Origin: Echinarachnius parma
Lineage: Eukaryota; Echinodermata; Echinoidea; Clypeasteroida; Echinarachniidae
Reading direction: 5' to 3'
Assembly (NCBI GenBank): GCA_037951105.1
Contig: JBAMJV010007495.1
Span: forward strand, 1 to 64,000
DNA: 64,000 nucleotides
This document shows positions 1-64,000 of this stretch, in pieces (the stretch's first letter is position 1; each line of letters opens with the position of its first letter). The position numbers and the translations under genes were made by a program. The notes beneath the pieces are model-generated. The model ran no database searches, was not told the DNA's origin, and saw nothing but the letters and a program-made list of their open reading frames with translations.

Positions 1-108
1 TACGGCGCCTGGTTAGGTTAACTGTTCCATAACCTGTAATGACCAGGCACCTCTCTCTAGAGTGGTTCAAAATGGACTAACAAGTAGATACAACTAGATA
101 AACTTACA

Positions 109-330
109 ATGCTAGAAATGAACCTTTTGTGTGTAAAACAGGACCCAGTTGGGCGAGTAAAATCAAAGCTTCTTAAATTCAGTGGCTAGAAACCTACATA
201 TGGTTGCCCAAAATATAATTTGGGCAAATAAAATTAAGCATTATTTTAGGAGGCAACAAGCCCTCAACCAACTGTAAGTCTTGGTAGCCCAAGCCCAGTG
301 GGGCAGTGGGCCAGTGATAATTTTTAAAAA
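109..330. repeat. GCTCGAAATTA/GGCCC family repeat, divergent copy
   Basis: Begins AATGCTAGAAATGAAC and contains GTTGGGCGAGTAAAATCAAAG, TCAGTGGC, TTGGGCAAATAAAATTAAGCA and GGGCAGTGGGCCAGTGATAA. These are the wording of a family seen intact at 11221-12148 and again near 17.8, 21.5, 25.7, 57.4 and 63.4 kb. It lies in the intron after the minus-strand exon. Boundaries are approximate. Confidence 0.5.
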
Positions 331-379
331 AGAGTAAATGATTGTCATGTACGGAAGCATTGAAAGAGAATACGGTTAC

Positions 380-720
380 CTGATGAGCACTTTCCTCCAG
401 ATCTTGCGGGAAGAGTCTTGGTTGCACACGTTGTGGGTCCTGGTCATGTCCAGGAAGCGGATGTGAGGTAGGGAGAGCATCTCGATCATCTCGCAGGTGA
501 AGCTGACCGGGAAATCTCGGACGTACTGCTCGTAGATGAGCCAGTAGATTGGCGTAAAACGCTTGCTCCTCAGCTGGGCCAGGAGGATCTCTGATCTGCG
601 TTCCTTCTCGTCAGAGCTGAAGTCGTAGCGCTGCAGCAGCCAGCGCACAAGGTGGATAGGGATGATTTGGGTGAGCGGAAGCACGGCGGTCCCATCATGC
701 TCCAGGTGTTGTTCGGCCAT
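380..720 (-). CDS. First coding exon of an unrecognised protein (partial)
   Basis: The open frame starts at an ATG (718-720) and reads 113 codons plus two bases to a strong donor (CAG|GTAACC, at 380/379), so the intron is phase 2 and the gene continues off the left edge. The peptide is non-repetitive and rich in Leu, Arg and aromatic residues (LVRWLLQRYDF near residue 25, YWLIYEQYVRDFP near 60, LPHIRFLDMTRTHN near 85). The spacing of the last part is loosely like the start of a leucine-rich-repeat solenoid, but I do not recognise the family. GC content and codon use are clearly higher than in flanking DNA, as for the exons of the other two genes. A coding exon is likely; the function is unknown. 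Confidence 0.7.
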
Positions 721-821
721 TCTGGTGCCTGGCGCCCAGGATCTTACGTACGTAGACTACTCTAACTGGAAGGCGTACACATGCATTGTCACGTCTATAG
801 GACAGAGAGTGTAATAAACCA

Positions 822-987
822 GGGGGGTGTTGCATAAAGAGTTGTTATTAATCTCAAAGTTGCGTTTAATCGCTAGTCAGAAAATGCGCCTAAATGTGCA
901 AATCTGATTGGCCTAAGTGTGCATGTTTTCTCACTTGCGATCAATCGCGACTTTGCAATTAATAACAACTCTTTATGAAACACCCCC
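822..987. mobile_element. Palindromic MITE, GGGTGTTGCATAAAG family
   Basis: The ends are inverted repeats: GGGGGGTGTTGCATAAAGAG on the left and CTCTTTATGAAACACCCCC on the right, with further pairing inward (TTGTTATTAA with TTAATAACAA). No coding capacity. A diverged copy lies at 59107-59306, and a relative with TTTCACAAAG termini at 58032-58344. Confidence 0.75.
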
Positions 988-1160
988 AAAACATGCATAA
1001 CATACAGGTAATGGTACATAGTCTATAAATTTACAAAATACAAATTAGTTCATTTTCAATTTACAGGAATGTTTTTCTCTGAACATGTTTCATGTTTACT
1101 ATCCAATATTTGGTGCAATCATTTCCAGCATATGGAAATACGGAAATAATTAATTTTTTA

Positions 1161-1293
1161 TTTTAGGGGGCTACTTTTTCAATCTGATGGATATCACAAG
1201 ATATTTCACATAATACCCTATAATTTTAGGGGCTACCTACTCATTTCAGGGGGCTATTTTAAAAATTAGGGGGCAAAGTCGCCCTCGGCCCCC
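1161..1293. repeat. Dispersed GGGGGCTA repeat, copy 1
   Basis: About 130 bp with repeated TTTTAGGGGGCTA and AGGGGCTACC phrases, ending GGGGGCAAAGTCGCCCTCGG. A near-identical copy lies at 56246-56383, and a related segment sits inside the repeat at 57393-57822. Confidence 0.65.
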
Positions 1294-1572
1294 ATTAGAC
1301 AAAATGAGAGAAGAAAAAAATCATTTATGTGTTACCGAGTGTTACAGGTACGTAGCATGTCAACAGTTGCATGCTAGGCTAGCCATGCATTGTCTCTAGG
1401 CATAATTATGAGTATGCAATGCCTACGAGCACCGGCTGTCCTCACCTATACTGTGAGTTCATATTATATCTACGTACAGAATCGCATTGCCGACAGTGCA
1501 TATTTTTTTCGCGGCTTCTGCATACATTGATATTGCACGAGGGGTGTTGGCGAAATCACTTTGACCCAGTTG

Positions 1573-2221
1573 TTAAAGGGACAGGTCCACTTTTACAAAA
1601 CGTCTGAACAGCTTTCAGTTGACGGATGGGGATCAATGTAACACGCAAAAAAAAAAATCAGAGCGAACAGCCCTCTAATTTGGATTCTACGAATAAAAAA
1701 CGAATGCGTCCCTCCATTTAAACTATATGTCGGTCAACAAAGGAGTTCAACTGATGTAGCATAATATTACAACAATATAGTACTAATTCTCGTAAAGGTA
1801 TTGTGAAGCCGACATTTGTTAACGTATGTCACGGAAAAGGATCTCAAAAAGAAAGAATATATAATTACATGTAGTCAGTTTAAGCGATGTTTGGGCATTT
1901 TGCTTGGTAAATGCGCACACATTAGTACTTATGCGCGAGTCACGTAGCTAGCGCGGGTCACGTAGGGGTCATGCATACCGATTTGGCACTCCGTGAAATC
2001 TATGTACAAACTTACTCACCGGCCGAAAATACATAGGCTATGTACCTAATTAACCGACGTTCCTCAGTTTATTCAGTTTTAGGTCTATATAACTCCACGA
2101 AAAAAGAGATTTCAAGCCCTAATTTTTTCAGGCATGCTATTAAATGACATTTCCTTTCATATAAGACAATAACCTCGCAACTTTTGAATTTTGGCTTGCA
2201 AAAGTGGATCTCTCCCTTTAA
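1573..2221. mobile_element. TTAA-flanked MITE (GGGACAGGTCCACTTTT ends)
   Basis: Left end TTAAAGGGACAGGTCCACTT; right end AAAAGTGGATCTCTCCCTTTAA. The inverted termini and TTAA at both ends suggest a TTAA-targeting element (piggyBac-like or Kolobok-like). The right TTAA is also the left TTAA of the next element, so the two lie head to tail sharing one target tetranucleotide. No long ORF. Confidence 0.65.
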
Positions 2222-2804
2222 AGGACAATGCAATCCAGACAAATTGTTGTATGCACTATAAATAAGATACTATGATGAATAGTCCCTGAAAATTTGAGCA
2301 CAATCGGTCAAGAAATAAGAAAACTATGGATCTTTGAAAAGAGCCATTTATTTCTACGAGTGACTAAAATTGCCAACGCACTCTGGCAAAGTTGTGGACT
2401 ACTCCCCATACATTTTGTACACAAAATTTCAATTTTGTTCAATTTTCTCAAAATTTATGTTTACCCTTCGTTTGAGTTCAACTATATGTTTTGTAGAATG
2501 CCGTTATACATTTAACATATCATGAGTTGGGGGAATGGAAAAGTGTGACTATAGATGAAGAAAACTGTTAAAATGGGAACATTTGTGTACAAAACATATG
2601 GGGAGTAGGCCACACACTTATCAGAGTGCGTTGCCAATTTGAGTTCCCCATAGGAAGTGTTCCCCATAGGAATAAATGAACATCTTCAAAGAGACATAGT
2701 TTTCCTGTTTCTTGCCCGATTATGCTCTAACTTTCAGAGATTATTCCTCCTAAACTCTTCAAGTCTATGAAAGCAACATTTTGCTTGGGTTTCATTGTCC
2801 GTTA
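2218..2804. mobile_element. Long foldback TTAA element, copy 1
   Basis: TTAAAGGACAATGCAATCC at the left and GGGTTTCATTGTCC at the right. Long imperfect inverted arms fill the whole element; for example, the CCCCATACATTTTGTACACA arm on the left pairs with GTGTACAAAACATATGGGG on the right. A second copy with better-preserved ends is at 13378-13938. Short ORFs inside are by-products of the palindrome. Confidence 0.75.
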
Positions 2805-2895
2805 TGGTTATGACCCGACGCTACCGGTATTAAATAGAAGAGTACCACGTAGTGTGTCATGTGTAACATACAAAGTATTTTACACATGACAGAAC

Positions 2896-2965
2896 AGGTA
2901 CGGTATTTGCCGGTGTATAAACCGCACCTGTGTATTAACCGCAACCCCAACTTTTGGTTGTCATT
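2896..2965. repeat. Fragment of the CCGTATTTGCCGG MITE
   Basis: Contains TACGGTATTTGCCGGTGTAT followed by AACCGCACC and TATTAACCGCA, the left part of the element that is complete at 42469-42644 and 33673-33851. The right half is not recognisable here. Confidence 0.6.
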
Positions 2966-3154
2966 GAAGGGGAAAAAACATTTTGTAGATCTTGACAAAT
3001 ACTGTGCTGAGCTGGGAATCTTTGCAACATAATCAAACTATATAATATACACACATCCCATGATTTGCCCTATAACTTTTTTAAGTTTTACATAGTTTTA
3101 ATTTAGTAGAATAGTACACAATTAGTCAATAACAACACAAGTCACATACTTAAC

Positions 3155-3286
3155 TAGATCGACAAATCTATCGCTTTCATGGCCTTTTTGACATTATTAT
3201 TGTTATTTTCACTGCTAGAATGCCGACAGTGAAAATAACAATAATAATGTCAAAAAGGCCATGAAAGCGATAGATTTGTCGATCTA
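3155..3286. repeat. Perfect palindrome, 60-bp arms, 12-nt loop
   Basis: Bases 3155-3214 are the exact reverse complement of 3227-3286, separated by 12 bases. It directly abuts the next foldback element, which starts at 3287. Transcribed, it would form a long perfect hairpin. Either a very young MITE or the end of a larger inverted structure. Confidence 0.9.
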
Positions 3287-3384
3287 GTGCTGTAACTGAC
3301 CTTGATGATCGGATCGTTTGATCGGATCGGCAAAATTGTATCGATCTTCGAAATCGGATCGATGATCGGGATCGGATGATCGGC

Positions 3385-3439
<55 letters not shown>

Positions 3440-3831
3440 GTTTTTTTTTTCTTTGGAAAATGATCCCCAAAAAACACAATTTTGGAATATAAATGAATAC
3501 CAAAGCAACATATATCCATATTAATAAGCCCAAGGTAATCTTGTACGGGTATGCTTTCATTTCAAACTGATTACCTCTTCTTTTACAAAATTACTCACGC
3601 CGATTTTGAGCTTAGTCCCATGTGATAAATTGGCGTAACCTTTCAGAAACACATGGGACTAAGCTCAAAATCGGCGCGAATAATTTTGTAAAAGGAGAGG
3701 TAATCAGTTTTAAATGAAAGCATACCCATACAAGATTACCTTGGGCTTATTAATATGGATATATGTTGCTTTGGTATTCATTTATATTCCCAAAATATGT
3801 TTTTTGGGATCATTTTCCAAAGAAAAAAAAA

Positions 3832-3868
<37 letters not shown>

Positions 3869-3977
3869 CGATCCGATCTTCCGATTTTTTCTGCATGATC
3901 GGAAATCGGCAAAAACGGTCCGATCATGTATGATCGGATCGTGATCGGCATGCCGATCCGATGATCGGTTACAGCAC
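3287..3977. mobile_element. Foldback element, GTGCTGTAAC termini, copy A
   Basis: Starts GTGCTGTAACTGA and ends GGTTACAGCAC, with TA on both outer sides (likely TA target duplication). Subterminal regions are dense in the CGGATCGGATGATCG wording, and long internal arms pair around 3560-3700 (ATTACCTCTTCTTTTACAAA with its complement). Two homopolymer tracts (A at about 3390, T at about 3836) lie at mirrored positions. Related copies at 32755-33272 and 33285-34111. Confidence 0.8.
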
Positions 3978-3979
3978 TA

Positions 3980-5240
3980 CTAATACTTAACTTGTTTCTG
4001 ATTGGAGCATAATTCACAACAGAAAAGCCAATCAACACTATTCTAAATCTAATGTGATGTCAATGACCAACTTCAAAGACTTGTCTGACTGCACTGCACA
4101 TTACCCATTTATTAATGAATGCAAAAATAAATATCACCTGGCAATTAGCAGTCCTACCACTACCAGGACCATTTACAATACGTTGTAGCATCTACAAAGG
4201 TCAAAGTTGATGGTCCTGGCAAGCACAGATCTACAAAAATTTGTCCTGCACTCCTGGTAATGCCTAATGTAATGGTATATTGTAACTAATGAAACATAAT
4301 CTGAAACTTACATGTGCCTATTAATTATGTATAAGCTATACTTCTGTCAATTCCTGTTTGGATCGTGGAACACAAAGCTCTAATTTAATAAAGCTCTACC
4401 AGAATAACTTTGCTGCATGCTGCATCATCACTCTCAGTCTCAATTCAAAACATGGTCATTGCATTGGTACCGTAACGTCCGCCCATCTATATATCTGCCA
4501 TTGACGAATGCATTTAGGGTCACCGAGTCGAGTGCAGTGATCGGTGATATGGTGTACCAATAGTCTTAGGCCAGGCGCACGTCAGTTTATGATCAACATA
4601 AATATACTTATCTTCAATGAAACAAGCATGAACATATTTTTTACATTTTGAAAAGTCAATATAATCTATTATGAGTTGGTTACAAATTATTTTTAGTATT
4701 CCGAAAGTTATTACGTGTCAAGTTAATGTTGGAAAAGGCTAATGAGCCTAGGCATAAAGGGGAGTTCCCCTAACTTAGCCCTAAGCCTCGTGTCATCGCG
4801 ATGATCTCTAGCTAGTTTGATGTTTACCGCCAATGATCATGAGGGCCGCTCAGCTTTGCAATGTTTGATTTATCCCAGAGCGCAGCCCTTCTATTCATTT
4901 TATAAAAGGGGTCAGTGCTGATATCGAGCCTAGTACTACTCATAAGAGGATCGAAACCTAGGATTCTAGAACTTTTATTTAGGACCAAGCCGTAGGTAGA
5001 TGCATGGGATGCGGTCACTAGCTCCGGGATCGGAGTGACTGACCATCCAATGCACATGGTGAGCTATTACTTGTAGCTGAGATGGCCCTGAGATGGTCGA
5101 CGCGACCACGTTGCACTGCGGTAGGCACTGAGCTGGGCGTAACCAGTGCCCCCCAAAACTAAAGTTCAGAAATTGGGTGCATCCCACACCCAACCCCTCG
5201 TGACCCTTACAGTCTTACCTATCACATAAACAGCACGTCC
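3980..5240. other. Intergenic, nothing assignable
   Basis: No splice-bounded coding frame, RNA gene or convincing inverted-repeat element was seen in this stretch. Short ORFs on the minus strand at 4824-5193 have no family resemblance and no codon bias. Confidence 0.5.
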
Positions 5241-5241
5241 C

Positions 5242-5266
5242 GGGGGGGGGGGGGGGGGGGGGGGGG
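5242..5266. repeat. Poly-G run (25)
   Basis: Uninterrupted G tract followed by diverged dispersed sequence (repeats of CCTTAGACATGG at 5328-5410). One of at least 13 G or C homopolymers of 15 or more in the window. Confidence 0.95.
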
Positions 5267-5854
5267 TACTCACGTATAGGTATACGGGGATGTGCCGCTG
5301 GGAAGGGTGACTTTTTTATGAAAGATCCTTAGACATGGGTCCCCTTTTCATAAAAAACATCCTTAGACATGGGTCCCATTAATTAAAAAAAAAACCTTAG
5401 ACATGGTCCCTTTTTTCATTTATTCCTTTCCCCCTCTTTTCTCCCTCATTTTCTCCGGGATTTTGGGATTTGCCGATGTGAAATTGCTACAATTTTCAAG
5501 CTCGCACCGCTCGCTCGCATTATTCATATTTATGCAAATTACCTTATCATAATTGAAGACTAATTTACTGTTTTTCTATCATTTGAAAATTTGAGAATTT
5601 CACCTCTGATTTGCACCAGATAGCTCCATTCTAGTGTAAAAATTGCCAAAGCTCCCTGGTGTCACCCCCCTCCCACACCCTCCCCCCGCTCGGTCGCTTC
5701 GCTCCCTCAAAGTATACACTTTCGCCCTCCCTAAGAAAATACCCTGCATGGCGCCGCCCCTGTATATATATGGTACAGTTTACTAATAAAGAATTTTGCC
5801 AAGAACGGCATCACTACAATATTCGGAGAGTCGGAAGACCAAAATTAGTAGCTA

Positions 5855-6494
5855 CCCCCCCCCCCCCCCCCCCCCCTAAATTGATCAATCTGAGTTCCCC
5901 ATGATACACAACGCATGGGTCAGAAGTAAAACGGAAAATTGTGTTATAAAAGTTCAATTTATTTAAATTAATGAACTTTTTTTTTTCTCTCTCTCAATTA
6001 TAATGCAGTATATAGCCTAGCAACTAAAAGTTAGTCTCCATTTCTGCATGATCGGTCGTTATAAATGTTCTAGTCATATATATATATATGTGTGAACGCA
6101 TCGAGTAAAAAAGTACAAAGTGGATTATACATAGAAAAAAACGTGGTGTGATATATATTATAGGCAATTATAACGTCTACTTGGTGGCCTAGTGTTGAAG
6201 GGGGGGGGGGGGGGGGGGGGGGGACTGATGCCTATTTGCCCAAAATAACTATATCACCCTTCTCTCATTTTCCTTACCGTTTGCTTTTAAAAAGAAGGAC
6301 CACAAATATTATGGTTTATTCCCGAAACTGATATAATTTTGCCCGAATATGACGGTTTTGACTAAATAACATGCGTTTACCCGAACTTTGAGTTAATAGT
6401 TTGCCCAAACGCGGGCGTGCTTTTTGCCCGCCCGAATATGGCCGTTTTCAAACTATAATCCAGCGGGGTGCTGCCCCCCCCCCCCCCCCCCCCC
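5855..6494. repeat. Cluster of G/C homopolymers within a CGGGCAAA-type repeat
   Basis: Contains C runs at 5855-5876 and 6474-6494 and a G run at 6200-6223. Around them is a repeat with recurring CCCGAATATG, TTGCCCAAA and TCGGGCAAAG phrases (6225-6640). The same wording recurs at 41565-41830, again next to C runs, so the run appears to be part of the element. Confidence 0.6.
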
Positions 6495-6639
6495 ACCTCC
6501 AACGCCTTGAAGGCAAGCAAAACCGGATTTGGAATGTCATATTCGGGCAAGGCTTATCTGTATCATATTTGGGCAAAATCATGCATGTTCGGGCAAAGTT
6601 ATCATTGTCAATCAGTAGGATTTAAAAATCATGGACAGA

Positions 6640-7270
6640 GAACTTTCTTCGAAAGTCTATTTTTTAGCTTGATTTCCTCAGTGAGCTTACATCTATATAT
6701 AAGAAGAAAAAAATTGACTCACTGATTATACAAACTGGATCACATTTCCTTCACCTGATAATGCTGATATTGTTCTGGATAATTTCGATCACTCCGATAT
6801 CCCGAATTTTGTTTTAAAAACGTGTACGTTTTGTATACACTTTTGTCAGTTTGTTTAGTATTCTTATGTTTGTATCATGGTAATCTACATTTCAGAGGTG
6901 GATATATACCGTATGGTACGACTTCCTGTACATAGTCTGTTCAGTAGACCTATATTTTTAGGTTTATGGGCTGCTCAATAATGACTGCTATTTTATGATA
7001 TCTCTTAGATGGTTTTTTTTTCTGTTTTTATAAATAAACTGAAACTCACCGAAAAGTGATGGGTATATATACCCAGTTAACTTTTGCATACCAGGCATAT
7101 GTTTTTTTTCTTCTTTTTTTCCAGTAGCCTATTAGTTTGGCTAAAAAACAGGAGAGGGCCGGCAAACGTTCTATATTACTACAATCTCTAAAAAAAACAA
7201 ACATTTTTCTTGACTAATTATTAAAGAAATAATTAACGAGTATTTGGTCACTGAGATTCCCTCCGTAGAT
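6640..7270. other. Intergenic, nothing assignable
   Basis: AT-rich sequence with no supported gene, RNA or element. A small C run lies at 7273-7284, before the AAAT microsatellite. Confidence 0.4.
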
Positions 7271-7284
7271 GACCCCCCCCCCCC

Positions 7285-7475
7285 AAAAAAAAAAAATTAA
7301 AAAATAAAATAAATAAATAAATAAAATAATAATAATAAATAAATAAAATAAAATTAAATAAATAAATAAATACTGATACAAATAAAACAATGAATAAAAT
7401 AAAAAATAATAAATCAATAAAATTAAATAAATCAATAAATAAATATATAAATACAAATAAATAAATAGATACAAA
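7285..7475. repeat. AAAT/AATA microsatellite
   Basis: Imperfect tetranucleotide array of AAAT units, reading as hydrophobic Tyr/Leu/Ile runs on the other strand. The minus-strand frames there are artefacts of the repeat. Confidence 0.9.
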
Positions 7476-8058
7476 AAAAATAACAAAACAAAATAGTAAA
7501 TCATAAATAAATAAACCAAAATTAAAGTCTACAACTACAAGCCCAACCAATGAGCAATATGGAAATTGATGTGCCGATATAGTCAAAATAATTCCTCGAA
7601 TTCACTTTATTTTGTAATAACCCTATTTGGGTAAGTGTGATTTTTTAATTTTTTAATATAAAAAATATCAAAAAGAAAACATAAACACAAACAAAAAACA
7701 TACAGTAATCCATTGACGACATGCAACGCCCCACGTGATAACAGACTGGAAATTTGGTTTACACAGTATACTAGTACTGTTAATAAAGTACGCGTTTGCT
7801 GACCGCTTACCACATCTTTTTTATTCACCTCATGTTCTTTGTCCCGAGTAGCAGCAATTACATAAACCTTAGCGTCCTTTCCGCGTTTTCCGCGCCATTT
7901 TGAGGCACGTGAATCGTCCGTTTACGTGTGGTTTAAATAGACGTATCGTGTAAATTGGGCTATTTCTGGCTTGTTTTATTCTGACAAAAAGTTCGTGTTT
8001 ATTCTCAATAATTACATCTTTTTGATTAGAAATTCAACAAGAATATCCTCCAGCAAGC

Positions 8059-8412
8059 ATGGACACCGAGGAAAACTCGAATTCTGCGGAATGGGCGGAA
8101 GGAGAAGCGGCTGACGCTGCAGCAAGTGCTGATGACATGTTGGAAACCGTAATGGAAGAAGTGCTGACCGACGATAAAACGCCACCTTCCAAGAAGGCGA
8201 AGAAGGAATCTCGGTGGAACAAGTACGGGAGGAAATACAATCGGGCCTGGGAGGAAGAGGAGGGTTTACGGAGGTGGATTTTGCCGGTACCTGGGGACGA
8301 TAAGACTGCGACCTGCCGATATTGTCGCTGCATTATTCGTGCCCATCATGGCGATTTGATTCAGCATGCTAAGACGGAAAAGCACGGAAAGAACGCTTCA
8401 CGGTTTTCCAAG
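8059..8412 (+). CDS. First exon of a BED/U1-like zinc-finger protein (partial)
   Basis: ATG at 8059; 118 codons to a consensus donor (TTTTCCAAG|GTGAGC), phase 0. The N-terminus is acidic and Ala-rich, followed by a basic PPSKKAKK stretch (possible nuclear signal) at about residue 53. Residues about 65-112 read like the single zinc finger found at the N-terminus of many DUF4371/hAT-derived and other BED-type proteins: conserved Trp and Tyr, WILPVPGDDKTATCRYC, then HGDLIQHAKTEKH (C-x2-C...H-x5-H). The upstream region has a CACGTG E-box (about 7906) and a TTTAAATAG TATA-like string (about 7932). The rest of the gene is not clearly found. One small in-frame exon candidate is listed at 9656, and the junction to the DNPEP exon at 12944 is also frame-compatible. 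Confidence 0.7.
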
Positions 8413-8489
8413 GTGAGCATACAGTTTTTGGCCAGGCGGGCAGGCTGGGGCGGCGGGCGCTGGCCGCGGCATCTAGCCGTGCGCGCGCT

Positions 8490-8558
8490 AAGCTAGCTAG
8501 CTAGCTAGCTCAGCTCATTCCGACATTCGTCATTGGCTATTTTTTTCTTGGACCTTGC

Positions 8559-8590
<32 letters not shown>
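8490..8590. repeat. AGCT tandem repeat and 30-base G run
   Basis: A short GCTA/AGCT array (about 8491-8512) is followed by an uninterrupted G tract at 8561-8590, just inside the intron after the BED exon. It is the longest G run in the window. Confidence 0.9.
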
Positions 8591-8591
<1 letters not shown>

Positions 8592-8599
8592 ACGGGTGT

Positions 8600-9650
8600 T
8601 CCCCCAACGATGAGTAAATATAATTCAGATAATTATTATTATTTATTCGGCCAGAATTCAAACAGATACAAAATGCAAAATACAAAATACAAACGGTCAA
8701 TAAACTTTATAAAGATAATTCAGATATAATTATAAATTAAAAAAAGAAGGCAAATTAAAATTAAAAACAACAACATCATTGTGTCCACATTCTTCCTGCC
8801 AGTTACGTCTTTAGTTACTTTAGGCTGCCTTAAGTTAGGCTTAGCCTAAGTAGTTACTTTAGCTGGCAGTCTCAACTCAAGTCAAGACAATGGCAAATCA
8901 AATGCGCATAGACATAGTCGTAGACAAAAAGTAGAGAAGAATAGAAAAAGTATTTTTAGCATGTTTGATGTATGGTTGAGTGACCTAAACTAGGCTACAC
9001 ATCGGCACGTCACCCTAAGATATTTTTGACAGTTTTAGACTTTAAAAATCATACAAATTTCATAAAACTTTACTCACACATTGAGAAAATAGTGCAGATT
9101 CCGATGCAATGATCAGATTTGCGATTTATAATTTAATTATATTTTGAGATATCATCTTCGAACGCGCGCATTGTTTTTTGGCTTCACGAGTTCGCAGTGT
9201 TTTTTTAAAACCGGCACCCCTTAACTCTCATTGACAACGCACGCAACTCAAAATTTCTTGTGCAATGTTGGCATCATTTCACAAATTTCAAAAAAAATAC
9301 ATGTTGCCAACGATAAGCGCATTATTTCTCCTCGAAATTTTGACCAACTGCAGTTTCTAAGGGTAGCGCGCATTATCACATACGCTTGTTCCTTCATGCA
9401 CGCACAACCAAACAGTAACAGTAACACACAGACACAGTGACACAAAACCATATCGAACTCGTAAGTAAAAGCCACTGCGTGTGATGCTTATTTGGGCACG
9501 CTGAACAAGCAGGAGGAATTGAAAGTGGTAAAAATATGTCGTTTTTAGAGCTTAAATTTCCTTGTTTATAGGAATTATGTTGACTAACAGTAACAGTCTA
9601 ACACATGACTAATCATCCGGGGTACACCCCCTGAACCCTTGCTCTTAATT
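8600..9650. other. Intronic/intergenic, nothing assignable
   Basis: A short inverted pair around TTACTTTAGGCTGCC/TTAGCCTAAGTAGTTACTTTAG (8810-8870) is the only structure noticed. No coding exon is supported; overlapping short ORFs at 9231-9475 occur on both strands and look accidental. Confidence 0.4.
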
Positions 9651-9655
9651 TCTAG

Positions 9656-9702
9656 ACCAAAGAACATCAGAAACTTACAAAAGGTCAGAAAGTGAAGCCA
9701 AG
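9656..9702 (+). CDS. Candidate small second exon of the BED-finger gene
   Basis: An acceptor-like TTAATTTCTAG precedes 47 bases that read on in frame from the phase-0 donor at 8412 (Thr-Lys-Glu-His-Gln-Lys...) and end at a consensus AAG|GTAAAG. Lys/Gln-rich content fits a linker after the finger. No homology was recognised, so the call rests on splice consensus and frame only. Confidence 0.25.
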
Positions 9703-10028
9703 GTAAAGTGTACTTTACCCTTCATTTTTCAAGACTTCATTATAAGACATTAACAAGAAACTTAGAAAGCCTTCAGAATTGCTTCTGTTCAGACTTCAGA
9801 CTGGCTTGAACTTGTGCTTTACTGTATTGAACCGTTTTACATTAATGGGCGAAGGGGGAGTTAGAGAGCATTATATCTATGCATCATACTGTATGTCTGG
9901 GTTTTAACAAAGTAGTGAGTTAAAAGATTAGGTATGTGAACTAGAAAAAAGGATTTGCATGTGTGATTTAGGTAGTGTGCGCATGAAGGAACAAGCGTGC
10001 AGAGGCTTGCCAGAGCTGTGGCGGTAAC

Positions 10029-10692
10029 TATGGGTACCACCGGGCATTATAAAACCAATGCTTAGTTGTTTTGGTACTATAATTGAATATCAAACATACT
10101 CTCATGGGGTCTGATATGTTTCTGTAATTTGAGAACAATGCAATTAATTACTACGACCTACGGAACCACGGCTATTTAGTGGTTCGCGCGCGCGACTTTT
10201 GTTTGCACGACCGCTCAATCAATACGCGTACGTTATATGGTAGTATGTGCGATTTATCGCATAGCCCATGCGATAGCATCGTATGGCATGCAGGCAATAC
10301 GCCCATGTGTGCTCGCACTTTGATGCACACACTACAACGGCAGTGTTGGAGTCATGGTACACACAATGCCCAGCGCTATATAGCCACCGCGCTACGTGTA
10401 TACGCGATAGATGCTGTTTCTGAACGCCAAGTTGATTTTTTATTCGCTGCACACAAGAGATTTTCGTGATTTTCTCTGCTTGCTGCGATATATCGCAGTT
10501 GCTTCCGATAAGAGGATCGTTCAGTGATATCGTAATCGGAACTGCGCTGACAGAATAATTGATAGGTGATATTAAAAATGATTCTCTGGCGATGTAGAAA
10601 TACTTTCAGGATCACAGACTTGTTTTGTATACATTTAAGATATTTGTCTTTGATGTAAGAGAGCTAAATCTCTGTCTGGTGGTACCCTTTAA
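10029..10692. mobile_element. Probable MITE, GGGTACCACC termini
   Basis: Left end about CTATGGGTACCACCGGGC; right end GTCTGGTGGTACCCTTTAA. It resembles the TTAAAGGGTACCACCA element at 43390-43791; the inner part is rich in CG-containing palindromes (GCGCGCGCGAC). Boundaries are approximate and the left TTAA is lost. Confidence 0.45.
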
Positions 10693-10973
10693 GTTCAGTA
10701 AACAGTAGGGCCTTATAAAAATGCTTTCCTTTGGCTAATTTGGTTTGTCTTTGCAAGTCTGTGGAAGTTTGGATGGGTCAGACTCTACCGGGAGGCTAGG
10801 GTTAGAGTTATTAATAATTTGGATAAGTAGCACACCTTTAGGTGACCTTGAGAAATGTGAATGATTGCATCTTCTAGAGATCAACTTGCTTTACTTGTGT
10901 GCAAAATTGATCCCGTCATTATGCACATGTGTCCCCCCCCCCCCCCCGCCCCCCTTGGACCTCTGAATGTTAA

Positions 10974-12875
10974 ATCTTCCTGAATAAGCCAGTTCGTAGT
11001 TACAATCTGCGCATGCGCGTATTTACTTCCGGGTATTTTGATATTCCATCGATCGTAAGAATCAAAGGAGCCACACGTGCAATTGAATGCGAATTATTTG
11101 TTTACGTTTTTAAAATCTGGATCAGGATAAAAATAAGCCCATCGTTTTTGTATTCACCACATCAAAGGTTAATAGCATAATATGTACTATTTCATAGAAC
11201 AAGAACCGGTTTGATAGAACAATGCTCGAAATTAACTTTTTTTGCTGGTGGCCCGGTCGGGCCAGTAAAATTAGTATTTTTCCAAATTTGGTGGCCCGAA
11301 ACCAAAAACTACTGGCCCGAAAAAAATAAGGAAAAATAAAAGTAAAATGAATACAATAACCATATGAATAGTTTCAGGGTACTAGGCAATACTTTTTATT
11401 TTTCATTCCCCTTTGTTTCATGTAAACATGAATTAGGATGAATGTGTGTGTGTGTGTCATGTCTTTTTATTCATTGTCTTCAGAAAAAAATCACAGCGAT
11501 TGAATACACACGAGTGACACTTTCACTTCCAGTCATACATAGTCAGGGTCTAGGTGACAAAACAAAAATGGTAGAAAAAGAGAAAATTCAATTTGACCTC
11601 AAAATTCTGTGCAGTGTTGTCTGAACAACTTAGACAAATTTAAAATTGTGATATATAGTAGTAATATATAAATATTCATGAGCAGCATATATATGAATAT
11701 TCATGATGCTGATATGCAAAATCCGCAAAATAACTGAAATTACTAACAACGATTTTTAATATGAATTTTTTTTTTTAACAACTGGTTAGAAAATGAGTAC
11801 TGCTGCTCAAGAATGTATGAATATTCATTAGTTACTTGCTCAACTTTTTAACTAACCAATATTTTGTATGTGAGAAAAGGGTATAGTTTGCTGAATGCTA
11901 CATTTAAAAGCAAGTTCTTGTCATAGCCTAGACAGGACTAAACATGACTACAAGGTACAGGGTATCTAAAAAAAAAAAAAAAAAAAAGTTTTTTTTTTGT
12001 TTTTTTGTGTTTTTTTTTGTGTTTTTTTTGTGTTTTTTTTTTTGCTGGCCCGATCGGGCCACCAAACTTTGAAATGTGAGTTTTTTACTGGCCCGAAAAC
12101 AATTTTTGGTGGCCCCGGGCCATCGGGCCTATGCTAATTTCGAGCATTGGATAGAATGTGTTATTCATGTGTAATGATGATATTTATTGATCAATAATTT
12201 CACCGAGCCTTGCTTGGCCTGGCTAGCACGCACGTATAGGTGTACATAATAGTGTACATAGCATTGTGCGGAGATTATCGTCTTCCGCTTGCTGCACTAT
12301 CCAACGCAAAAACAGTTTTTGCCGGCTGATTTCTCTCTCCATTTATTAGCAATTGCAAACAAAATTTCGTTTATGTGATCCACAATTTATATAAATTGAT
12401 AATGATTACCGACTTTCTTGTTTTGAAGACCGCGCAACATGTAGAAAGAAATATTATATCCCGTCTGTTTACCTTGCCGATGGCGTCCTAAAACATAGCG
12501 TTCAATTTTGAACGGTACATTGTACGAATGGGTGGTATGCTTATCGCCCGCCTTGTAGCATTATTGCGTGTGAATGATTCACCTAGATCATTCACAAGAA
12601 AGATGATTACAAGAAAGTTGATATGGAGAAAAATCGGTAAATTCTTGAATATACTTTACATCAAATGTGTTCTTTATGAGTTTATGCAGCTGCTCGTATA
12701 ATTTCCACTTTGATGTTATCATCTAATGTTTGTTTTATGCTGTCAAACTAAAATTATCCGGTAAAATGACATGATAGCATACACTTTACTGTACGTTGAT
12801 AGCCCGTTGATGGAATATTGGACTACGCCCTCTGACGTCACCCAAGCTCCATAGTCTAATTACGAACTGGCTTAT
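10974..12875. mobile_element. TIR element ATAAGCCAGTTCGTA, with nested insertion
   Basis: ATAAGCCAGTTCGTAGTTA at the left is matched by TAATTACGAACTGGCTTAT at the right; similarity continues inward for about 60 bp with gaps (TTTGATATTCCATCGATCG versus its complement near 12810). The interior holds the GGCCC-family element at 11221-12148. No transposase frame. Confidence 0.6.
11221..12148. mobile_element. GCTCGAAATTA/GGCCC family, best-preserved copy
   Basis: AATGCTCGAAATTAAC at the left and GCTAATTTCGAGCATT at the right form terminal inverted repeats. Next to them are CG-rich blocks (GGTGGCCCGGTCGGGCC; GGCCCGATCGGGCCACC), also inverted. The centre contains T-rich GTTTTTTTT repeats and several ATGAATATTCAT palindromes (about 11670-11830). 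Fragments of this family occur at least six more times in the window. Confidence 0.7.
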
Positions 12876-12943
12876 AGTGTAATATTGCAAACTATGCTTA
12901 CAAGTCCGTTTACTCTTTCCCCAATTTTTTTTTTTATTTGCAG

Positions 12944-13046
12944 CTGATTGGAAACTACACCACCATGAATTCCAGCAATAGAGAGATATTGGACACAGCC
13001 AGAGGTCTGATTTCCTTCATCAACAAGTCGCCATCCCCATACCATG
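12944..13046 (+). CDS. DNPEP: DNPEP coding exon 1
   Basis: Acceptor TTTATTTGCAG at 12943; 21 bases precede ATG 12965 and are open in the same frame. Encodes the N-terminal helix ending INKSPSPYH, the family's S-P-[ST/S]-P-[YF]-H motif; donor CATG|GTAAGC, phase 1. Confidence 0.95.
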
Positions 13047-16000
13047 GTAAGCATTTAAAAATTATTTATCAGTTATTAGCTGTATGAAATGGAGATTGGG
13101 GTGTGCATGTTGAATGGGGCATACTAGAGAAGCAGTCAGTGCTCAGTTCGGAACAAAGTTTGCTCAATGCAACATGCTATAAAGTCAGCTATTTGGAAAA
13201 TCTTGCAAGTTTATTAAGATTTTATTTTCTAAGATGTTTGTGAGATCTTCTAATTTTGAAAACTACATTATATATCAAATGTATTTCACAAATTATACAT
13301 TTACATTAATAATATTCAGGACTTGCCTTAAATAAGACTTTTAAAAATATTATTGTCTGGCCTGCAGGGCCACTTAATTAAAGGACAATGAAATCCAGAC
13401 GAATTGTTGTATGCACTATAAGACACTAAATATAATGAATAGTCCCTGAAAATTTGAGCACAATCGGTCTAGAAATAAGAAAACTATGGCTCTTTGAAAA
13501 GAGCCATGTATTTCTTCGAGTGACTCAAACTGGCAACGCACTCTGGCAAAGTTGTGGACAACTCCCCATACATTTAGTACACAAAATTTCAATTTTGTTC
13601 AATTTTCTCAAAATTTATGTTAACCCATCGTTCGAGTTCAACATATGTTTTGTAGAATGCTTTTATAACATATCATGAGTTGGGGGAATGAAAAAATGTG
13701 ACTATGAAGAAAACTGTAAAAATGGGAACTTTTGTGAACAAAACATATGGGGAGTTGTCCACACACTTATCAGAGTGCATTGCCAATTTGAGTTCCCCAT
13801 AGGATTAAATGGACATCTTCAAAGAGCCGTAGTTTTCTTGTTTCTTGCCCGATTATGCTCTAACTTTCAGAGATTATTCCTCTTAATCTCCTCAAGACTA
13901 TGAAAGCAACATTTTGCTTGGGTTTCATTGCCCTTTAAGCATGAGTTCAGGTGGCCTTATCTGATGGATCATCTGGTTGGTTGGCAACATGTTGAATCAA
14001 TATGATATAAACATCACATCACATATTTGAATTTCTAGTAGCTAGTCGGGGCACCTAATTGATGATATCAGGTGGCCCGGCAGCAATTATAGTGGCCATT
14101 GGCACCATGACCACCACTTAACCCGTTGCTTACAGGAACCGAGTGGGTCATGTACAAAGTCTATGGGGATTTCATAATCTCAAAGGGAATGGGTTAAGTT
14201 ACTGATGTTACTTTTACTGACCAACAGGGCTCTCTCTTAACTATTTTTTCAAAATTGCACATCCGATTATGTTGTAGATCCTAATAACAGTAGTTAGTGG
14301 CCAATACAGAGTTTCCACTAGCTTATTTCTAGTGGCCAAATTAAATTTCAGGTGGCCATTGGCACCCTGGCCACTGCTAAGGGCGAGACCTGACCAGTGT
14401 TAATTTGTCAAAGCCAAATCATTATCTTTGTATATATATTTGTGTCCAAACACAGTCGTGAATGAGTGTCGCAAGAGGCTCCTTGATGCAGGCTTCGATG
14501 AACTGAAGGAGAGAGACACCTGGTATCTTCTCCCAAAGAAGAAAGTGAGTAATTGTTTCAACTTCATTGGCTGAGAAAGAGAAGGGCACTAAATCACTTT
14601 TTGTACTTTTAACTACAGAGATAATCATGTTTGAAGACTATTGAAAGTCCTGTCAAAACCAAATGTAGCTCCCTTTTATATACACTCAAAAAAAGTTAAG
14701 GATAACTTTTTATTTTGTGTATAATTTTAAAATGACATATTTTACTCCTAAATGACCTCAGACACATTGTAATCAATATCACATGTGGTTCAGTTGTTGC
14801 ATAACGTCTCTTGCATCATTTTAAAAATCCAATGAGGACACCACCTAGTCAAACAAAAAAAGAAAGAACTAGGTAAGACCTCACTCATAGTTTGGGAAAA
14901 ATGCAAGTTAAGAAAAAAGTGATCCTTAACTTTTTTTGAGTAGTATATTTGATAAATATTCCCCAGATTAGGCATAATTATTATCTGAAATTGCCACATG
15001 ACATAGAGGAGGGGTCTGACCTACAAATACCCTTCTCCCTCTCATCAGACAACTTCTAGTTCTCGATGCAGTTTGCTCTGTATATCATCACATTTTCATT
15101 TGGTCTACTCCATAAAACCTGAATCTTACATAAAGTTCCACCACTTCAAACTTGATCTCCAACCCTAAACCTGACCCATTCTGCATGTGTATCTATAGAG
15201 ATTGGAGATTCACACATATATTGCCTTTGGATTAAGTAACCTATGTTTGGCAATACGTTCTATTGAACTTTCTAAATTCTTTCACTACTAATACAGAATG
15301 TATAATTAGTACTAATAATCCAATCTTACATACATGTACTTCATACATAAAGTTAGTAACGCACTTATTAGTTAATTGTTGACTTAATGTGGCATCTATG
15401 GATGGTGAATATTATAGGTCACCACAAATATTTATACAATTTTTGAAAACAGAAATCATTTTGAATCATTTTAAAATTATTTTTCATTGACAGTACTTCT
15501 TCACCAGAAATCAGTCGACTCTGATAGCGTTTGCCGTGGGAGGCAACTATGCGGCTGGAAATGGTTTCTCCATGGTCGGTGCTCACACTGACAGCCCGTG
15601 CTTGAGGGTAAGTTTATTGATACATAATTTATTAATAAGGATACAGCTGTTATGTAGGCTCTGCCTTTTTGTTGTACCTCCTTACAATTTTATTGTTTTT
15701 TTATGGAAATCATGCTGAATAAATTGAAAATTGAAATTTAATATAAAAAAACTGAATCATTGAGATTTCTATATATAAATGCATATCTTATTTGTTATGG
15801 AACTATATTGCATAATTTAAGAGTAAATTGTCATCAGAAAAGCTACAACTTAGTGACTATACATGTATGTAACTTGAAATGGCCCAACCATGATAAGGGC
15901 TCACATTGACAGTCCATGTTATTATATTCAAAGGAAACATAATTTGATCAAGATTTTCCCAGCAGTTACACTTGTGTGTACACTATTAAATCAAAATTAA

Positions 16001-19000
16001 CAATTTATTTATAAGTAAACAAAAGTTAAATTTGCTATATTTTGTCGTAGATTGGTATGCATACTATTCTCTCAAATAATGTAAATGCGGCTTTGGGTTT
16101 TGTAAAATCTTGAGTTTGACAAATTTGCTATAATTATCTTTATTGAAAGTGGACTTGCCAATTTATGCAATAAACTTGCTCCCTGTCTTAGGTGAAGCCT
16201 GTGTCCAAGATCGAGAAGCATGGCTTTGTTCAGGTTGCCGTGGAGACGTATGGAGGAGGAATCTGGAACACCTGGTTTGACCGTGACTTGACCGTTGCTG
16301 GACGTGTCCTGACTAGAGACAATGAGGTACTAACATAGTAAAATGTTTGTCCAACTACAAGAGAAAAACTGCTATTCCTTATACTGTGTAAATCTCAACA
16401 AAAAGCAAACATAATTTTTTGTTTAATTTTTTTTTTTGGGGGGGGGGGGGGGGGGGCAAGTAAATATTCTGTTCAGACAAGTAAAATTTGAAATATCATG
16501 ATTTTTCTTGCCTGAACGTGCCAGTAGAAAAGAAAGTCAGCGTGGAGGCTTGTATATATATGCTATGCTCCTAATACAGTGATGCCTCATGTTAATGTTC
16601 TGCACTTGTCCTATTTACAATAATTTCATGTTACAGGGATGTAGAAAAACAAATGTTTTTAATAGATAACAATTTTTTTTTTCGTTCTTCATACAGGATA
16701 AAGTTGAGCACAAACTGGTCCACATTGAAAAGCCTATCCTGAGGGTACCCAACCTGGCCATCCACCTCAACAGAACAGTCAACGATGGATTTGCTCCCAA
16801 CAAAGAAACAGATATGTAAGTTTGTGAGACGGTTTCGATTAGCAGAATTGTTGCATTAGAATTGATATTTGATAAAAATATTAAAAGCGACAGTTATTTA
16901 GATGTAATGGTTGCCTAGTTTGGTTCATGTCACACAGCCTATCCGTAGCATCGGGCTTTGGTTTTGAAATCAGTGGTTGATTTGCTCCCAACAAAAAAAT
17001 AAATGTGTTAGCTTGGGATAAGCATGACTTATGTTGATTTGTTGATTTGTATTATAAGAAAACCTGAGTAAATATGCATCATTAAGAAAATCTTAGTCAA
17101 AACTGATCCATTTGCCATGACATTTTCAGACTGTTTTGCGAGCATCTCTTCAAGTAGTCTGCCAGCGGGCAGGTTTAAAACTCATCAAGATCAGACTTCT
17201 CTCCCAAGTTATTACTATTTTGTTTGTAATGTGCATATATGGCCCTTTTGACACTGATTTTCAAGCGTAGACAGTTATAATGATATACATGTAATTGTCA
17301 ATCTTTCTCAATTCTAATTTTCTTGCACCTGGCAACAAATGTACCAAGTACCCTACAGTGTTGTAGTGCCTAACTTATGAGCTAAAATACAGGAAGGAAA
17401 TACAGTGCTGATATATTCCTGTCTTTGTTTTGTTCACTGTAGGAAGCCCATCCTGGCCACATCCGTCACTGCAGAGCTTGAGAAGGGAGGAGCACTAACG
17501 CTGCCCAAAGACATAATCAGCAGACAGCTAACGGTTAGTTTGGTCTATATTTCTTATTTGGATGTGGAGATAACTTGTTCCCTATCCCCATAGAGTTAAT
17601 ACAGGACCCACCACGTTCCTGTAGGCAATGGGTTAACCTGTTCCCTACTAGATGTTGCAATCCCCATAGAGTTAATACAGGGCCCATCAGGTTCCTGTAG
17701 GCAATGGGTTAACCTGTTCCCTACTAGATTTTGCAATCCCCATAGAGTTAATACAGGACCCACCCGGTTCCCGTAGACAATGGGTTAAAACTCAGTGCTT
17801 GAAATTAGCATAAGCCCGCTGGCCCAGGGCCACTTAAAATTAGCAATGGGCCACCAAATTTCATATATATATCCTAAATTCTACTAGCCCGTTCGTGCAA
17901 GCAAATGTAGCAGAATTTGTTATGTTTTTTTTTTTGGGGGGGGGGGGGGGGCCACCAGATTTAGGTTTCGGGCCACTAGAAGTTGATAATCTGGTTTTTT
18001 GACTGGGCCACAAGGCAAAAAGATTAATTTCTAGCATTTGTAGATGAATGTTGCCCTTAGACAGGTCACTCAATTCACATTTGTGTCTTGCAACCCAGGT
18101 AGAAATGGGGATCAGGTAGGAAAGTATTCTTTTGAATTATTCATGCGCCTTAATATTGTAGAGCTGGCTAAAGCTAGGGTGATAATCATTGATAGTACAT
18201 TCACTTTAAAACATTTAAAATGATATATAAGGGTTCTTTTTATCATCGTTATTATCATTATGTTTACTATTATTAATATTATCATTATAATTATTATTAT
18301 TATAATTATTATAATTATTATTATTATTATAATTATTATCATTATTATAATTATCATTATTATTATTATTATCATTAATAGTAGTAGTAGTATATTGCTA
18401 TTATTAGTATTATTAGTATTATTATTATGATGTTGATTGATCGATTTATTTTGTTCCCTCTGCTAAACCTTCTGCTGAATGCACAGAGTGAGAAGTATTC
18501 CAACATCCTGCTGGACCTGATGTAGTATATTGTTATTATTATTATGATGATGATGCTGATGATTGATTGATGTATTTGTTTCCCTCTGCTAAACCTTCTG
18601 CTGAATGCACAGAGTGAGAAGCATTCCAACATCCTGCTGGACCTGATGACCAAGCAGCTGGATGTTGCTGTGGAACAGTTCCTGGACTTTGACCTCTGCT
18701 TGGCCGATACACAGCCAGCGGTAAGTCTGAGTCTACTCATGTCAATAAACCCAGCAAAATATACTGCATATGCCTGTAGACATTGGGGGAAAAAGTCTGA
18801 GTCAGCAATGGAAAGATGAAAGTTTAAGAAATATTTAGTTGAACTTTTGCCTTATAAAATGTAAAGTAAAATGGATTCAAAAATGCAATGCTGCTAGATC
18901 ATACATGTTAGTGTAATGAAACTATCGGTTTTTTTTCATTGATTCATGCTTGTTACTTGTAATTATGCATTTTCAACGATTTCATTGCATTTTGCGTGTA

Positions 19001-22000
19001 CACCAGATTGTTTGAGTTGATTTTCTGATATTTGCAGATAGGGATGTATAAAAAGGTAAAGAAATCCTTTAAATTTAAGAAGAAAAAAAATAGCTTTCCA
19101 ATTTAAGTAATGATGCAGTATCTGCTTTGGTTACCTTGTAGATGAAACCTGCACAATACATTACTAGCTCCTTGGTGAAATTTGCAGAGAGGGATATATA
19201 CAAAGGTGAAGAAATCCTTTAACTCCTTGAGTGCTAAGCTCGCATTTTTGCGAGTTACAATACACACAAATGCCATAGAGCGTTACAATCCCGGACACAC
19301 AAAGTGTTAAATTAAGTACTGATGCAGTATGTGCTTTAGTTACCCTGTAGATGAAACATGTAAACAAAAATTTGTTCCTTTTTATTTTCAGGATATTGGT
19401 GGTGCCCTGGATGAGTTCATCTTTGCTCCGAGGCTGGACAACCTCTTCTGCTCCTACGCTGCCCTGCAGGTAAGAGGTTCAAATCTTAGCTAGAATTCTT
19501 TTTTCAGTAATTGTTTTTGTCCTTCAAGTAAGTTTGTAATCATCCCTTTTTGCTGGCCATGAATAATTGGTTCAAAAGAGCTATTAAGTATTTACTCTCT
19601 TATACTTTGATGTAATTTAAATGAACTTAATAAGTTATTGTAAAAAATAACATCATGCCCTCTTGCTCATGAATGAAAGGAGCTCTAAACCCACAAAAAC
19701 AAACGAAGCCCTAAACCCACAAAAATGAACTGCTGGAATGATGAAATCTATCTTAATATGACTGAGTGAGTAAGTTTAAATCATCACAGGAGCTTCTTGG
19801 CTCAGTTGGTAGAGCACCGGTCTAGCAGTCCGGAGGCCTCTGGTTCGAATCCCGGGGAAGCCCTATTTCCTTCGCTCATTTTCATATGTATTATATTTTT
19901 CTGGTCAGTTTCCCTGTGTTTGAAATAAAAGAAAATTTGAGTTCTAACAAAGTTGAATATGTTTGATTTTGTCTCTGTGCTAGAGTCTGATGTCATCCTG
20001 TGAGACCCCCAACAGTCTGGAAGATGATCCCAACATCAGAGCTGTCATGCTGTTTGACAATGAGGAGGTAAGAAATCATGTTTTATTATGATTGTTAGTT
20101 TGTATTAGTTGACATTAGTGTTAAAGTGATCCATTTACTTCATAAGATTTTCCATAAGTGATAGTTGAGGCTTCAATCATGTACCAATACCATTGTAGGA
20201 TTCTTCTGAATGATAGAAAAGAGTGCTGTTTACATTGTTAAAAAGTGAACATTGATGTCAGGTTTTATCACCTATTTGGGAATGTACCTCTTGTGCACAA
20301 TTTTCAGAACATTTTAGAAATAATTGCTCCCAAAACAACTATGAATAAAAATTGACTTGCTTATAAAAAATTGTAAAATTGTATATTATTGTGTATGCTC
20401 AAGTTGGTTCCACGAGTGCACAGGCAGCACATTCCCCTCTGGCGAAATACATAATGCTTAGGATCTCTTCCAGGCACATTAAATGTTAAATCTGTAAATT
20501 ATCATACTTATATCCTATTTAACTCTGTAAATCGTAGGTTGGTTCTATGAGTGCACAGGGAGCACAGTCCTCCCTGGCTGAGTACTTCATGCGTAGCATC
20601 TCAGCAGGGGTCAACAGACCTCCGAGGTCACGGGTCAACATACCTCTTTGTAGGTCTGGATTAAAATCTGAAACCTCAAAACTGAGTAGCCATTTTTCAA
20701 AACTTTCCTGTTAAACTATTTACCTGTTTTCTGTAAATCCTAGATTGGTTCCATGATTGCGCAGGGAGCAGTACTTCATGCTCAGGATGTCAGCAGGTGG
20801 ACAGCAGACATCCTTCTCGGTCAAGGGTCAAGAGACCTCATTCTAGGTCAGATAAATAGTTGAAATTTGTTTAACTTTCCTGTCAACTATTTAACTCTCC
20901 AATTGTAGGTTGGTTCTATGAGTGCGCAAGGAGCGCAGTCCTCCCTGGCTGAGTACTTCATGCGTAGGATCTCTGCCGGAGGACAGCAGACATCCTTTGA
21001 GGAATGCATCCCCAAGTCCTTCCTCATCAGTGCAGACATGGCACACGCCACCCATCCAAACTATCCGTAAGTTTCAGTTTCAGATTTAGTTTTAGTTAAT
21101 TCACATCCAATAAAATACTGTAATGCAACAATTAAATACAAAAATATAAGATTCAAACTATTTACAAGATATAACAAGATAGTTTAAGTTTTAGTGAATT
21201 TCACATCCTATGAAATACGGTAATACAACAATCAAATACAAAAATTAAGATTCAAACTATTTACAACGTATAACAGAATTAAATGCATGGGTACTGTATG
21301 GATGTGAGGGACCAGAAAGGCCATTGACCTGTCTGGCTGGTCCACCGTTTTCTACAATCCCATAATAAGCAAAATTATCAGTAAAGCAAGGTAATATATT
21401 GATAATATAAATTACATCAATTAGACATACACAAATACAAATGTAGGACAGGCAAGTAAAGGGCTCATGCCTTACATCAGGGCTCGACACTCACACTGGC
21501 CCGCTGGCCCGGGGCCAGTGAAATAGCACTTTGGGCCAGCAAAAATGTATAAAAGTAATATTTTGGTGGTCCGATCGGGCAAGCAGATTTTCAACCTGAC
21601 ATTGACAAAATGAGAACAATCTTGTTTTCTTCTTTGTCATGCTTCATCTTTAATCAAAGGGAATAAGAAAGAGTGATATATTGTATAGTTAAATGTTTAC
21701 TCATTAAATAACATTGTTGGGGCCAGTAATTTTTCTTTCAGGCCACAAGAATTGGGGAATAAGTTATTTTACTGGCCCGACCAGGCCACTGAGAAAAAAG
21801 TTGAGTGTGGAGCCCTGCCTACAATCTGAATTCATTTCACCAAATGAAAACGAAGTGCGGTAAAAGATGAGCAAATATTTCTAGACAGTTTTCTTATGTT
21901 TGAATTGATTTAATTTCACTAAGTTAGGCAGGTCATATTAAAATGTATGAAGGTGGTACACCTGCTTTTCTGACATGCTTACAATCCATTAGTTACACAT

Positions 22001-25000
22001 CATGTCGGCTATCTGTAATTAACTTGCCGTATATCCAAAATATTCTGAATTCATTTCACGAAATGAAAAAGAAATATGGTTAACAGGGCAACAACAATTC
22101 TGGTTAGTTTTCCTATGTTTGAATTTATTTTATTTCACTAAGTTACATGGTTGATATTAAAAAGTATGGAAGTGGTACTCTTGCTATTTCATATGCTTGA
22201 CAATCCAAGCTACACAACATCTCGACTACCTGAACTAAACTTGCTGTACATCCAAACTATCCTTTTGGCTATGCATCCCATGGTGGTTCCTGATTAGCTT
22301 AGATGTTGCACATACCTCCCGTTCGAATAAACAAGTTACACATTATGCATAAATCTTTGCTCCAGATGTGTAAGCATTTAATTGTTTGAACACATTTAAG
22401 TCAATTTTTAAATCAATTTCAAAATATAAATGTATGAAAGAAGCAAGCAAAAAATTATGTTTAACAAAATTAAACTTCTTGCCTTACTGATTATCTTATT
22501 GAATCACTTTTTACATTTTCTCTGTATTTGTAATGTTTCATTCTTTATTTTTTTATTGCAGGCAAAAACATGAAGAAAATCATACAATTGGACTCCACAA
22601 GGTATGTGTTACTAGTCAAACAGTAAACAAATCGCTTTCAATGTATCTTCTTATAATAAAATCACTGCTCATGCACCAAGATTGTGATATTTATCAGTAA
22701 TTTATGTTTTGAAGAAATGGGCATTCTAAGTTCACATAATGTGTGTAAAAGACTCATGATTGTAAAATTAAAACAATCACACAACCTCGCCAATTATTGA
22801 CCGATTTGTTATAGAACAAAGCATCAAATGAAAGCTTGTGATGAGGGCTTTCTAATGGTAAGAACATCTACATTTTGATTTTTACCCACAAGTACAGGGT
22901 TTTGCTAAAGCCGGTCACAAATATTGAACGATGCCTGTGTTCAGGCTGCTAATAGGAATCAGTAATTTTGTAATTTGGATGTTTACTTATTTTGTCTTTA
23001 AATGATCTGCAAAACATGGAAAGATATGGTGGAAGTATTAATATCCCATGGGAATTATCAATTTTATCATTCAATCATCGAGTTCACCTTAACTCCTATC
23101 GTGCCAAGCTCGCATTTTTGCAAGTTACAATGCACACAAATGCCATAGAGCAATAAAATCCCTGGCACGTTAAGAGTTAACACGGCTAACCTATCATAAA
23201 TGTATTTTCCCTATAAAAATCATAAATCATAAAAGGTCTTATTAATTGTTTCCTCTCACACTATTGCACACATGTTTTTCTGTACAGGTCTTGCAAAAAT
23301 AATTCATGAAGAACCATCTCCACCAGATTTTTACTCTCTCTTTTAATGTGTTAAACAAATATTGCTCATCCTATTCCTCCTTATGACACTGTCAATGCAG
23401 GGCCCTGTACTAAAGATCAACAAAAACTAGCACTATGCGATTTCAGAATCTCGAAGGGAACATGTTTATTGATCCCTATCTCACTATTGCACACATTTTC
23501 CCCCTTATGTCTTGCAAAATCATTCTAGAAGTGCCCTCTCCACTAGAACTTCACTCTCTTTAAATCTCTTTAAATTACCAAAAATGTATTGTTGATATGA
23601 TCCCTCCTTTACACATTGTCCATGCAGGGTCCTGTACTCAAGATCAACAACAACCAGCGCTATGCGACCACTGCTGTCACGTCATCCATCGTCCGACTAC
23701 TTGCAGAGAAAGTCGAGGTGCCCCTTCAGGTAAAATTACACGCTTTCAAGTTATTTTAAATTCATTATAGATATGACATTTCAAGTGGAACAGTAAAAGA
23801 GAGGTTTCCCCACCTTCAATTTACTTTTGATTATGTTCTCTACACATTAAAACATAATTTCATGCAGATATGTCCAACGTTTACCCTCTGAACAAGGGAG
23901 GGGCATTGTTCAAAGTCACTCGCTGTATGGGCTTGTCCCATTCATCGCTTACAGCATGGAGGCTGCCATTATATTTTTTGAAACCCAGATTTTGAATTGT
24001 TCGCGCTAAAATGTTACGTCAAACCCGAACAAACAAGCTTGGCCTCTTTTTGTTAGCTGAATTCAACCAATCAATAATTTTTTGCAGAAAAAAGTTGATC
24101 TTTCCATTCGGGCATATTTTGTATATTTCTAACATATTTGCTAATCATTAGAAAGTACATGATGGCAATTCAATAGACTGAAAATGTTTCAACAGGAGTT
24201 TGGTATGCGTTATGACATGCTGTGTAGAATTACAATAGGACCAACTCTAGCATCTATTCTGGATATGCATGTGATACATTAAACTACAGGTGTAGTAGAT
24301 AAAGAGGATTCGTCTTTATTGGAATTATAGAATTGTTACTGACATTAATTTTGTATGAATTTCTTTTCATGAATAGGAATTTGTAGTGAGGAACGACATG
24401 CCGTGTGGAAGTACCATCGGACCAATATTGGCGTCCGCCTTGGGCATGCGTGTTGCAGACTTGGGTTGCCCGATGCTGAGTATGCACTCTTGCCGTGAGA
24501 TGTGCTGTACATCGGGAGTGCTCCAGCTTATTCTTCTACTCAAGGTACCTAGTTCTATTTGAACTAATTTGTTTGTTTGTGTGGATTTGTATATGTTTGT
24601 TAATGTGTTTGTTGGTTTTGATATGATTTGTTTGTTTGTTTGTTTGTTTGTTTGTTTGTTTGTTTGTTTGTTTGTTTGATTGCTTGTTTGTTTTGGGGGA
24701 AGGGATTGCATAGCTTTACAACTGAAATCAGTGCACATAGAGCATTGTCTAGAATGATGATCTCTTAACATAACGTGTGTTTTTACAAAAACAGCAATTC
24801 CATGTGGACGTGGTGTGGCAAGATCGGTAGAGCGCACACTTTCTGATCGTGAGATTCCGAGTTCGAACCCTGCCCACTCCGTTTGTCCTTCAGCAAGGCA
24901 TTTAATCCACATTGCTGCTCTCTACCCAGGTGTAAAATGGGTACCATGGTCGGGTGTCAATTAGCTTTCGCGCCATTGGCAGCATATGGCTAGTATGCTC

Positions 25001-25530
25001 CCCAGGGAGTTGAGAAAGTATGCAATATCATTGTGTGGGTTTGAACTGTACCTGATGACCATGGGTAATAATATTTGCGCTTAGAAACCCTGTATTAAGT
25101 GCGTTATAAATGCAAGTTATTATTATTATTATTATTAAAGGAAAATGTAAATGCATCATACAGGCTGGGTGCAAGTAAGATATATACCTGTTCATGTCTT
25201 CTTGAATAGCTATGTGTCTGTCCTATTTTCTTTATTGGCCTAGAACCTTAGTCTAGAGATAGTCATAGCTGTTGTAACATAAGTTCTGGTACAAGTTTTT
25301 ATTTGTCACTCTCTTCTATTTCAGATTCTCATAATCATGTTTTATACTCTCTTCTTTTTTATTTCTCCTACTTCTCCAGAACACACGTTTGGTACAAGTT
25401 TTAATTTGTCACTCTCTTCTATTTTATATTCTAATAATCATGTTTTATACTCTCTCTCTTCTGTTTGATTTTTTCCTAGTCGTTCTTCGAGAACTTCCCA
25501 GCCGTTGATGCCAATGTACTAGTGGACTGA
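12944..25530 (+). CDS. DNPEP: Aspartyl aminopeptidase, M18 family (14 coding exons, complete)
   Basis: Cytosolic metallo-aminopeptidase that removes N-terminal Asp or Glu from peptides; M18 enzymes form dodecamers with a dinuclear metal site. Exons: 12944-13046 (ATG 12965 after ACCACC), 14456-14544, 15494-15607, 16192-16326, 16697-16815, 17443-17533, 18613-18720, 19392-19469, 19984-20067, 20909-21066, 22562-22601, 23628-23729, 24377-24544 and 25480-25530 (TGA). All junctions are GT-AG and keep one frame, giving 472 aa, against about 475 in human. Metal and catalytic residues by family knowledge: His88 (GAHTDSP), Asp262 (PRLDN), Glu299/Glu300 (DNEE), Asp343 (SADMAHA) and His437 (MHSCRE), all present. 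There is no signal peptide. An acceptor just before the ATG shows that a 5' exon lies further upstream. Introns carry SINEs, MITEs and decayed copies of exons 3, 5, 7, 10, 12 and 13. Confidence 0.97.
13378..13938. mobile_element. Long foldback TTAA element, copy 2
   Basis: TTAAAGGACAATGAAATCC at the left and GGTTTCATTGCCCTTTAA at the right, with intact TTAA on both sides and 561 bp of long imperfect inverted arms. Strongly similar throughout to 2218-2804. It sits in DNPEP intron 1, inside an older GGTGGCC-type repeat. Confidence 0.85.
13950..14400. repeat. GGTGGCC repeat fragments and an AATGGGTTAA unit
   Basis: Repeated GGTGGCCTTATCTG, AGTGGCCATTGGCACC and AGGTGGCCATTGGCACC phrases belong to the GGCCC family. 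At 14118-14196 lies AACCCGTTGCTTACAGGAACC...GAATGGGTTAA, the inverted form of the repeat tandemly arrayed at 17577-17786. Confidence 0.5.
14456..14544 (+). CDS. DNPEP: DNPEP coding exon 2
   Basis: Completes the split Val codon and encodes [20 protein letters not shown], the conserved helix following SPSPYH. Donor AAGAAA|GTGAGT, phase 0. Confidence 0.95.
14681..14943. mobile_element. MITE, CACTCAAAAAAAGTTAAGGAT termini
   Basis: Terminal inverted repeats: ACTCAAAAAAAGTTAAGGAT and ATCCTTAACTTTTTTTGAGT, with TA-rich flanks. 263 bp, non-coding. The ends look Tc1/mariner-like. It lies in DNPEP intron 2. Confidence 0.8.
15494..15607 (+). CDS. DNPEP: DNPEP coding exon 3 (first metal-ligand His)
   Basis: Encodes [13 protein letters not shown]...[17 protein letters not shown]. 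His88 of GAHTDSP is the first metal ligand and Asp90 the associated acidic residue. Donor AGG|GTAAGT. A decayed copy of its 3' end lies about 280 bp downstream. Confidence 0.97.
15882..15925 (+). pseudogene. Ghost of DNPEP exon 3 (3' part)
   Basis: CATGATAAGGGCTCACATTG followed by ACAGTCCATG matches exon 3's CATGGTCGGTGCTCACACTG and ACAGCCCGTG with scattered substitutions, about 280 bp downstream of the true exon. It has no donor and is not part of the mRNA frame. Confidence 0.65.
16192..16326 (+). CDS. DNPEP: DNPEP coding exon 4
   Basis: 45 codons containing [17 protein letters not shown], a highly conserved M18 segment leading into the dimerisation domain. Bounded by CTGTCTTAG and GAG|GTACTA. 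Confidence 0.97.
16430..16550. repeat. T run then 19-base G run in a GGCAAGTAAA repeat
   Basis: TTTTTTTTTT followed by G at 16438-16456, then GCAAGTAAATATTC and CAGACAAGTAAAATTTGAAA. The composition and the T-then-G order match 17928-17952, inside another copy of the GGCCC family. Confidence 0.55.
16697..16815 (+). CDS. DNPEP: DNPEP coding exon 5
   Basis: Encodes [16 protein letters not shown], the family's R[IV]P.LAIHL motif, within the dimerisation domain. Phase 2 donor (GATAT|GTAAGT). Confidence 0.97.
16960..17010 (+). pseudogene. Ghost of DNPEP exon 5 (3' end)
   Basis: GATTTGCTCCCAACAAAAAA followed by ATAAATGTGTTAG corresponds to exon 5's GATTTGCTCCCAACAAAGAA, ACAGATATGTAAG and its donor, about 165 bp downstream of the functional copy. 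The donor GT is retained in modified form, but no acceptor-bounded exon remains. Confidence 0.7.
17443..17533 (+). CDS. DNPEP: DNPEP coding exon 6
   Basis: [16 protein letters not shown] corresponds to human VPILATAIQEELEKG. Completes Met180 and ends at ACG|GTTAGT, phase 0. Confidence 0.95.
17577..17790. repeat. Tandem repeat, about 79-bp unit, 2.7 copies
   Basis: Unit contains CTTGTTCCCTA, CCCCATAGAGTTAATACAGG and GGCAATGGGTTAA. A single copy of the same sequence near 60770-61230 has been split at its TTAA by the element at 60809-61190. Confidence 0.9.
17795..18040. repeat. GCTCGAAATTA/GGCCC family copy
   Basis: GTGCTTGAAATTAGCATAAG, then GCCCGCTGGCCCAGGGCCAC, a T9-G17 tract (to 17952), and GGGCCACAAGGC...TTAATTTCTAGCATT at the right. 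The inverted termini are weak but recognisable. Confidence 0.6.
18240..18430. repeat. ATT/ATC microsatellite
   Basis: Long imperfect array of ATT, ATC and AGT trinucleotides immediately before the ghost of exon 7. The intact exon copy is also preceded by a short ATT/ATG array (18533-18560), showing that the microsatellite was part of the duplicated unit. Confidence 0.9.
18463..18524 (+). pseudogene. Ghost of DNPEP exon 7 (5' part)
   Basis: CTCTGCTAAACCTTCTGCTG, AATGCACAG and then 37 bases of exon 7 (AGTGAGAAGTATTCCAACAT...) nearly identical to the functional copy at 18593-18652. It breaks off right after CTGGACCTGATG into TAG. The acceptor is intact; used, it would introduce a stop codon. 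It is the youngest ghost of the set. Confidence 0.9.
18613..18720 (+). CDS. DNPEP: DNPEP coding exon 7
   Basis: Encodes the [13 protein letters not shown] helix and [11 protein letters not shown], matching human [12 protein letters not shown] truncated tandem copy of its 5' part lies 127 bp upstream. Confidence 0.97.
19030..19370. repeat. Intronic tandem duplication, one copy split by a 92-bp element
   Basis: TTTGCAGATAGGGATGTATA...AAATTTAAG...GATGCAGTATCTGCTTTGGT at 19030-19150 is repeated at about 19182-19365. The second copy differs by a precise insertion at TTAA (19219-19310). Confidence 0.85.
19219..19310. mobile_element. 92-bp TTAA mini-element, copy 1
   Basis: TTAACTCCTTGAGTGCTAAG... 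to ...GTGTTAA, with GCTCGCATTTTTGCGAG as an internal palindrome. The neighbouring tandem unit has GAAATCCTTTAAATTTAAG at the same place, giving the empty site and proving the TTAA duplication. Other copies at 23089-23180 and 51109-51204. Confidence 0.85.
19392..19469 (+). CDS. DNPEP: DNPEP coding exon 8 (bridging Asp)
   Basis: [18 protein letters not shown] carries Asp262, the bridging metal ligand of the M18 site (P-R-L-D-N). Confidence 0.97.
19793..19866 (+). repeat. tRNA-like sequence, head of a tRNA-derived SINE
   Basis: Cloverleaf-like: an A-box-like GGCTCAGTTGGTAGAGCACC, then CCGGTCTAGCAGTCCGG (anticodon arm reading AGC, with an unpaired end), and a B-box GGTTCGAATCC; GCTTC and GAAGC could form the acceptor stem. 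The following sequence (TATTTCCTTCGCTCATTTTC) is shared with minus-strand relatives at about 43968-44053 and 45840-45930. A dispersed tRNA-derived family is therefore more likely than a functional tRNA-Ala gene. Confidence 0.65.
19984..20067 (+). CDS. DNPEP: DNPEP coding exon 9 (catalytic Glu)
   Basis: Ends in MLFDNEE, giving catalytic Glu299 and metal ligand Glu300. The start of the exon ([12 protein letters not shown]) is the variable loop. Confidence 0.97.
20113..20280. repeat. Truncated copy of the TTAAAGTGATCC element
   Basis: Starts TTAAAGTGATCCATTTAC and runs through GCTTCAATCATGTACCAATA, AGAGTGCTGTTTAC and GGTTTTATCACC, matching the left half of the element at 61380-61929. No right end was seen. 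Confidence 0.55.
20395..20482 (+). pseudogene. Ghost of DNPEP exon 10, oldest copy
   Basis: GTTGGTTCCACGAGTGCACA, then GGCAGCACATTCCCCTCTGG, CGAAATACATAATGCTTAGG and ATCTCTTCC align with exon 10's first half but with many substitutions. The preceding acceptor is lost (CTCAAG). Confidence 0.75.
20539..20660 (+). pseudogene. Ghost of DNPEP exon 10, best-preserved upstream copy
   Basis: After an intact acceptor (AAATCGTAG), the first 24 or so codons of exon 10 are nearly unchanged ([19 protein letters not shown]). The sequence then diverges at GGGGTCAACAGACC and reaches no proper donor. It could act as a decoy acceptor. Confidence 0.9.
20743..20850 (+). pseudogene. Ghost of DNPEP exon 10, third copy
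   Basis: CCTAG|ATTGGTTCCATGATTGCGCA, followed by a deletion within the AGTCCTCCCTGGCTG part, then GTACTTCATGCTCAGGATGT and GGACAGCAGACATCCTTC. Together with the other two ghosts and the real exon it makes a four-unit tandem array. Confidence 0.88.
20909..21066 (+). CDS. DNPEP: DNPEP coding exon 10
   Basis: Encodes [13 protein letters not shown] and the [13 protein letters not shown] segment with ligand Asp343. The intron just upstream contains three decayed copies of this exon's first half. Confidence 0.97.
21480..21830. repeat. GGCCC family copy with GGGCTCGACACTCA ends
   Basis: GGGCTCGACACTCACACTGG and GCCCGGGGCCAGTGAAA at the left; GGCCACTGAGAAAAAAGTTG and AGTGTGGAGCCCTG at the right, in inverted relation. 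It sits in DNPEP intron 10. Confidence 0.7.
21826..22262. repeat. Two-unit tandem duplication in DNPEP intron 10
   Basis: TCTGAATTCATTTCACCAAA...ATCCAAAATATT (unit 1, to about 22045) is repeated as TCTGAATTCATTTCACGAAA...ATCCAAACTATCC (unit 2), about 210 bp each and diverged. The last bases of unit 2 (ACATCCAAACTATCC) echo the 3' end of exon 10 (CCATCCAAACTATCC), so the unit may have included the exon end. Confidence 0.75.
22562..22601 (+). CDS. DNPEP: DNPEP coding exon 11 (micro-exon)
   Basis: Forty bases encoding [13 protein letters not shown], matching human DKHEENHRPLFHK. Frame continuity (phase 2 in, phase 0 out) supports both splice sites. Confidence 0.95.
22740..22925 (-). repeat. Dispersed repeat with ACAAGTGCAGGGTTTTGC end
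   Basis: Inverted relative to the copy at 53400-54620: shared phrases are AACAAAGCATCAAATGAAAG, CACAAGTACAGGGTTTTGCT and AAGCCGGTCACA. This uninterrupted copy serves as the empty site for the Helentron-like insertion in the other. Confidence 0.7.
23089..23180. mobile_element. 92-bp TTAA mini-element, copy 2
   Basis: TTAACTCCTATCGTGCCAAG at the left and CTGGCACGTTAAGAGTTAA at the right; same internal GCTCGCATTTTTGC and same length as copy 1. Confidence 0.85.
23394..23447 (+). pseudogene. Ghost of DNPEP exon 12 (5' part)
   Basis: AATGCAG|GGCCCTGTACTAAAGATC, AACAAAAACTAGCACTATGC: an intact acceptor and about 14 recognisable codons, with CAG changed to the stop TAG. The duplicated unit (about 23247-23450 versus 23470-23690) also includes the upstream TCACTATTGCACACAT intron sequence. 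Confidence 0.9.
23628..23729 (+). CDS. DNPEP: DNPEP coding exon 12
   Basis: [17 protein letters not shown]...EVPLQ matches human GPVIKVNSKQRYASNAV...VPLQ. A decayed copy of its first half sits about 230 bp upstream. Confidence 0.97.
24190..24275 (+). pseudogene. Ghost of DNPEP exon 13 (5' part)
   Basis: AACAG|GAGTTTGGTATGCGTTATG, ACATGCTGTGTAGAATTACA, ATAGGACCAACTCTAGCATC aligns with the functional exon 187 bp downstream, but with over a quarter of positions changed and an in-frame TAG. Confidence 0.82.
24377..24544 (+). CDS. DNPEP: DNPEP coding exon 13 (last metal-ligand His)
   Basis: [16 protein letters not shown] is the signature M18 segment, and SMHSCREMC gives ligand His437. Acceptor CATGAATAG; donor AAG|GTACCT. 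Confidence 0.97.
24600..24685. repeat. TTTG microsatellite
   Basis: About 17 TTTG units in DNPEP intron 13, with flanking imperfect GTTTGTT sequence. Confidence 0.95.
24802..25137 (+). mobile_element. tRNA-derived SINE with LINE-like tail
   Basis: tRNA-like head (GTGGCAAGATCGGTAGAGCG A-box; GAGTTCGAACCC B-box) followed by a conserved body (CTCCCCAGGGAGTTGAGAAA, TTGAACTGTACCTGATGACC) and an L2/CR1-like tail ending TTATAAATGCAAG and ATT repeats. Body and tail copies recur at 27470-27646 and 59500-59950. Confidence 0.8.
25480..25530 (+). CDS. DNPEP: DNPEP last coding exon
   Basis: Encodes [16 protein letters not shown] and TGA, corresponding to the family C-terminus (GFFELFP...LLVD). Possible poly-A signals downstream are AATAAA at about 26043 and AAATAAA at about 27887. 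Confidence 0.95.
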   Translation, partial: SFFENFPAVDANVLVD

Positions 25531-25648
25531 CCTTCACAAGCAGGAAACGGGAGTAAAGAGCTGCAAGGGAAGATGGTGTGATGCGGGAATTAATAGTTAA
25601 CCCTCTAAGTCCCATGTTAGATTGCAAGACTCCACTTTACCTATTTCA

Positions 25649-25895
25649 TGGCTCGTCACTAGCACTTGCCCTATTGCCCGGGGCAAGTAAAATTTTACGC
25701 CAGGCAAGTAACACATCATAAGTAGCCTAGTTTGGTTGCCCAATTGGGCAACTGAATTATTGGTCAACTACAAGAGACTAAAGTCATTCCTTACATGTAA
25801 ATCTCATCGTTGGGGCAAGTCAATTTTGAAAAGTTATCATTTTACTTGCGCAAAGGGACAAGTAGAGAAAAATGTTAGTGTGAAGGTTTGCCTAT
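25649..25895. repeat. GGCCC-family relative in the DNPEP 3' region
   Basis: GGCTCGTCACTAGCACTTGC, ATTGCCCGGGGCAAGTAAAA at the left and GACAAGTAGAGAAAAATG, TTAGTGTGAAGGTTTGCC at the right. It lies 120 bp after the stop codon, so it is probably within the 3' UTR. Confidence 0.6.
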
Positions 25896-26870
25896 TATCT
25901 TTGAAGAAGTTTACATGAATATCTTTATAGTCCTCTTCATCTACCATTTAGAAATGAATTTCAGCTTGGTTAAAAGTATATAACTATCTACTGTATACAA
26001 TTTATTTTACATGTGACTAATGTGTGCATTAGGGATAAAGTCAATAAATCTGATTCTATGAGAATTGTGCGTAGAGTTTAGCGTGGCATTTGGAGGTTTA
26101 AAGAAGGTATTTTGGTATAACATGCATTCTCTATAGATCTCCGGCCGAGTATCTTGGGTACCAGTCTTGAATAGGTTACCCCGTTCAAAACGGACTGGTT
26201 TTGCTATAAAAATGCGTTTTCCGTAGACCCGAGCCCGAGCATTTTCGGGACCAGTCCTGAATGGGTTAAAGTGACTGTGTTTTCATTTCTTTAGAGAGCA
26301 TTTAGTAATGCGCACAGAGCAGTTACATGTCTTCCATACAAGGTGGACTCAAAGTACGCAAGTGTGACACTCCTGTATGATTAGCTTAAACTTCATACAA
26401 AAGATATATAAATTACCAACATAAGTCAAAGCTTGTTTTTCCAGTCTAAATAGTTTCAACGTATGCAAGGTTGCCTGTATATTTCATGACCGTCTGATCG
26501 AATTTGTACAAATCCATGTAAAATAATATTTCTATCAGCATTTGAATAACTTGAAAAAGTGTGGTATATGAAATGTGCATTCATTACTATTTCTTTTGTT
26601 AGTGCCTCTGCCATGTAGTGTCTAAATTCATTTCCTAAATTAATTTGTAAAAGATGTGTGGATTTTTTCTTTCTTATTGCAATATAATTTGAAGTGTTGG
26701 CCCTGAAGTAAAAGTATGCTAGAATTGTAACAATGCCTGTCTCTTGCTGCCCGAAAGGGCAAGGAAAATAGAGACATTTTGAATGATGGCCTAAAACCTG
26801 AAGTGAGTGTCCCCAGCAAAAGAAAAATAGGCTAATGTCTGTTAATTTAGATTTTGCCCAGTAAGGCAAG

Positions 26871-27322
26871 TTAAAGGACCTAAAGAATACAACGTACTTT
26901 GACATTTATTTCATAGTTGATGACTTGAAACATAGGTCTGCCGAAGAAAAATCCATGTAAATAAACACAGTAGTGATTTGAGACTAGTTTTCTGATGCCA
27001 AATCTCACTTAGCAGCCAGTTTACGCCCCACCCACATTTAGCGTCCGGAATCTGCAGCGTGATCGACATGTGATTGACAGTTCATTGACTTACGTCATGA
27101 CGCGTCATCTACAGAATTTAGTTCATTAGTCCTTTCTTTAGATGACGTCACATTTTGGCGATTTAAAAGGGGCGTTCCCAGGACAATTAGATATTTACTA
27201 ATTACCCCAAAATTGATTAATTTCATGAGAAATGACTGCCAAATTATTTTTCTTCTGAAAAAATTACATACAAAGAGCCGAATTGTGAAAATTGGGCCAT
27301 CTAGACGCTGTAGGTCCTTTAA
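26871..27322. mobile_element. TTAA MITE, AGGACCTA termini
   Basis: TTAAAGGACCTAAAG at the left is matched by CTGTAGGTCCTTTAA at the right; 452 bp, non-coding, TTAA at both ends. Confidence 0.75.
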
Positions 27323-27469
27323 ATTTGACATTTATAACATCATGATGGCCCTTTTATTCCTTTGTTGTTGTTTTGTTTAACCTTGATATAACATGGTTTA
27401 TTTGCTGGTCCAAACTCTTTATACTCCTTTCAGGTTTTTTTAAAAACCCTAATATAATAAGATCTGTGA

Positions 27470-27646
27470 TATTGGCTAGATATTGGCTAGTATGCTCCTC
27501 AGGGAGTTGAGAAATTACACAATATCATTGTGTGGGTTTGAACTGTACCTGATGACCTCGGGTAATGATAATAATTTGCGCTTAGAAACCCTGTATAAGT
27601 ATAAGCGCTATATAAATGCAAGCTATTATTATTATTATTATAATAA
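27470..27646 (+). mobile_element. 5'-truncated SINE body and tail
   Basis: TATTGGCTAGTATGCTCCTC, AGGGAGTTGAGAAATTACAC, GCGCTATATAAATGCAAGC and an ATT array, aligning with 24975-25137. The tRNA-like head is missing. Confidence 0.8.
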
Positions 27647-28289
27647 GGCAATGTTCATGGTCCCAAGGACCTTGTTATAACAAGGTCTCACTTTATTTAG
27701 CCAGCTTTTCTACTGTCTAGAAGAAGTGGTACAAATTTTTGGAAAAGTTTGTAAATGTTGTAATCTAGTACTATTATGCTTTCTGATTGAATGTACATGT
27801 ACATTTGTATATCTCAAAATTTTCGAATGTAAGCAATGTTAATCAACATAATGAATTGTTGAAAACTTTTGTTGTTGAATTTGCAAAATAAACTGATTTT
27901 CTGACATAACGCTGTCTATTAATAAGAATACATTATTCTTGCATAATTTAATTGTATTTAAATTATACCTGAGTGTATGCATGGGGTTGTTTTCATGTGC
28001 GTGTGTTTGTTTGGGTTTTTAAAACTACACAACTGAGGACTTAGCAGAAAGAAAATGTCTTAGAACAGTTAATTAGCCATGGGGGGTTGCATAATAGTTC
28101 TTGATTTTAAATAATAAACATTTGTCTTAGGTTTCAGGGGATTACAAACGATAGTAGTACATTTTAGACCACTATATATTTTTTCCCAGTAACATAGTTT
28201 GCTGGATGGCATCCTCACAAATCCTATCACCTTGCTATAAAAACAGTATTTTTAAAAATGATTTAAAAAAAAACACATTTTTATTGTGA

Positions 28290-28632
28290 TAATGTGTATG
28301 ATGGTGATGAATATGATGATGATGATGATGATGGGGATGACGATGGTGATGATGATGATGATGTTGATGATAATGGTGATGATAATGATGGGTGGTGATG
28401 ATGATGATGATGGGGATGACGATGGTGATGATGATGATGATGATGGGTGGTGATGATGATGATGATGATAAAGGTGATGATAATGATGGGTGGTGATGAT
28501 GGTGAAAATGAAGATGATGATATGATGGTGATGAAGATGATAATGAAGGCGATAATGGTGGTGATGCCTGTAGATGATGATGATGATGATAATGATGGTG
28601 GTCATGTAGAAAATGATGATTTGGATGCATTT
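28290..28632. repeat. ATG (GATGAT) microsatellite
   Basis: Over 300 bp of imperfect GAT/ATG units with larger-order GGGTGGTGATGATG duplications. His-rich, Ile-rich and Met/Asp-rich frames arise on both strands and are artefacts. Confidence 0.97.
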
Positions 28633-28639
28633 ATGCATT

Positions 28640-29930
28640 TCCGCTGCCTATTCAATTTTTGAAAGGTAATTCACATTCAAATTAGAGGCGCTACTCAACA
28701 AAGGATCTTGTTACCTTTTTAGTCATATAGAGGTATTTTTTTATTAGATGCAAATCTCATAGGAACAATATAAGTCTGGCCATCGGGGGCAATCGCCATC
28801 TAGATTATACTTTTATACTTCATACTATTTGGGCCTATTATTTCATAATAGGCCTGGGCAAACTCAATTTAATTGTTTTGTATAAATAAGTATAATCCAC
28901 ATAATACATTTCATTTACGAAGGAAAAGCGATCAGGTAATTTGTTATGAAATGTTTTTCTTCTTTTTTTACTATGTGATACAATTTTTAAAAGGGTGATA
29001 ATCTGACACTAACAGTTAGTTCCCTACTAACTTACACAGTAATTTTGTTTTCTACAGCAATATATTGAAAGTTATGGGATTATTTACGACTTAAAAACAA
29101 GGACCAAATTCCAAAAACAAAACAAGTTTAAGGTTACGGGGTGTGGTCCTCATCAACATCCTGATAATAGGTAAAGTTCGTTCATGTTTCTTGGTAATCT
29201 ACCCGTATATAATTGAGTGCACGATGACTCACCATAGCGGTTCAACCTACATAATGTACTAGTGTAACTATAATTTGCACAATGCTGAAATGACAGAAGA
29301 CTACTTTCCTGCTAAATTTCGGGGTGCTAAAAATGCTAAATCATTGCAGTGCTAAAAACCCACAACCCATAGATTTAGTTTTATTTCACATGAAAAATAA
29401 TAATGATGTAGTGAGATGTCATAGAAAATATACAAAATTAAAAAGCATAAATTACCTGATAAGCTAACATGACAAAACACAATGCCTAATAATGAGGACA
29501 AACATTATAATACCACAGAAAAGGATTTTTCTTATTATTAGTTGAAAAGAAAACTGAGCGTTTTGACCAAATATGAATAGCCTATATCTAACTGTACATC
29601 GTTATTTTCAGGCTATTACGGAATTCCAGAGAAATAAAGGAACCACAAGAGTACCTTCCAAATTCAAATACCCTGCAATAATAGAGTTTTAAGAGTTTAC
29701 TTATTATTTTGGTTGGTGAAACGATAATTTATATTATCTTCACCAACTTGTGAACATTGAAATTCTCTAAGAATACAATAAATTTAGCCCATATTCAATC
29801 ATAAACAAAACAAGAGACAACGGACAAAACCAGATTGTGTTGATAGAAACAATTAGTTTTCATATTTTTGTAAATAGTGGAGAAGAGGCATTTATTCTGA
29901 TCAAGTGGTCAGGGGTCTGTTCTATGTAAT
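28640..29930. other. Intergenic, nothing assignable
   Basis: AT-rich DNA between DNPEP and ADAM10. No exon, RNA gene or complete element could be supported; a short inverted pair (ACGATAATTTATATTATC at about 29720) is the only structure. Confidence 0.4.
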
Positions 29931-29939
29931 CGGCCGGAT

Positions 29940-30215
29940 GGGGGGGGGGGGGGGGGCATCGATATACGTTGGGGGGAGGGGGGCGTCGCCAACATTTTTT
30001 GAGACCGAGGCCGAGACTGCTGGTTAAGGGGGGTTATGATTGGTTATGATGGTCGATACCGATAGTAGTGCATGGACTCAAGACCCGTTAAAAATGGACC
30101 CGAGTCCTGTAAAAAGTGTACTGACAAAAACTAAAGGGTGTTTGAACACCCCCTTTGGCCCCAAAACAGTCATTTTTTCAAAGGGGGGTGTTTGAACCCC
30201 CCCCCCCCCCCCGCC
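29940..30215. repeat. G- and C-run repeat upstream of ADAM10
   Basis: G17 at 29940-29956, further GGGGGGAGGGGGG, and at the other end GTTTGAAC followed by C16 (30197-30212) and GCCCCCCTGGG. The two ends are in inverted orientation, so the unit may be one element with homopolymer termini. Confidence 0.5.
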
Positions 30216-30537
30216 CCCCTGGGTACGCCTAGCTAGGCTATGCAACCAACCAACCAACCAAGCGTTCTGCTATAAATTTAACTACCCCATCAACGAGCGG
30301 ACAGGGGTAAATTGTTTTTTAGATAGCTTGACGAAAGTGCGTTTACAACGGGTTGTGCTATATCATCCACTTAGCACTATATTCTCGCATCAGCTGCAGC
30401 ACTAATTTAGTACACAACAACCCATCCATTTACATTGTATGTCCGGGAAACTTCCGCCTAATATTTCAAGCCTGCAGTGCTACGAGCTACGAGTTGTGTG
30501 CATTTTATATGGTTATTTTCATACATTATCTTTCGAC

Positions 30538-30586
30538 ATGATTTTAAGGATTACTTCTCTTCTTGCCCTGCTGTTGGGTGTAACAC
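30538..30586 (+). CDS. ADAM10: ADAM10 exon 1 (signal peptide)
   Basis: ATG 30538 in TTCGACATGA; 16 codons of hydrophobic signal sequence to ACAC|GTGAGT, phase 1. The one leftover base joins exon 2 to make a His codon followed by [11 protein letters not shown], so the 11.6-kb first intron keeps the frame. Another in-frame ATG upstream is not supported by family length. Confidence 0.8.
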
Positions 30587-33500
30587 GTGAGTATAAAAGT
30601 AGACTAAATATGTATTTGAAACTTGTGTAGATTTATAGTAATTTTGTCTTTCATCTAGCTGAAAGTGCATGAAACTGCATTGTAACAACAGTGTAAGTGT
30701 ACCGTTCGTAACTATATATATGGTTATGATTCAGTTTCAGTAACAATGTAATCACAAGTCACAACATTCAACATATTCATCATCATCATCAATTAGTCTA
30801 TAAATAATAAACGTAGAGCTAGTCATATCTAGACAGATTCATGAATGCAGTGATAGTATTAGTACATTTTAGAAATTGTTGTACAAAGTCTAACTTATTT
30901 CAAACATATCTGATTATATTAATAATTATAATGCATGTTTATTAATTATTTAAAGGCATATATGCGTGGGTTATAAAGGGTAGTCAGCAAATTCCAACTC
31001 GACTCCACCGTAATCTCTCGAGGTAAACTCAAGATATATGTTGGATCGATCGAAGAGAGGTGCTTCAAAATATCTGAACAAAGGCCTTCTTATGAAATTG
31101 CATGCAGCAAACAAATTTCTCACGCTGTCACCTAGCCATCAATCGGCGGCACTTTGAAGTCGGTTGCGGTTAAGCGTGTTACGTGATATTTTCGCTCGTA
31201 AACATCTCCGAACGTGACTATTTTTAATGCATTTTTGACTCGGGTATTCGGAAGCGGGGAAGTTTGCGATCGCTACTTATAACTGAGCCAATGGGGATTA
31301 CGTACCGTGCGTAAAAGTGCGCAAGATGGATCCACGCATCTAATAACCCACGCATATATGCCTTTAAGCGCCAAACTTTGTACATCATCGCTCTACGCTC
31401 CCTCACTCAGTTTTAACTTGGCCTAATAAATGCAATGTGGGTTTTAATTTCTTTTTATGGTTCTGTTTATGTAGTATGTGTTTTGTTTATTTTTTTAGCT
31501 GGTGGTGAGTTGCATGATGGGTGTCTAAAATGTCTGAGAAATTTAGATTTTGGCATTCTCTTCGAAGACGTGCCCACGACTTGGTAGCATGACTAAAACT
31601 AAAGAACCCATGTTCTATGCAATTTGTATGCGCTTTGGTTCATTTAGTCATGCATGCCAAGTCGTGGCCACGTCTTTGAAGAGAATGCCTAGATTTTCAT
31701 AACATAAAATTGAACAATATTGCTAAATTTACCCAAATGGGCATGCATCTGAAGTTCCAAACATAATTATAAACAAAAACATATAAGCATACTTGTTCGT
31801 TTTTGCCTTGTTTGGCCATTTTTGGATGCCACGTCCCGGCCACCAAATGCAGAAGCCTGTTTCGGGCCTCTCAAATTTTAGAAGCTGTGATACAATTATA
31901 ATTGTATACATCTCTAGTCTGTAGAATTTGAAATTTACTGTCGAGTATATCTGTAACTATACAGGGTGGCCAAAAAAAAACGGAACAGGGCACTTCCCAA
32001 AATAAAGTAACAAAATGAACACGTCCATCAGATATGTGGTCCTTTCCAACGAACAACGATACCAAGAAAAGTAATTTTGGACGTGTAGTATTTGTTTTAG
32101 GGCGCTTTGAGTGAGACCATATGTCAGGTTCCTATTTTTGTCAATTTTTTACCAAGTCAGTGTCTGATAAATGAGACTTACTGCCCGTCATACTATTGAC
32201 CAATTATGCCCATTCTCTCGGCACCACTCGGCACACAGCTGAATGCACACTAACAATGGTGCGCGGAATACTCGCGTGTTCAATGGTATGTCGGGCAGTA
32301 AGTCTCATTTATCAGGCACTGACTTGGTAAAAATAAAATTGACAAAAAATGGAACCTGACATGGTGTTACTCACAGCGCCCTAAAACAAAAACTACTCAA
32401 CCAAAATGACTGTTCTTGGTATCATTTTTCATTGCAAAAGACACTCTATCCTATGGATCTAATCATTTTGTTAATTTATTTTGGGAAGTGCCCCGTTCCG
32501 TTTTTTTTTGGCCACCCTGTATAGTATGACTAAAAACACTTCCTGTAACTACAAGTCTGCAACACCCCAAATCGGCCCACTTCAAACAAATTTATAAACG
32601 AGCGTGAAATATTTGGTTCCACAACTAATATTGTTATTTTAAGTGATCCATTAACTTTATTTTTCCCCAAATGTAATATGTTTCAGACTTCAAACATTCT
32701 TGAGAATGAAATGTGAAAATTTCATAGAAAAAGAATAAAGTTTACTTTAACGCTTGCTGATCACGATCCGATCATACATGTTCGGACCGTTTTTGCCGAT
32801 TTCCGATCATGCAGAAAAATCGGAAGATCGGATCGGCAAAAAAAAAAATCTGTTTTTTTTCTTTGGAACTGATTACCTCTCCTTTTACAAAATTACTCGC
32901 GCCGATTCTGAGCTTAGTCCCATGTGATTCTGAAAGGTTACGCCAAATTAATCACATGGGACTAAGCTCAGAATCGGCGTGAGTAATTTTGTAAAAGAAG
33001 AGGTAATCAGTTTGAAATTAAAGCATACCCGTACAAGATTACCTTGGGCTTATTAATATGGATATATGTTGCTTTGGTATTCATTTATATTCCCAAAATG
33101 TGTTTTTTGGGGATCATTTTCCAAAGAAAAAAAACACGATATTTCTTTTTTTTTTTTTTAATTATATTTTTTAGCCAATCATATCCGATCCGATCTGCGA
33201 TCCGATTTCGATGATCAATCAAATTTTGCCGATCCGATCAATCGATCCGATCATCAAGGTCAGTTACAGCACTAGTTTACTTTAGTGCTGTAACCGATCA
33301 TCGGATCGGAATTCGATCACGATCCGATCATGCCATGATCGGATTGAAATGCTGATTTTAGCTGATTTCAGTCCCATGTGCTTAATTTGGCGTAACCTTT
33401 CAGAATCGCCGCAAGTAATTTTGTAAAAGTAGAGTTAATCAGTTTGAAATGAAAGCATACCTCGGCATACAAGATTACCTTGGGCTTATTCATATGGATA

Positions 33501-36500
33501 TATGATGACACACGCGGTACCCCGGGGTACCGTTGTACCCCGGGGTACCGCGTTGTGTAGCGCCATCTTGCGTCCAACCGTACCGCAGCTATTGCGTTGT
33601 GCATGCAGTGCAGCGCGCGATTGTATGCACGCTATACCCACAGTACAGCTCTAAAAATTAAATAAATAATTACCGTATTTGTCGGTGTATTACCCGCACC
33701 TTTTTTCAAAAAAAAAAAAAAAAAAAAGGGGGTGCGGTTAATACACGACCATATTAAATGCACTTTTTTTTTCTTTTTTTTTTTTTTTTTTTATTTTTTT
33801 TTAGGGGGTGCGGTTAATACACCGGAGCGGTTAATACACCGACAAATACGGTAAACAAAATGACGGATTTTCGTCTGGTACCCCGGGGTACCTTTTATGT
33901 CATCATATGTTGCTTTGGTATTCATTTATTTTCCCAAAATATGTTTTTTGGGATCATTTTCCAAAGAAAAAAAAAAAAATTGTTTACATTTATTTATTTT
34001 TTTTATCCGATCTGATCCGATTTCCGATCCGATTTCCGATCCGATTTCGATCATCGATCAAATTTTGCCGATCCGATCAACCGATCCGATCTTCAAGGTC
34101 AGTTACAGCATTAGTTTACCTAGTGAAAACAGAGAAAATCAATGTCTGATTTTATCCTGATCGTTCGCGTAAATTCGGATCTAAATTTGGATACTCTTGA
34201 CTACAGTTGGAAACTGTCTACAGACGCTTTCAAATTCAATTTGAAATTTATCCATGATTATGGAAACATTTGAAATTAAATCAAAACCCATTTTATTCTT
34301 CATAAGCCAACAAACAAGGGTACACTACATGTACAAGAGAAGTGTGAAAGCTCCAAGTGATTTTGGTTGAAATTGTACAAAGTTATTTGGATCACGTAAA
34401 GGACAGTGTATCCTAATATTCCTAAAATCTATTTTTCTTCAATGATGCCATGTAAACTAGTGGTGCACCAAGATAATTCCTTATCTTATTCTTAAGACAA
34501 TTTCCAGAACATTACTGGTTTATGATCAATTACATTTTTGTGCAAGTCGACTATCTTTGAAAAATATAACCATATCTGCTGGAACAAATATAATTTCTTG
34601 ACCGTAACCTTATGTGGTACTGTACATGTGCCATTATAACTTGAATTTGAGGTTTTGCTAATATCATATTGATCAGTAATGCATTTCTGACAGTTATCTA
34701 ATTTTCGATAATAGTTTGATAAAATTAGTTTGAGCTTCATATTTTATCAAAATAAGAAAATGGAAAACTTAAATCATATACTATGTATGTCATTGTACAA
34801 TACATATACTTTTATCTTTTGTAAAATGATGAAGGAAACTCTGGAAAGTCACATCGATCATCCTTTGACTGTATACCGTAAAACACCATCGTCAAGCACC
34901 CCCCAATCACCTATATGCATCTTGCTTTTAAAGAGCGCCCGCTCTCTGTCCAAAGGGGAAACTTTAATCAAGAATGCAAATAATGGTGAGGAATATTCAT
35001 GAGGATAATAATGGAGGTGAATCTCATGGAAACGTCTTTAAAAGCAAGATGCGTATAGGTGCTTGGGGGTGCTTGACGATGGTGTTCTACGGTATAATAA
35101 CAGTTTCTAATTGCATGTAGTATTTGTACAAAATCTTGGATTTTGCCTATCAATATGGACTACATTCACTATCCCTTTCGTTGGGAGTTCAATTAATGCA
35201 CATTTTGCTTGCAAAAACATGCAAACAAAGCGAGTTTTGAAGTGATGTTAACACCATGTAACGTCCGAAACAAAATAGGGTATGTCATAACATAATGCAA
35301 CTTTGCTACAATAAATTACAGATCACAATTCTCAAATTGTAGTTATTGTAGTACTACATTGTAGGTACTTCATAATTTCACTAAAACCCTTACAATTGTC
35401 TCTACTTTGGAGATCTGAACATATAATTATAGATAAATCAAATTTACATGTACTGTAATGTATAATGTCATATGGTTGATAGAAGACCCCTTTCTGTGCT
35501 ATGAAGTTAAAGGGATAGTTGAGTTCTGGTAAGGAGAGTACAGTTTGGGTGAAACTGAATTTTAGTAACCAAAACCTGCATCATTAAATTACAAACTAAT
35601 AGTTATAACTAGAAAGGAACACAAAATTACAAATGACGTAGTAAAGATCATGTTATCATTCAAAAAGAGCCGTTAAAACGTAAGAGGGCGCTCTCTAAAC
35701 ACTCATCGGTTTCAACCATTTTGAATAAAATATTGTGCGTGTGATGTTTTGTTGAAATGGTGATTAGATAGAGAAATAACCAATAACTATTTAAATACCT
35801 ATTTTGTAACTTTTTGAAAAGCGGAAGCATTTTTTAGAATTTTTAACGGCTGGTTCAAAACTCTCTAATAAACCTGGGGCCCCAGCTTTATTACAAATGG
35901 TTATGGGCAAGTCCAAGATAACGCGCGTGTTACGTATGGGACATTTCAGAGACTTTCACCCCCCAAAAAATAATGTAGAGGGAGTTTGATTTGATTCTTT
36001 TACCATCTCCATTACTGGTATCTATAAGAAGAATAACCTTGGTAAAGATGGTGACCTTTGACCTTTGCAATAATATTTTATTAGATAAAATGTATGGCAT
36101 TACGTATGGGACCAGAAGAAATGAGATTTTTTATAAATAATTTTTAAGTTGAAAACTCTGTGAAAGTAATTTAGAGGACAGGTTGTAATTCAGTGTGGTA
36201 GAGGATACATTGCTCAGGTTTATTGAGGCAAAGTTTCATTTCATTCCCAAGAACGGTTTTCTTGCAAGCTCTAATTAATTTTTGTAAAGACAAGTTACGT
36301 ATGGGACAGTTACGTATGGGACATTTTGTCCCCATTCGTTTAATGTAGGGAAATCAATATTTAAGGCAAATTGAGGGTATTTGGTCAAAATAACGAGTTG
36401 CCATGGTGATTGGTGTAAATAAGTATCAGAAATGGTTATGTCATCCCTTAAAACCCTATAAAAGAGGTATCACGCATTAATTTGGCGTTCCTAGATCAGA

Positions 36501-39500
36501 ATCTATACATTTTACAGGAATTTGGGGAATATGCAAATTAGGTAAATATCTTAATTATGCAAATCATATGCTTCGTATAATGTTTTTGGAGTCAAAGTAA
36601 GTTAACAAATCTTAAATACATAATAGGACATGATTAAATCAAATTAATACATTTTGTGTGTTTGTAAGCCACTGTTTAACAGTAATATTCATAAATATGC
36701 AAATTAGGGGCAGCCATCTTGGATTTCAGGGCTTTGCTCAAGTGGTATGCAAATGAGAAGCAGAAATGGCTTTATTTGCCCCAAATAACTTAAATGAAAT
36801 GTTGGAACATTTTACACTACATTTTCTGAATACAAATAGACATCTCGCTCTAAAATCATGAATATGCAAATTAGCTAATTATCTTTAAAAATGGCCACCG
36901 AGCCTAAAATATTGATATTTAAATGGCTCCACTTCTAAAAAAAAGTTTATGGACCTAATTACTTTCTATATGCTCATTAACATTGATATACCACTCCCAA
37001 AATAAATATTTGCCTATCTGCCACAATGGCTCCCAGCTACATTGACTTTGTATGTGAATGTCCCATACGTAACACATTATTCCATACGTAACACTTTCAA
37101 TAAATTCTAATTTTCTTATAAAACAAAGGTCTAATGAAAATTTCCCAGCTTATTATATTATTTTACTTTTAAAATGCATAAATTAGAACTTCCCAAAGTT
37201 GCACTAGAATAAGTATTAAATTATTTGAAAAAAATGAAAAAAAGTTCCTCATTTTGTTACGGATGGGACATTTCATGTTAAGACATGACCTAATTTGCAT
37301 AATTAATTAGGTCATGACTTAATGTTAATGTAAAATTTATACGGATGATTGAGTGGTCATGTCTATATATGAATAAAATATCATATCATTCCCTTTGATT
37401 TTTTATGAATTTTTATAATTGTCCCATACATAACGCTCTATTTCACATTTATGTAAATGAGGCCCTTCAAATTTGCATAAATTTACATAAATTTTAATTT
37501 GTTTTTATGGAATTCAAAACTTCAACTCATGGGCTTCAATATGATGTGAAACATGTCATCAGTAAATCAAGATGAAATTTCAACAGCTACATGTAGGTTG
37601 ACCTTATCTTGGACTTGCCCTTATATTTATGGATATTTCAGCCGTCTCTGAACCGATTTTGATCAAACAAAGATGATTTTATTATTTAAATATTATGCTC
37701 TTTCAAATTTTACACTCAGTTTTTCATTACCTCACAAAAAAATAAGTAGTCTAGCGCCCTCTCTACCAAAACTCAACTATCCCTTTAATTTGACCATTTC
37801 AAAGAAGAATTTGGATAGATTTACATCTAAACATATACTTTCTGTATTTAAATATTCCAAAACAGCAAAGATTTAAACCACAACTGGTCATAGAAGTGTG
37901 AAAAAAGGGTAAATGTTAACAATGTGTAACGTCCGAAATGTATACAAGAATCAAATTTGAATTTTTTTTGCAAGTGTCTTGCTCCAATTTTATATCATGT
38001 CCTATCATGTATTGTTTCCATACAATAAGTTTGAACCAACAAGAGTAAACAATTTTTGCATTTCAAAAACTTCAAATTGCAAAATCCAAATTTTAAGGCT
38101 ATTTTTCACTTTAAAATGACCTAAAAACTAAAATTTAAGAAACATAAGCCCCCAAAATGGCACACATGATGTCAGAAGCCCACTTTAATTATTTGTAATG
38201 CCATTTGGAATAGTAGGATTTTAGTATGGCAATGTGAAAATAACATATTTTTCTTTTAAATACAGGAAATCCTAAATGTTCATAGATATTTTGCAGAATT
38301 GGGGATAGATTAAGCCCAGATATTTATATTTCACGAAAATATAAGTTGTGTTAATGTTAAAAAAACATGTTTGAAGTTTTGTTCACTTAATTTCAATTTT
38401 GACCATGTTGGTTGACACATTTGGCATCTTTAAAAAAACCAGTGACATATGAGAGAGTGAATAAGTACTACAAGATGCTAAACTACAAAGTTCGACAACA
38501 CCAATGTTCCTCACTCCGAACATGAAGTTGGCGATGAACAACGAAGGAGGATCAGGAATTCTCATAATTGTCAAAGATATATATTCCTCAATAAATGCCC
38601 ATTATTGCATATGTGGTCTTTGATCATTGTTGTGGTCTAGATACAATTGATGAACAATGCTGAGACTAACAATGTCCAGACACTATAGAGTGGTGAAGTG
38701 TGATGTCATAAATGATGTCATAAACATTTTGTTTAGAATTTTAAAATTTGGACTTCATTTTCAGAAAGGGCATAACAAATAATGTCCAAATACCGAAAAT
38801 CGAAGGAATAGGTTACGTATTGGCCGAGATATGCCCATCTGAATGATTTTTTTTGTCAATAGGCATCAGTGTTATAGTGCACTGGTTCATACATTTATGA
38901 ACCAGTGCACTATAACACTGATTGCCCATTGAAGTAAAATTCACTCGGATGGGCATATCTCAGCCAATACTTAACCTATACCTTTGATATTCGGTATTTG
39001 GACATTATTTGTTATGCTCTTTCTGAAAATGAAGTCAAAATTTGAAAATTCTAAAAAAGTGTTTTTATGACATCATGGCTTCTGTACTCTATATTGTGAG
39101 ATTCATTGTTTTTGTATATACAAATTCAAACAGGAACAATGAAGGAGGATTAGAAATTCTCATGTATACTCCGCAAAAAAAGAAACTGGACACTTGTATA
39201 AGTTGAAATATTTCATATTAATGTACGATAAAGTGTACATGATCATATATCAAATTAAAGGGAATTTAGTCCTCTACATGCAGGGTATAACTTAAAGGTG
39301 TAATCGCTCATGCATGAAATGCCATGGTCAATTAACAATAGCAAGGTCTGTTTTCAAAAATAGCAAAACAATGGAGGACAACACCATTCGACTGAAATGA
39401 TAGTAAGCGTTTCACTTAAAACAAGATGAGCGGGGCAAGTAAATTATGACATTATTCAACATTATTGTTATGAACAAACTCTGGAAATACAACTTTGTCA

Positions 39501-42500
39501 ATAAAACAGGGCCAGGTTATGAAAGCATTATCATACTGGTCTGTATTAGAGGCATTAAGTTTGTCTATTTCATGTGTCCCCTGCAATTTTAACCATATTT
39601 ACCTAGAGAAATGTCATGTTAAAGACTGCACAACTGTTTGACCAAGGATGACTCTTTGGACTACGGTAGAATTCTTGAGAAGAATTTATACCATTTTCAT
39701 GCTGAAATAAGCGCACAAATTGTGGTTTTGACTAATAAAGCTTTGCCATGGAATTCCCCATTTTGTTACTTTTGGATGAAAATAACACCTATAACGTTCA
39801 CAATTTGTCTTCATTTATACTCTTTATTGAGATGAAGATAGAAAAGGTCACATTTGTAATGAAAAATTATGCCATCTCATAAATATAGCGTTTTAGATTA
39901 CGCTTATCAACATTTATATGGTTGAGTGGATGTTCCATTTTTGCTATTTTTAGCTCACCTGAGCCAAAGGCTCAAGTGAGCTATTGTGATCGCTTTTCGT
40001 CCGTCGTCCGTCGTCCGTCGTCCGTCGTCCGTCGTGCGTCGTGCGTCGTCCGTCGTGCGTCGTCCGTCGTCCGTAAACTTTTTACATTTTCATCTTCTTC
40101 TCCAGAACCAATGATCGGATTCCAACCAAACTTGGCAGGAATCATATTTAGGGGTAGAGGAACCAAAGTTGCTAAAATGGTGGGCGTGGCCCCCAGGGGG
40201 GCCCTGGGGGAGGGCACCAAATGTAAAAAATATGTAAATTTTAAACATCTTCTTCTCAAGATCCAGAAGTATGACAGACCTGATATTTCATATTTAGATG
40301 CCTCTATTGATGAAGAATGAAAGTTGTTCACAAGATTTTTGTGGGTGGTCCCATAAGGGCCCTGTGGGCGTAACAGTTTTTTTGGGGGCCCTACCATAGG
40401 AAATATACATTTTCATCTTCTTCTCCAGAATCAATGATTAGATTCCAACCAAACATGGCAGGAATCATCTTTAGGGGTAGAGGAACCAAAGTTGCTAAAA
40501 TGGTGGGCGTGGCCCCCAGGGGGGCCCTGGAGGAGGGCACCAAGTGTAAAAAATATGTAAATTTTAAACATCTTCTTCTCAAGATCCAGAAGTATGACAG
40601 ACCTGATATTTCATATGTAGATGCCTCTATTGATGAAGAATGAAAGTTGTTCACAAGATTTTTGTGGGTGGCCCCACAAGGGCCCTGTGGGCGTAACAGT
40701 TTTTTTTGGGGCCCTACCATAGGAAATATACATTTTCATCTTCTTCTCCAGAACCAATGATTAGATTCCAACCAAACATGGCAGGAATCATCCTTAGGGG
40801 TAGAGGAATCGAAGTTGCTAAAATGGTGGGCGTGGCCCTCAGGGGGGCCCTGGGGGAGGGCACCAAGTGTAAAAAATATGTTAATTTTAAATATCTTCTT
40901 CTCAAGATCCAGAAGTATGACAGGCCATCGCAGAATGGCCCCATAGGGTCCCTATGTGAGTGGGGTTAATATGCTGAAGTGGTCAGTGGCTGGTGAAATG
41001 TGTTAAGCTTTGTCTTATATGTGTGTCTGTCTTTTTTTATGATTCACCCAAACATTATGGTAAATCATAATGTTAGGTACAGGGGATCAAAAGTTATTGA
41101 TTAAATAGTACATCACATTATAGATTTTGGCATGATTTCAACTGATTTCATATCTTCTGAGGGTGCCAGAGAGAACATGCGCCAGATGTGAATTGATTGA
41201 CCTCAGGTGAGCGTCGTGCCCCCCTGGGGCTCTTGTTGAAAACAGACCTTGGTGTGGTTAATTGACCGTGACAAGTCATGCATGAATGATTTCATCTGGA
41301 TTTTATGCGAATATTGAAGAGGGTAATTTTATCTTTAATTTGATATACAGTATCATATATTTTATCGTTAATGAATACGAAATATTTGGTCTCATACAAG
41401 TGTTCAGTTTCTTTTTTTGCGGAGTATATTTGATTGCCAAATAATATCAGCAATATTTGTATTTCCCAATATGCACATTGTAAGGTCTGTGGTCTTTGGT
41501 CATTATTGTGCTCTATAGTATTCATATTTAAGCATACAAGGTTTGGGGGTTAAGGGGGCTTCAGCCCCCCCCCCCCCCCCCCTCCCCCCCCCCCCCCAAG
41601 AGTTTTGAAAACTGCAATATTTGGTCAAAAACACCTAAAATTCTAGCAACAAAAATTCATATTTGAGCAAACTCGTGTCACATTCGGGGGTGAAATCATG
41701 TCACATTAGCTAGGGCAATACATTTATAACGTCATCCTGATAATCGGGCAAACATCATGTCATATTCGGGCAAACTCGTGTCACATTCAGACAAAATTGT
41801 GTCAGAATACTCTTTGACTTGAAACCATAAAAACATCATTTCATGCATCAAAGAAGGGGGGAAGACCTTTCTTTTTTTGCTCGTCCGGTGAAATTAGGGG
41901 AAGGAAAATATTCAACCTACACACCTCATTTGTTTTGCCTGTACACCTATGAACAATGATGCTGAACTAGCCATTTTGAGATTCTGAGATTCATTGGGTT
42001 TTTTTTCATCTCCTTAATTAACAGATTGTGAGAGACTGAACTGCTATGTCCATCACTACGAGAACCTCAATTATAACATCGGAGATCCTCACTCCAAACA
42101 TACAGAAAGTAATAGAAGGATGGAGCAGGAATTGTCATGCATTTTATTGTCAAAGATTTATAGTTTTCTCAAAATGCACATTATTGTAAGGTTTGTTAAT
42201 TTTTGTTTCACCTTTAATAATCTCAGATTGTGAGAGACTGGACCGGTATGTCCAGCACTACGAGACCCTTAACTATAACACCAACGATCTTCACTCCAAG
42301 CATGAACGAGCGAGGCGGTCCATCTCAGGCAGTGGGGAGGTAGAACTAGACTTTGAGGCACATGGAAGGTAAGAACTTTTAAACCTGTATAATGTACTTA
42401 ATTGAAGTGGAGGTGCACCATGTTACTTTTATTATTTTTTGTTATACATATAATATATAAAAGGGATACCGTATTTGCCGGTGTATAAACCGCCCCTGTG

Positions 42501-45500
42501 TATTAACCGCACCCTCCTTTTTGCAAATTTTTTTTTATAAGTGCGGTTAATACGCTATAAACCGCATCCGTGTATTAACCACACCCCCAATTTTGAAGAA
42601 AAAAAATTTGAAAAAAGGTGCGGTTAATACACCAGCAAATACGGTAGTTGAGTTCTGGTAAAGAGAGTACAGTTTTGGTCAAACTGAATTATAATAACCC
42701 AAACCTGCACCATTACATTACAAACTAAAAGTTATAACTCCACCATGCTAGAAAGGAATACAAAATTACAAAGCAAAAAGCCTGTTATCATTAAAAAAGA
42801 GCCATTAAAACTCAAGAGGGCGCTCTCTGAAAACTCATTGGTTTCAACCATTTTAAATCAAATATTGTGCATACATGATGTTTTGTTGAAATAGTGATTA
42901 GATAGAGAGATAATCAACAACTATTTATAAACCTCTTTTGTAAATTTTTGAAAAGAGGAAGAATTTTAAAAATTTCTTTAACGGCTGGTGCAAAATGATC
43001 GAATAAATGTGGGGCCCCACATTTATTACCATTGGTTATGTTTATGGATGTTTCAGCCATTTCTGAACCGATTTTGATCAAATAAAGTGTATTCTGTCAT
43101 TTAAATTGTATTCTCTTTCGAATTTGACACTCAGTTTTTCATTATCTCACAACAAAATTATTTTGTATAGCGCCCTCTCTACCAAAACTCAACTATCTCT
43201 TTAATTATGATTATTATCTAATTATTTGTTTGTAATTCTATTAATTGATTTATTTATATTTATTTATTAATTCATCATTTCATATATATTTATTTATAAG
43301 TTTAGTTATTTCTTTATATATTTGTATACTTGTATTTATTTATTTATTATTTTGGGGATATTATTAATTTCAACAGGATGGCCCTAAAGTTAAAGGGTAC
43401 CACCACCCCAAAATAATATTCTTATGATTGAAAGATAACATCCTTAGTTGTCCATTCCATCAACAAGATCAGAAAAATAATATATAATTGGAAAACGCAT
43501 CACCATGCGTTCATGGGTCTGCACATACGAAGACTACCTTTGTCCAGAGAGAACGAATCGTCCGGGATTCTATTGTCTTCAAACGTACGCGTGAATAGAA
43601 TTAGCGCACTCGCAAATGTTTGGTGCGTACGGAACCAGGAAATAATACTGGTTCCGTAAGTAGTGGTAATTAATTGCATTGTTTATGAATTACAATAACC
43701 ATTTGCAAAACGTTAGGTATCTATGTGATATCACAAAACGGTACCAAAACATATAATTATGTGTTGTTCTTTGCCTAGTGGTCCCCTTTAAAAACAAATC
43801 TTCCAAGGGGCTCTGCATACCATTAATAAAATGACAAATTAAATGAGAGTGAAGTACACATTTGAGTGACCAACATAATCAAGGAACCAAACAAGTAGGC
43901 CTAGGTAATGTTATCATAAATTAATTAAATATAACGAATTCCAACAAAAATTAACCTTGAAAATGAGCAAAGAAAAATAGGTTTCTCCATGAATCGAACC
44001 CAAGACCTCCGTATTGCTAGACAGGTGCTCAACCATTGAGCCACAAAGACCCTTGAATTAAACTAATCAGAATATTTTAGATAAATGACAAATGGGCAAT
44101 TCCACGATAACACCGGGACACTTCAGAACACATTTTCACTTTCCAAATGTAAATAACAAACTAAGTGTAAAGAATGAGAACAATCTTTTGTTGTATATCT
44201 TTGACTGTTATCACAAGCAACTTTGAAAAAAAAAATTAATACAAAATTTTCATTTATTAATGAGTTACGCATCATTAATTACTACTGTAACACCGGGACG
44301 CAAAAAGGACATGCTTTTTTTAACACTTTACATACTGGCAAAACTCTGTGAAGTTAATGAACATTTTGAAACTTGGCTATATTTATTTGGTTTAGTAGAG
44401 ACTCAATAATAATAATTAGGTGTTAATTGGAAAAAAAATCTATCATGAAGATAATTATGAACTAGCATATCAAAAATTGTACTGTAACACCGTGACCGTA
44501 ACACCGGGACCTCTGAAAGGGCATGTACAAAGTCTATGGAAAATTAGGTTGTCTTACTATACTGGCAAAACTCTGTGAAGTTAGTGAATATTCTGAAAAG
44601 TGGCTATATCGATTTGGTTAAGTAGAGACTCAATAATAATAATTGGGTGTTATTTGTAAAAAAAATCTATTATCAAGATAATTATGAACTAGAGTATACA
44701 AAATTGTACCTTAACACTGTGCCTGTAATGTACAAAGTCTATGGAAAATCAGGTTGTCTTACTTTACTGGCAAAACTCTGTGAAGTTAGTGAACATTTTG
44801 AAAAGTGGCTATGTTGATTTGGTGTAGTAGAGACTCAATAATAATAATTGGGTGTTATTTGTAAAAAAAATCTATTATCAAGATAATTATGAACTAGAGT
44901 ATACAAAATTGTACCGTAACACCGGGACAGTAATGTACAAAGTCTATGGAAAATCAGGTTGTCTTACTTTACTGGCAAAACTCTGTGAAGTTAGTGAACA
45001 TTTTGAAAAGTGGCTATGTTGATTTGGTGTAGTAGAGACTCAATAATAATAATTGGGTGTACACCGGGACTTTAATGTACAAAGTCTATGGAAAAATGGG
45101 TTGTCTTACTAAAAACTCAAAACATTTTTACTTTAGGTAGTAGATCAAGCAACAATTTAGTATCTATACATCAAGCTACCACCCCAACATGACAGAAATT
45201 AGCTGGTCACTTTAGTATGCAGTGATTCTCTATGCTCCCTGTACTATTGCAATGTAAGTCCCGGTGTTACAGTCCCGGTGTTACAGTGACCGTAACACCG
45301 GGACCACTATTCAACCATTTTTAATTAATTAATGAAATGTCCAATCATCATTTTGATACTTGTTTATGGTAGATATGTGTGGTCAAGATTTGGGCAATTT
45401 AAGTTTTTTTTTTTGTGTTCGTAATTTTCTTACAATGCTAAAAATATCAGTTTTTACCGTAACACCGGGACAATATTCTTTATCATAAATGAATTGTTTA

Positions 45501-48500
45501 TTGAAGCGTATCAAAATTTTAAAAAATGAACTTCAATGATTTTTTTAATTACATTCAACCCTAAACCTCTGAGAAAATATAATAAGTTTTTACCTCCTGT
45601 CTTACTTGCTCTTGCTACATTGATTTATTTTCAACACGTTTTCCAGACATTTGGGTGAAAATTAATTATTCATATTTTATGCGCATATTTTAATATGTTC
45701 CTGATGTATATTTCTATTTTAAAGCTCAGACTTTAAAAATTCAGTTCTTAAGCTTTATTTTGATACCAAAATTGAAACTATCTGACCATTTTGAAAATTT
45801 GGTGGTCATGTCCACTTTATCGTGGAATTGCCCAAATGATCAAAGAAAATCAAGCCTTGCCGGGAATCAAACCTGAGACCTCTAGAAGATTACTAGACAG
45901 GTGCTCTAACCATGGAGCCAGAAAGCCCTATTCACTGATCATGATGGTGGTTCCCAGTAACCCTTTTCAATGCTTTTTGCTCATTCTTAAAGGGACTACA
46001 ATTGTAAGTAACATTGTCCAAATCCTCAAAATCCACTCAGAATTATAGCGTTTCCCCTAATACCTTGTTGTATTTGTATTAACAATAAAAGCATAGGAGA
46101 GGATTTAGTTTTTCAAATTTCCCTTTCGTTAAAAAGATATTTACGATTGAAGTGTTCAGATGTTAAATTATCCACTGGATCGTCAACACTGTGTACAAAG
46201 TGAGTGCAATGAGTACTAAATATCACTTTGCCTTTTTGCTCATTACTCGGTAATAATTCTATTTGACTTGAAAATTTCACCCAACACCCAGTGGACATAT
46301 CAGATAACAATATTTTATCAACCACTGATCACTTTTTGCACATGCCAACAAAGATACTAGATCCCTTTAATTTGGGAAATGTAATTGGCAGTGGCATATT
46401 ACTGGTGGGGCATTGGGGGGGGGGGGGGGGGGGGTGCATGTGCCCCCAATAATTTGTCAAAAACAATACAAAACATTAAGGGTTAATATCTTGAACAAAT
46501 AAAGAAATACATTTATTATAAGGTGTGCCCCCAATCATTTTTCTGTCCAACTTGTACCCAAATAGAGCAAATTACTTTTACTTCCTTTGAATTATTCTGC
46601 AGAATTGACAAACTTGCCCGATTTGGGCAACTGCTTTCCTTGTTTTCTCAAAGTACTTGACCAAATCGTACTTTCACTTGCTTGAGTCTGAGCGATCAGG
46701 CAATTTTTTTACAAGCACTGTGTACACTGTAGCACCCTTGAATTACATCAATTCATCATCACAGAATTTGCAGTAATTGCTTGCAGGCCTCGGGAATCTA
46801 CTTGAGAGAGAATGATTGTGAATTATTTAGAGACCCTAAATGACATAGATTACAGTAGTACACAGTGTCAGCTCTTGAGCTCTCGCGTGTTAAGGGTGTA
46901 GTCATTGCATCCTTACATGAGCCAGTTATTTGCATTTGATTTTTAAAATTTAAAACATGTGTTATTCTTTCTCTTTCAAAATAAAATTTAATTGGATTAA
47001 AATACAGTCAGAAAATGAGCATGTGAATGATTTAGTGGAAAAGCAACACTTTGACTATAACTGCGAATTTAGTATACAGAGCCATGAGAGTCAATATTCT
47101 GGATTTCTGGCAGATTCAGAATCTGTGTACATAGCTTTCCTAAAACTTAAATTGGAGTTAAATATTTTATGTGCTGAAGGAGTAATGAGAGCAAGAAATT
47201 TTTACCAAGCAGAATATACTATCTTGAAGTTGATTGATCAGTTATTACAGACATTGTAATGCACATTAAATCTTAAATGACATAGATGAGGTAAAGGTGT
47301 TACGAGATTTTGTCATATAATAGAAGGATCATAGAACTTCTTTTTAAAACAACTTTAGAGGTAAATGTGATATCCTGACATTAGAAGAGAGGGAAACAGA
47401 ATACTGATCAATTGACAAGCCACAATCTGGGAAAGTCAGGAAGCAAGTCAGAGCAATTTGTGGTGTATGCAGCAGACAAGGAAAAAAGAGTTGTCCTTAG
47501 TTACCACGCAAGCAGATCAAAACAAAGGAAGATGCTCTCATTCTTTTGGCCATGGACAAGCTTTTGAACACGTATAGTTGCACATATACACCCACACTCA
47601 CACAGACAGTATTATTATGTGAAAGTTTATATCATGCAGCTTGGGAGAGGGAGGGGAGGGGCAAGGGGGATATTGCCCCCCTTTCCTAAGGGAGTGCTTG
47701 CCTCCCCCACCCAACCTCTTTGATAGTAGTGTAATATATAATTTTGACCCTAAATGAACTTGGTTGCAAGTTAGACCATTCCACTAAATATATGATGTTG
47801 ACATGAACTTGTGTTAGGCAAAGTACACACTTAAGTACTAAGAAAGATTAAGATTCCGATTATCACAGAGGTGTGAAACACCCTGTCCAACTCAGGCCCT
47901 TTGTCATGGTCTGATCCTGTTGTCTAATAGTACCTGCATAAATCTATATCTCTTCCTGTTTAGCCAAAAGCCTGATTTATGTACACGACTTCTAAGAAAC
48001 CCTCTTATTGTATGCTCTTGTATTCTATAGATTAAACTTGACTCTGTTCCCCATATTCCCCGATATAAGTTAAACATTATTCTAATATTGAGACTTCTCC
48101 CCTGTCCCTCCTCGAGGTGACATCTCCAGCTTTTATGCTGCTCTGGCCATACTCTAGGTATTGGAACCAGCAGAGTAGCCAGTTATATATTTGATATACT
48201 TTACTACTTGATCAGCCAGTTATTCTACTTTATTATATTTCTCCATCGTCTTCATACTTTGTATATGTGAGCGACTGATTAATAAAATCATATCGAACTG
48301 TAATTATACTGGACTACTACGAGTCATCATTATCTCTTCATCTCTTCATCTAAGTTAACACTCCAATCAAAGCCACGCTTACCACATAAAACCCTGAGTG
48401 TTACAGTAGGTTCTTGGTGCAATAAGGCTTAGCTAATCGGAATCTTAAGTTAGGTGCACAGTGCCATCTTGCGAATGCTTTGCGCATGGTGCGTAATACA

Positions 48501-51500
48501 CACTGGCTCAGTGCTACGCAGTGTGCCAACACTATAGCCTAGTTCAAAATGGCGAAATGATGACATAAACGGTACCCCGGTGTACCAGACGAAAATCCGC
48601 CATTTTGTTTAATTATTTATTTAATTTTTAGGGCTGTACTGTGGGTATAGCGTGCATACAATCGCGCGCTGCACTGCATGCACAACGCAATAGCTGCGGT
48701 ACGGTTGGACGCAAGATGGCGCTACACAACGCGGTACCCCGGGGTACAACGGTACCCCGGGGTACCGCGTGTGTCATCAAATGGTGAATGGCGATGTAGC
48801 ATCCCCATGCATGACAATCTTAAAAGCTGATCATTTGCAATTTGGCATAGAAGCGATTACTTTACTAGGGGCCGAGGGCTCCTATTTGACGCAAGACCAG
48901 CGCTTACAAGTACATGTACAGTCAAACCTGTCTTAGCAGCCACCTGTCTTCAGCAGACAACCTGTGACAGGTTACCTGTCTATAGACGGTAACCAACTGT
49001 GATCCCCTGTAGAGTAAAACCATGAATATGGGACCCTGTCTGAAGAGGTCACCTGCCTACAGTGGTCACCAACTGTGATCTCCTGCAGAGTAAAACCATG
49101 ATATGGGACCCTGTCTGAAGAGGTCACCTGCCTACAGTGGTCACCAACTGTGATCTCCTGCAGAGTAAAACCATGATATGGGACCCTGTCTGAAGAGGTC
49201 ACCTGCCTACAGTGGTCACCAACTGTGATCTCCTGCAGAGTAAAACCATGAATATGGGACCCTGTCTGAAGAGGTCACCTGCCTACAGTGGTCACCAACA
49301 GTGATCTCCTGCAGAGTAAATCCATGATATGGGACCCTGTCTGAAGAGGTCACCTGCCTACAGTGGTCACTTTTCTTGTTTCTCTAAAGGTGGTCACTAT
49401 ACACAGGTTTGACTGACAATATCAACTGATCTCAGTATTGTACCAAGGAGGTATTTATAAGCTAACCTTATACCTCCTTGATTGTACTTGGAAACTTTGT
49501 GCTTAAAATCTCAAAATGTATGCTCTGACTGTGCTCTTTTACGTGCATGGTCTAATGAAGGTTTCTTACTTTCTAATTAAATTTAGATACAAAGTTAGAG
49601 CCAATGATTCAAATCACCATGGTGATTAGGCTGGACAAGTTTCGAGCCACTCTGCCTCGGTAATTTGTGAAACTATCTTCCCATGATTCATAACCTGTGC
49701 GTCCTGCGATGATGGCTTACTAGTGTGCGTACGTAGCGTAGCGTAGGGAACAAAATTGGCCAACGTTGTAAATAAATTGGCAGAGAACACATGTGGAATA
49801 GTTTATGTTAAGGTCATCGCAAGGCTGCTCCTTCCTTGTAACTTTATCTGATGTTACATTTACAGCAGCCTGAGACAGCACATTATTACAAACAAGGATC
49901 TGAAATTCCTGCAAAATAACACGGACACATAATAGTACCTGTACATTGTATGAAGTGCTGTACTTTGGTCTTAACAACTTTGTTCTTTATCAAAGTTTCG
50001 GAAATTGATAGGTACATACAATGACTATATTGACGTAACTATTTGTACAGATATGATCCAATTTAATAGTAAATATATTACTCATTGCGGATATAGTATC
50101 GGAAATAATATCGCTAGTGATATTCGTTTGTCTCTCAATGTATGGTCAACAAGGAATCTAAAAGATCACAACGTTTCGTGTGCCGCCGCAACACTTTGTC
50201 AAGTGATATAATCTAATGTAAGCAATCGTATTTATACTCTTCGAACAGCTCCAAAACGCACTCTCGCATGAGCGAGTACGTTCCTAATTGGTCATTAACG
50301 GGCAAGGCCTATGCATCCAAGTACTCAACCAATCAGCGGGCCGCTGGCTCGGCTCGCTAGCTCGGCGGGAACAAAGGTGAGCTCAACCAATCAACGGGCC
50401 GCTGGCTTGGCTCGTCTGCTGGCTGGAATTAACCGGCGCGGGCCGGGGTCGGGGACTGTCATGGCGACGTATCGTGCGCATCCAAAATTCGGGGATATCG
50501 ATCCTGTTGTCTCTGTTGAAAGAAGCTATACATATCCGCCTCAATCCCAGTAACAGACACAACGGGATCGATATCCCCAAATTTTGCGAGAGTGCATTTT
50601 GGAGCCGTTCGAAGAGTATGCTTACATTAGATTATATCACTTGATAAAGTGTTGCAGCCGCTGCAGCGGCACATGAAACGTCATGATCTTTTAGATTCCT
50701 TGTTTACATTGCGAGACAAACGAATATCTCTAGCGATATTATTTCCGATGATCCAATTTGTTTGTGGATAAAAATAAAAAGAAGATTTTTGATCAAAAGC
50801 CCCCCGAAGATAATCATTGTTTGACCACAAGCAAACAGGCACGCTGTATGTATGCACATATATGCGCAAAAATATGTTTCGATTACAATTGCCCTTGATG
50901 ACATTTACAATTGTTACTTTATCTGTCATGAAGAAATATGACACAAATTTAATATTTGACCTCGACCAGTGAGGGCAGTTTTTGATGGAATTTACTTTGT
51001 GCTCTTGCCCTCTTGCACAGTAAGGCAATACAAGTTTCCAGCAATACACACAAACTAAAACCGCATTCAAACATGTGTACAAACGCAGACATATTGACAT
51101 ACATGCTCTTAACTCCTTGAGTGCCAAGCTCGGATTTTTGTGAGTTACAATACACACAAATGCCATCTATAGAGCATTAAAATCCCTGGCACATTAAGAG
51201 TTAAACACTCATTTGAATAGAGTCATGATTAGCCTAATGGTTAACTTCAGTACCCTTGGAGGGCAACAAAGGAGCGTCGGCCAAGTTCCCTTCAGCAAGA
51301 TCTGTGACAGGAAATGAGACAACCAAGGACAATTGTTGCATCTTCATCTCTCCGTGACAACAGAGCTCTAGTTGAAGAGAGGAGTTTTTCTTTGTGGAAT
51401 TCTTCCTAATTAGATATTTGCATTTCTCATTGATAGATACAATGATCACAATTATATATTTGTTTTCATTAACAGCCCATGATACATTGATTACAAAATT

Positions 51501-54500
51501 ATGTTTATTTCCTATTAAACAACTCTTCTTTTTGTTCCTCAATAGATAATTTAGAGCAAAATGTATTTATGTGGATTTTTTTATTTCCAAAACTTTTATA
51601 TTTTATATTATAACTTATAGATCTACTGATTGCCTAGGGCAATTAAAAACTTAGGCAAGTATTTTTTGTGAAAACAAGGAATGTAGAAATTACCTGAAAC
51701 AGGTTAAGAAAATAATATTAATTATTGAAAATAGAACAATATACATGTATGGAGCAATTTTTAACATTTACTTAAACATGCCCCCACGAACCTATGCTTC
51801 AATAAAGAGAATTAAATAGCTCTTTGTTACGCTTCTTTTTAATATGAATCCCATTATTAACATTCTCTTTCTAAATGTTTGTTTTATCTGCAGAAAATTC
51901 AACCTAATGCTGAAGCAGGGCGCCCCCTATCTATCTCGTGATCTTATAGTTGAAACTGATAGCGGTGCTGCAGCGTATCAACCAGACTTTCTTTACGTTG
52001 GACACTTAAAAGGTAATTATTGAAAGAGTTAAGGGTAGCAAGATTAAATATATATATATTCTTAAATCATATATTGGTATTCTTTTTTCTCAGTAATTTT
52101 GTGTACATTTTCTTTTTTGCTTTGACTGTACATATATATATATATTCAAACATTGTAATTTCCTTGGAATGTGTGTCTTAATTGTGTGTATTTCTACATC
52201 TTTTATGTGTGTTTTAAGTTTGTTCTATAAAGTTCTAAGGCTTTTGTTCAATGCTAAGTACTGGTACTTGTTTCTAAATAAATGACTTGTGAATACTCTA
52301 CATTTAAACAACAATTACTGTACGTACATTGTACTATGTACATTGTAGCCAATCAACAACAAAAAGTCATATGTGGGCAGTTTGCACAAACAGGAAACAC
52401 GCAAAATAATTAAAATCAAGAATAAATTCCTTTTTTGGTGGTCTATTCTAAGTGAATTTGTCATTGTGACTCACTCACGCATGAACAAACAAACACAATT
52501 AAATTGTGGCATTTTGTTTGCTCTGTAGTTATTGCATCCCTAAAAAAAAAAAAAAAAGAACTGATGACGTCGTAGGAAGTTTTGTTGATCAAATTCATGG
52601 CTATTGTTCAAAATATAAAAAGTTGGTAGCAATTATGATAAATCTGTGTGTTTTTTAATTTATGGATACAAGATTTGTAGAGAAATATGTACATCTGCCA
52701 TTCTCTGAATTGGGGTTAGAATGTGAACAGAAAAATAAAATGATTTGTGCTCAGTTTTTATTATCTTAGATGGCATACATGCCTGTACATGTACAATGCA
52801 CAATATAACCAACCCATCAGAGAACATATAAAATGTGCAATTGACATAACATTCCTTGAATAACATGCTAAATTGCTGACTAACTTTCAGTTTCAGTAAA
52901 GTATTGTTTCTTTTATTTTATATTTTGAGGTGTGTAGAAAAGCTTTGCATTTGGGCAAGGCAGATCTTTATGCAACTTGTATAATTTATGATCATTCCAA
53001 CCCCTCTTTCAGTGTGTTTGTGCACAATGGGAGCACATCAAAGCATTTATTCTTAGTGTATTGTGCGCACCCTTGCATGAAATAGAGCTATTTCATTTCT
53101 GTTTCCTTTTCTTTGAAGTGCTGTGAACTTTGAACAACAGAACAACTGATATTTTGAACAATTATTGTCCATTATGCAGCCAATTTAGTCCTAAAAATCA
53201 AAACAATGTGAGTCCTGAGCACTGGTTCTTGTGTACAATATATGTGTGTGCATGCCCTATGCATGACATTAGTACAGTTTAATTTCTTTCTCTCTGTTTC
53301 GATTCCTTCCCATTGCTTTTGAACTTTGAACACCGTAATGACGGACATTGAGAGGATAATCAATTATTGTCCATTATGCACACAGTTTAGGCCTACAAAT
53401 CATTGATGATAGGCAACTATGTATAGCAAAACCCATGCACTTGTCGGTAAAAATCAAATTGTAGATTTTCACATAATTAGAAAGGGCTCATCACAAGCTT
53501 TCATTTGATGCTTTGTTCTAACAAATTGGCGAAGATATGATTGTTTCAATTGTACAATCATAAGTTTTTTATGCCTCCGCAACGAAGTAGCTGGAGGCAT
53601 TATGTTTTCGGGTTGTCCGTCCGTACGTACGTCCCGTTCTCGTGATCGCGTTATCTCAAGAACCGATTGACGGATTTTCACCAAACTTGGGTCATGTATG
53701 TATCTTGGGGGGCCAATGATCTGATTAGATTTTGGGGTCATGAGGTCAAAGGTCAAAGGTCACAGAGCTCATTATATATGCAAAAATAGCTCGTGATCGC
53801 GTTATCTCAAGAAGGGATTGACAGATTCTGACCAAACTTGGTACATGTATGTATCTTGGGGGGCCGATGATCTGATTAGATTTTGGGGTCATGAGGTCAA
53901 AGGTCAAAGGTCACAGAGCTCATTATATATGCAAAAATAGCTAGTGATCGCGTTATCTCAAGAACGGATTGACTGATTCTGACCAAACTTGGTACAGGTA
54001 TGTATCTTGGGAGGCCAATGATCTGATTAAATTTGGGGTCATGAGGTCAAAGTTCAAAGGTCACAGAGCTCATTATATATATGCAAAAATAGCTCGTGAT
54101 CACGTTATCTCAAGAAGGGATTGACAGATTCTGACCAAACTTGGTACATGTATGTTCCTTGGAGAGCCAATGAACTGCTTAGATTTTGGGGGTCATGAGG
54201 TCAAAGGTCAAAGGTCACAGGGCTCATTATATGTAAAAGTAGCTTGAGATTGGAAATCTCAAGAACTGAATATCAGATTTCAATCCAACTTGATACCTGA
54301 ATGTATAATAGGGAACAATTGTAGTCATTAGATTTTGGGGTCATGAGGGCAAAGGTCAAGGTCACTTATAGCTCATAATTCTGATATGTCAAGATCTAAA
54401 AGACAGAGTACCATCAACATCGAGTTGACAGAATTAATTCTGTGTACATGTTGATTTGGGCTTGATATAAATAAATTGCGTAATGGCGGAGGCATCATTT

Positions 54501-57500
54501 TCGACTGCGCGCAGTCGAAGATCCATCTAGTTACACACATTATGTGAACTTAAAATGGCAATTTCTTCACAACCTGATTACCGACAAGTGCAGGGTGTTG
54601 CTATAGCCGGTCACATAGTAATATGTTTTAACCCATACCTTGCTAGATTGTGTCAATTTTTTTAGTCGAAACATGGATCACCAAATTTAGGGGGAATGCA
54701 GCATTATGAGTCCTGCTGGTTCTTACAATAATTCTAAAGAGATCAGTACTGTACATACATGTATGTCAAGGCTCGAACCTGCAGGGCAACTATTTCCACT
54801 CATTTTTTAGTGGTATCACGACACTATACAGCATTGTTAGTATTAGCATACTCAGAAATGTTAGCATGCATGGTTCATTTGTACAATAAAAGGATCATTT
54901 GTGACTTCTAAAGGGGTCAACTCTATACCATGTTCATGTACTTGAACAAGTGTAGGTTTGCATGATTTACTTTGTACAGAAGTTTATATATGACTTCTTC
55001 CCATTATTAAAAATTGTTGTTGTTTTTTATTTGCTTAGAATCACTCCATAAAAACAGTGCTATCAAAGAAATAAGTCGTTGGAATACAGCATCAATTACT
55101 CAGATATATTTTTTATTACTTTTGAACTTCAACCTTGCCTGGTACTCCCTTGATAATGTTTGATTACAATTTCTAAGTTGTGTGTTTTGGGAATTGGAAT
55201 CGCAAACAACTGATACAAATTATAAGTGCATTCATTAGTAACTAGTCCCTCGCCACAGTTTATATCATCCTATACTGCAGGATCTAAGTGAAAGTAGCAG
55301 GTTTTAGAAATGCCATGCATTAAAGGGCATCAAGCGTGGGGATGCTACACAGCGGGTCGCCATTTTGAACTAGGCTAGTTTGCGCGCACCGCATGACACT
55401 GAGCTAACGTGCATCACGCACCGTGCGCAACGCGTACGCAAGATGCGCCGCGCATCTGATTTGACGAATCTGAACTACCTTTAAAATGCAAAATAAATAT
55501 TAACACTCCAATCACAACTTCAGCCTATCTACATGTAACATTTTGCCTCTTTAAAGGACTATTAGAATTACAAGACAGATCACTGAAGACGGTGAAGTGT
55601 GCGCAGCGATGTCCCTTTAGGCCAACTAAAGATTGCATGATTTTACGGGTTGGTTTACTTGTAAATACATGTATTTCATAATTTGAGTACCATTGAAACA
55701 TTTTGAATGTACGAACTGAAACTAGGCAATTTAATGGCCATGTAATAGAAGGAGTTCAAGGGGATCACCACGCAAAAGTCAACATGGTCTTATATGGTTT
55801 AGTATCAGTGTTTGATATTAAATAGATGCACTTGCAAAGGGTTGTGTAATTCATAAACAATACAATTAATCACCAACAGAATGGTTCTGTATGCGCCAAT
55901 TGTCTGCGAGTGCGCCAACGCTATACACAAAGACACGTACGTCCTATACAATAACCGTAGTCTTTGTATGCAGTTCCAAGTAAGTTTTGAGGATTTGGAC
56001 AGTGTTACTATCTATCCCTTTAAGCCTTGAAGTACCTGGGCTGATGAAAGTCCTTTCAGGCTATGGTGAGTCACAGAGAGTCAAGACGCAACACAATGTC
56101 AACATTAATTGTTTGCCTTTATGTACATGTTTTACAGACTGGACAATTGGCCATATCTCTGAATGGATATACAGATAGTGTTGTGCTTTTATTATATATA
56201 TTGTATGTGCTTCACATATAGCCCGAGGAAAGAATGAATTTTTGATTTTAGGGGGCTATATACTTTTTCAATCTGATGGATATCACAAAATATTTCCCAT
56301 AATACCCTACATAAGTTTAGGGGCTACCTACTCATTTCAGGGGGCTATTTTTAAAATTAGGGGGCAAAGTTGCCCTCAGCCCTGTGTAATGTACATGTAT
56401 TTCCTACCCAGCATATAGATATGTACTTGTGTACTGTGTAGTCCATTATTTGATGTTGCTTGCTTGCTTTTCAGTCTTTAATGCATACAAACGAACGTTA
56501 CTCAAATACATGTTATTAACCAGGGCTTGTAAACCGGAAACTGATTTTAAAAAGTAAATGTCATTGTTTTATCATTTATTACAAAATGAAAGCAAAACAG
56601 CAACTGCAAATATTCTCTAGATGCAGATCCATGGCGGTATCACCAAAGGGATATTCCAGGGCACTTCTTAATTCTTCTTGCGTATGGGGCAGCGCAGCTT
56701 CTACGCGACATCACGCACATTTGGTAACCAATGAACAGTGTCTGGGTCCAAGTTGTTTAGATCTGGGATTGGGTGGCCGGGTGGGCGAAGGATTGGGCAC
56801 TCTTCAATGATGTGTGAGGCAGTCTGCTCTGGTGATCCACACGTGCAGGCCTGGGAAGGTCTGAGCCGCCAGCGGTGCACGTTAGCATTGGATCTGCCGA
56901 CTCCTGCGCGGCGCCTGTTGAGGGTGACCCAATCTCTTCGGGGGGAAATCCGCACCTGGTGGTAGCTACGATGGTGAGGAAGAAGCACATCGAGCCAGTC
57001 AAGTATCACCCAGATAGAGATACTCCGGATGTTGACTCTATGATCTTCAAGGCAATATTCTCTTATTAAAGTCTTAAATTATTCCTTCTCTAAAGCCAGC
57101 ATTGTTTCTCCTGTGTCTTTCCAGACAACCCCGACAGCAAGATCCATGGGGGTATCACCAAGGGGATATTCCAGGGCACGATCTACGATGGTGACGAAGA
57201 ATACCACGTTGAGCCAGCCAAGAACCACCTGGGTGGAGAGACTGGGGATGCCCACTCTGTGATCTACAAGGCCTCTGACGTCACACACCCGAGCGATGCG
57301 GGCTGCGGTCTCAACGACCGGGTTGCTAAGTGGATGAATAAGGTCCAGAATTCCAGGGATGATCGACACAGCAGCAGGCAGAAAAGGGTAGGTAGTGCTC
57401 GAAATTGGGCATTAGCACAGGCCCGCTGGCCCTGGGCTCAGGGAAAAAATTAATATTTTTGTTTCGGGGGCTCCCTATCAAATTTTATGGAAGTTTTCAG

Positions 57501-60500
57501 GGGTTACACATTTCCGGGGCTGTCTATTTAGCTCTAATGCTTTTTTTTTTCGGGGGCTCTTTTTGGCATTTCAGGGGGCAAATTCGCTTTGCCGTCCCCT
57601 TTTATTTTTTCCCTGCCTGGGCTACTAAAAATGAGCTTTGTGCCACCAAATGTCATTGGTGCTAGATTCCACTGGCCCAACCAGATGAGTATAACAGAAT
57701 TTATTAATGTTTTTCTTTCTTTGGGGCCATCAGACTCATGTTTTATGGCCACTAGAATTGGAAAAATCTTGCTTTTACTTGCCCAACTGGGCCACAAGGC
57801 AGAAAAGATAATATCTAGCATGGATATATTTCACTATTTGATGAAGCAGCTTGCTAATTAGAATGTTTGCATACTTTGAAATATATATATTTGCTTGATC
57901 CAGACTTGTCCTGGACATTTAGCTGGTGTCAATGAATGCATGTCACTCCAAAATCAAACAGTCTTGATTCATTTGTGTGCATTGGCCTCCATGACAGGGT
58001 TTACAAATGAATGAAAGGGGTCACAAACTCCAGGGGGTGTTTCACAAAGATCCTTAGTTGAACTTAACTCTAAGTTGGACTTAAGAAGTATGGAAAGCCG
58101 TTAGTTTCTTTGAAACAAAATTGTATACATCCTTTTAGAAGGCATAAAATGTTGTTTCAAATCACTAATATTTTTCTATTATCAAGGATATTTCATGTTC
58201 TTCATGTAAAATTTATGAAAGTCTAAAATACTTGCATTTTTGCATTTGAATATATTTTATTCCAAGGCTACAAATGGCTTTCCATACTTTTTAAGTCCAA
58301 CTTAGTGTTAAGTTCAACTTAGGAACTTTGTGAAACACCCCCCAGGGATTATAAACGGGATTTAAAAAAATCATAAAGATTACTGACAAATTATCGCTTG
58401 AAATGACAGTTAAAGTGCAGTGCAGTATTTGTATGCATTGATTGATTGCATCATTGATTAATTGCATCATTGATTAATTGCATCATTGATTAATTGCATT
58501 TAATAACGCTTTAAGGAAATATTTCAAAACATGTGGTTCATGAAGAAAAATTAAATGTTCCAAGCATCAGCAGTCTCCCCGTTTAGTTGATTAAGACAGG
58601 CAGACTTGCATTTCACACAAAACTGAAACTAGAAAAGCTATGATTTTTTTTTTAAGGTCGGACAGAATTTTTTTGGAAAATGTTGAGCAATATTATCTTT
58701 GTTGGCTTGTACAGGAGGTCAAGGTAGCCGAGATTCATTCCGAGTCTGACAACCGTTACGCGGCCCCGCGATCGACGCGCACCCGTCGTGCCCCCTACGA
58801 CGGTTCCAGGACTGCGTGCAGCCTGTACCTTCAGGCCGACCACACGTACACGGCGCACTACGGCGGCGACGTGAGCGAGGTCATCCTAAACCTCAACAAC
58901 CACGTCTCTGCAATCAATGGGATCTACACAGAAACCATCTTTGACGCAAACGGGCAGACCGTCAGGGGAATCAACTTCTACGTGCAAAGGATCAGAGTAA
59001 GTGGACTACATTATTCAACCTTGGACATGGGATGGGATCAATCAGATTTCTTTGCTTATTTATGACTGCAAATGGTGTCCCAAGCTTTGAAGGAGTTTGC
59101 CGACCAGGGGGGTGTTGCATAAAGAGTTGCGATAAATTGCAAAGTTGCGTTGATCGCAAGTCAGAAAACGTGCGCACTTGAGCCAATCAGAATTGCGCAT
59201 TTAGGCGCATTTTTCTGACTTGCGATTAAACGCAACGTTGCGATTAATTGCAAATCTTTAAAAATGCTGAACAGGCGTTGATGAGTATTACCATAGAACA
59301 CCCCTCAGATGACATGAGATTGGTTTTGAATCCCAGAGAACTGAGCCCTAGTTTCATTGCTCATTTACATGTAGATTACTCATTTCTGTTAGTACATGTA
59401 TCTCAGGCTTGAGAGGGTTGGTATTTTTGTACTGCATGTACAGTCCAGAGTGGGCATAAAGGCTGGAATTCTCATGATAGCATCTGGGTGTTACTGTACC
59501 GAAGGCAGTATAAAGAGAATTAAAGCTAGATATCACTCCCCAGGGAGTGGAGATGGTACACACAATGTGTGCTGGTTTACATGCTATTCTATGACCGGGG
59601 TAATGATATCATTGTAAAGCGTTTAGAGATGATTCATTACGTTTCACTAAGTTAGCCGTGATCTCCACCACGGTGGAAATCAACTCAACATTTTAATAGC
59701 TTTCGTCAACATTCCATGCCCTGTTAACTGCCCCCCGAGACCTATCGGTATTATAGAGATAATCTCCTCTGGTTACACGCAGTAAACCGATAAGAACGGT
59801 GTAAACGGTGATAAAATTCTACTAGAGGCACGAATCTCTCAACCTCTCCTCAGGCCTGAGAAGCGGATATTTTCTAACTTGGGTGAAACGTAATGATCAA
59901 TCATATTAGGCGCTATATAAATTGAGTATATTATTTGTATTATTATTTATTTTACTTGCTTATAGGTGAATGGCACAGCGCAGGAGACGGACTCGTCCAA
60001 CCCTTTCCGCTTCCCAAACCTTGGCGTGGAGAAGTTCCTGGAGCTCAACTCCCTACAGGACCACAGCTCCTACTGTCTGGCCTACGTCTTCGCCGACAGA
60101 GACTTCAACGATGGTGTGTTGGGTCTGGCCTGGGTCGGAGCTACTGGGGGTAAGTCTAGACCTCAATCTATCATTTCATTCTTTATCCTTTAGTGCTGAT
60201 GCAGTTTGTGAATTTGTTTCTACTCCCTTTGTAGCTACATCTGGCAGACTTTAATGGCACAGAGCAGACTTAGGTTTGAATATCGCCAGAGTATCTATCT
60301 TGAATTTTGTTTGTCCATGTTGGGTATCAATTCATTTAAAGCCGTTTTAAGTGGCTCTTTATAACAAATCCCTAATAGTAGTAATTGTTTAATTTGTTTA
60401 CAGCTACCTCTGGAGGCATTTGTGAAGATTTCACTGCCTTCAATGGCGTAAAGTAGAGTTTAAACACTGCCATTATGTCATTCTCAAATATCGTGTTTCT

Positions 60501-63332
60501 ATGTTGGGTTTCCATTCATAAGGCCATTCATATTTTAAGTTAAACGTGTGCTTGTTATAAAGTATGATAATGTGATTTGTTTTATTTGTTTGCAGCCACG
60601 TCTGGAGGCATTTGTGAAGATTTCACTGCCTTCAGCGGCGTCAAGCAGAGTTTGAACACCGGTGTCGTCACCATCCAGAATTACGGCTCCACCGTTGCCA
60701 GCAAGGTCTCCCACATCACCTTCGCCCATGAGGTCGGCCACAACTTTGGCTCTCCCGTGAGTATATTTAACCTGTTCACTATTAGATTTTTCTGCAATTC
60801 CCATAGCATTAAAGGGATTAAGTAACATTGTCCAAATCCTCAAAACTTACTTGGAACTCTAGTGGTTCTCTCATACCTTGTCATATACATATTAAAAATA
60901 AAAGCGCGGGACAGGTTTCGGTCTTTCAAATTTCCATTTCGTTCAAAAGATATTTACAATTGAAGTGTTCACATGTTAAACTTTCTGCAGGATAGTTTAA
61001 AAAGTAAGTGCAATGAGTTAGTGAATATCACTTTGCATTTTTGCTCATTTCTCAGCCCCCAAAAATCCAATTAACTTGAAATGTTCACGCATTACCGTAC
61101 TTTGTGGACATATCAGATTACACCAATACACATTTTATTAATCAGTCATCACTTTTTGCACTTGTCAACAAAGTTACTAGATCCCTTTAATATGCATTAG
61201 GACCTACCAGGTGCCCGAAGGTAATGGATTAAAGAGAAAATTAACTTTGTCTGAATCGACCAACATCACTTACATCCATAGTGATTCTTTCATGCATAAT
61301 TGTTTTTCTCTTACCAATAGAAGTATGAAACCCACTTTGGTTTGTCAAACCTTTCTGTTTGTTATTTAAATATTTATGATTAAAGTGATCCCTGTAAAGT
61401 GTTAGATATTGCACAAAATGACATTTGAGACTTCAATCCTATATCAATATCATTGTAAAATACAATTGAAAGATTTGTGAAAGTTTGAAAGAAAACGAAC
61501 ACTGTTTACCTAGTGAAAAAAACGAATATTGAGTTCATATTTTATCACCGAATACTGATGGCCTGCCGTAGATTTGTCGTAGTAATAATCATCCGTTTGA
61601 TCTTGACGATATCCGCACCCGTGTAAACAGACGGTACGGAATTCATGGAATTTGCGTGCACTCGGCTCAACAGTCAGGTCGGGAAGGTTCCCACGCGCGC
61701 TGGCCGGACGTGTTCAGCTACGGCAATTTTACTTTTTATCAAAAGCGTTAGCAATGCTTTTGAAATAATGATTTTCAATGATAAATATCTTCATACTAAA
61801 GGGACATTTGAAAAAATCTAACCCTATTTTATTCTTCTCTTACCATAAGCTAAACAACACGGCAGAAGAGAAACGAGGAAGCTCCAAGTATTTTTCGTGG
61901 AGTTAGATACTTTACCTGTATCACTTTAAATTTGACAAAAATCAAGAGGATCATTTTAGCTGTATACAAACTTACGTCAATGAGTTATCATTAGCACTTT
62001 GCATTTCTGCTTATTACCTGTCCGTATGACTTATATTTAGCCTGGAATTTCAGACATCTCTCGGTGGACGTATCGGATCAGATATTTATTTACTAATTGA
62101 AATTGACACAATTAAAGATGTTTAAAAGAAATGTTGTTGTTTGGCTCCTCATAATAATTTGCCTTTGAAAATAATATCATTTTTTACCAAAGTATTCTTC
62201 TCTTTATTTCCATTTCCTTTTCGTGCAGCATGATTTCCCCCCGAGATGCCGGCCTGGTGATGACGCATCAACTAGAAGCCAGGGGAATTTCATCATGTAT
62301 GCTAGCGCCACCTCTGGTGACAAAACTAACAATGGGGCATTCTCAACTTGCAGCGTCGGAAACATGTCGCAGATCATCCTGGAGAACGGGGGATGCTTTG
62401 AACGTGAGTCAGATAAGTTCAAGATATACAGTCGGCTTGCGGTTGCACCATGCGAGAAGGGAGCTAGGATTGGAGGCTCCCGAGGAGGACTATTGGTATT
62501 CTTCCTGGTGTAGTCCTAGAAAGGGCGGTTATTATTTCTTGAGGTTGTAGTTCTAAAAAGAACTACAGCGCCGGTATGGGTAAGAGTAAGGGAGAGGAAG
62601 GGTGGTGTTCGTCGTCAAGAGTTAAAGATGTGGGATTTGGTTGAAAATTATGAAAGTACATTGTACCAGATAGTACAAATAGTTTAGTAGATTTGTGGTT
62701 GAAAGTACTAAAATATACAATACATTTTGAATTTTTCGACTGCATTTTTATTACAGGGTCGATATGCTGACGAATGTTGTATGACAGGTATGACAGTCGT
62801 AAATACATATTAGTGAAGTAAAGTGTACAATTTTGTACAAAATTGGTAAAATAATTTCTTGTGAACAAAAAAACTGATACAGATGATGTTTCATGCAAAT
62901 GCAATTATATGTTTGTTTGTTTGTTTGTTTGTTTCAACATGCAGCAAGTAACATCGCAGTTTGTGGCAACCTGATCATCAACGATGGTGAAGAGTGTGAC
63001 TGTGGCTATGAGGACCAGTGTAATGACCAATGCTGTGATGCTAATACATGCATGCTGCGGTCAGCCATGTGCAGGTAAGATACCTCATAGTTGAACAATG
63101 TGACTGGAGCTATTCATGAGTCTTGGTTTAATATTTGATTGACTAGTGAACAGTGTGACTGGGGCTGTATGAGCCATAGTTGAATATTTCTAAAGACTAA
63201 TTCTGACTTTGATTGCCATCTTTTCCACTGCAGTCCATCGCAAGGCCCATGCTGCACAACAACATGCGATTTTGACATGTCAGGCAAGCAGTGTCGACCA
63301 GACTCAGAGTGCGCCGAGGCATCTTCCTGCGA
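30538..63332 (+). CDS. ADAM10: ADAM10-like disintegrin metalloprotease (10 exons seen, 3' end beyond window)
   Basis: Type I membrane sheddase; ADAM10 enzymes cleave Notch and many other ectodomains. Exons: 30538-30586, 42227-42368, 51894-52012, 57125-57387, 58715-58996, 59966-60149, 60596-60756, 62229-62403, 62945-63074 and 63234-63332 (about 534 codons, single frame). Order: signal peptide (1-16, [14 protein letters not shown]); prodomain with [19 protein letters not shown]; cysteine-switch-like Cys164 (DAGCG); furin-type sites RQKR (188-191) and RTRR (213-216); catalytic domain with [18 protein letters not shown] and the zinc motif [12 protein letters not shown] (His391, Glu392, His395, His401); Met-turn Met423 in [10 protein letters not shown]; disintegrin domain from about 460 ([20 protein letters not shown]), as in human ADAM10. 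The Cys-rich, membrane and cytoplasmic parts lie outside the window. ADAM17 is less likely, because the prodomain and catalytic wording match ADAM10. Confidence 0.95.
30950..31367. mobile_element. TTAA MITE, AGGCATATATGCG termini
   Basis: TTAAAGGCATATATGCGTGG at the left; CCACGCATATATGCCTTTAA at the right. Perfect 20-bp inverted termini with TTAA, 418 bp, in ADAM10 intron 1. Confidence 0.88.
31553..31690. mobile_element. Short palindromic element
   Basis: GGCATTCTCTTCGAAGACGT at the left and ACGTCTTTGAAGAGAATGCC at the right; arms of about 50 bp with few mismatches. Non-coding. Confidence 0.75.
31962..32519. mobile_element. Foldback MITE, CAGGGTGGCCAAAAA termini
   Basis: CAGGGTGGCCAAAAAAAAAC and the inverse at the right, flanked by TA on both sides. 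Long arms extend inward (ACTTCCCAAAATAAA, CAGTGTCTGATAAATGAGAC). Termini and TA target suggest Tc1/mariner mobilisation. Confidence 0.88.
32755..33272. mobile_element. GTGCTGTAAC foldback, copy B (left end degraded)
   Basis: GATCACGATCCGATCATACA at the left and GGTCAGTTACAGCACTA at the right, with the internal ATTACTCGCGCCGATTCTG palindrome around 32895-32990. The same architecture as 3287-3977. Confidence 0.8.
33504..33904. mobile_element. GATGACA element nested in foldback C
   Basis: GATGACACACGCGGTACCCC at the left, GGTACCTTTTATGTCATC at the right, and 4-bp duplication ATAT on both sides. The intact sister copy, in the opposite orientation, is 48559-48778. It contains two CGGGGTACCG palindromes and is itself interrupted at 33673. 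Confidence 0.88.
33673..33851. mobile_element. CCGTATTTG MITE nested in the GATGACA element
   Basis: CCGTATTTGTCGGTGTATTA at the left, TACACCGACAAATACGG at the right, TA duplicated. The empty site (AATTAAACAAAATGG) is present in the sister element near 48600. Confidence 0.9.
34874..35094. mobile_element. Palindromic MITE, TACCGTAAAACACCATCGTC
   Basis: Left TACCGTAAAACACCATCGTC, right GACGATGGTGTTCTACGGTA; the arms continue through AAGCACCCCCCAATCACCTA and its complement. 221 bp, non-coding. Confidence 0.88.
35507..37788. mobile_element. TTAA element AGGGATAGTTGAG, interrupted
   Basis: TTAAAGGGATAGTTGAGTTC at the left and CAAAACTCAACTATCCCTTTAA at the right. A shorter, uninterrupted relative is 42457-43204. 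The difference is the 1,716-bp insertion at 35905-37620. Confidence 0.85.
35905..37620. mobile_element. GGGCAAGTCCAAGATAA element with TTACGTATGGGAC phrases
   Basis: Terminal inverted repeats GGGCAAGTCCAAGATAA and TTATCTTGGACTTGCCC (right arm 37604-37620), flanked by TTAT duplications (35901-35904 and 37621-37624). It contains at least eight copies of GTTACGTATGGGACA or variants: forward near 35930, 36097, 36294, 36308 and 37257; reverse near 37060, 37081 and 37420. No ORF of note, so it is non-autonomous. Confidence 0.85.
38701..39076. mobile_element. Foldback element, TGATGTCATAAA termini
   Basis: Inverted arms of about 170 bp (CATTTTCAGAAAGGGCATAA with TTATGCTCTTTCTGAAAATG) around a central perfect palindrome of 29-bp arms (CAGTGTTATAGTGCACTGGT) at about 38867-38928. 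Ends TGATGTCATAAA / TTTATGACATCA. Confidence 0.85.
39167..41426. mobile_element. MITE with TACTCCGCAAAAAAAG termini, split by a Helentron-like insert
   Basis: Left TACTCCGCAAAAAAAGAAAC, right GTTTCTTTTTTTGCGGAGTA, flanked by TA. Inner arms (AGGTCTGTTTTCAAAAATAG and complement) show where the insert at 39952-41237 went in. Confidence 0.85.
39952..41237 (+). mobile_element. Helentron-like non-autonomous element, AGCTCACCTGAG type
   Basis: 5' end AGCTCACCTGAGCCAAAGGC immediately forms a hairpin (GCTCAAGTGAGC). Near the 3' end CTCAGGTGAGC is the inverse of the 5' terminus, followed by the hairpin GCCCCCCTGGGGC and tail TCTTGTT. The centre has a GTCGTCC array (about 40000-40075) and about 2.8 copies of a 300-bp tandem unit (40080-40930). 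Inserted in a T run with no target duplication. Confidence 0.75.
41560..41830. repeat. CGGGCAAA-type repeat with C runs
   Basis: C runs at 41565-41582 and 41584-41598 followed by recurring TCGGGCAAAC, TCGTGTCACATTC and ATCATGTCA phrases. The same family as 6225-6640. Confidence 0.6.
42227..42368 (+). CDS. ADAM10: ADAM10 exon 2 (prodomain)
   Basis: Acceptor AATAATCTCAG; encodes [20 protein letters not shown] and [10 protein letters not shown], matching human YIRHYEGLSYNVDSLHQKH and LRLDFHAHGR. Phase 2 donor AAG|GTAAGA. Decayed copies precede it. Confidence 0.95.
42457..43204. mobile_element. TTAA element AGGGATAGTTGAG, copy 2
   Basis: AAAAGGGATA|GTTGAGTTCTGG (interrupted at TA by 42469-42644) to AAAACTCAACTATCTCTTTAA. 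Parallels both halves of 35507-37788 and gives that element's empty site (GGTTATGTTTATGG, about 43033). Confidence 0.82.
42469..42644. mobile_element. CCGTATTTG MITE, second complete copy
   Basis: CCGTATTTGCCGGTGTATAA and TACACCAGCAAATACGG, with TA on both sides exactly splitting GGGATAGTTGAG. Internal GTGTATTAACCGCACC phrases are repeated in both orientations. Confidence 0.9.
43390..43791. mobile_element. TTAA MITE, AGGGTACCACCA termini
   Basis: TTAAAGGGTACCACCACC at the left, TAGTGGTCCCCTTTAA at the right. A related, inverted and end-degraded copy spans about 55740-55995 (shared TTGTTTATGAATTAC and GCGCACTCGCA). Confidence 0.75.
43960..44060 (-). repeat. tRNA-derived SINE head, minus strand
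   Basis: Read on the minus strand: GGCTCAATGGTTGAGCACCT, GTCTAGCAATACGGAGGTC, B-box GGGTTCGATTC, then TATTTTTCTTTGCTCATTTTC, as in 19793-19890. It lies directly outside the left end of the next element. Confidence 0.6.
44094..45833. mobile_element. GGGCAATTCCACGATAA element with TAACACCGGGAC phrases
   Basis: Termini GGGCAATTCCACGATAA and TTATCGTGGAATTGCCC, flanked by AAAT duplications (44090-44093, 45834-45837). The ends are related to 35905-37620. At least nine GTAACACCGGGAC phrases in both orientations (44108, 44284, 44482, 44497, 44914, 45247-45305, 45458 and others), and about four tandem units of about 210 bp (GGCAAAACTCTGTGAAGTTA..., 44335-45060). Non-coding. Confidence 0.88.
45838..45930 (-). 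repeat. tRNA-derived SINE head, minus strand
   Basis: On the minus strand GGCTCCATGGTTAGAGCACC, TGTCTAGTAATCTTCTAGA, B-box-like GGTTTGATTCCC. The GGGCAATTCC element was inserted into the tail of this SINE (ATTTGATCAAAG side). Confidence 0.6.
45987..46370. mobile_element. TTAA MITE with TAACATTGTCCAAATCC body, copy 1
   Basis: TTAAAGGGACTACAATTG at the left and CTAGATCCCTTTAA at the right; body phrases AACATTGTCCAAATCCTC, TTCAAATTTCC, AAAGATATTTAC. Copy 2 is 60809-61190. Confidence 0.82.
46415..46434. repeat. Poly-G run (20)
   Basis: Follows TGGTGGGGCATT and precedes TGCATGTGCCCCCAATAATT, a diverged dispersed repeat. Confidence 0.95.
47296..48416 (+). other. Possible solo or 5' LTR-like segment
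   Basis: The segment starts TGTTACGAG and ends GAGTGTTACA, with an AATAAA about 130 bp before the end and a C/T-rich U5-like part. The following TAGGTTCTTGGTGCAATAAG is reminiscent of a primer-binding site. No matching second LTR, target duplication or retroelement ORF was seen, so this is only a suggestion. Confidence 0.22.
48440..48820. repeat. CG-rich dispersed repeat split by the GATGACA element
   Basis: GTGCGTAATACACACTGGCT, CTAGTTCAAAATGGCGA, and after the insertion GATGTAGCATCCCC. The inverted relative at 55335-55465 has CGCCATTTTGAACTAGGC uninterrupted. Confidence 0.7.
48559..48778. mobile_element. GATGACA element, intact 220-bp copy
   Basis: GATGACATAAACGGTACCCC to CGGGGTACCGCGTGTGTCATC, flanked by AAAT on both sides. 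Contains GGTACCCCGGGGTAC palindromes. It provides the empty site for the nested MITE at 33673. Confidence 0.9.
48917..49416. mobile_element. TIR element ACAGTCAAACCTGT enclosing a minisatellite
   Basis: ACAGTCAAACCTGTC at the left and ACAGGTTTGACTG at the right. The interior is about 5.5 copies of a 74-75-bp unit (GAAGAGGTCACCTGCCTACA, GTGGTCACCAACTGTGATCT, CCATGATATGGGACCCTGTC). The repetitive minus-strand frame is an artefact of the array. Confidence 0.88.
50098..50749. mobile_element. Long inverted repeat with GC-rich centre
   Basis: ATCGGAAATAATATCGCTAG at the left pairs with its complement ending at 50749; the arms run about 220 bp (AAGTGATATAATCTAATGTA with TACATTAGATTATATCACTT). The centre holds a direct duplication of CTCAACCAATCAGCGGGCCG and a second inverted pair (GGGGATATCGATCC). 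Non-coding. Confidence 0.85.
51109..51204. mobile_element. TTAA mini-element, copy 3 (96 bp)
   Basis: TTAACTCCTTGAGTGCCAAG to CTGGCACATTAAGAGTTAA, slightly longer than the two 92-bp copies in DNPEP introns (extra CTAT in the middle). Confidence 0.85.
51894..52012 (+). CDS. ADAM10: ADAM10 exon 3 (prodomain)
   Basis: [20 protein letters not shown]...YVGHLKG corresponds to human [20 protein letters not shown]...YTGHIYG. Acceptor TTTATCTGCAG; donor AAAAG|GTAATT. Confidence 0.92.
52030..53395. other. ADAM10 intron 3, first part, nothing strong
   Basis: AT-rich with an A16 tract (about 52540). Two similar segments (GAACAATTATTGTCCATTATGCAGCC near 53157 and CAATTATTGTCCATTATGCACACAG near 53361, with TTTGAACTTTGAACA before each) indicate another local tandem duplication of about 205 bp. 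Confidence 0.5.
53400..54620. repeat. ACAAGTGCAGGGTTTTGC repeat split by a Helentron-like insert
   Basis: The left part to 53569 and right part from 54531 together match 22740-22925 in inverse orientation, as an interrupted copy. Confidence 0.75.
53570..54530 (+). mobile_element. Helentron-like non-autonomous element, ATGCCTCCGC type
   Basis: 5' ATGCCTCCGCAACGAAGTAG, with immediate hairpin (CTGGAGGCAT). Near the 3' end GCGGAGGCAT is the inverse of the 5' terminus, followed by the perfect palindrome TCGACTGCGCGCAGTCGA and a tail ending CATCTAG. The centre has a GTACGTACGTCC tract and about four tandem units of about 155 bp (ATCTCAAGAACGGATTGAC, CAAACTTGGTACATGTATGT, GGTCATGAGGTCAAAGGTC). The T-run target is not duplicated. 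Confidence 0.82.
54625..55335. other. ADAM10 intron 3, nothing assignable
   Basis: No element boundaries, exons or structured repeats were recognised. Confidence 0.4.
56246..56383. repeat. Dispersed GGGGGCTA repeat, copy 2
   Basis: TTTTAGGGGGCTATATACTT...GGGGGCAAAGTTGCCCTCAG; matches 1161-1293 over its full length. Confidence 0.65.
56627..57056 (+). pseudogene. Ghost of ADAM10 exon 4, split by a LINE fragment
   Basis: AGATCCATGGCGGTATCACC, AAAGGGATATTCCAGGGCA at 56627-56668 matches the start of exon 4. The matching continuation CTACGATGGTGAGGAAGAAG, CACATCGAGCCAGTCAAG, GTTGACTCTATGATCTTCAA lies at 56967-57056. Between them is minus-strand LINE sequence. The real exon begins 68 bp further on. 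Confidence 0.9.
56690..56966 (-). mobile_element. 3' fragment of a non-LTR retrotransposon (ORF2 C-terminus)
   Basis: The minus-strand frame reads [53 protein letters not shown]: the Cys-x-Cys-Gly...Gln-Thr...His-Ile...Cys-Pro tail typical of jockey/RTE-like ORF2 proteins. Truncated at its 5' end, as is usual for LINE insertions. Confidence 0.8.
57125..57387 (+). CDS. ADAM10: ADAM10 exon 4 (prodomain, cysteine switch, furin site)
   Basis: Contains [20 protein letters not shown] (human GRFEGFIQTRGGTFYVEP region), [13 protein letters not shown], Cys164 in DAGCG and the terminal furin-type RQKR. Acceptor TCTTTCCAG. A ghost copy split by a LINE lies just upstream. Confidence 0.95.
57393..57822. 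repeat. GGCCC family copy with embedded GGGGGCTC repeat
   Basis: GTGCTCGAAATTGGGCATTA, GCCCGCTGGCCCTGGGCTC at the left; GGGCCACAAGGCAGAAAAG, TAATATCTAGCATGG at the right. Inside, TTTCGGGGGCTCCCTAT and TTTCAGGGGGCAAATTCGC come from the GGGGGCTA repeat. Confidence 0.65.
58032..58344. mobile_element. Palindromic MITE, GGGGGTGTTTCACAAAG termini
   Basis: AGGGGGTGTTTCACAAAG at the left and CTTTGTGAAACACCCCCC at the right; arms include AGTTGAACTTAACTCTAAGT and complement. In ADAM10 intron 4. Confidence 0.85.
58435..58502. repeat. Tandem ATTGATTAATTGCATC repeat
   Basis: About four copies of a 20-bp unit, GATTAATTGCATCATTGATT. Confidence 0.9.
58715..58996 (+). CDS. ADAM10: ADAM10 exon 5 (start of catalytic domain)
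   Basis: GC-rich exon encoding [40 protein letters not shown] and INFYVQRIR. The RTRR site is a second possible proprotein-convertase site 25 residues after RQKR. Confidence 0.97.
59107..59306. mobile_element. GGGTGTTGCATAAAG MITE, diverged copy
   Basis: GGGGTGTTGCATAAAGAGTT at the left; inner arms AAAGTTGCGTTGATCGCAAG and CTTGCGATTAAACGCAACGT pair. The right terminus is eroded (GAACACCCCTC). Confidence 0.7.
59500..59955 (+). mobile_element. SINE body split by a GTTTCACTAAGTTAG MITE
   Basis: CACTCCCCAGGGAGTGGAGA and, after the insertion, GGCGCTATATAAATTGAG with an ATT tail match the SINE body and tail. The MITE (about 59637-59895) has ATTACGTTTCACTAAGTTAG and CTAACTTGGGTGAAACGTAAT termini. 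It ends 11 bp before ADAM10 exon 6, so SINE tail sequence serves as the intron 3' end. Confidence 0.7.
59966..60149 (+). CDS. ADAM10: ADAM10 exon 6 (catalytic domain)
   Basis: [38 protein letters not shown] and AWVGATG are nearly identical to the vertebrate protein. Phase 1 donor GGGG|GTAAGT. Confidence 0.98.
60235..60300 (+). pseudogene. Ghost of ADAM10 exon 7, older copy
   Basis: CCCTTTGTAG|CTACATCTGGCAGACTTTAA, GGCACAGAGCAGACTTAGG: an acceptor and a shortened, diverged start of exon 7. Confidence 0.7.
60403..60475 (+). pseudogene. Ghost of ADAM10 exon 7, younger copy
   Basis: GTTTACAG|CTACCTCTGGAGGCATTTGT, GAAGATTTCACTGCCTTCAA, TGGCGTAAAGTAGAGTTTAA: an intact acceptor, 18 or so near-identical codons, CAG changed to TAG, then loss of similarity. 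Confidence 0.92.
60596..60756 (+). CDS. ADAM10: ADAM10 exon 7 (zinc-binding motif)
   Basis: [40 protein letters not shown] and [10 protein letters not shown]. Two decayed copies of its 5' part lie upstream at 60235 and 60403. Confidence 0.98.
60809..61190. mobile_element. TTAA MITE with TAACATTGTCCAAATCC body, copy 2
   Basis: TTAAAGGGATTAAGTAACATT to CTAGATCCCTTTAA, inserted in a CCCATAG...TTAATA repeat whose uninterrupted form is arrayed at 17577-17790. In ADAM10 intron 7. Confidence 0.85.
61380..61929. mobile_element. TTAAAGTGATCC element, uninterrupted copy
   Basis: TTAAAGTGATCCCTGTAAAG at the left and TTTACCTGTATCACTTTAA at the right. The reference copy for 32640-34400 and 20113-20280. 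Confidence 0.75.
62229..62403 (+). CDS. ADAM10: ADAM10 exon 8 (third zinc His, Met-turn)
   Basis: Begins with HD (His401) and continues to [34 protein letters not shown]. Acceptor TTTTCGTGCAG; donor GAAC|GTGAGT. Confidence 0.97.
62945..63074 (+). CDS. ADAM10: ADAM10 exon 9 (disintegrin domain)
   Basis: [39 protein letters not shown]. The last two bases (AG) join T of the next exon to give Ser. Preceded by a TTTG array that extends into the polypyrimidine region. Confidence 0.97.
63234..63332 (+). CDS. ADAM10: ADAM10 exon 10 (disintegrin/Cys-rich) ending at an AT-AC type donor
   Basis: [32 protein letters not shown] matches human [20 protein letters not shown]. No GT donor follows at a sensible place; instead ATATCCTTT at 63333-63341 is a perfect U12-type AT-AC 5' splice site. 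Confidence 0.85.
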
Positions 63333-63341
63333 ATATCCTTT
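63333..63341 (+). promoter_or_regulatory. U12-type (AT-AC) 5' splice site
   Basis: ATATCCTTT directly after the phase-2 end of ADAM10 exon 10. It equals the nine-base consensus of AT-AC minor-spliceosome introns, and there is no competing GT donor nearby in frame. Confidence 0.75.
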
Positions 63342-63351
63342 CTTTATATCA

Positions 63352-63625
63352 ATGCTAGAAATTAACCCTTTTCCTCTTGTGGCCCAGTCGAGCAAGTAAA
63401 ATCAAGATTTGACAAATTCCAGTGGCCCGAAACGTGAATCTGGTGGCCTCAAACAAAGAATTTTTTTTTTTTTTTAATGTTACATTCGGTTGCCCATTCA
63501 GTGGTTGCCAGTGGAATCTACATGTAGTATCAAAGAACTGTTGTGGCCTAAAGCTAATATTTAGTGGCCCCGGGACAGCGAAACAAAATTGACAGTCAAA
63601 CTGGTCACCCTAGGGAGACAGAAAA
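63352..63625. repeat. GGCCC family copy near the right edge
   Basis: AATGCTAGAAATTAACCC, TGGCCCAGTCGAGCAAGTAA, then CAGTGGCCCGAAACG and AGTGGCCCCGGGACAG. The right inverted end is not clear. Confidence 0.5.
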
Positions 63626-63827
63626 AAGGTGGTCTTGATGGCAAACTTTAGTGGCACACTTGAAAAATGGTCTGAATAGACAGCTGGGGGTGTATTCTGA
63701 AAACGATTTTAAGTTAAAATTGATTGTATCTACGTCACATCTACGTCACTAAAATATCAAAGTGGACTTTATAAGGAATAGCAATTTGCTAAAATATATT
63801 TTAGTGACGTAGATACAATACATTTTT

Positions 63828-64000
63828 ATGCCTCCGCAACGAAGTAGCCGGAGGCATTATGTTTTCGGGTTGTCCGTCCGTCTGTACGTACGTACGTCCG
63901 TACGTCCCATTCTCGTGATCGCGATCAAGAACCGATTGACGGATTTTCACCAAACTTGGGTCATGTATGTATCTTGGGAGGCCAATGATCTGATTAGATT
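63828..64000 (+). mobile_element. ATGCCTCCGC Helentron-like element, cut by window end
   Basis: ATGCCTCCGCAACGAAGTAG, GGAGGCATTATGTTTTCGGG and the start of the tandem unit (GATTGACGGATTTTCACC) repeat 53570 onward closely. It was inserted at a T run beside a GTATCTACGTCAC inverted repeat (63725-63820). Confidence 0.85.

Follow-up and report, generated by a model that had tools for sequence, protein, structure and literature searches.

Exons of the DNPEP gene of Echinarachnius parma are accompanied by truncated local copies of themselves, here called ghosts, and such exon-edge tandem copies are a feature of the other genes that we sampled from this genome too. We consider it probable that they stem from recurrent tandem duplication in near nucleosome-sized units, and that the copies bearing one splice site decay neutrally. 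The window is a 64,000-nucleotide stretch of contig JBAMJV010007495.1. DNPEP is an intact gene: its 14 coding exons encode 472 amino acids in an uninterrupted reading frame, every intron is GT-AG, and the product matches the Aspartyl aminopeptidase chains 7u5h, 3var, and 4dyo (phmmer, E about 4e-185). The gene was found once. Its intact frame means no more than that normal splicing would be workable. The gene and the exons with ghosts are as follows:

12965..25530, + strand, DNPEP coding exons 1-14
15494..15607, + strand, exon 3 (parent)
16697..16815, + strand, exon 5 (parent)
18613..18720, + strand, exon 7 (parent)
20909..21066, + strand, exon 10 (parent)
23628..23729, + strand, exon 12 (parent)
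24377..24544, + strand, exon 13 (parent)

A blastn search of the 14 exons against positions 12-27 kb revealed nine partial copies, adjoining these six exons. The first-pass annotation had listed eight ghosts; all of them are present where it had placed them, each matching the exon claimed for it, and the ninth (10D) was absent from that list.

15866..15918, + strand, ghost of exon 3, exon positions 55-107, downstream (blastn 69.8%, E 2e-4)
16970..17018, + strand, ghost of exon 5, last 37 bases and donor region, downstream (by blastn 16970-17004, 80%, E 2e-4)
18387..18522, + strand, copy containing the exon 7 ghost, which is 18487-18522, the first 36 bases, acceptor retained (blastn 97%, E 5e-10)
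20403..20471, + strand, ghost 10A, exon 10 positions 1-69 (77%, E 4e-11), AA in the place of the acceptor
20538..20623, + strand, ghost 10B, exon 10 positions 1-87 (88.5%, E 4e-23), acceptor AG retained
20744..20815, + strand, ghost 10C, exon 10 positions 1-89 with an internal deletion, acceptor AG retained (blastn part 20770-20815, 87%, E 8e-10)
22259..22327, + strand, ghost 10D, exon 10 positions 84-152, downstream (66.7%, E 4e-5)
23225..23440, + strand, copy containing the exon 12 ghost, which is 23401-23440 (87.5%, E 2e-8)
24196..24272, + strand, ghost of exon 13, exon positions 1-77 (66%, E 6e-6), acceptor AG retained

The ghosts of exons 3, 5, and 13 and ghost 10D are the weakest. Homology of the exon 3 ghost may extend to 15945, or to 15968 under lenient gap costs. 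For exons 1, 2, 4, 6, 8, 9, 11, and 14, blastn found no forward-strand copy reaching 32.6 bits within 12-27 kb. Two further matches were rejected as chance: one to exon 4 at 22908 (E 0.035), and an exact 14-base match to the tail of exon 10 at 22249-22262 (E 0.31), which was dropped because it lies inside a 219-base intronic repeat. That repeat is one of three tandem duplications composed of intron sequence only:

21082..21275, + strand, intron 10, unit of 99-100 bases
21825..22263, + strand, intron 10, unit of 219 bases, the same size class as the exon-clipping units
25276..25478, + strand, intron 13, unit of 104 bases

Within DNPEP, only the copies at exons 7 and 12 clearly lie head to tail. 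The second copy of the exon 7 pair, which is also found by TRF, runs from 18522 to 18648 and overlaps the first by 1 base at one clean junction, where a TAG stands in frame (by eye). The ghost acceptor is nearly identical to the true one, which follows 126 bases downstream. The second copy of the exon 12 pair is 23447-23667; by blastn, the copies are 23242-23440 and 23465-23667, so that they lie 6 or 24 bases apart depending on the method. The unit alignments were made with lenient gap costs, so their outer ends are soft, and that of ghost 10D plainly overran.

Were such copies peculiar to DNPEP? The first-pass annotation had taken so many events in one gene to imply an unusual rate of local duplication, and had proposed the same analysis on other genes of the genome. 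We sampled 31 exons from seven loci of the chaperonin family, in which the fourth exon of L026 had one end placed by hand and exon 2 of L022 had a poor acceptor score. Partial local copies accompany 14/31 of these exons vs. 6/14 in DNPEP, or 20 of the 45 exons in eight loci, a comparison within one genome of DNPEP and a single gene family. The similar frequency contradicts the idea that DNPEP stands apart.

L020 and L023 represent one locus on separate contigs (95.3% identical over 5,207 aligned bases), and the two exons with ghosts are the same in both. They differ by ten indels of at least 8 bases, one of which (146 bases) is one copy of an intronic 149-base tandem pair that has a single copy on the other contig. 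No exon ghost varies in number between these two contigs.

The search of all eight loci returned 32 ghost rows (22 upstream and 10 downstream of the parent), of which three were dropped as neighboring ghosts found again (DNPEP 10A, the second of L020 exon 3, and the first of L027 exon 3), leaving 29 distinct ghosts in 20 exons. Most consist of part of the exon together with adjoining intron, so they are copies spanning an exon-intron boundary, which can be the 5′ or the 3′ one. The polarity that had been proposed, with upstream ghosts keeping the start of the exon and downstream ghosts its end, has no exception: none of the 22 upstream rows keeps the exon end, and none of the 10 downstream rows the exon start. 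A breakpoint inside the exon must give this polarity. A whole-exon copy does not occur among the 29 distinct ghosts, although random placement would put one in 30% (DNPEP) or 8% (other loci) of exon-touching units. The accompanying claim that upstream ghosts keep their acceptor holds for those of exons 7, 12, and 13 and for 10B and 10C, all with AG, and fails for 10A. Over all loci, AG is found in 15 of the 18 upstream rows that align there, or 13/16 without the re-found neighbors.

The score of the weakest ghost (32.6 bits) was reached by 1 of 2,800 dinucleotide-shuffled exons, and none of the 45 exons had a comparable match when 18 stretches elsewhere in the genome, 170 kb in all, were searched. 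On the reverse strand, the best match of the 14 DNPEP exons within 12-27 kb had an E of only 0.098, and a search with 48 exons gave no match.

The ghosts belong to a wider population of local repeats. In the 18 sampled stretches, local repeat pairs number 10.2 per 10 kb in direct and 2.2 in inverted orientation; the direct figure for DNPEP is 12.6, and local direct repeats cover 23% of its bases and 18% of the sampled genome. Their offsets peak near 140-225 bp. Among 85 locus-unique repeats with offsets up to 1,500 bases (109 clusters less 24 whose unit recurs at other loci), 63 fall between 100 and 250 bases, each cluster being represented by its smallest offset, which leans toward small sizes; the 18 sampled stretches alone give 28/42. 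Counting all segments gives the same peak, with part of its weight from many-copy arrays. An unmasked ungapped scan recovered implanted repeats of 160 to 500 bases in 96 or more of every 100 trials, so that detection, at the power of that scan, does not explain the upper edge of the peak in the blastn counts. Of the ghost rows, 21/32 have offsets of 126-227. Exons are overlapped by 20 of 34 local duplications, a count that none of 2,000 rotations reached (rotation mean 10.7).

With a strict aligner, homology covered at least 90% of the period in 36 of 86 local repeats, 60-90% in 14, and less than 60% in 36, against a null of 60 random places that still contained some high scores. In 17 units with testable intron halves, mean global identity was about 0.69 vs. 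about 0.60 after shuffling; compared with 50 shuffles each, four units lay above all of them, five at or under the shuffle mean, and eight in between. Simple neutral decay predicts roughly 0.8 by our own arithmetic. The intron halves of several units are therefore more diverged than simple decay from the exon halves predicts, which is a weak point of our explanation. Together with the 36/86 repeats below 60% coverage, it leaves the head-to-tail origin of many units presumptive.

The exon parts of the ghosts look neutral. A stop or frameshift breaks 19 of the 29, and differences between ghost and parent fall on first, second, and third codon positions at 94/757, 72/759, and 202/752, respectively. 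The third-position excess first resembled constraint on the ghosts, a reading that we rejected, since the split by parent base gives rates that fit a free ghost plus silent changes in the parent (rough arithmetic).

How might such a pattern arise? We propose that short head-to-tail duplications, preferably of about 100-230 bases, are frequent events in this genome and would account for every unit. Candidates for the duplication step are the end joining of staggered breaks and a lagging-strand error, its size being dictated by nucleosomes. If a breakpoint falls within an exon, one copy would be complete and still spliced, and the other would be left with a fragment of that exon and a single splice site. 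A unit beginning in the upstream intron would give an upstream ghost with the exon start, and one ending in the downstream intron a downstream ghost with the exon end, so the polarity would follow from geometry alone. Since the truncated copy would not be recognized as an exon, it would be tolerated by the splicing machinery and decay neutrally inside the intron; copies of whole exons would get spliced in, and selection would mostly remove them. Constraint on one member of an exon pair should make ghosts outlast intron-intron pairs as recognizable copies; their excess near exons can be explained in this way.

We weighed four other explanations. Template switching could have copied patches of ~40-150 bases and inserted them at a distance of roughly 100-200 bases, with a spacer lacking homology in between. 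Several pairs look like this: their blocks of 40-110 bases match at 87-93%, and the 60-130 bases that separate the copies show no homology at the strict setting. Both the repeats with low coverage of their period and the five intron halves no better than shuffled sequence point the same way. We nevertheless regard template switching as unlikely, because the offsets keep to one narrow class at any length of homologous block, one spacer (in L020) is explained by the insertion of an element, and the copies at exon 7, exon 12, a 148-base pair of L020, and L027 exon 3 (by eye) abut or nearly do so. That alleles or misjoined reads were stacked in the contig is hardly credible, even though for one gene or more the assembly seems to retain both alleles: most copies contain indels and stops and fall well short of the 95.3% at which the two contigs agree, L020 and L023 have their ghosts at the same exons, and DNPEP was found once, with a single clean join at exon 7.

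Retention of AG in most upstream ghosts is what one would expect if they were alternative or poison exons under selection, regulating DNPEP. This reading is very unlikely, given that each ghost retains at most one exon edge, that 19/29 are broken, that the codon-position pattern fits one free copy, and that seven other loci show the same phenomenon. A driver specific to DNPEP, such as a fragile site, might be invoked for its 7.1 separate duplication clusters per 10 kb vs. a sampled mean of 3.4; however, the two densest of the 18 stretches also have ~7, repeat coverage and pair density differ little, and the exon frequency in the seven other loci contradicts this reading, which we consider extremely improbable.

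The copies correspond to the "mirage" of amphioxus genes, here at high density. In two reports on lancelets (PMC3087553, PMC3902484), mirages are tandem copies across an exon-intron boundary, at the 5′ or 3′ edge, with units of 150-160 and 157 bases in globins; they are diverged, many keep their splice signals, their copy number varies between haplotypes, they leave regular splicing undisturbed, and they are described at a handful of loci. The copies described here are alike in spanning boundaries, in affecting both edges, and in unit length, divergence, and splice signals. Where amphioxus haplotypes vary in copy number, here one intronic repeat differs between contigs, and whereas mirages are described at a handful of loci, we find 20/45 exons in eight loci and a size class measured in sampled stretches of the genome. 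The Adh3 units (10-72 bases) are shorter than ours. Internal duplication of AG/GT-bearing segments has been described as a route of intron gain (Rogers; Gao and Lynch 2009, as cited in PMC3087553); as summarized there, it shares with our case short duplications carrying splice signals, whereas the copies here sit and decay within existing introns. Small tandem duplications are attributed in PMC8355091 to end joining with complementary 3′ overhangs and fill-in by CST/Pol alpha-primase, with natural insertions in rice as a related case (Vaughn and Bennetzen 2014, cited therein). These are likewise head-to-tail copies, but the insertions described in that paper are under 100 bases, and the mode here is about 140-225 bases. 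Tandemly duplicated (mutually exclusive) exons are whole, have both splice sites, and are used in splicing, unlike the 29 distinct ghosts, none of which is whole. Both are local duplications of exon sequence (on such exons, see PMC5740500). A literature search of limited reach found no genome-wide count of exon-edge copies.

Exon-clipping duplications have so far figured as curiosities of individual genes in lancelets. We suggest, tentatively and at somewhat less than even odds, that a standing process duplicates DNA genome-wide in near nucleosome-sized (or Okazaki-sized) steps, so that nearly half of the exons have a readable clipped copy, introns grow largely in this way, and each gene tries out new arrangements of its splice sites again and again. 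If nearly half of a genome's exons do carry clipped copies, they would be a countable record of a mutational process, in which conserved exons serve as fixed yardsticks for dating copies, placing breakpoints, and following the decay of splice sites. A single genome would then suffice to test what determines how large short tandem duplications are, how introns grow, and how splicing could ignore the near-identical acceptor upstream of exon 7's own.

The 14 exons of the aspartyl aminopeptidase gene DNPEP, joined across GT-AG introns, give a 472-residue open frame whose product matches aspartyl aminopeptidase chains 7u5h, 3var and 4dyo over nearly its full length (E ~4e-185). The gene is intact, and its family was found at one place in the assembly (1.2 billion bases, 14,790 contigs). 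When the 14 exons were compared with 12-27 kb by blastn, we found nine forward-strand copies of at least 32.6 bits, a score reached by 1 of 2,800 dinucleotide-shuffled exons. They derive from exons 3, 5, 7, 10 (four copies), 12 and 13; the remaining eight exons had no copy at 32.6 bits in this search. All eight decayed partial exon copies (hereafter ghosts) that the first-pass annotation had placed in the DNPEP introns were thus recovered, together with a ninth (exon 10 positions 84-152 at 22259-22327). Intron 8 also holds a tRNA-Ala (AGC) gene on the DNPEP strand at 19790-19864 (ARAGORN; Rfam tRNA, 41.1 bits).

The ghosts had been read as remnants of short tandem duplications. Alignments taking in the introns, made with lenient gap costs so that the outer copy ends are soft, make head-to-tail geometry visible for exons 7 and 12:

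18387-18522 and 18522-18648, forward strand, tandem copies of exon 7 (TRF period 126)
23225-23440 and 23447-23667, forward strand, tandem copies of exon 12 (placed 24 bases apart by blastn)

Two exon 10 copies also adjoin directly. In contrast, a spacer of 44 bases separates the copies of exon 13, and larger ones separate those of exons 3 and 5.

For comparison, we searched the genome with the chaperonin family PF00118 and retrieved segments of seven loci, one of them in two copies. We take the family to be the CCT subunits. Exon ends were set by splice-site scoring, and the ghost test was that used for DNPEP. The sampled exons are those detected by the family model in the fetched stretches, a subset of each gene's exons. 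Every one of the seven loci had at least one ghost, and ghosts accompany 14 of 31 exons there, 6 of 14 in DNPEP and 20 of 45 together. DNPEP is not special in ghost frequency, and the earlier view that its number of events is unusual does not survive this comparison. No reverse-strand matches to the sampled exons were found in DNPEP or the chaperonin-family loci, nor did the 45 exons match, on either strand at 32.6 bits, the 170 kb of 18 stretches sampled elsewhere in the genome.

Polarity was scored in 32 ghost-parent alignments with flanking intron, representing 29 distinct ghosts. Upstream ghosts start at exon positions 1-3 in 18 of 22 alignments and reach the exon end in 0 of 22, whereas downstream ghosts reach the end in 8 of 10 and the start in 0 of 10; the two exceptions are exon 4 of one chaperonin-family locus (L024), where the fetched stretch ends, and the DNPEP exon 3 ghost. 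If units of the observed sizes were placed at random, 30% of the copies in DNPEP and 8% in the other loci would hold a whole exon; none was seen among the ghosts of the eight loci (chance ~0.01 by our own arithmetic, with ghosts taken as independent). Removal of whole copies, which would be spliced in, would lead to such a deficit.

Ghosts and parents differ at 94/757 first, 72/759 second and 202/752 third codon positions. An in-frame stop or frameshift is present in 19 of 29 ghosts. Where the parent has G or C, 15.8, 15.0 and 26.8% of sites differ at positions 1, 2 and 3, and where it has A or T, 8.3, 5.9 and 26.9%. By our own arithmetic, the pattern fits a ghost free to change beside a parent changing mainly at silent sites. 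The acceptor AG is retained in 15 of the 18 alignments covering it and the donor GT in 7 of 8 (13/16 and 6/7 without re-found neighbours), not clearly different from chance for sequence of such identity. One exon 10 ghost (20403..20471) has lost its acceptor, with AA in place of AG. The exon 7 ghost has TAG at its junction, as read by eye; its acceptor matches the true one at all 33 adjoining intron bases and 1 of 36 exon bases differs, with lower identity (0.81) in the repeat-rich intron part further upstream. Dating by divergence, as had been proposed, puts its exon part at about the age of the divergence between two contigs of one chaperonin-family gene, with other ghosts much older; the duplication events are thus spread over time.

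Those two contigs (L020 and L023) are 95.3% identical across 5,207 aligned bases, as would be seen in alleles or very recent duplicates. Both have ghosts beside the same two exons, which disfavours an assembly artefact. At the first of these exons, a second, weak ghost lies 230 bases away on one contig and 295 on the other. Among the ten listed indels of at least 8 bases, one (146 bases) was recognised by eye as a single member of a 149-base tandem pair, so at least one such duplication differs in copy number at present; none of the others was seen by eye as gain or loss of a tandem copy. A 158-base self-complementary stretch near 2297 of L023, absent from L020, is apparently a small, contig-variable fold-back element.

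Local duplications were also counted away from exons. The 18 stretches (169,905 bases, taken at even contig-number steps; 2 of 20 picks yielded none) hold 10.2 direct versus 2.2 inverted local pairs per 10 kb, and DNPEP 12.6. Duplication clusters are denser in DNPEP (7.1 per 10 kb versus 3.4), with coverage little apart (23% versus 18% of bases). The offset between copies is 100-250 bases in 63 of 85 locus-unique events, and in 28 of 42 within the 18 stretches alone. Counted per 20-base step, an ungapped scan over 284 kb, made up of the stretches, the gene loci and the window, gave 24-34 segments from 140 to 220 and 12 at 220-240, compared with 5-12 below 140, 3-6 at 240-300 and 7.5-10.5 at 300-500. 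At least 96 of 100 duplications implanted at 160-500 bases were detected at both divergences tried, so the upper edge of this peak is real; at 60 bases detection fell to 78 and 49 of 100, and the lower edge is partly a power effect. This power estimate is for the ungapped scan, as distinct from the blastn offset counts. In the eight genes, 20 of 34 duplication loci overlap exons, versus a mean of 10.7 when exons were rotated within each region (20 reached in 0 of 2,000 rotations). The excess, a factor near 1.9, about matches the longer recognisability of half-constrained pairs; a true preference of duplications for exons is possible.

Unlike the rest of the window, 1-10000 yielded no direct local pairs at the density-count setting, although TRF reports low-complexity arrays there and, at 5321-5415, a unit of 34 bases. 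Larger tandem arrays outside DNPEP are:

40083-40926, unit 323 bases
44523-45060, unit 205 bases
48969-49370, unit 75 bases
53639-54379, unit 151 bases

Plain head-to-tail duplication does not accommodate everything. By the ghost's own clock, the intron half of such a unit should be ~80% identical (our arithmetic), whereas 17 testable units averaged ~0.69; 4 beat all 50 shuffles, 8 fell short of that but above the shuffle mean, and 5 did not exceed the mean. Under a strict aligner, the aligned share of the period was 90% or more for 36 of 86 local repeats of 75-300 bases, between 60 and 90% for 14 and below 60% for the other 36. Both shortfalls would fit a patch-copy mechanism with a spacer, which is possible for part of the set. 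Later insertions account for some low-coverage units, not obviously all: the exon 5 ghost of L020 is split by a fold-back element.

That element (L020 7161-7470, ~310 bases, self-complementary) looks younger than the ghost. Intron 1 of DNPEP holds another, with 172-base arms (13437-13608 and 13708-13879) that are 77% complementary. A 92-base element recurs in DNPEP introns at 19219-19310 and 23089-23180 (84% alike), the former apparently interrupting an intronic duplication, whose offset is 150 on one side and 209 on the other. By eye, 24810-25135 (tRNA-like start, TTA run at the end) and 27475-27650, which looks like its 3′ part, are related dispersed sequences, the former resembling a tRNA-derived SINE. 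An open frame at 58595-59065 weakly matches a metallopeptidase M12 domain (Pfam Reprolysin_5, 21.9 bits, below the cut-off of 27).

The ghosts appear to be of the same kind as the exon-edge copies of amphioxus globin genes described in PMC3087553 and PMC3902484, where units measure 150-160 and 157 bases, both exon edges are affected, Gb6 haplotypes carry different copy numbers and splicing reportedly proceeds undisturbed. One known route to small tandem duplications is the filling-in and joining of breaks, although for shorter units than ours (PMC8355091). The present analysis adds how often ghosts occur (20 of 45 sampled exons), how they decay and which size class prevails in the sampled genome. 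From the numbers alone, we infer that the unit size may be linked to nucleosome or Okazaki size.
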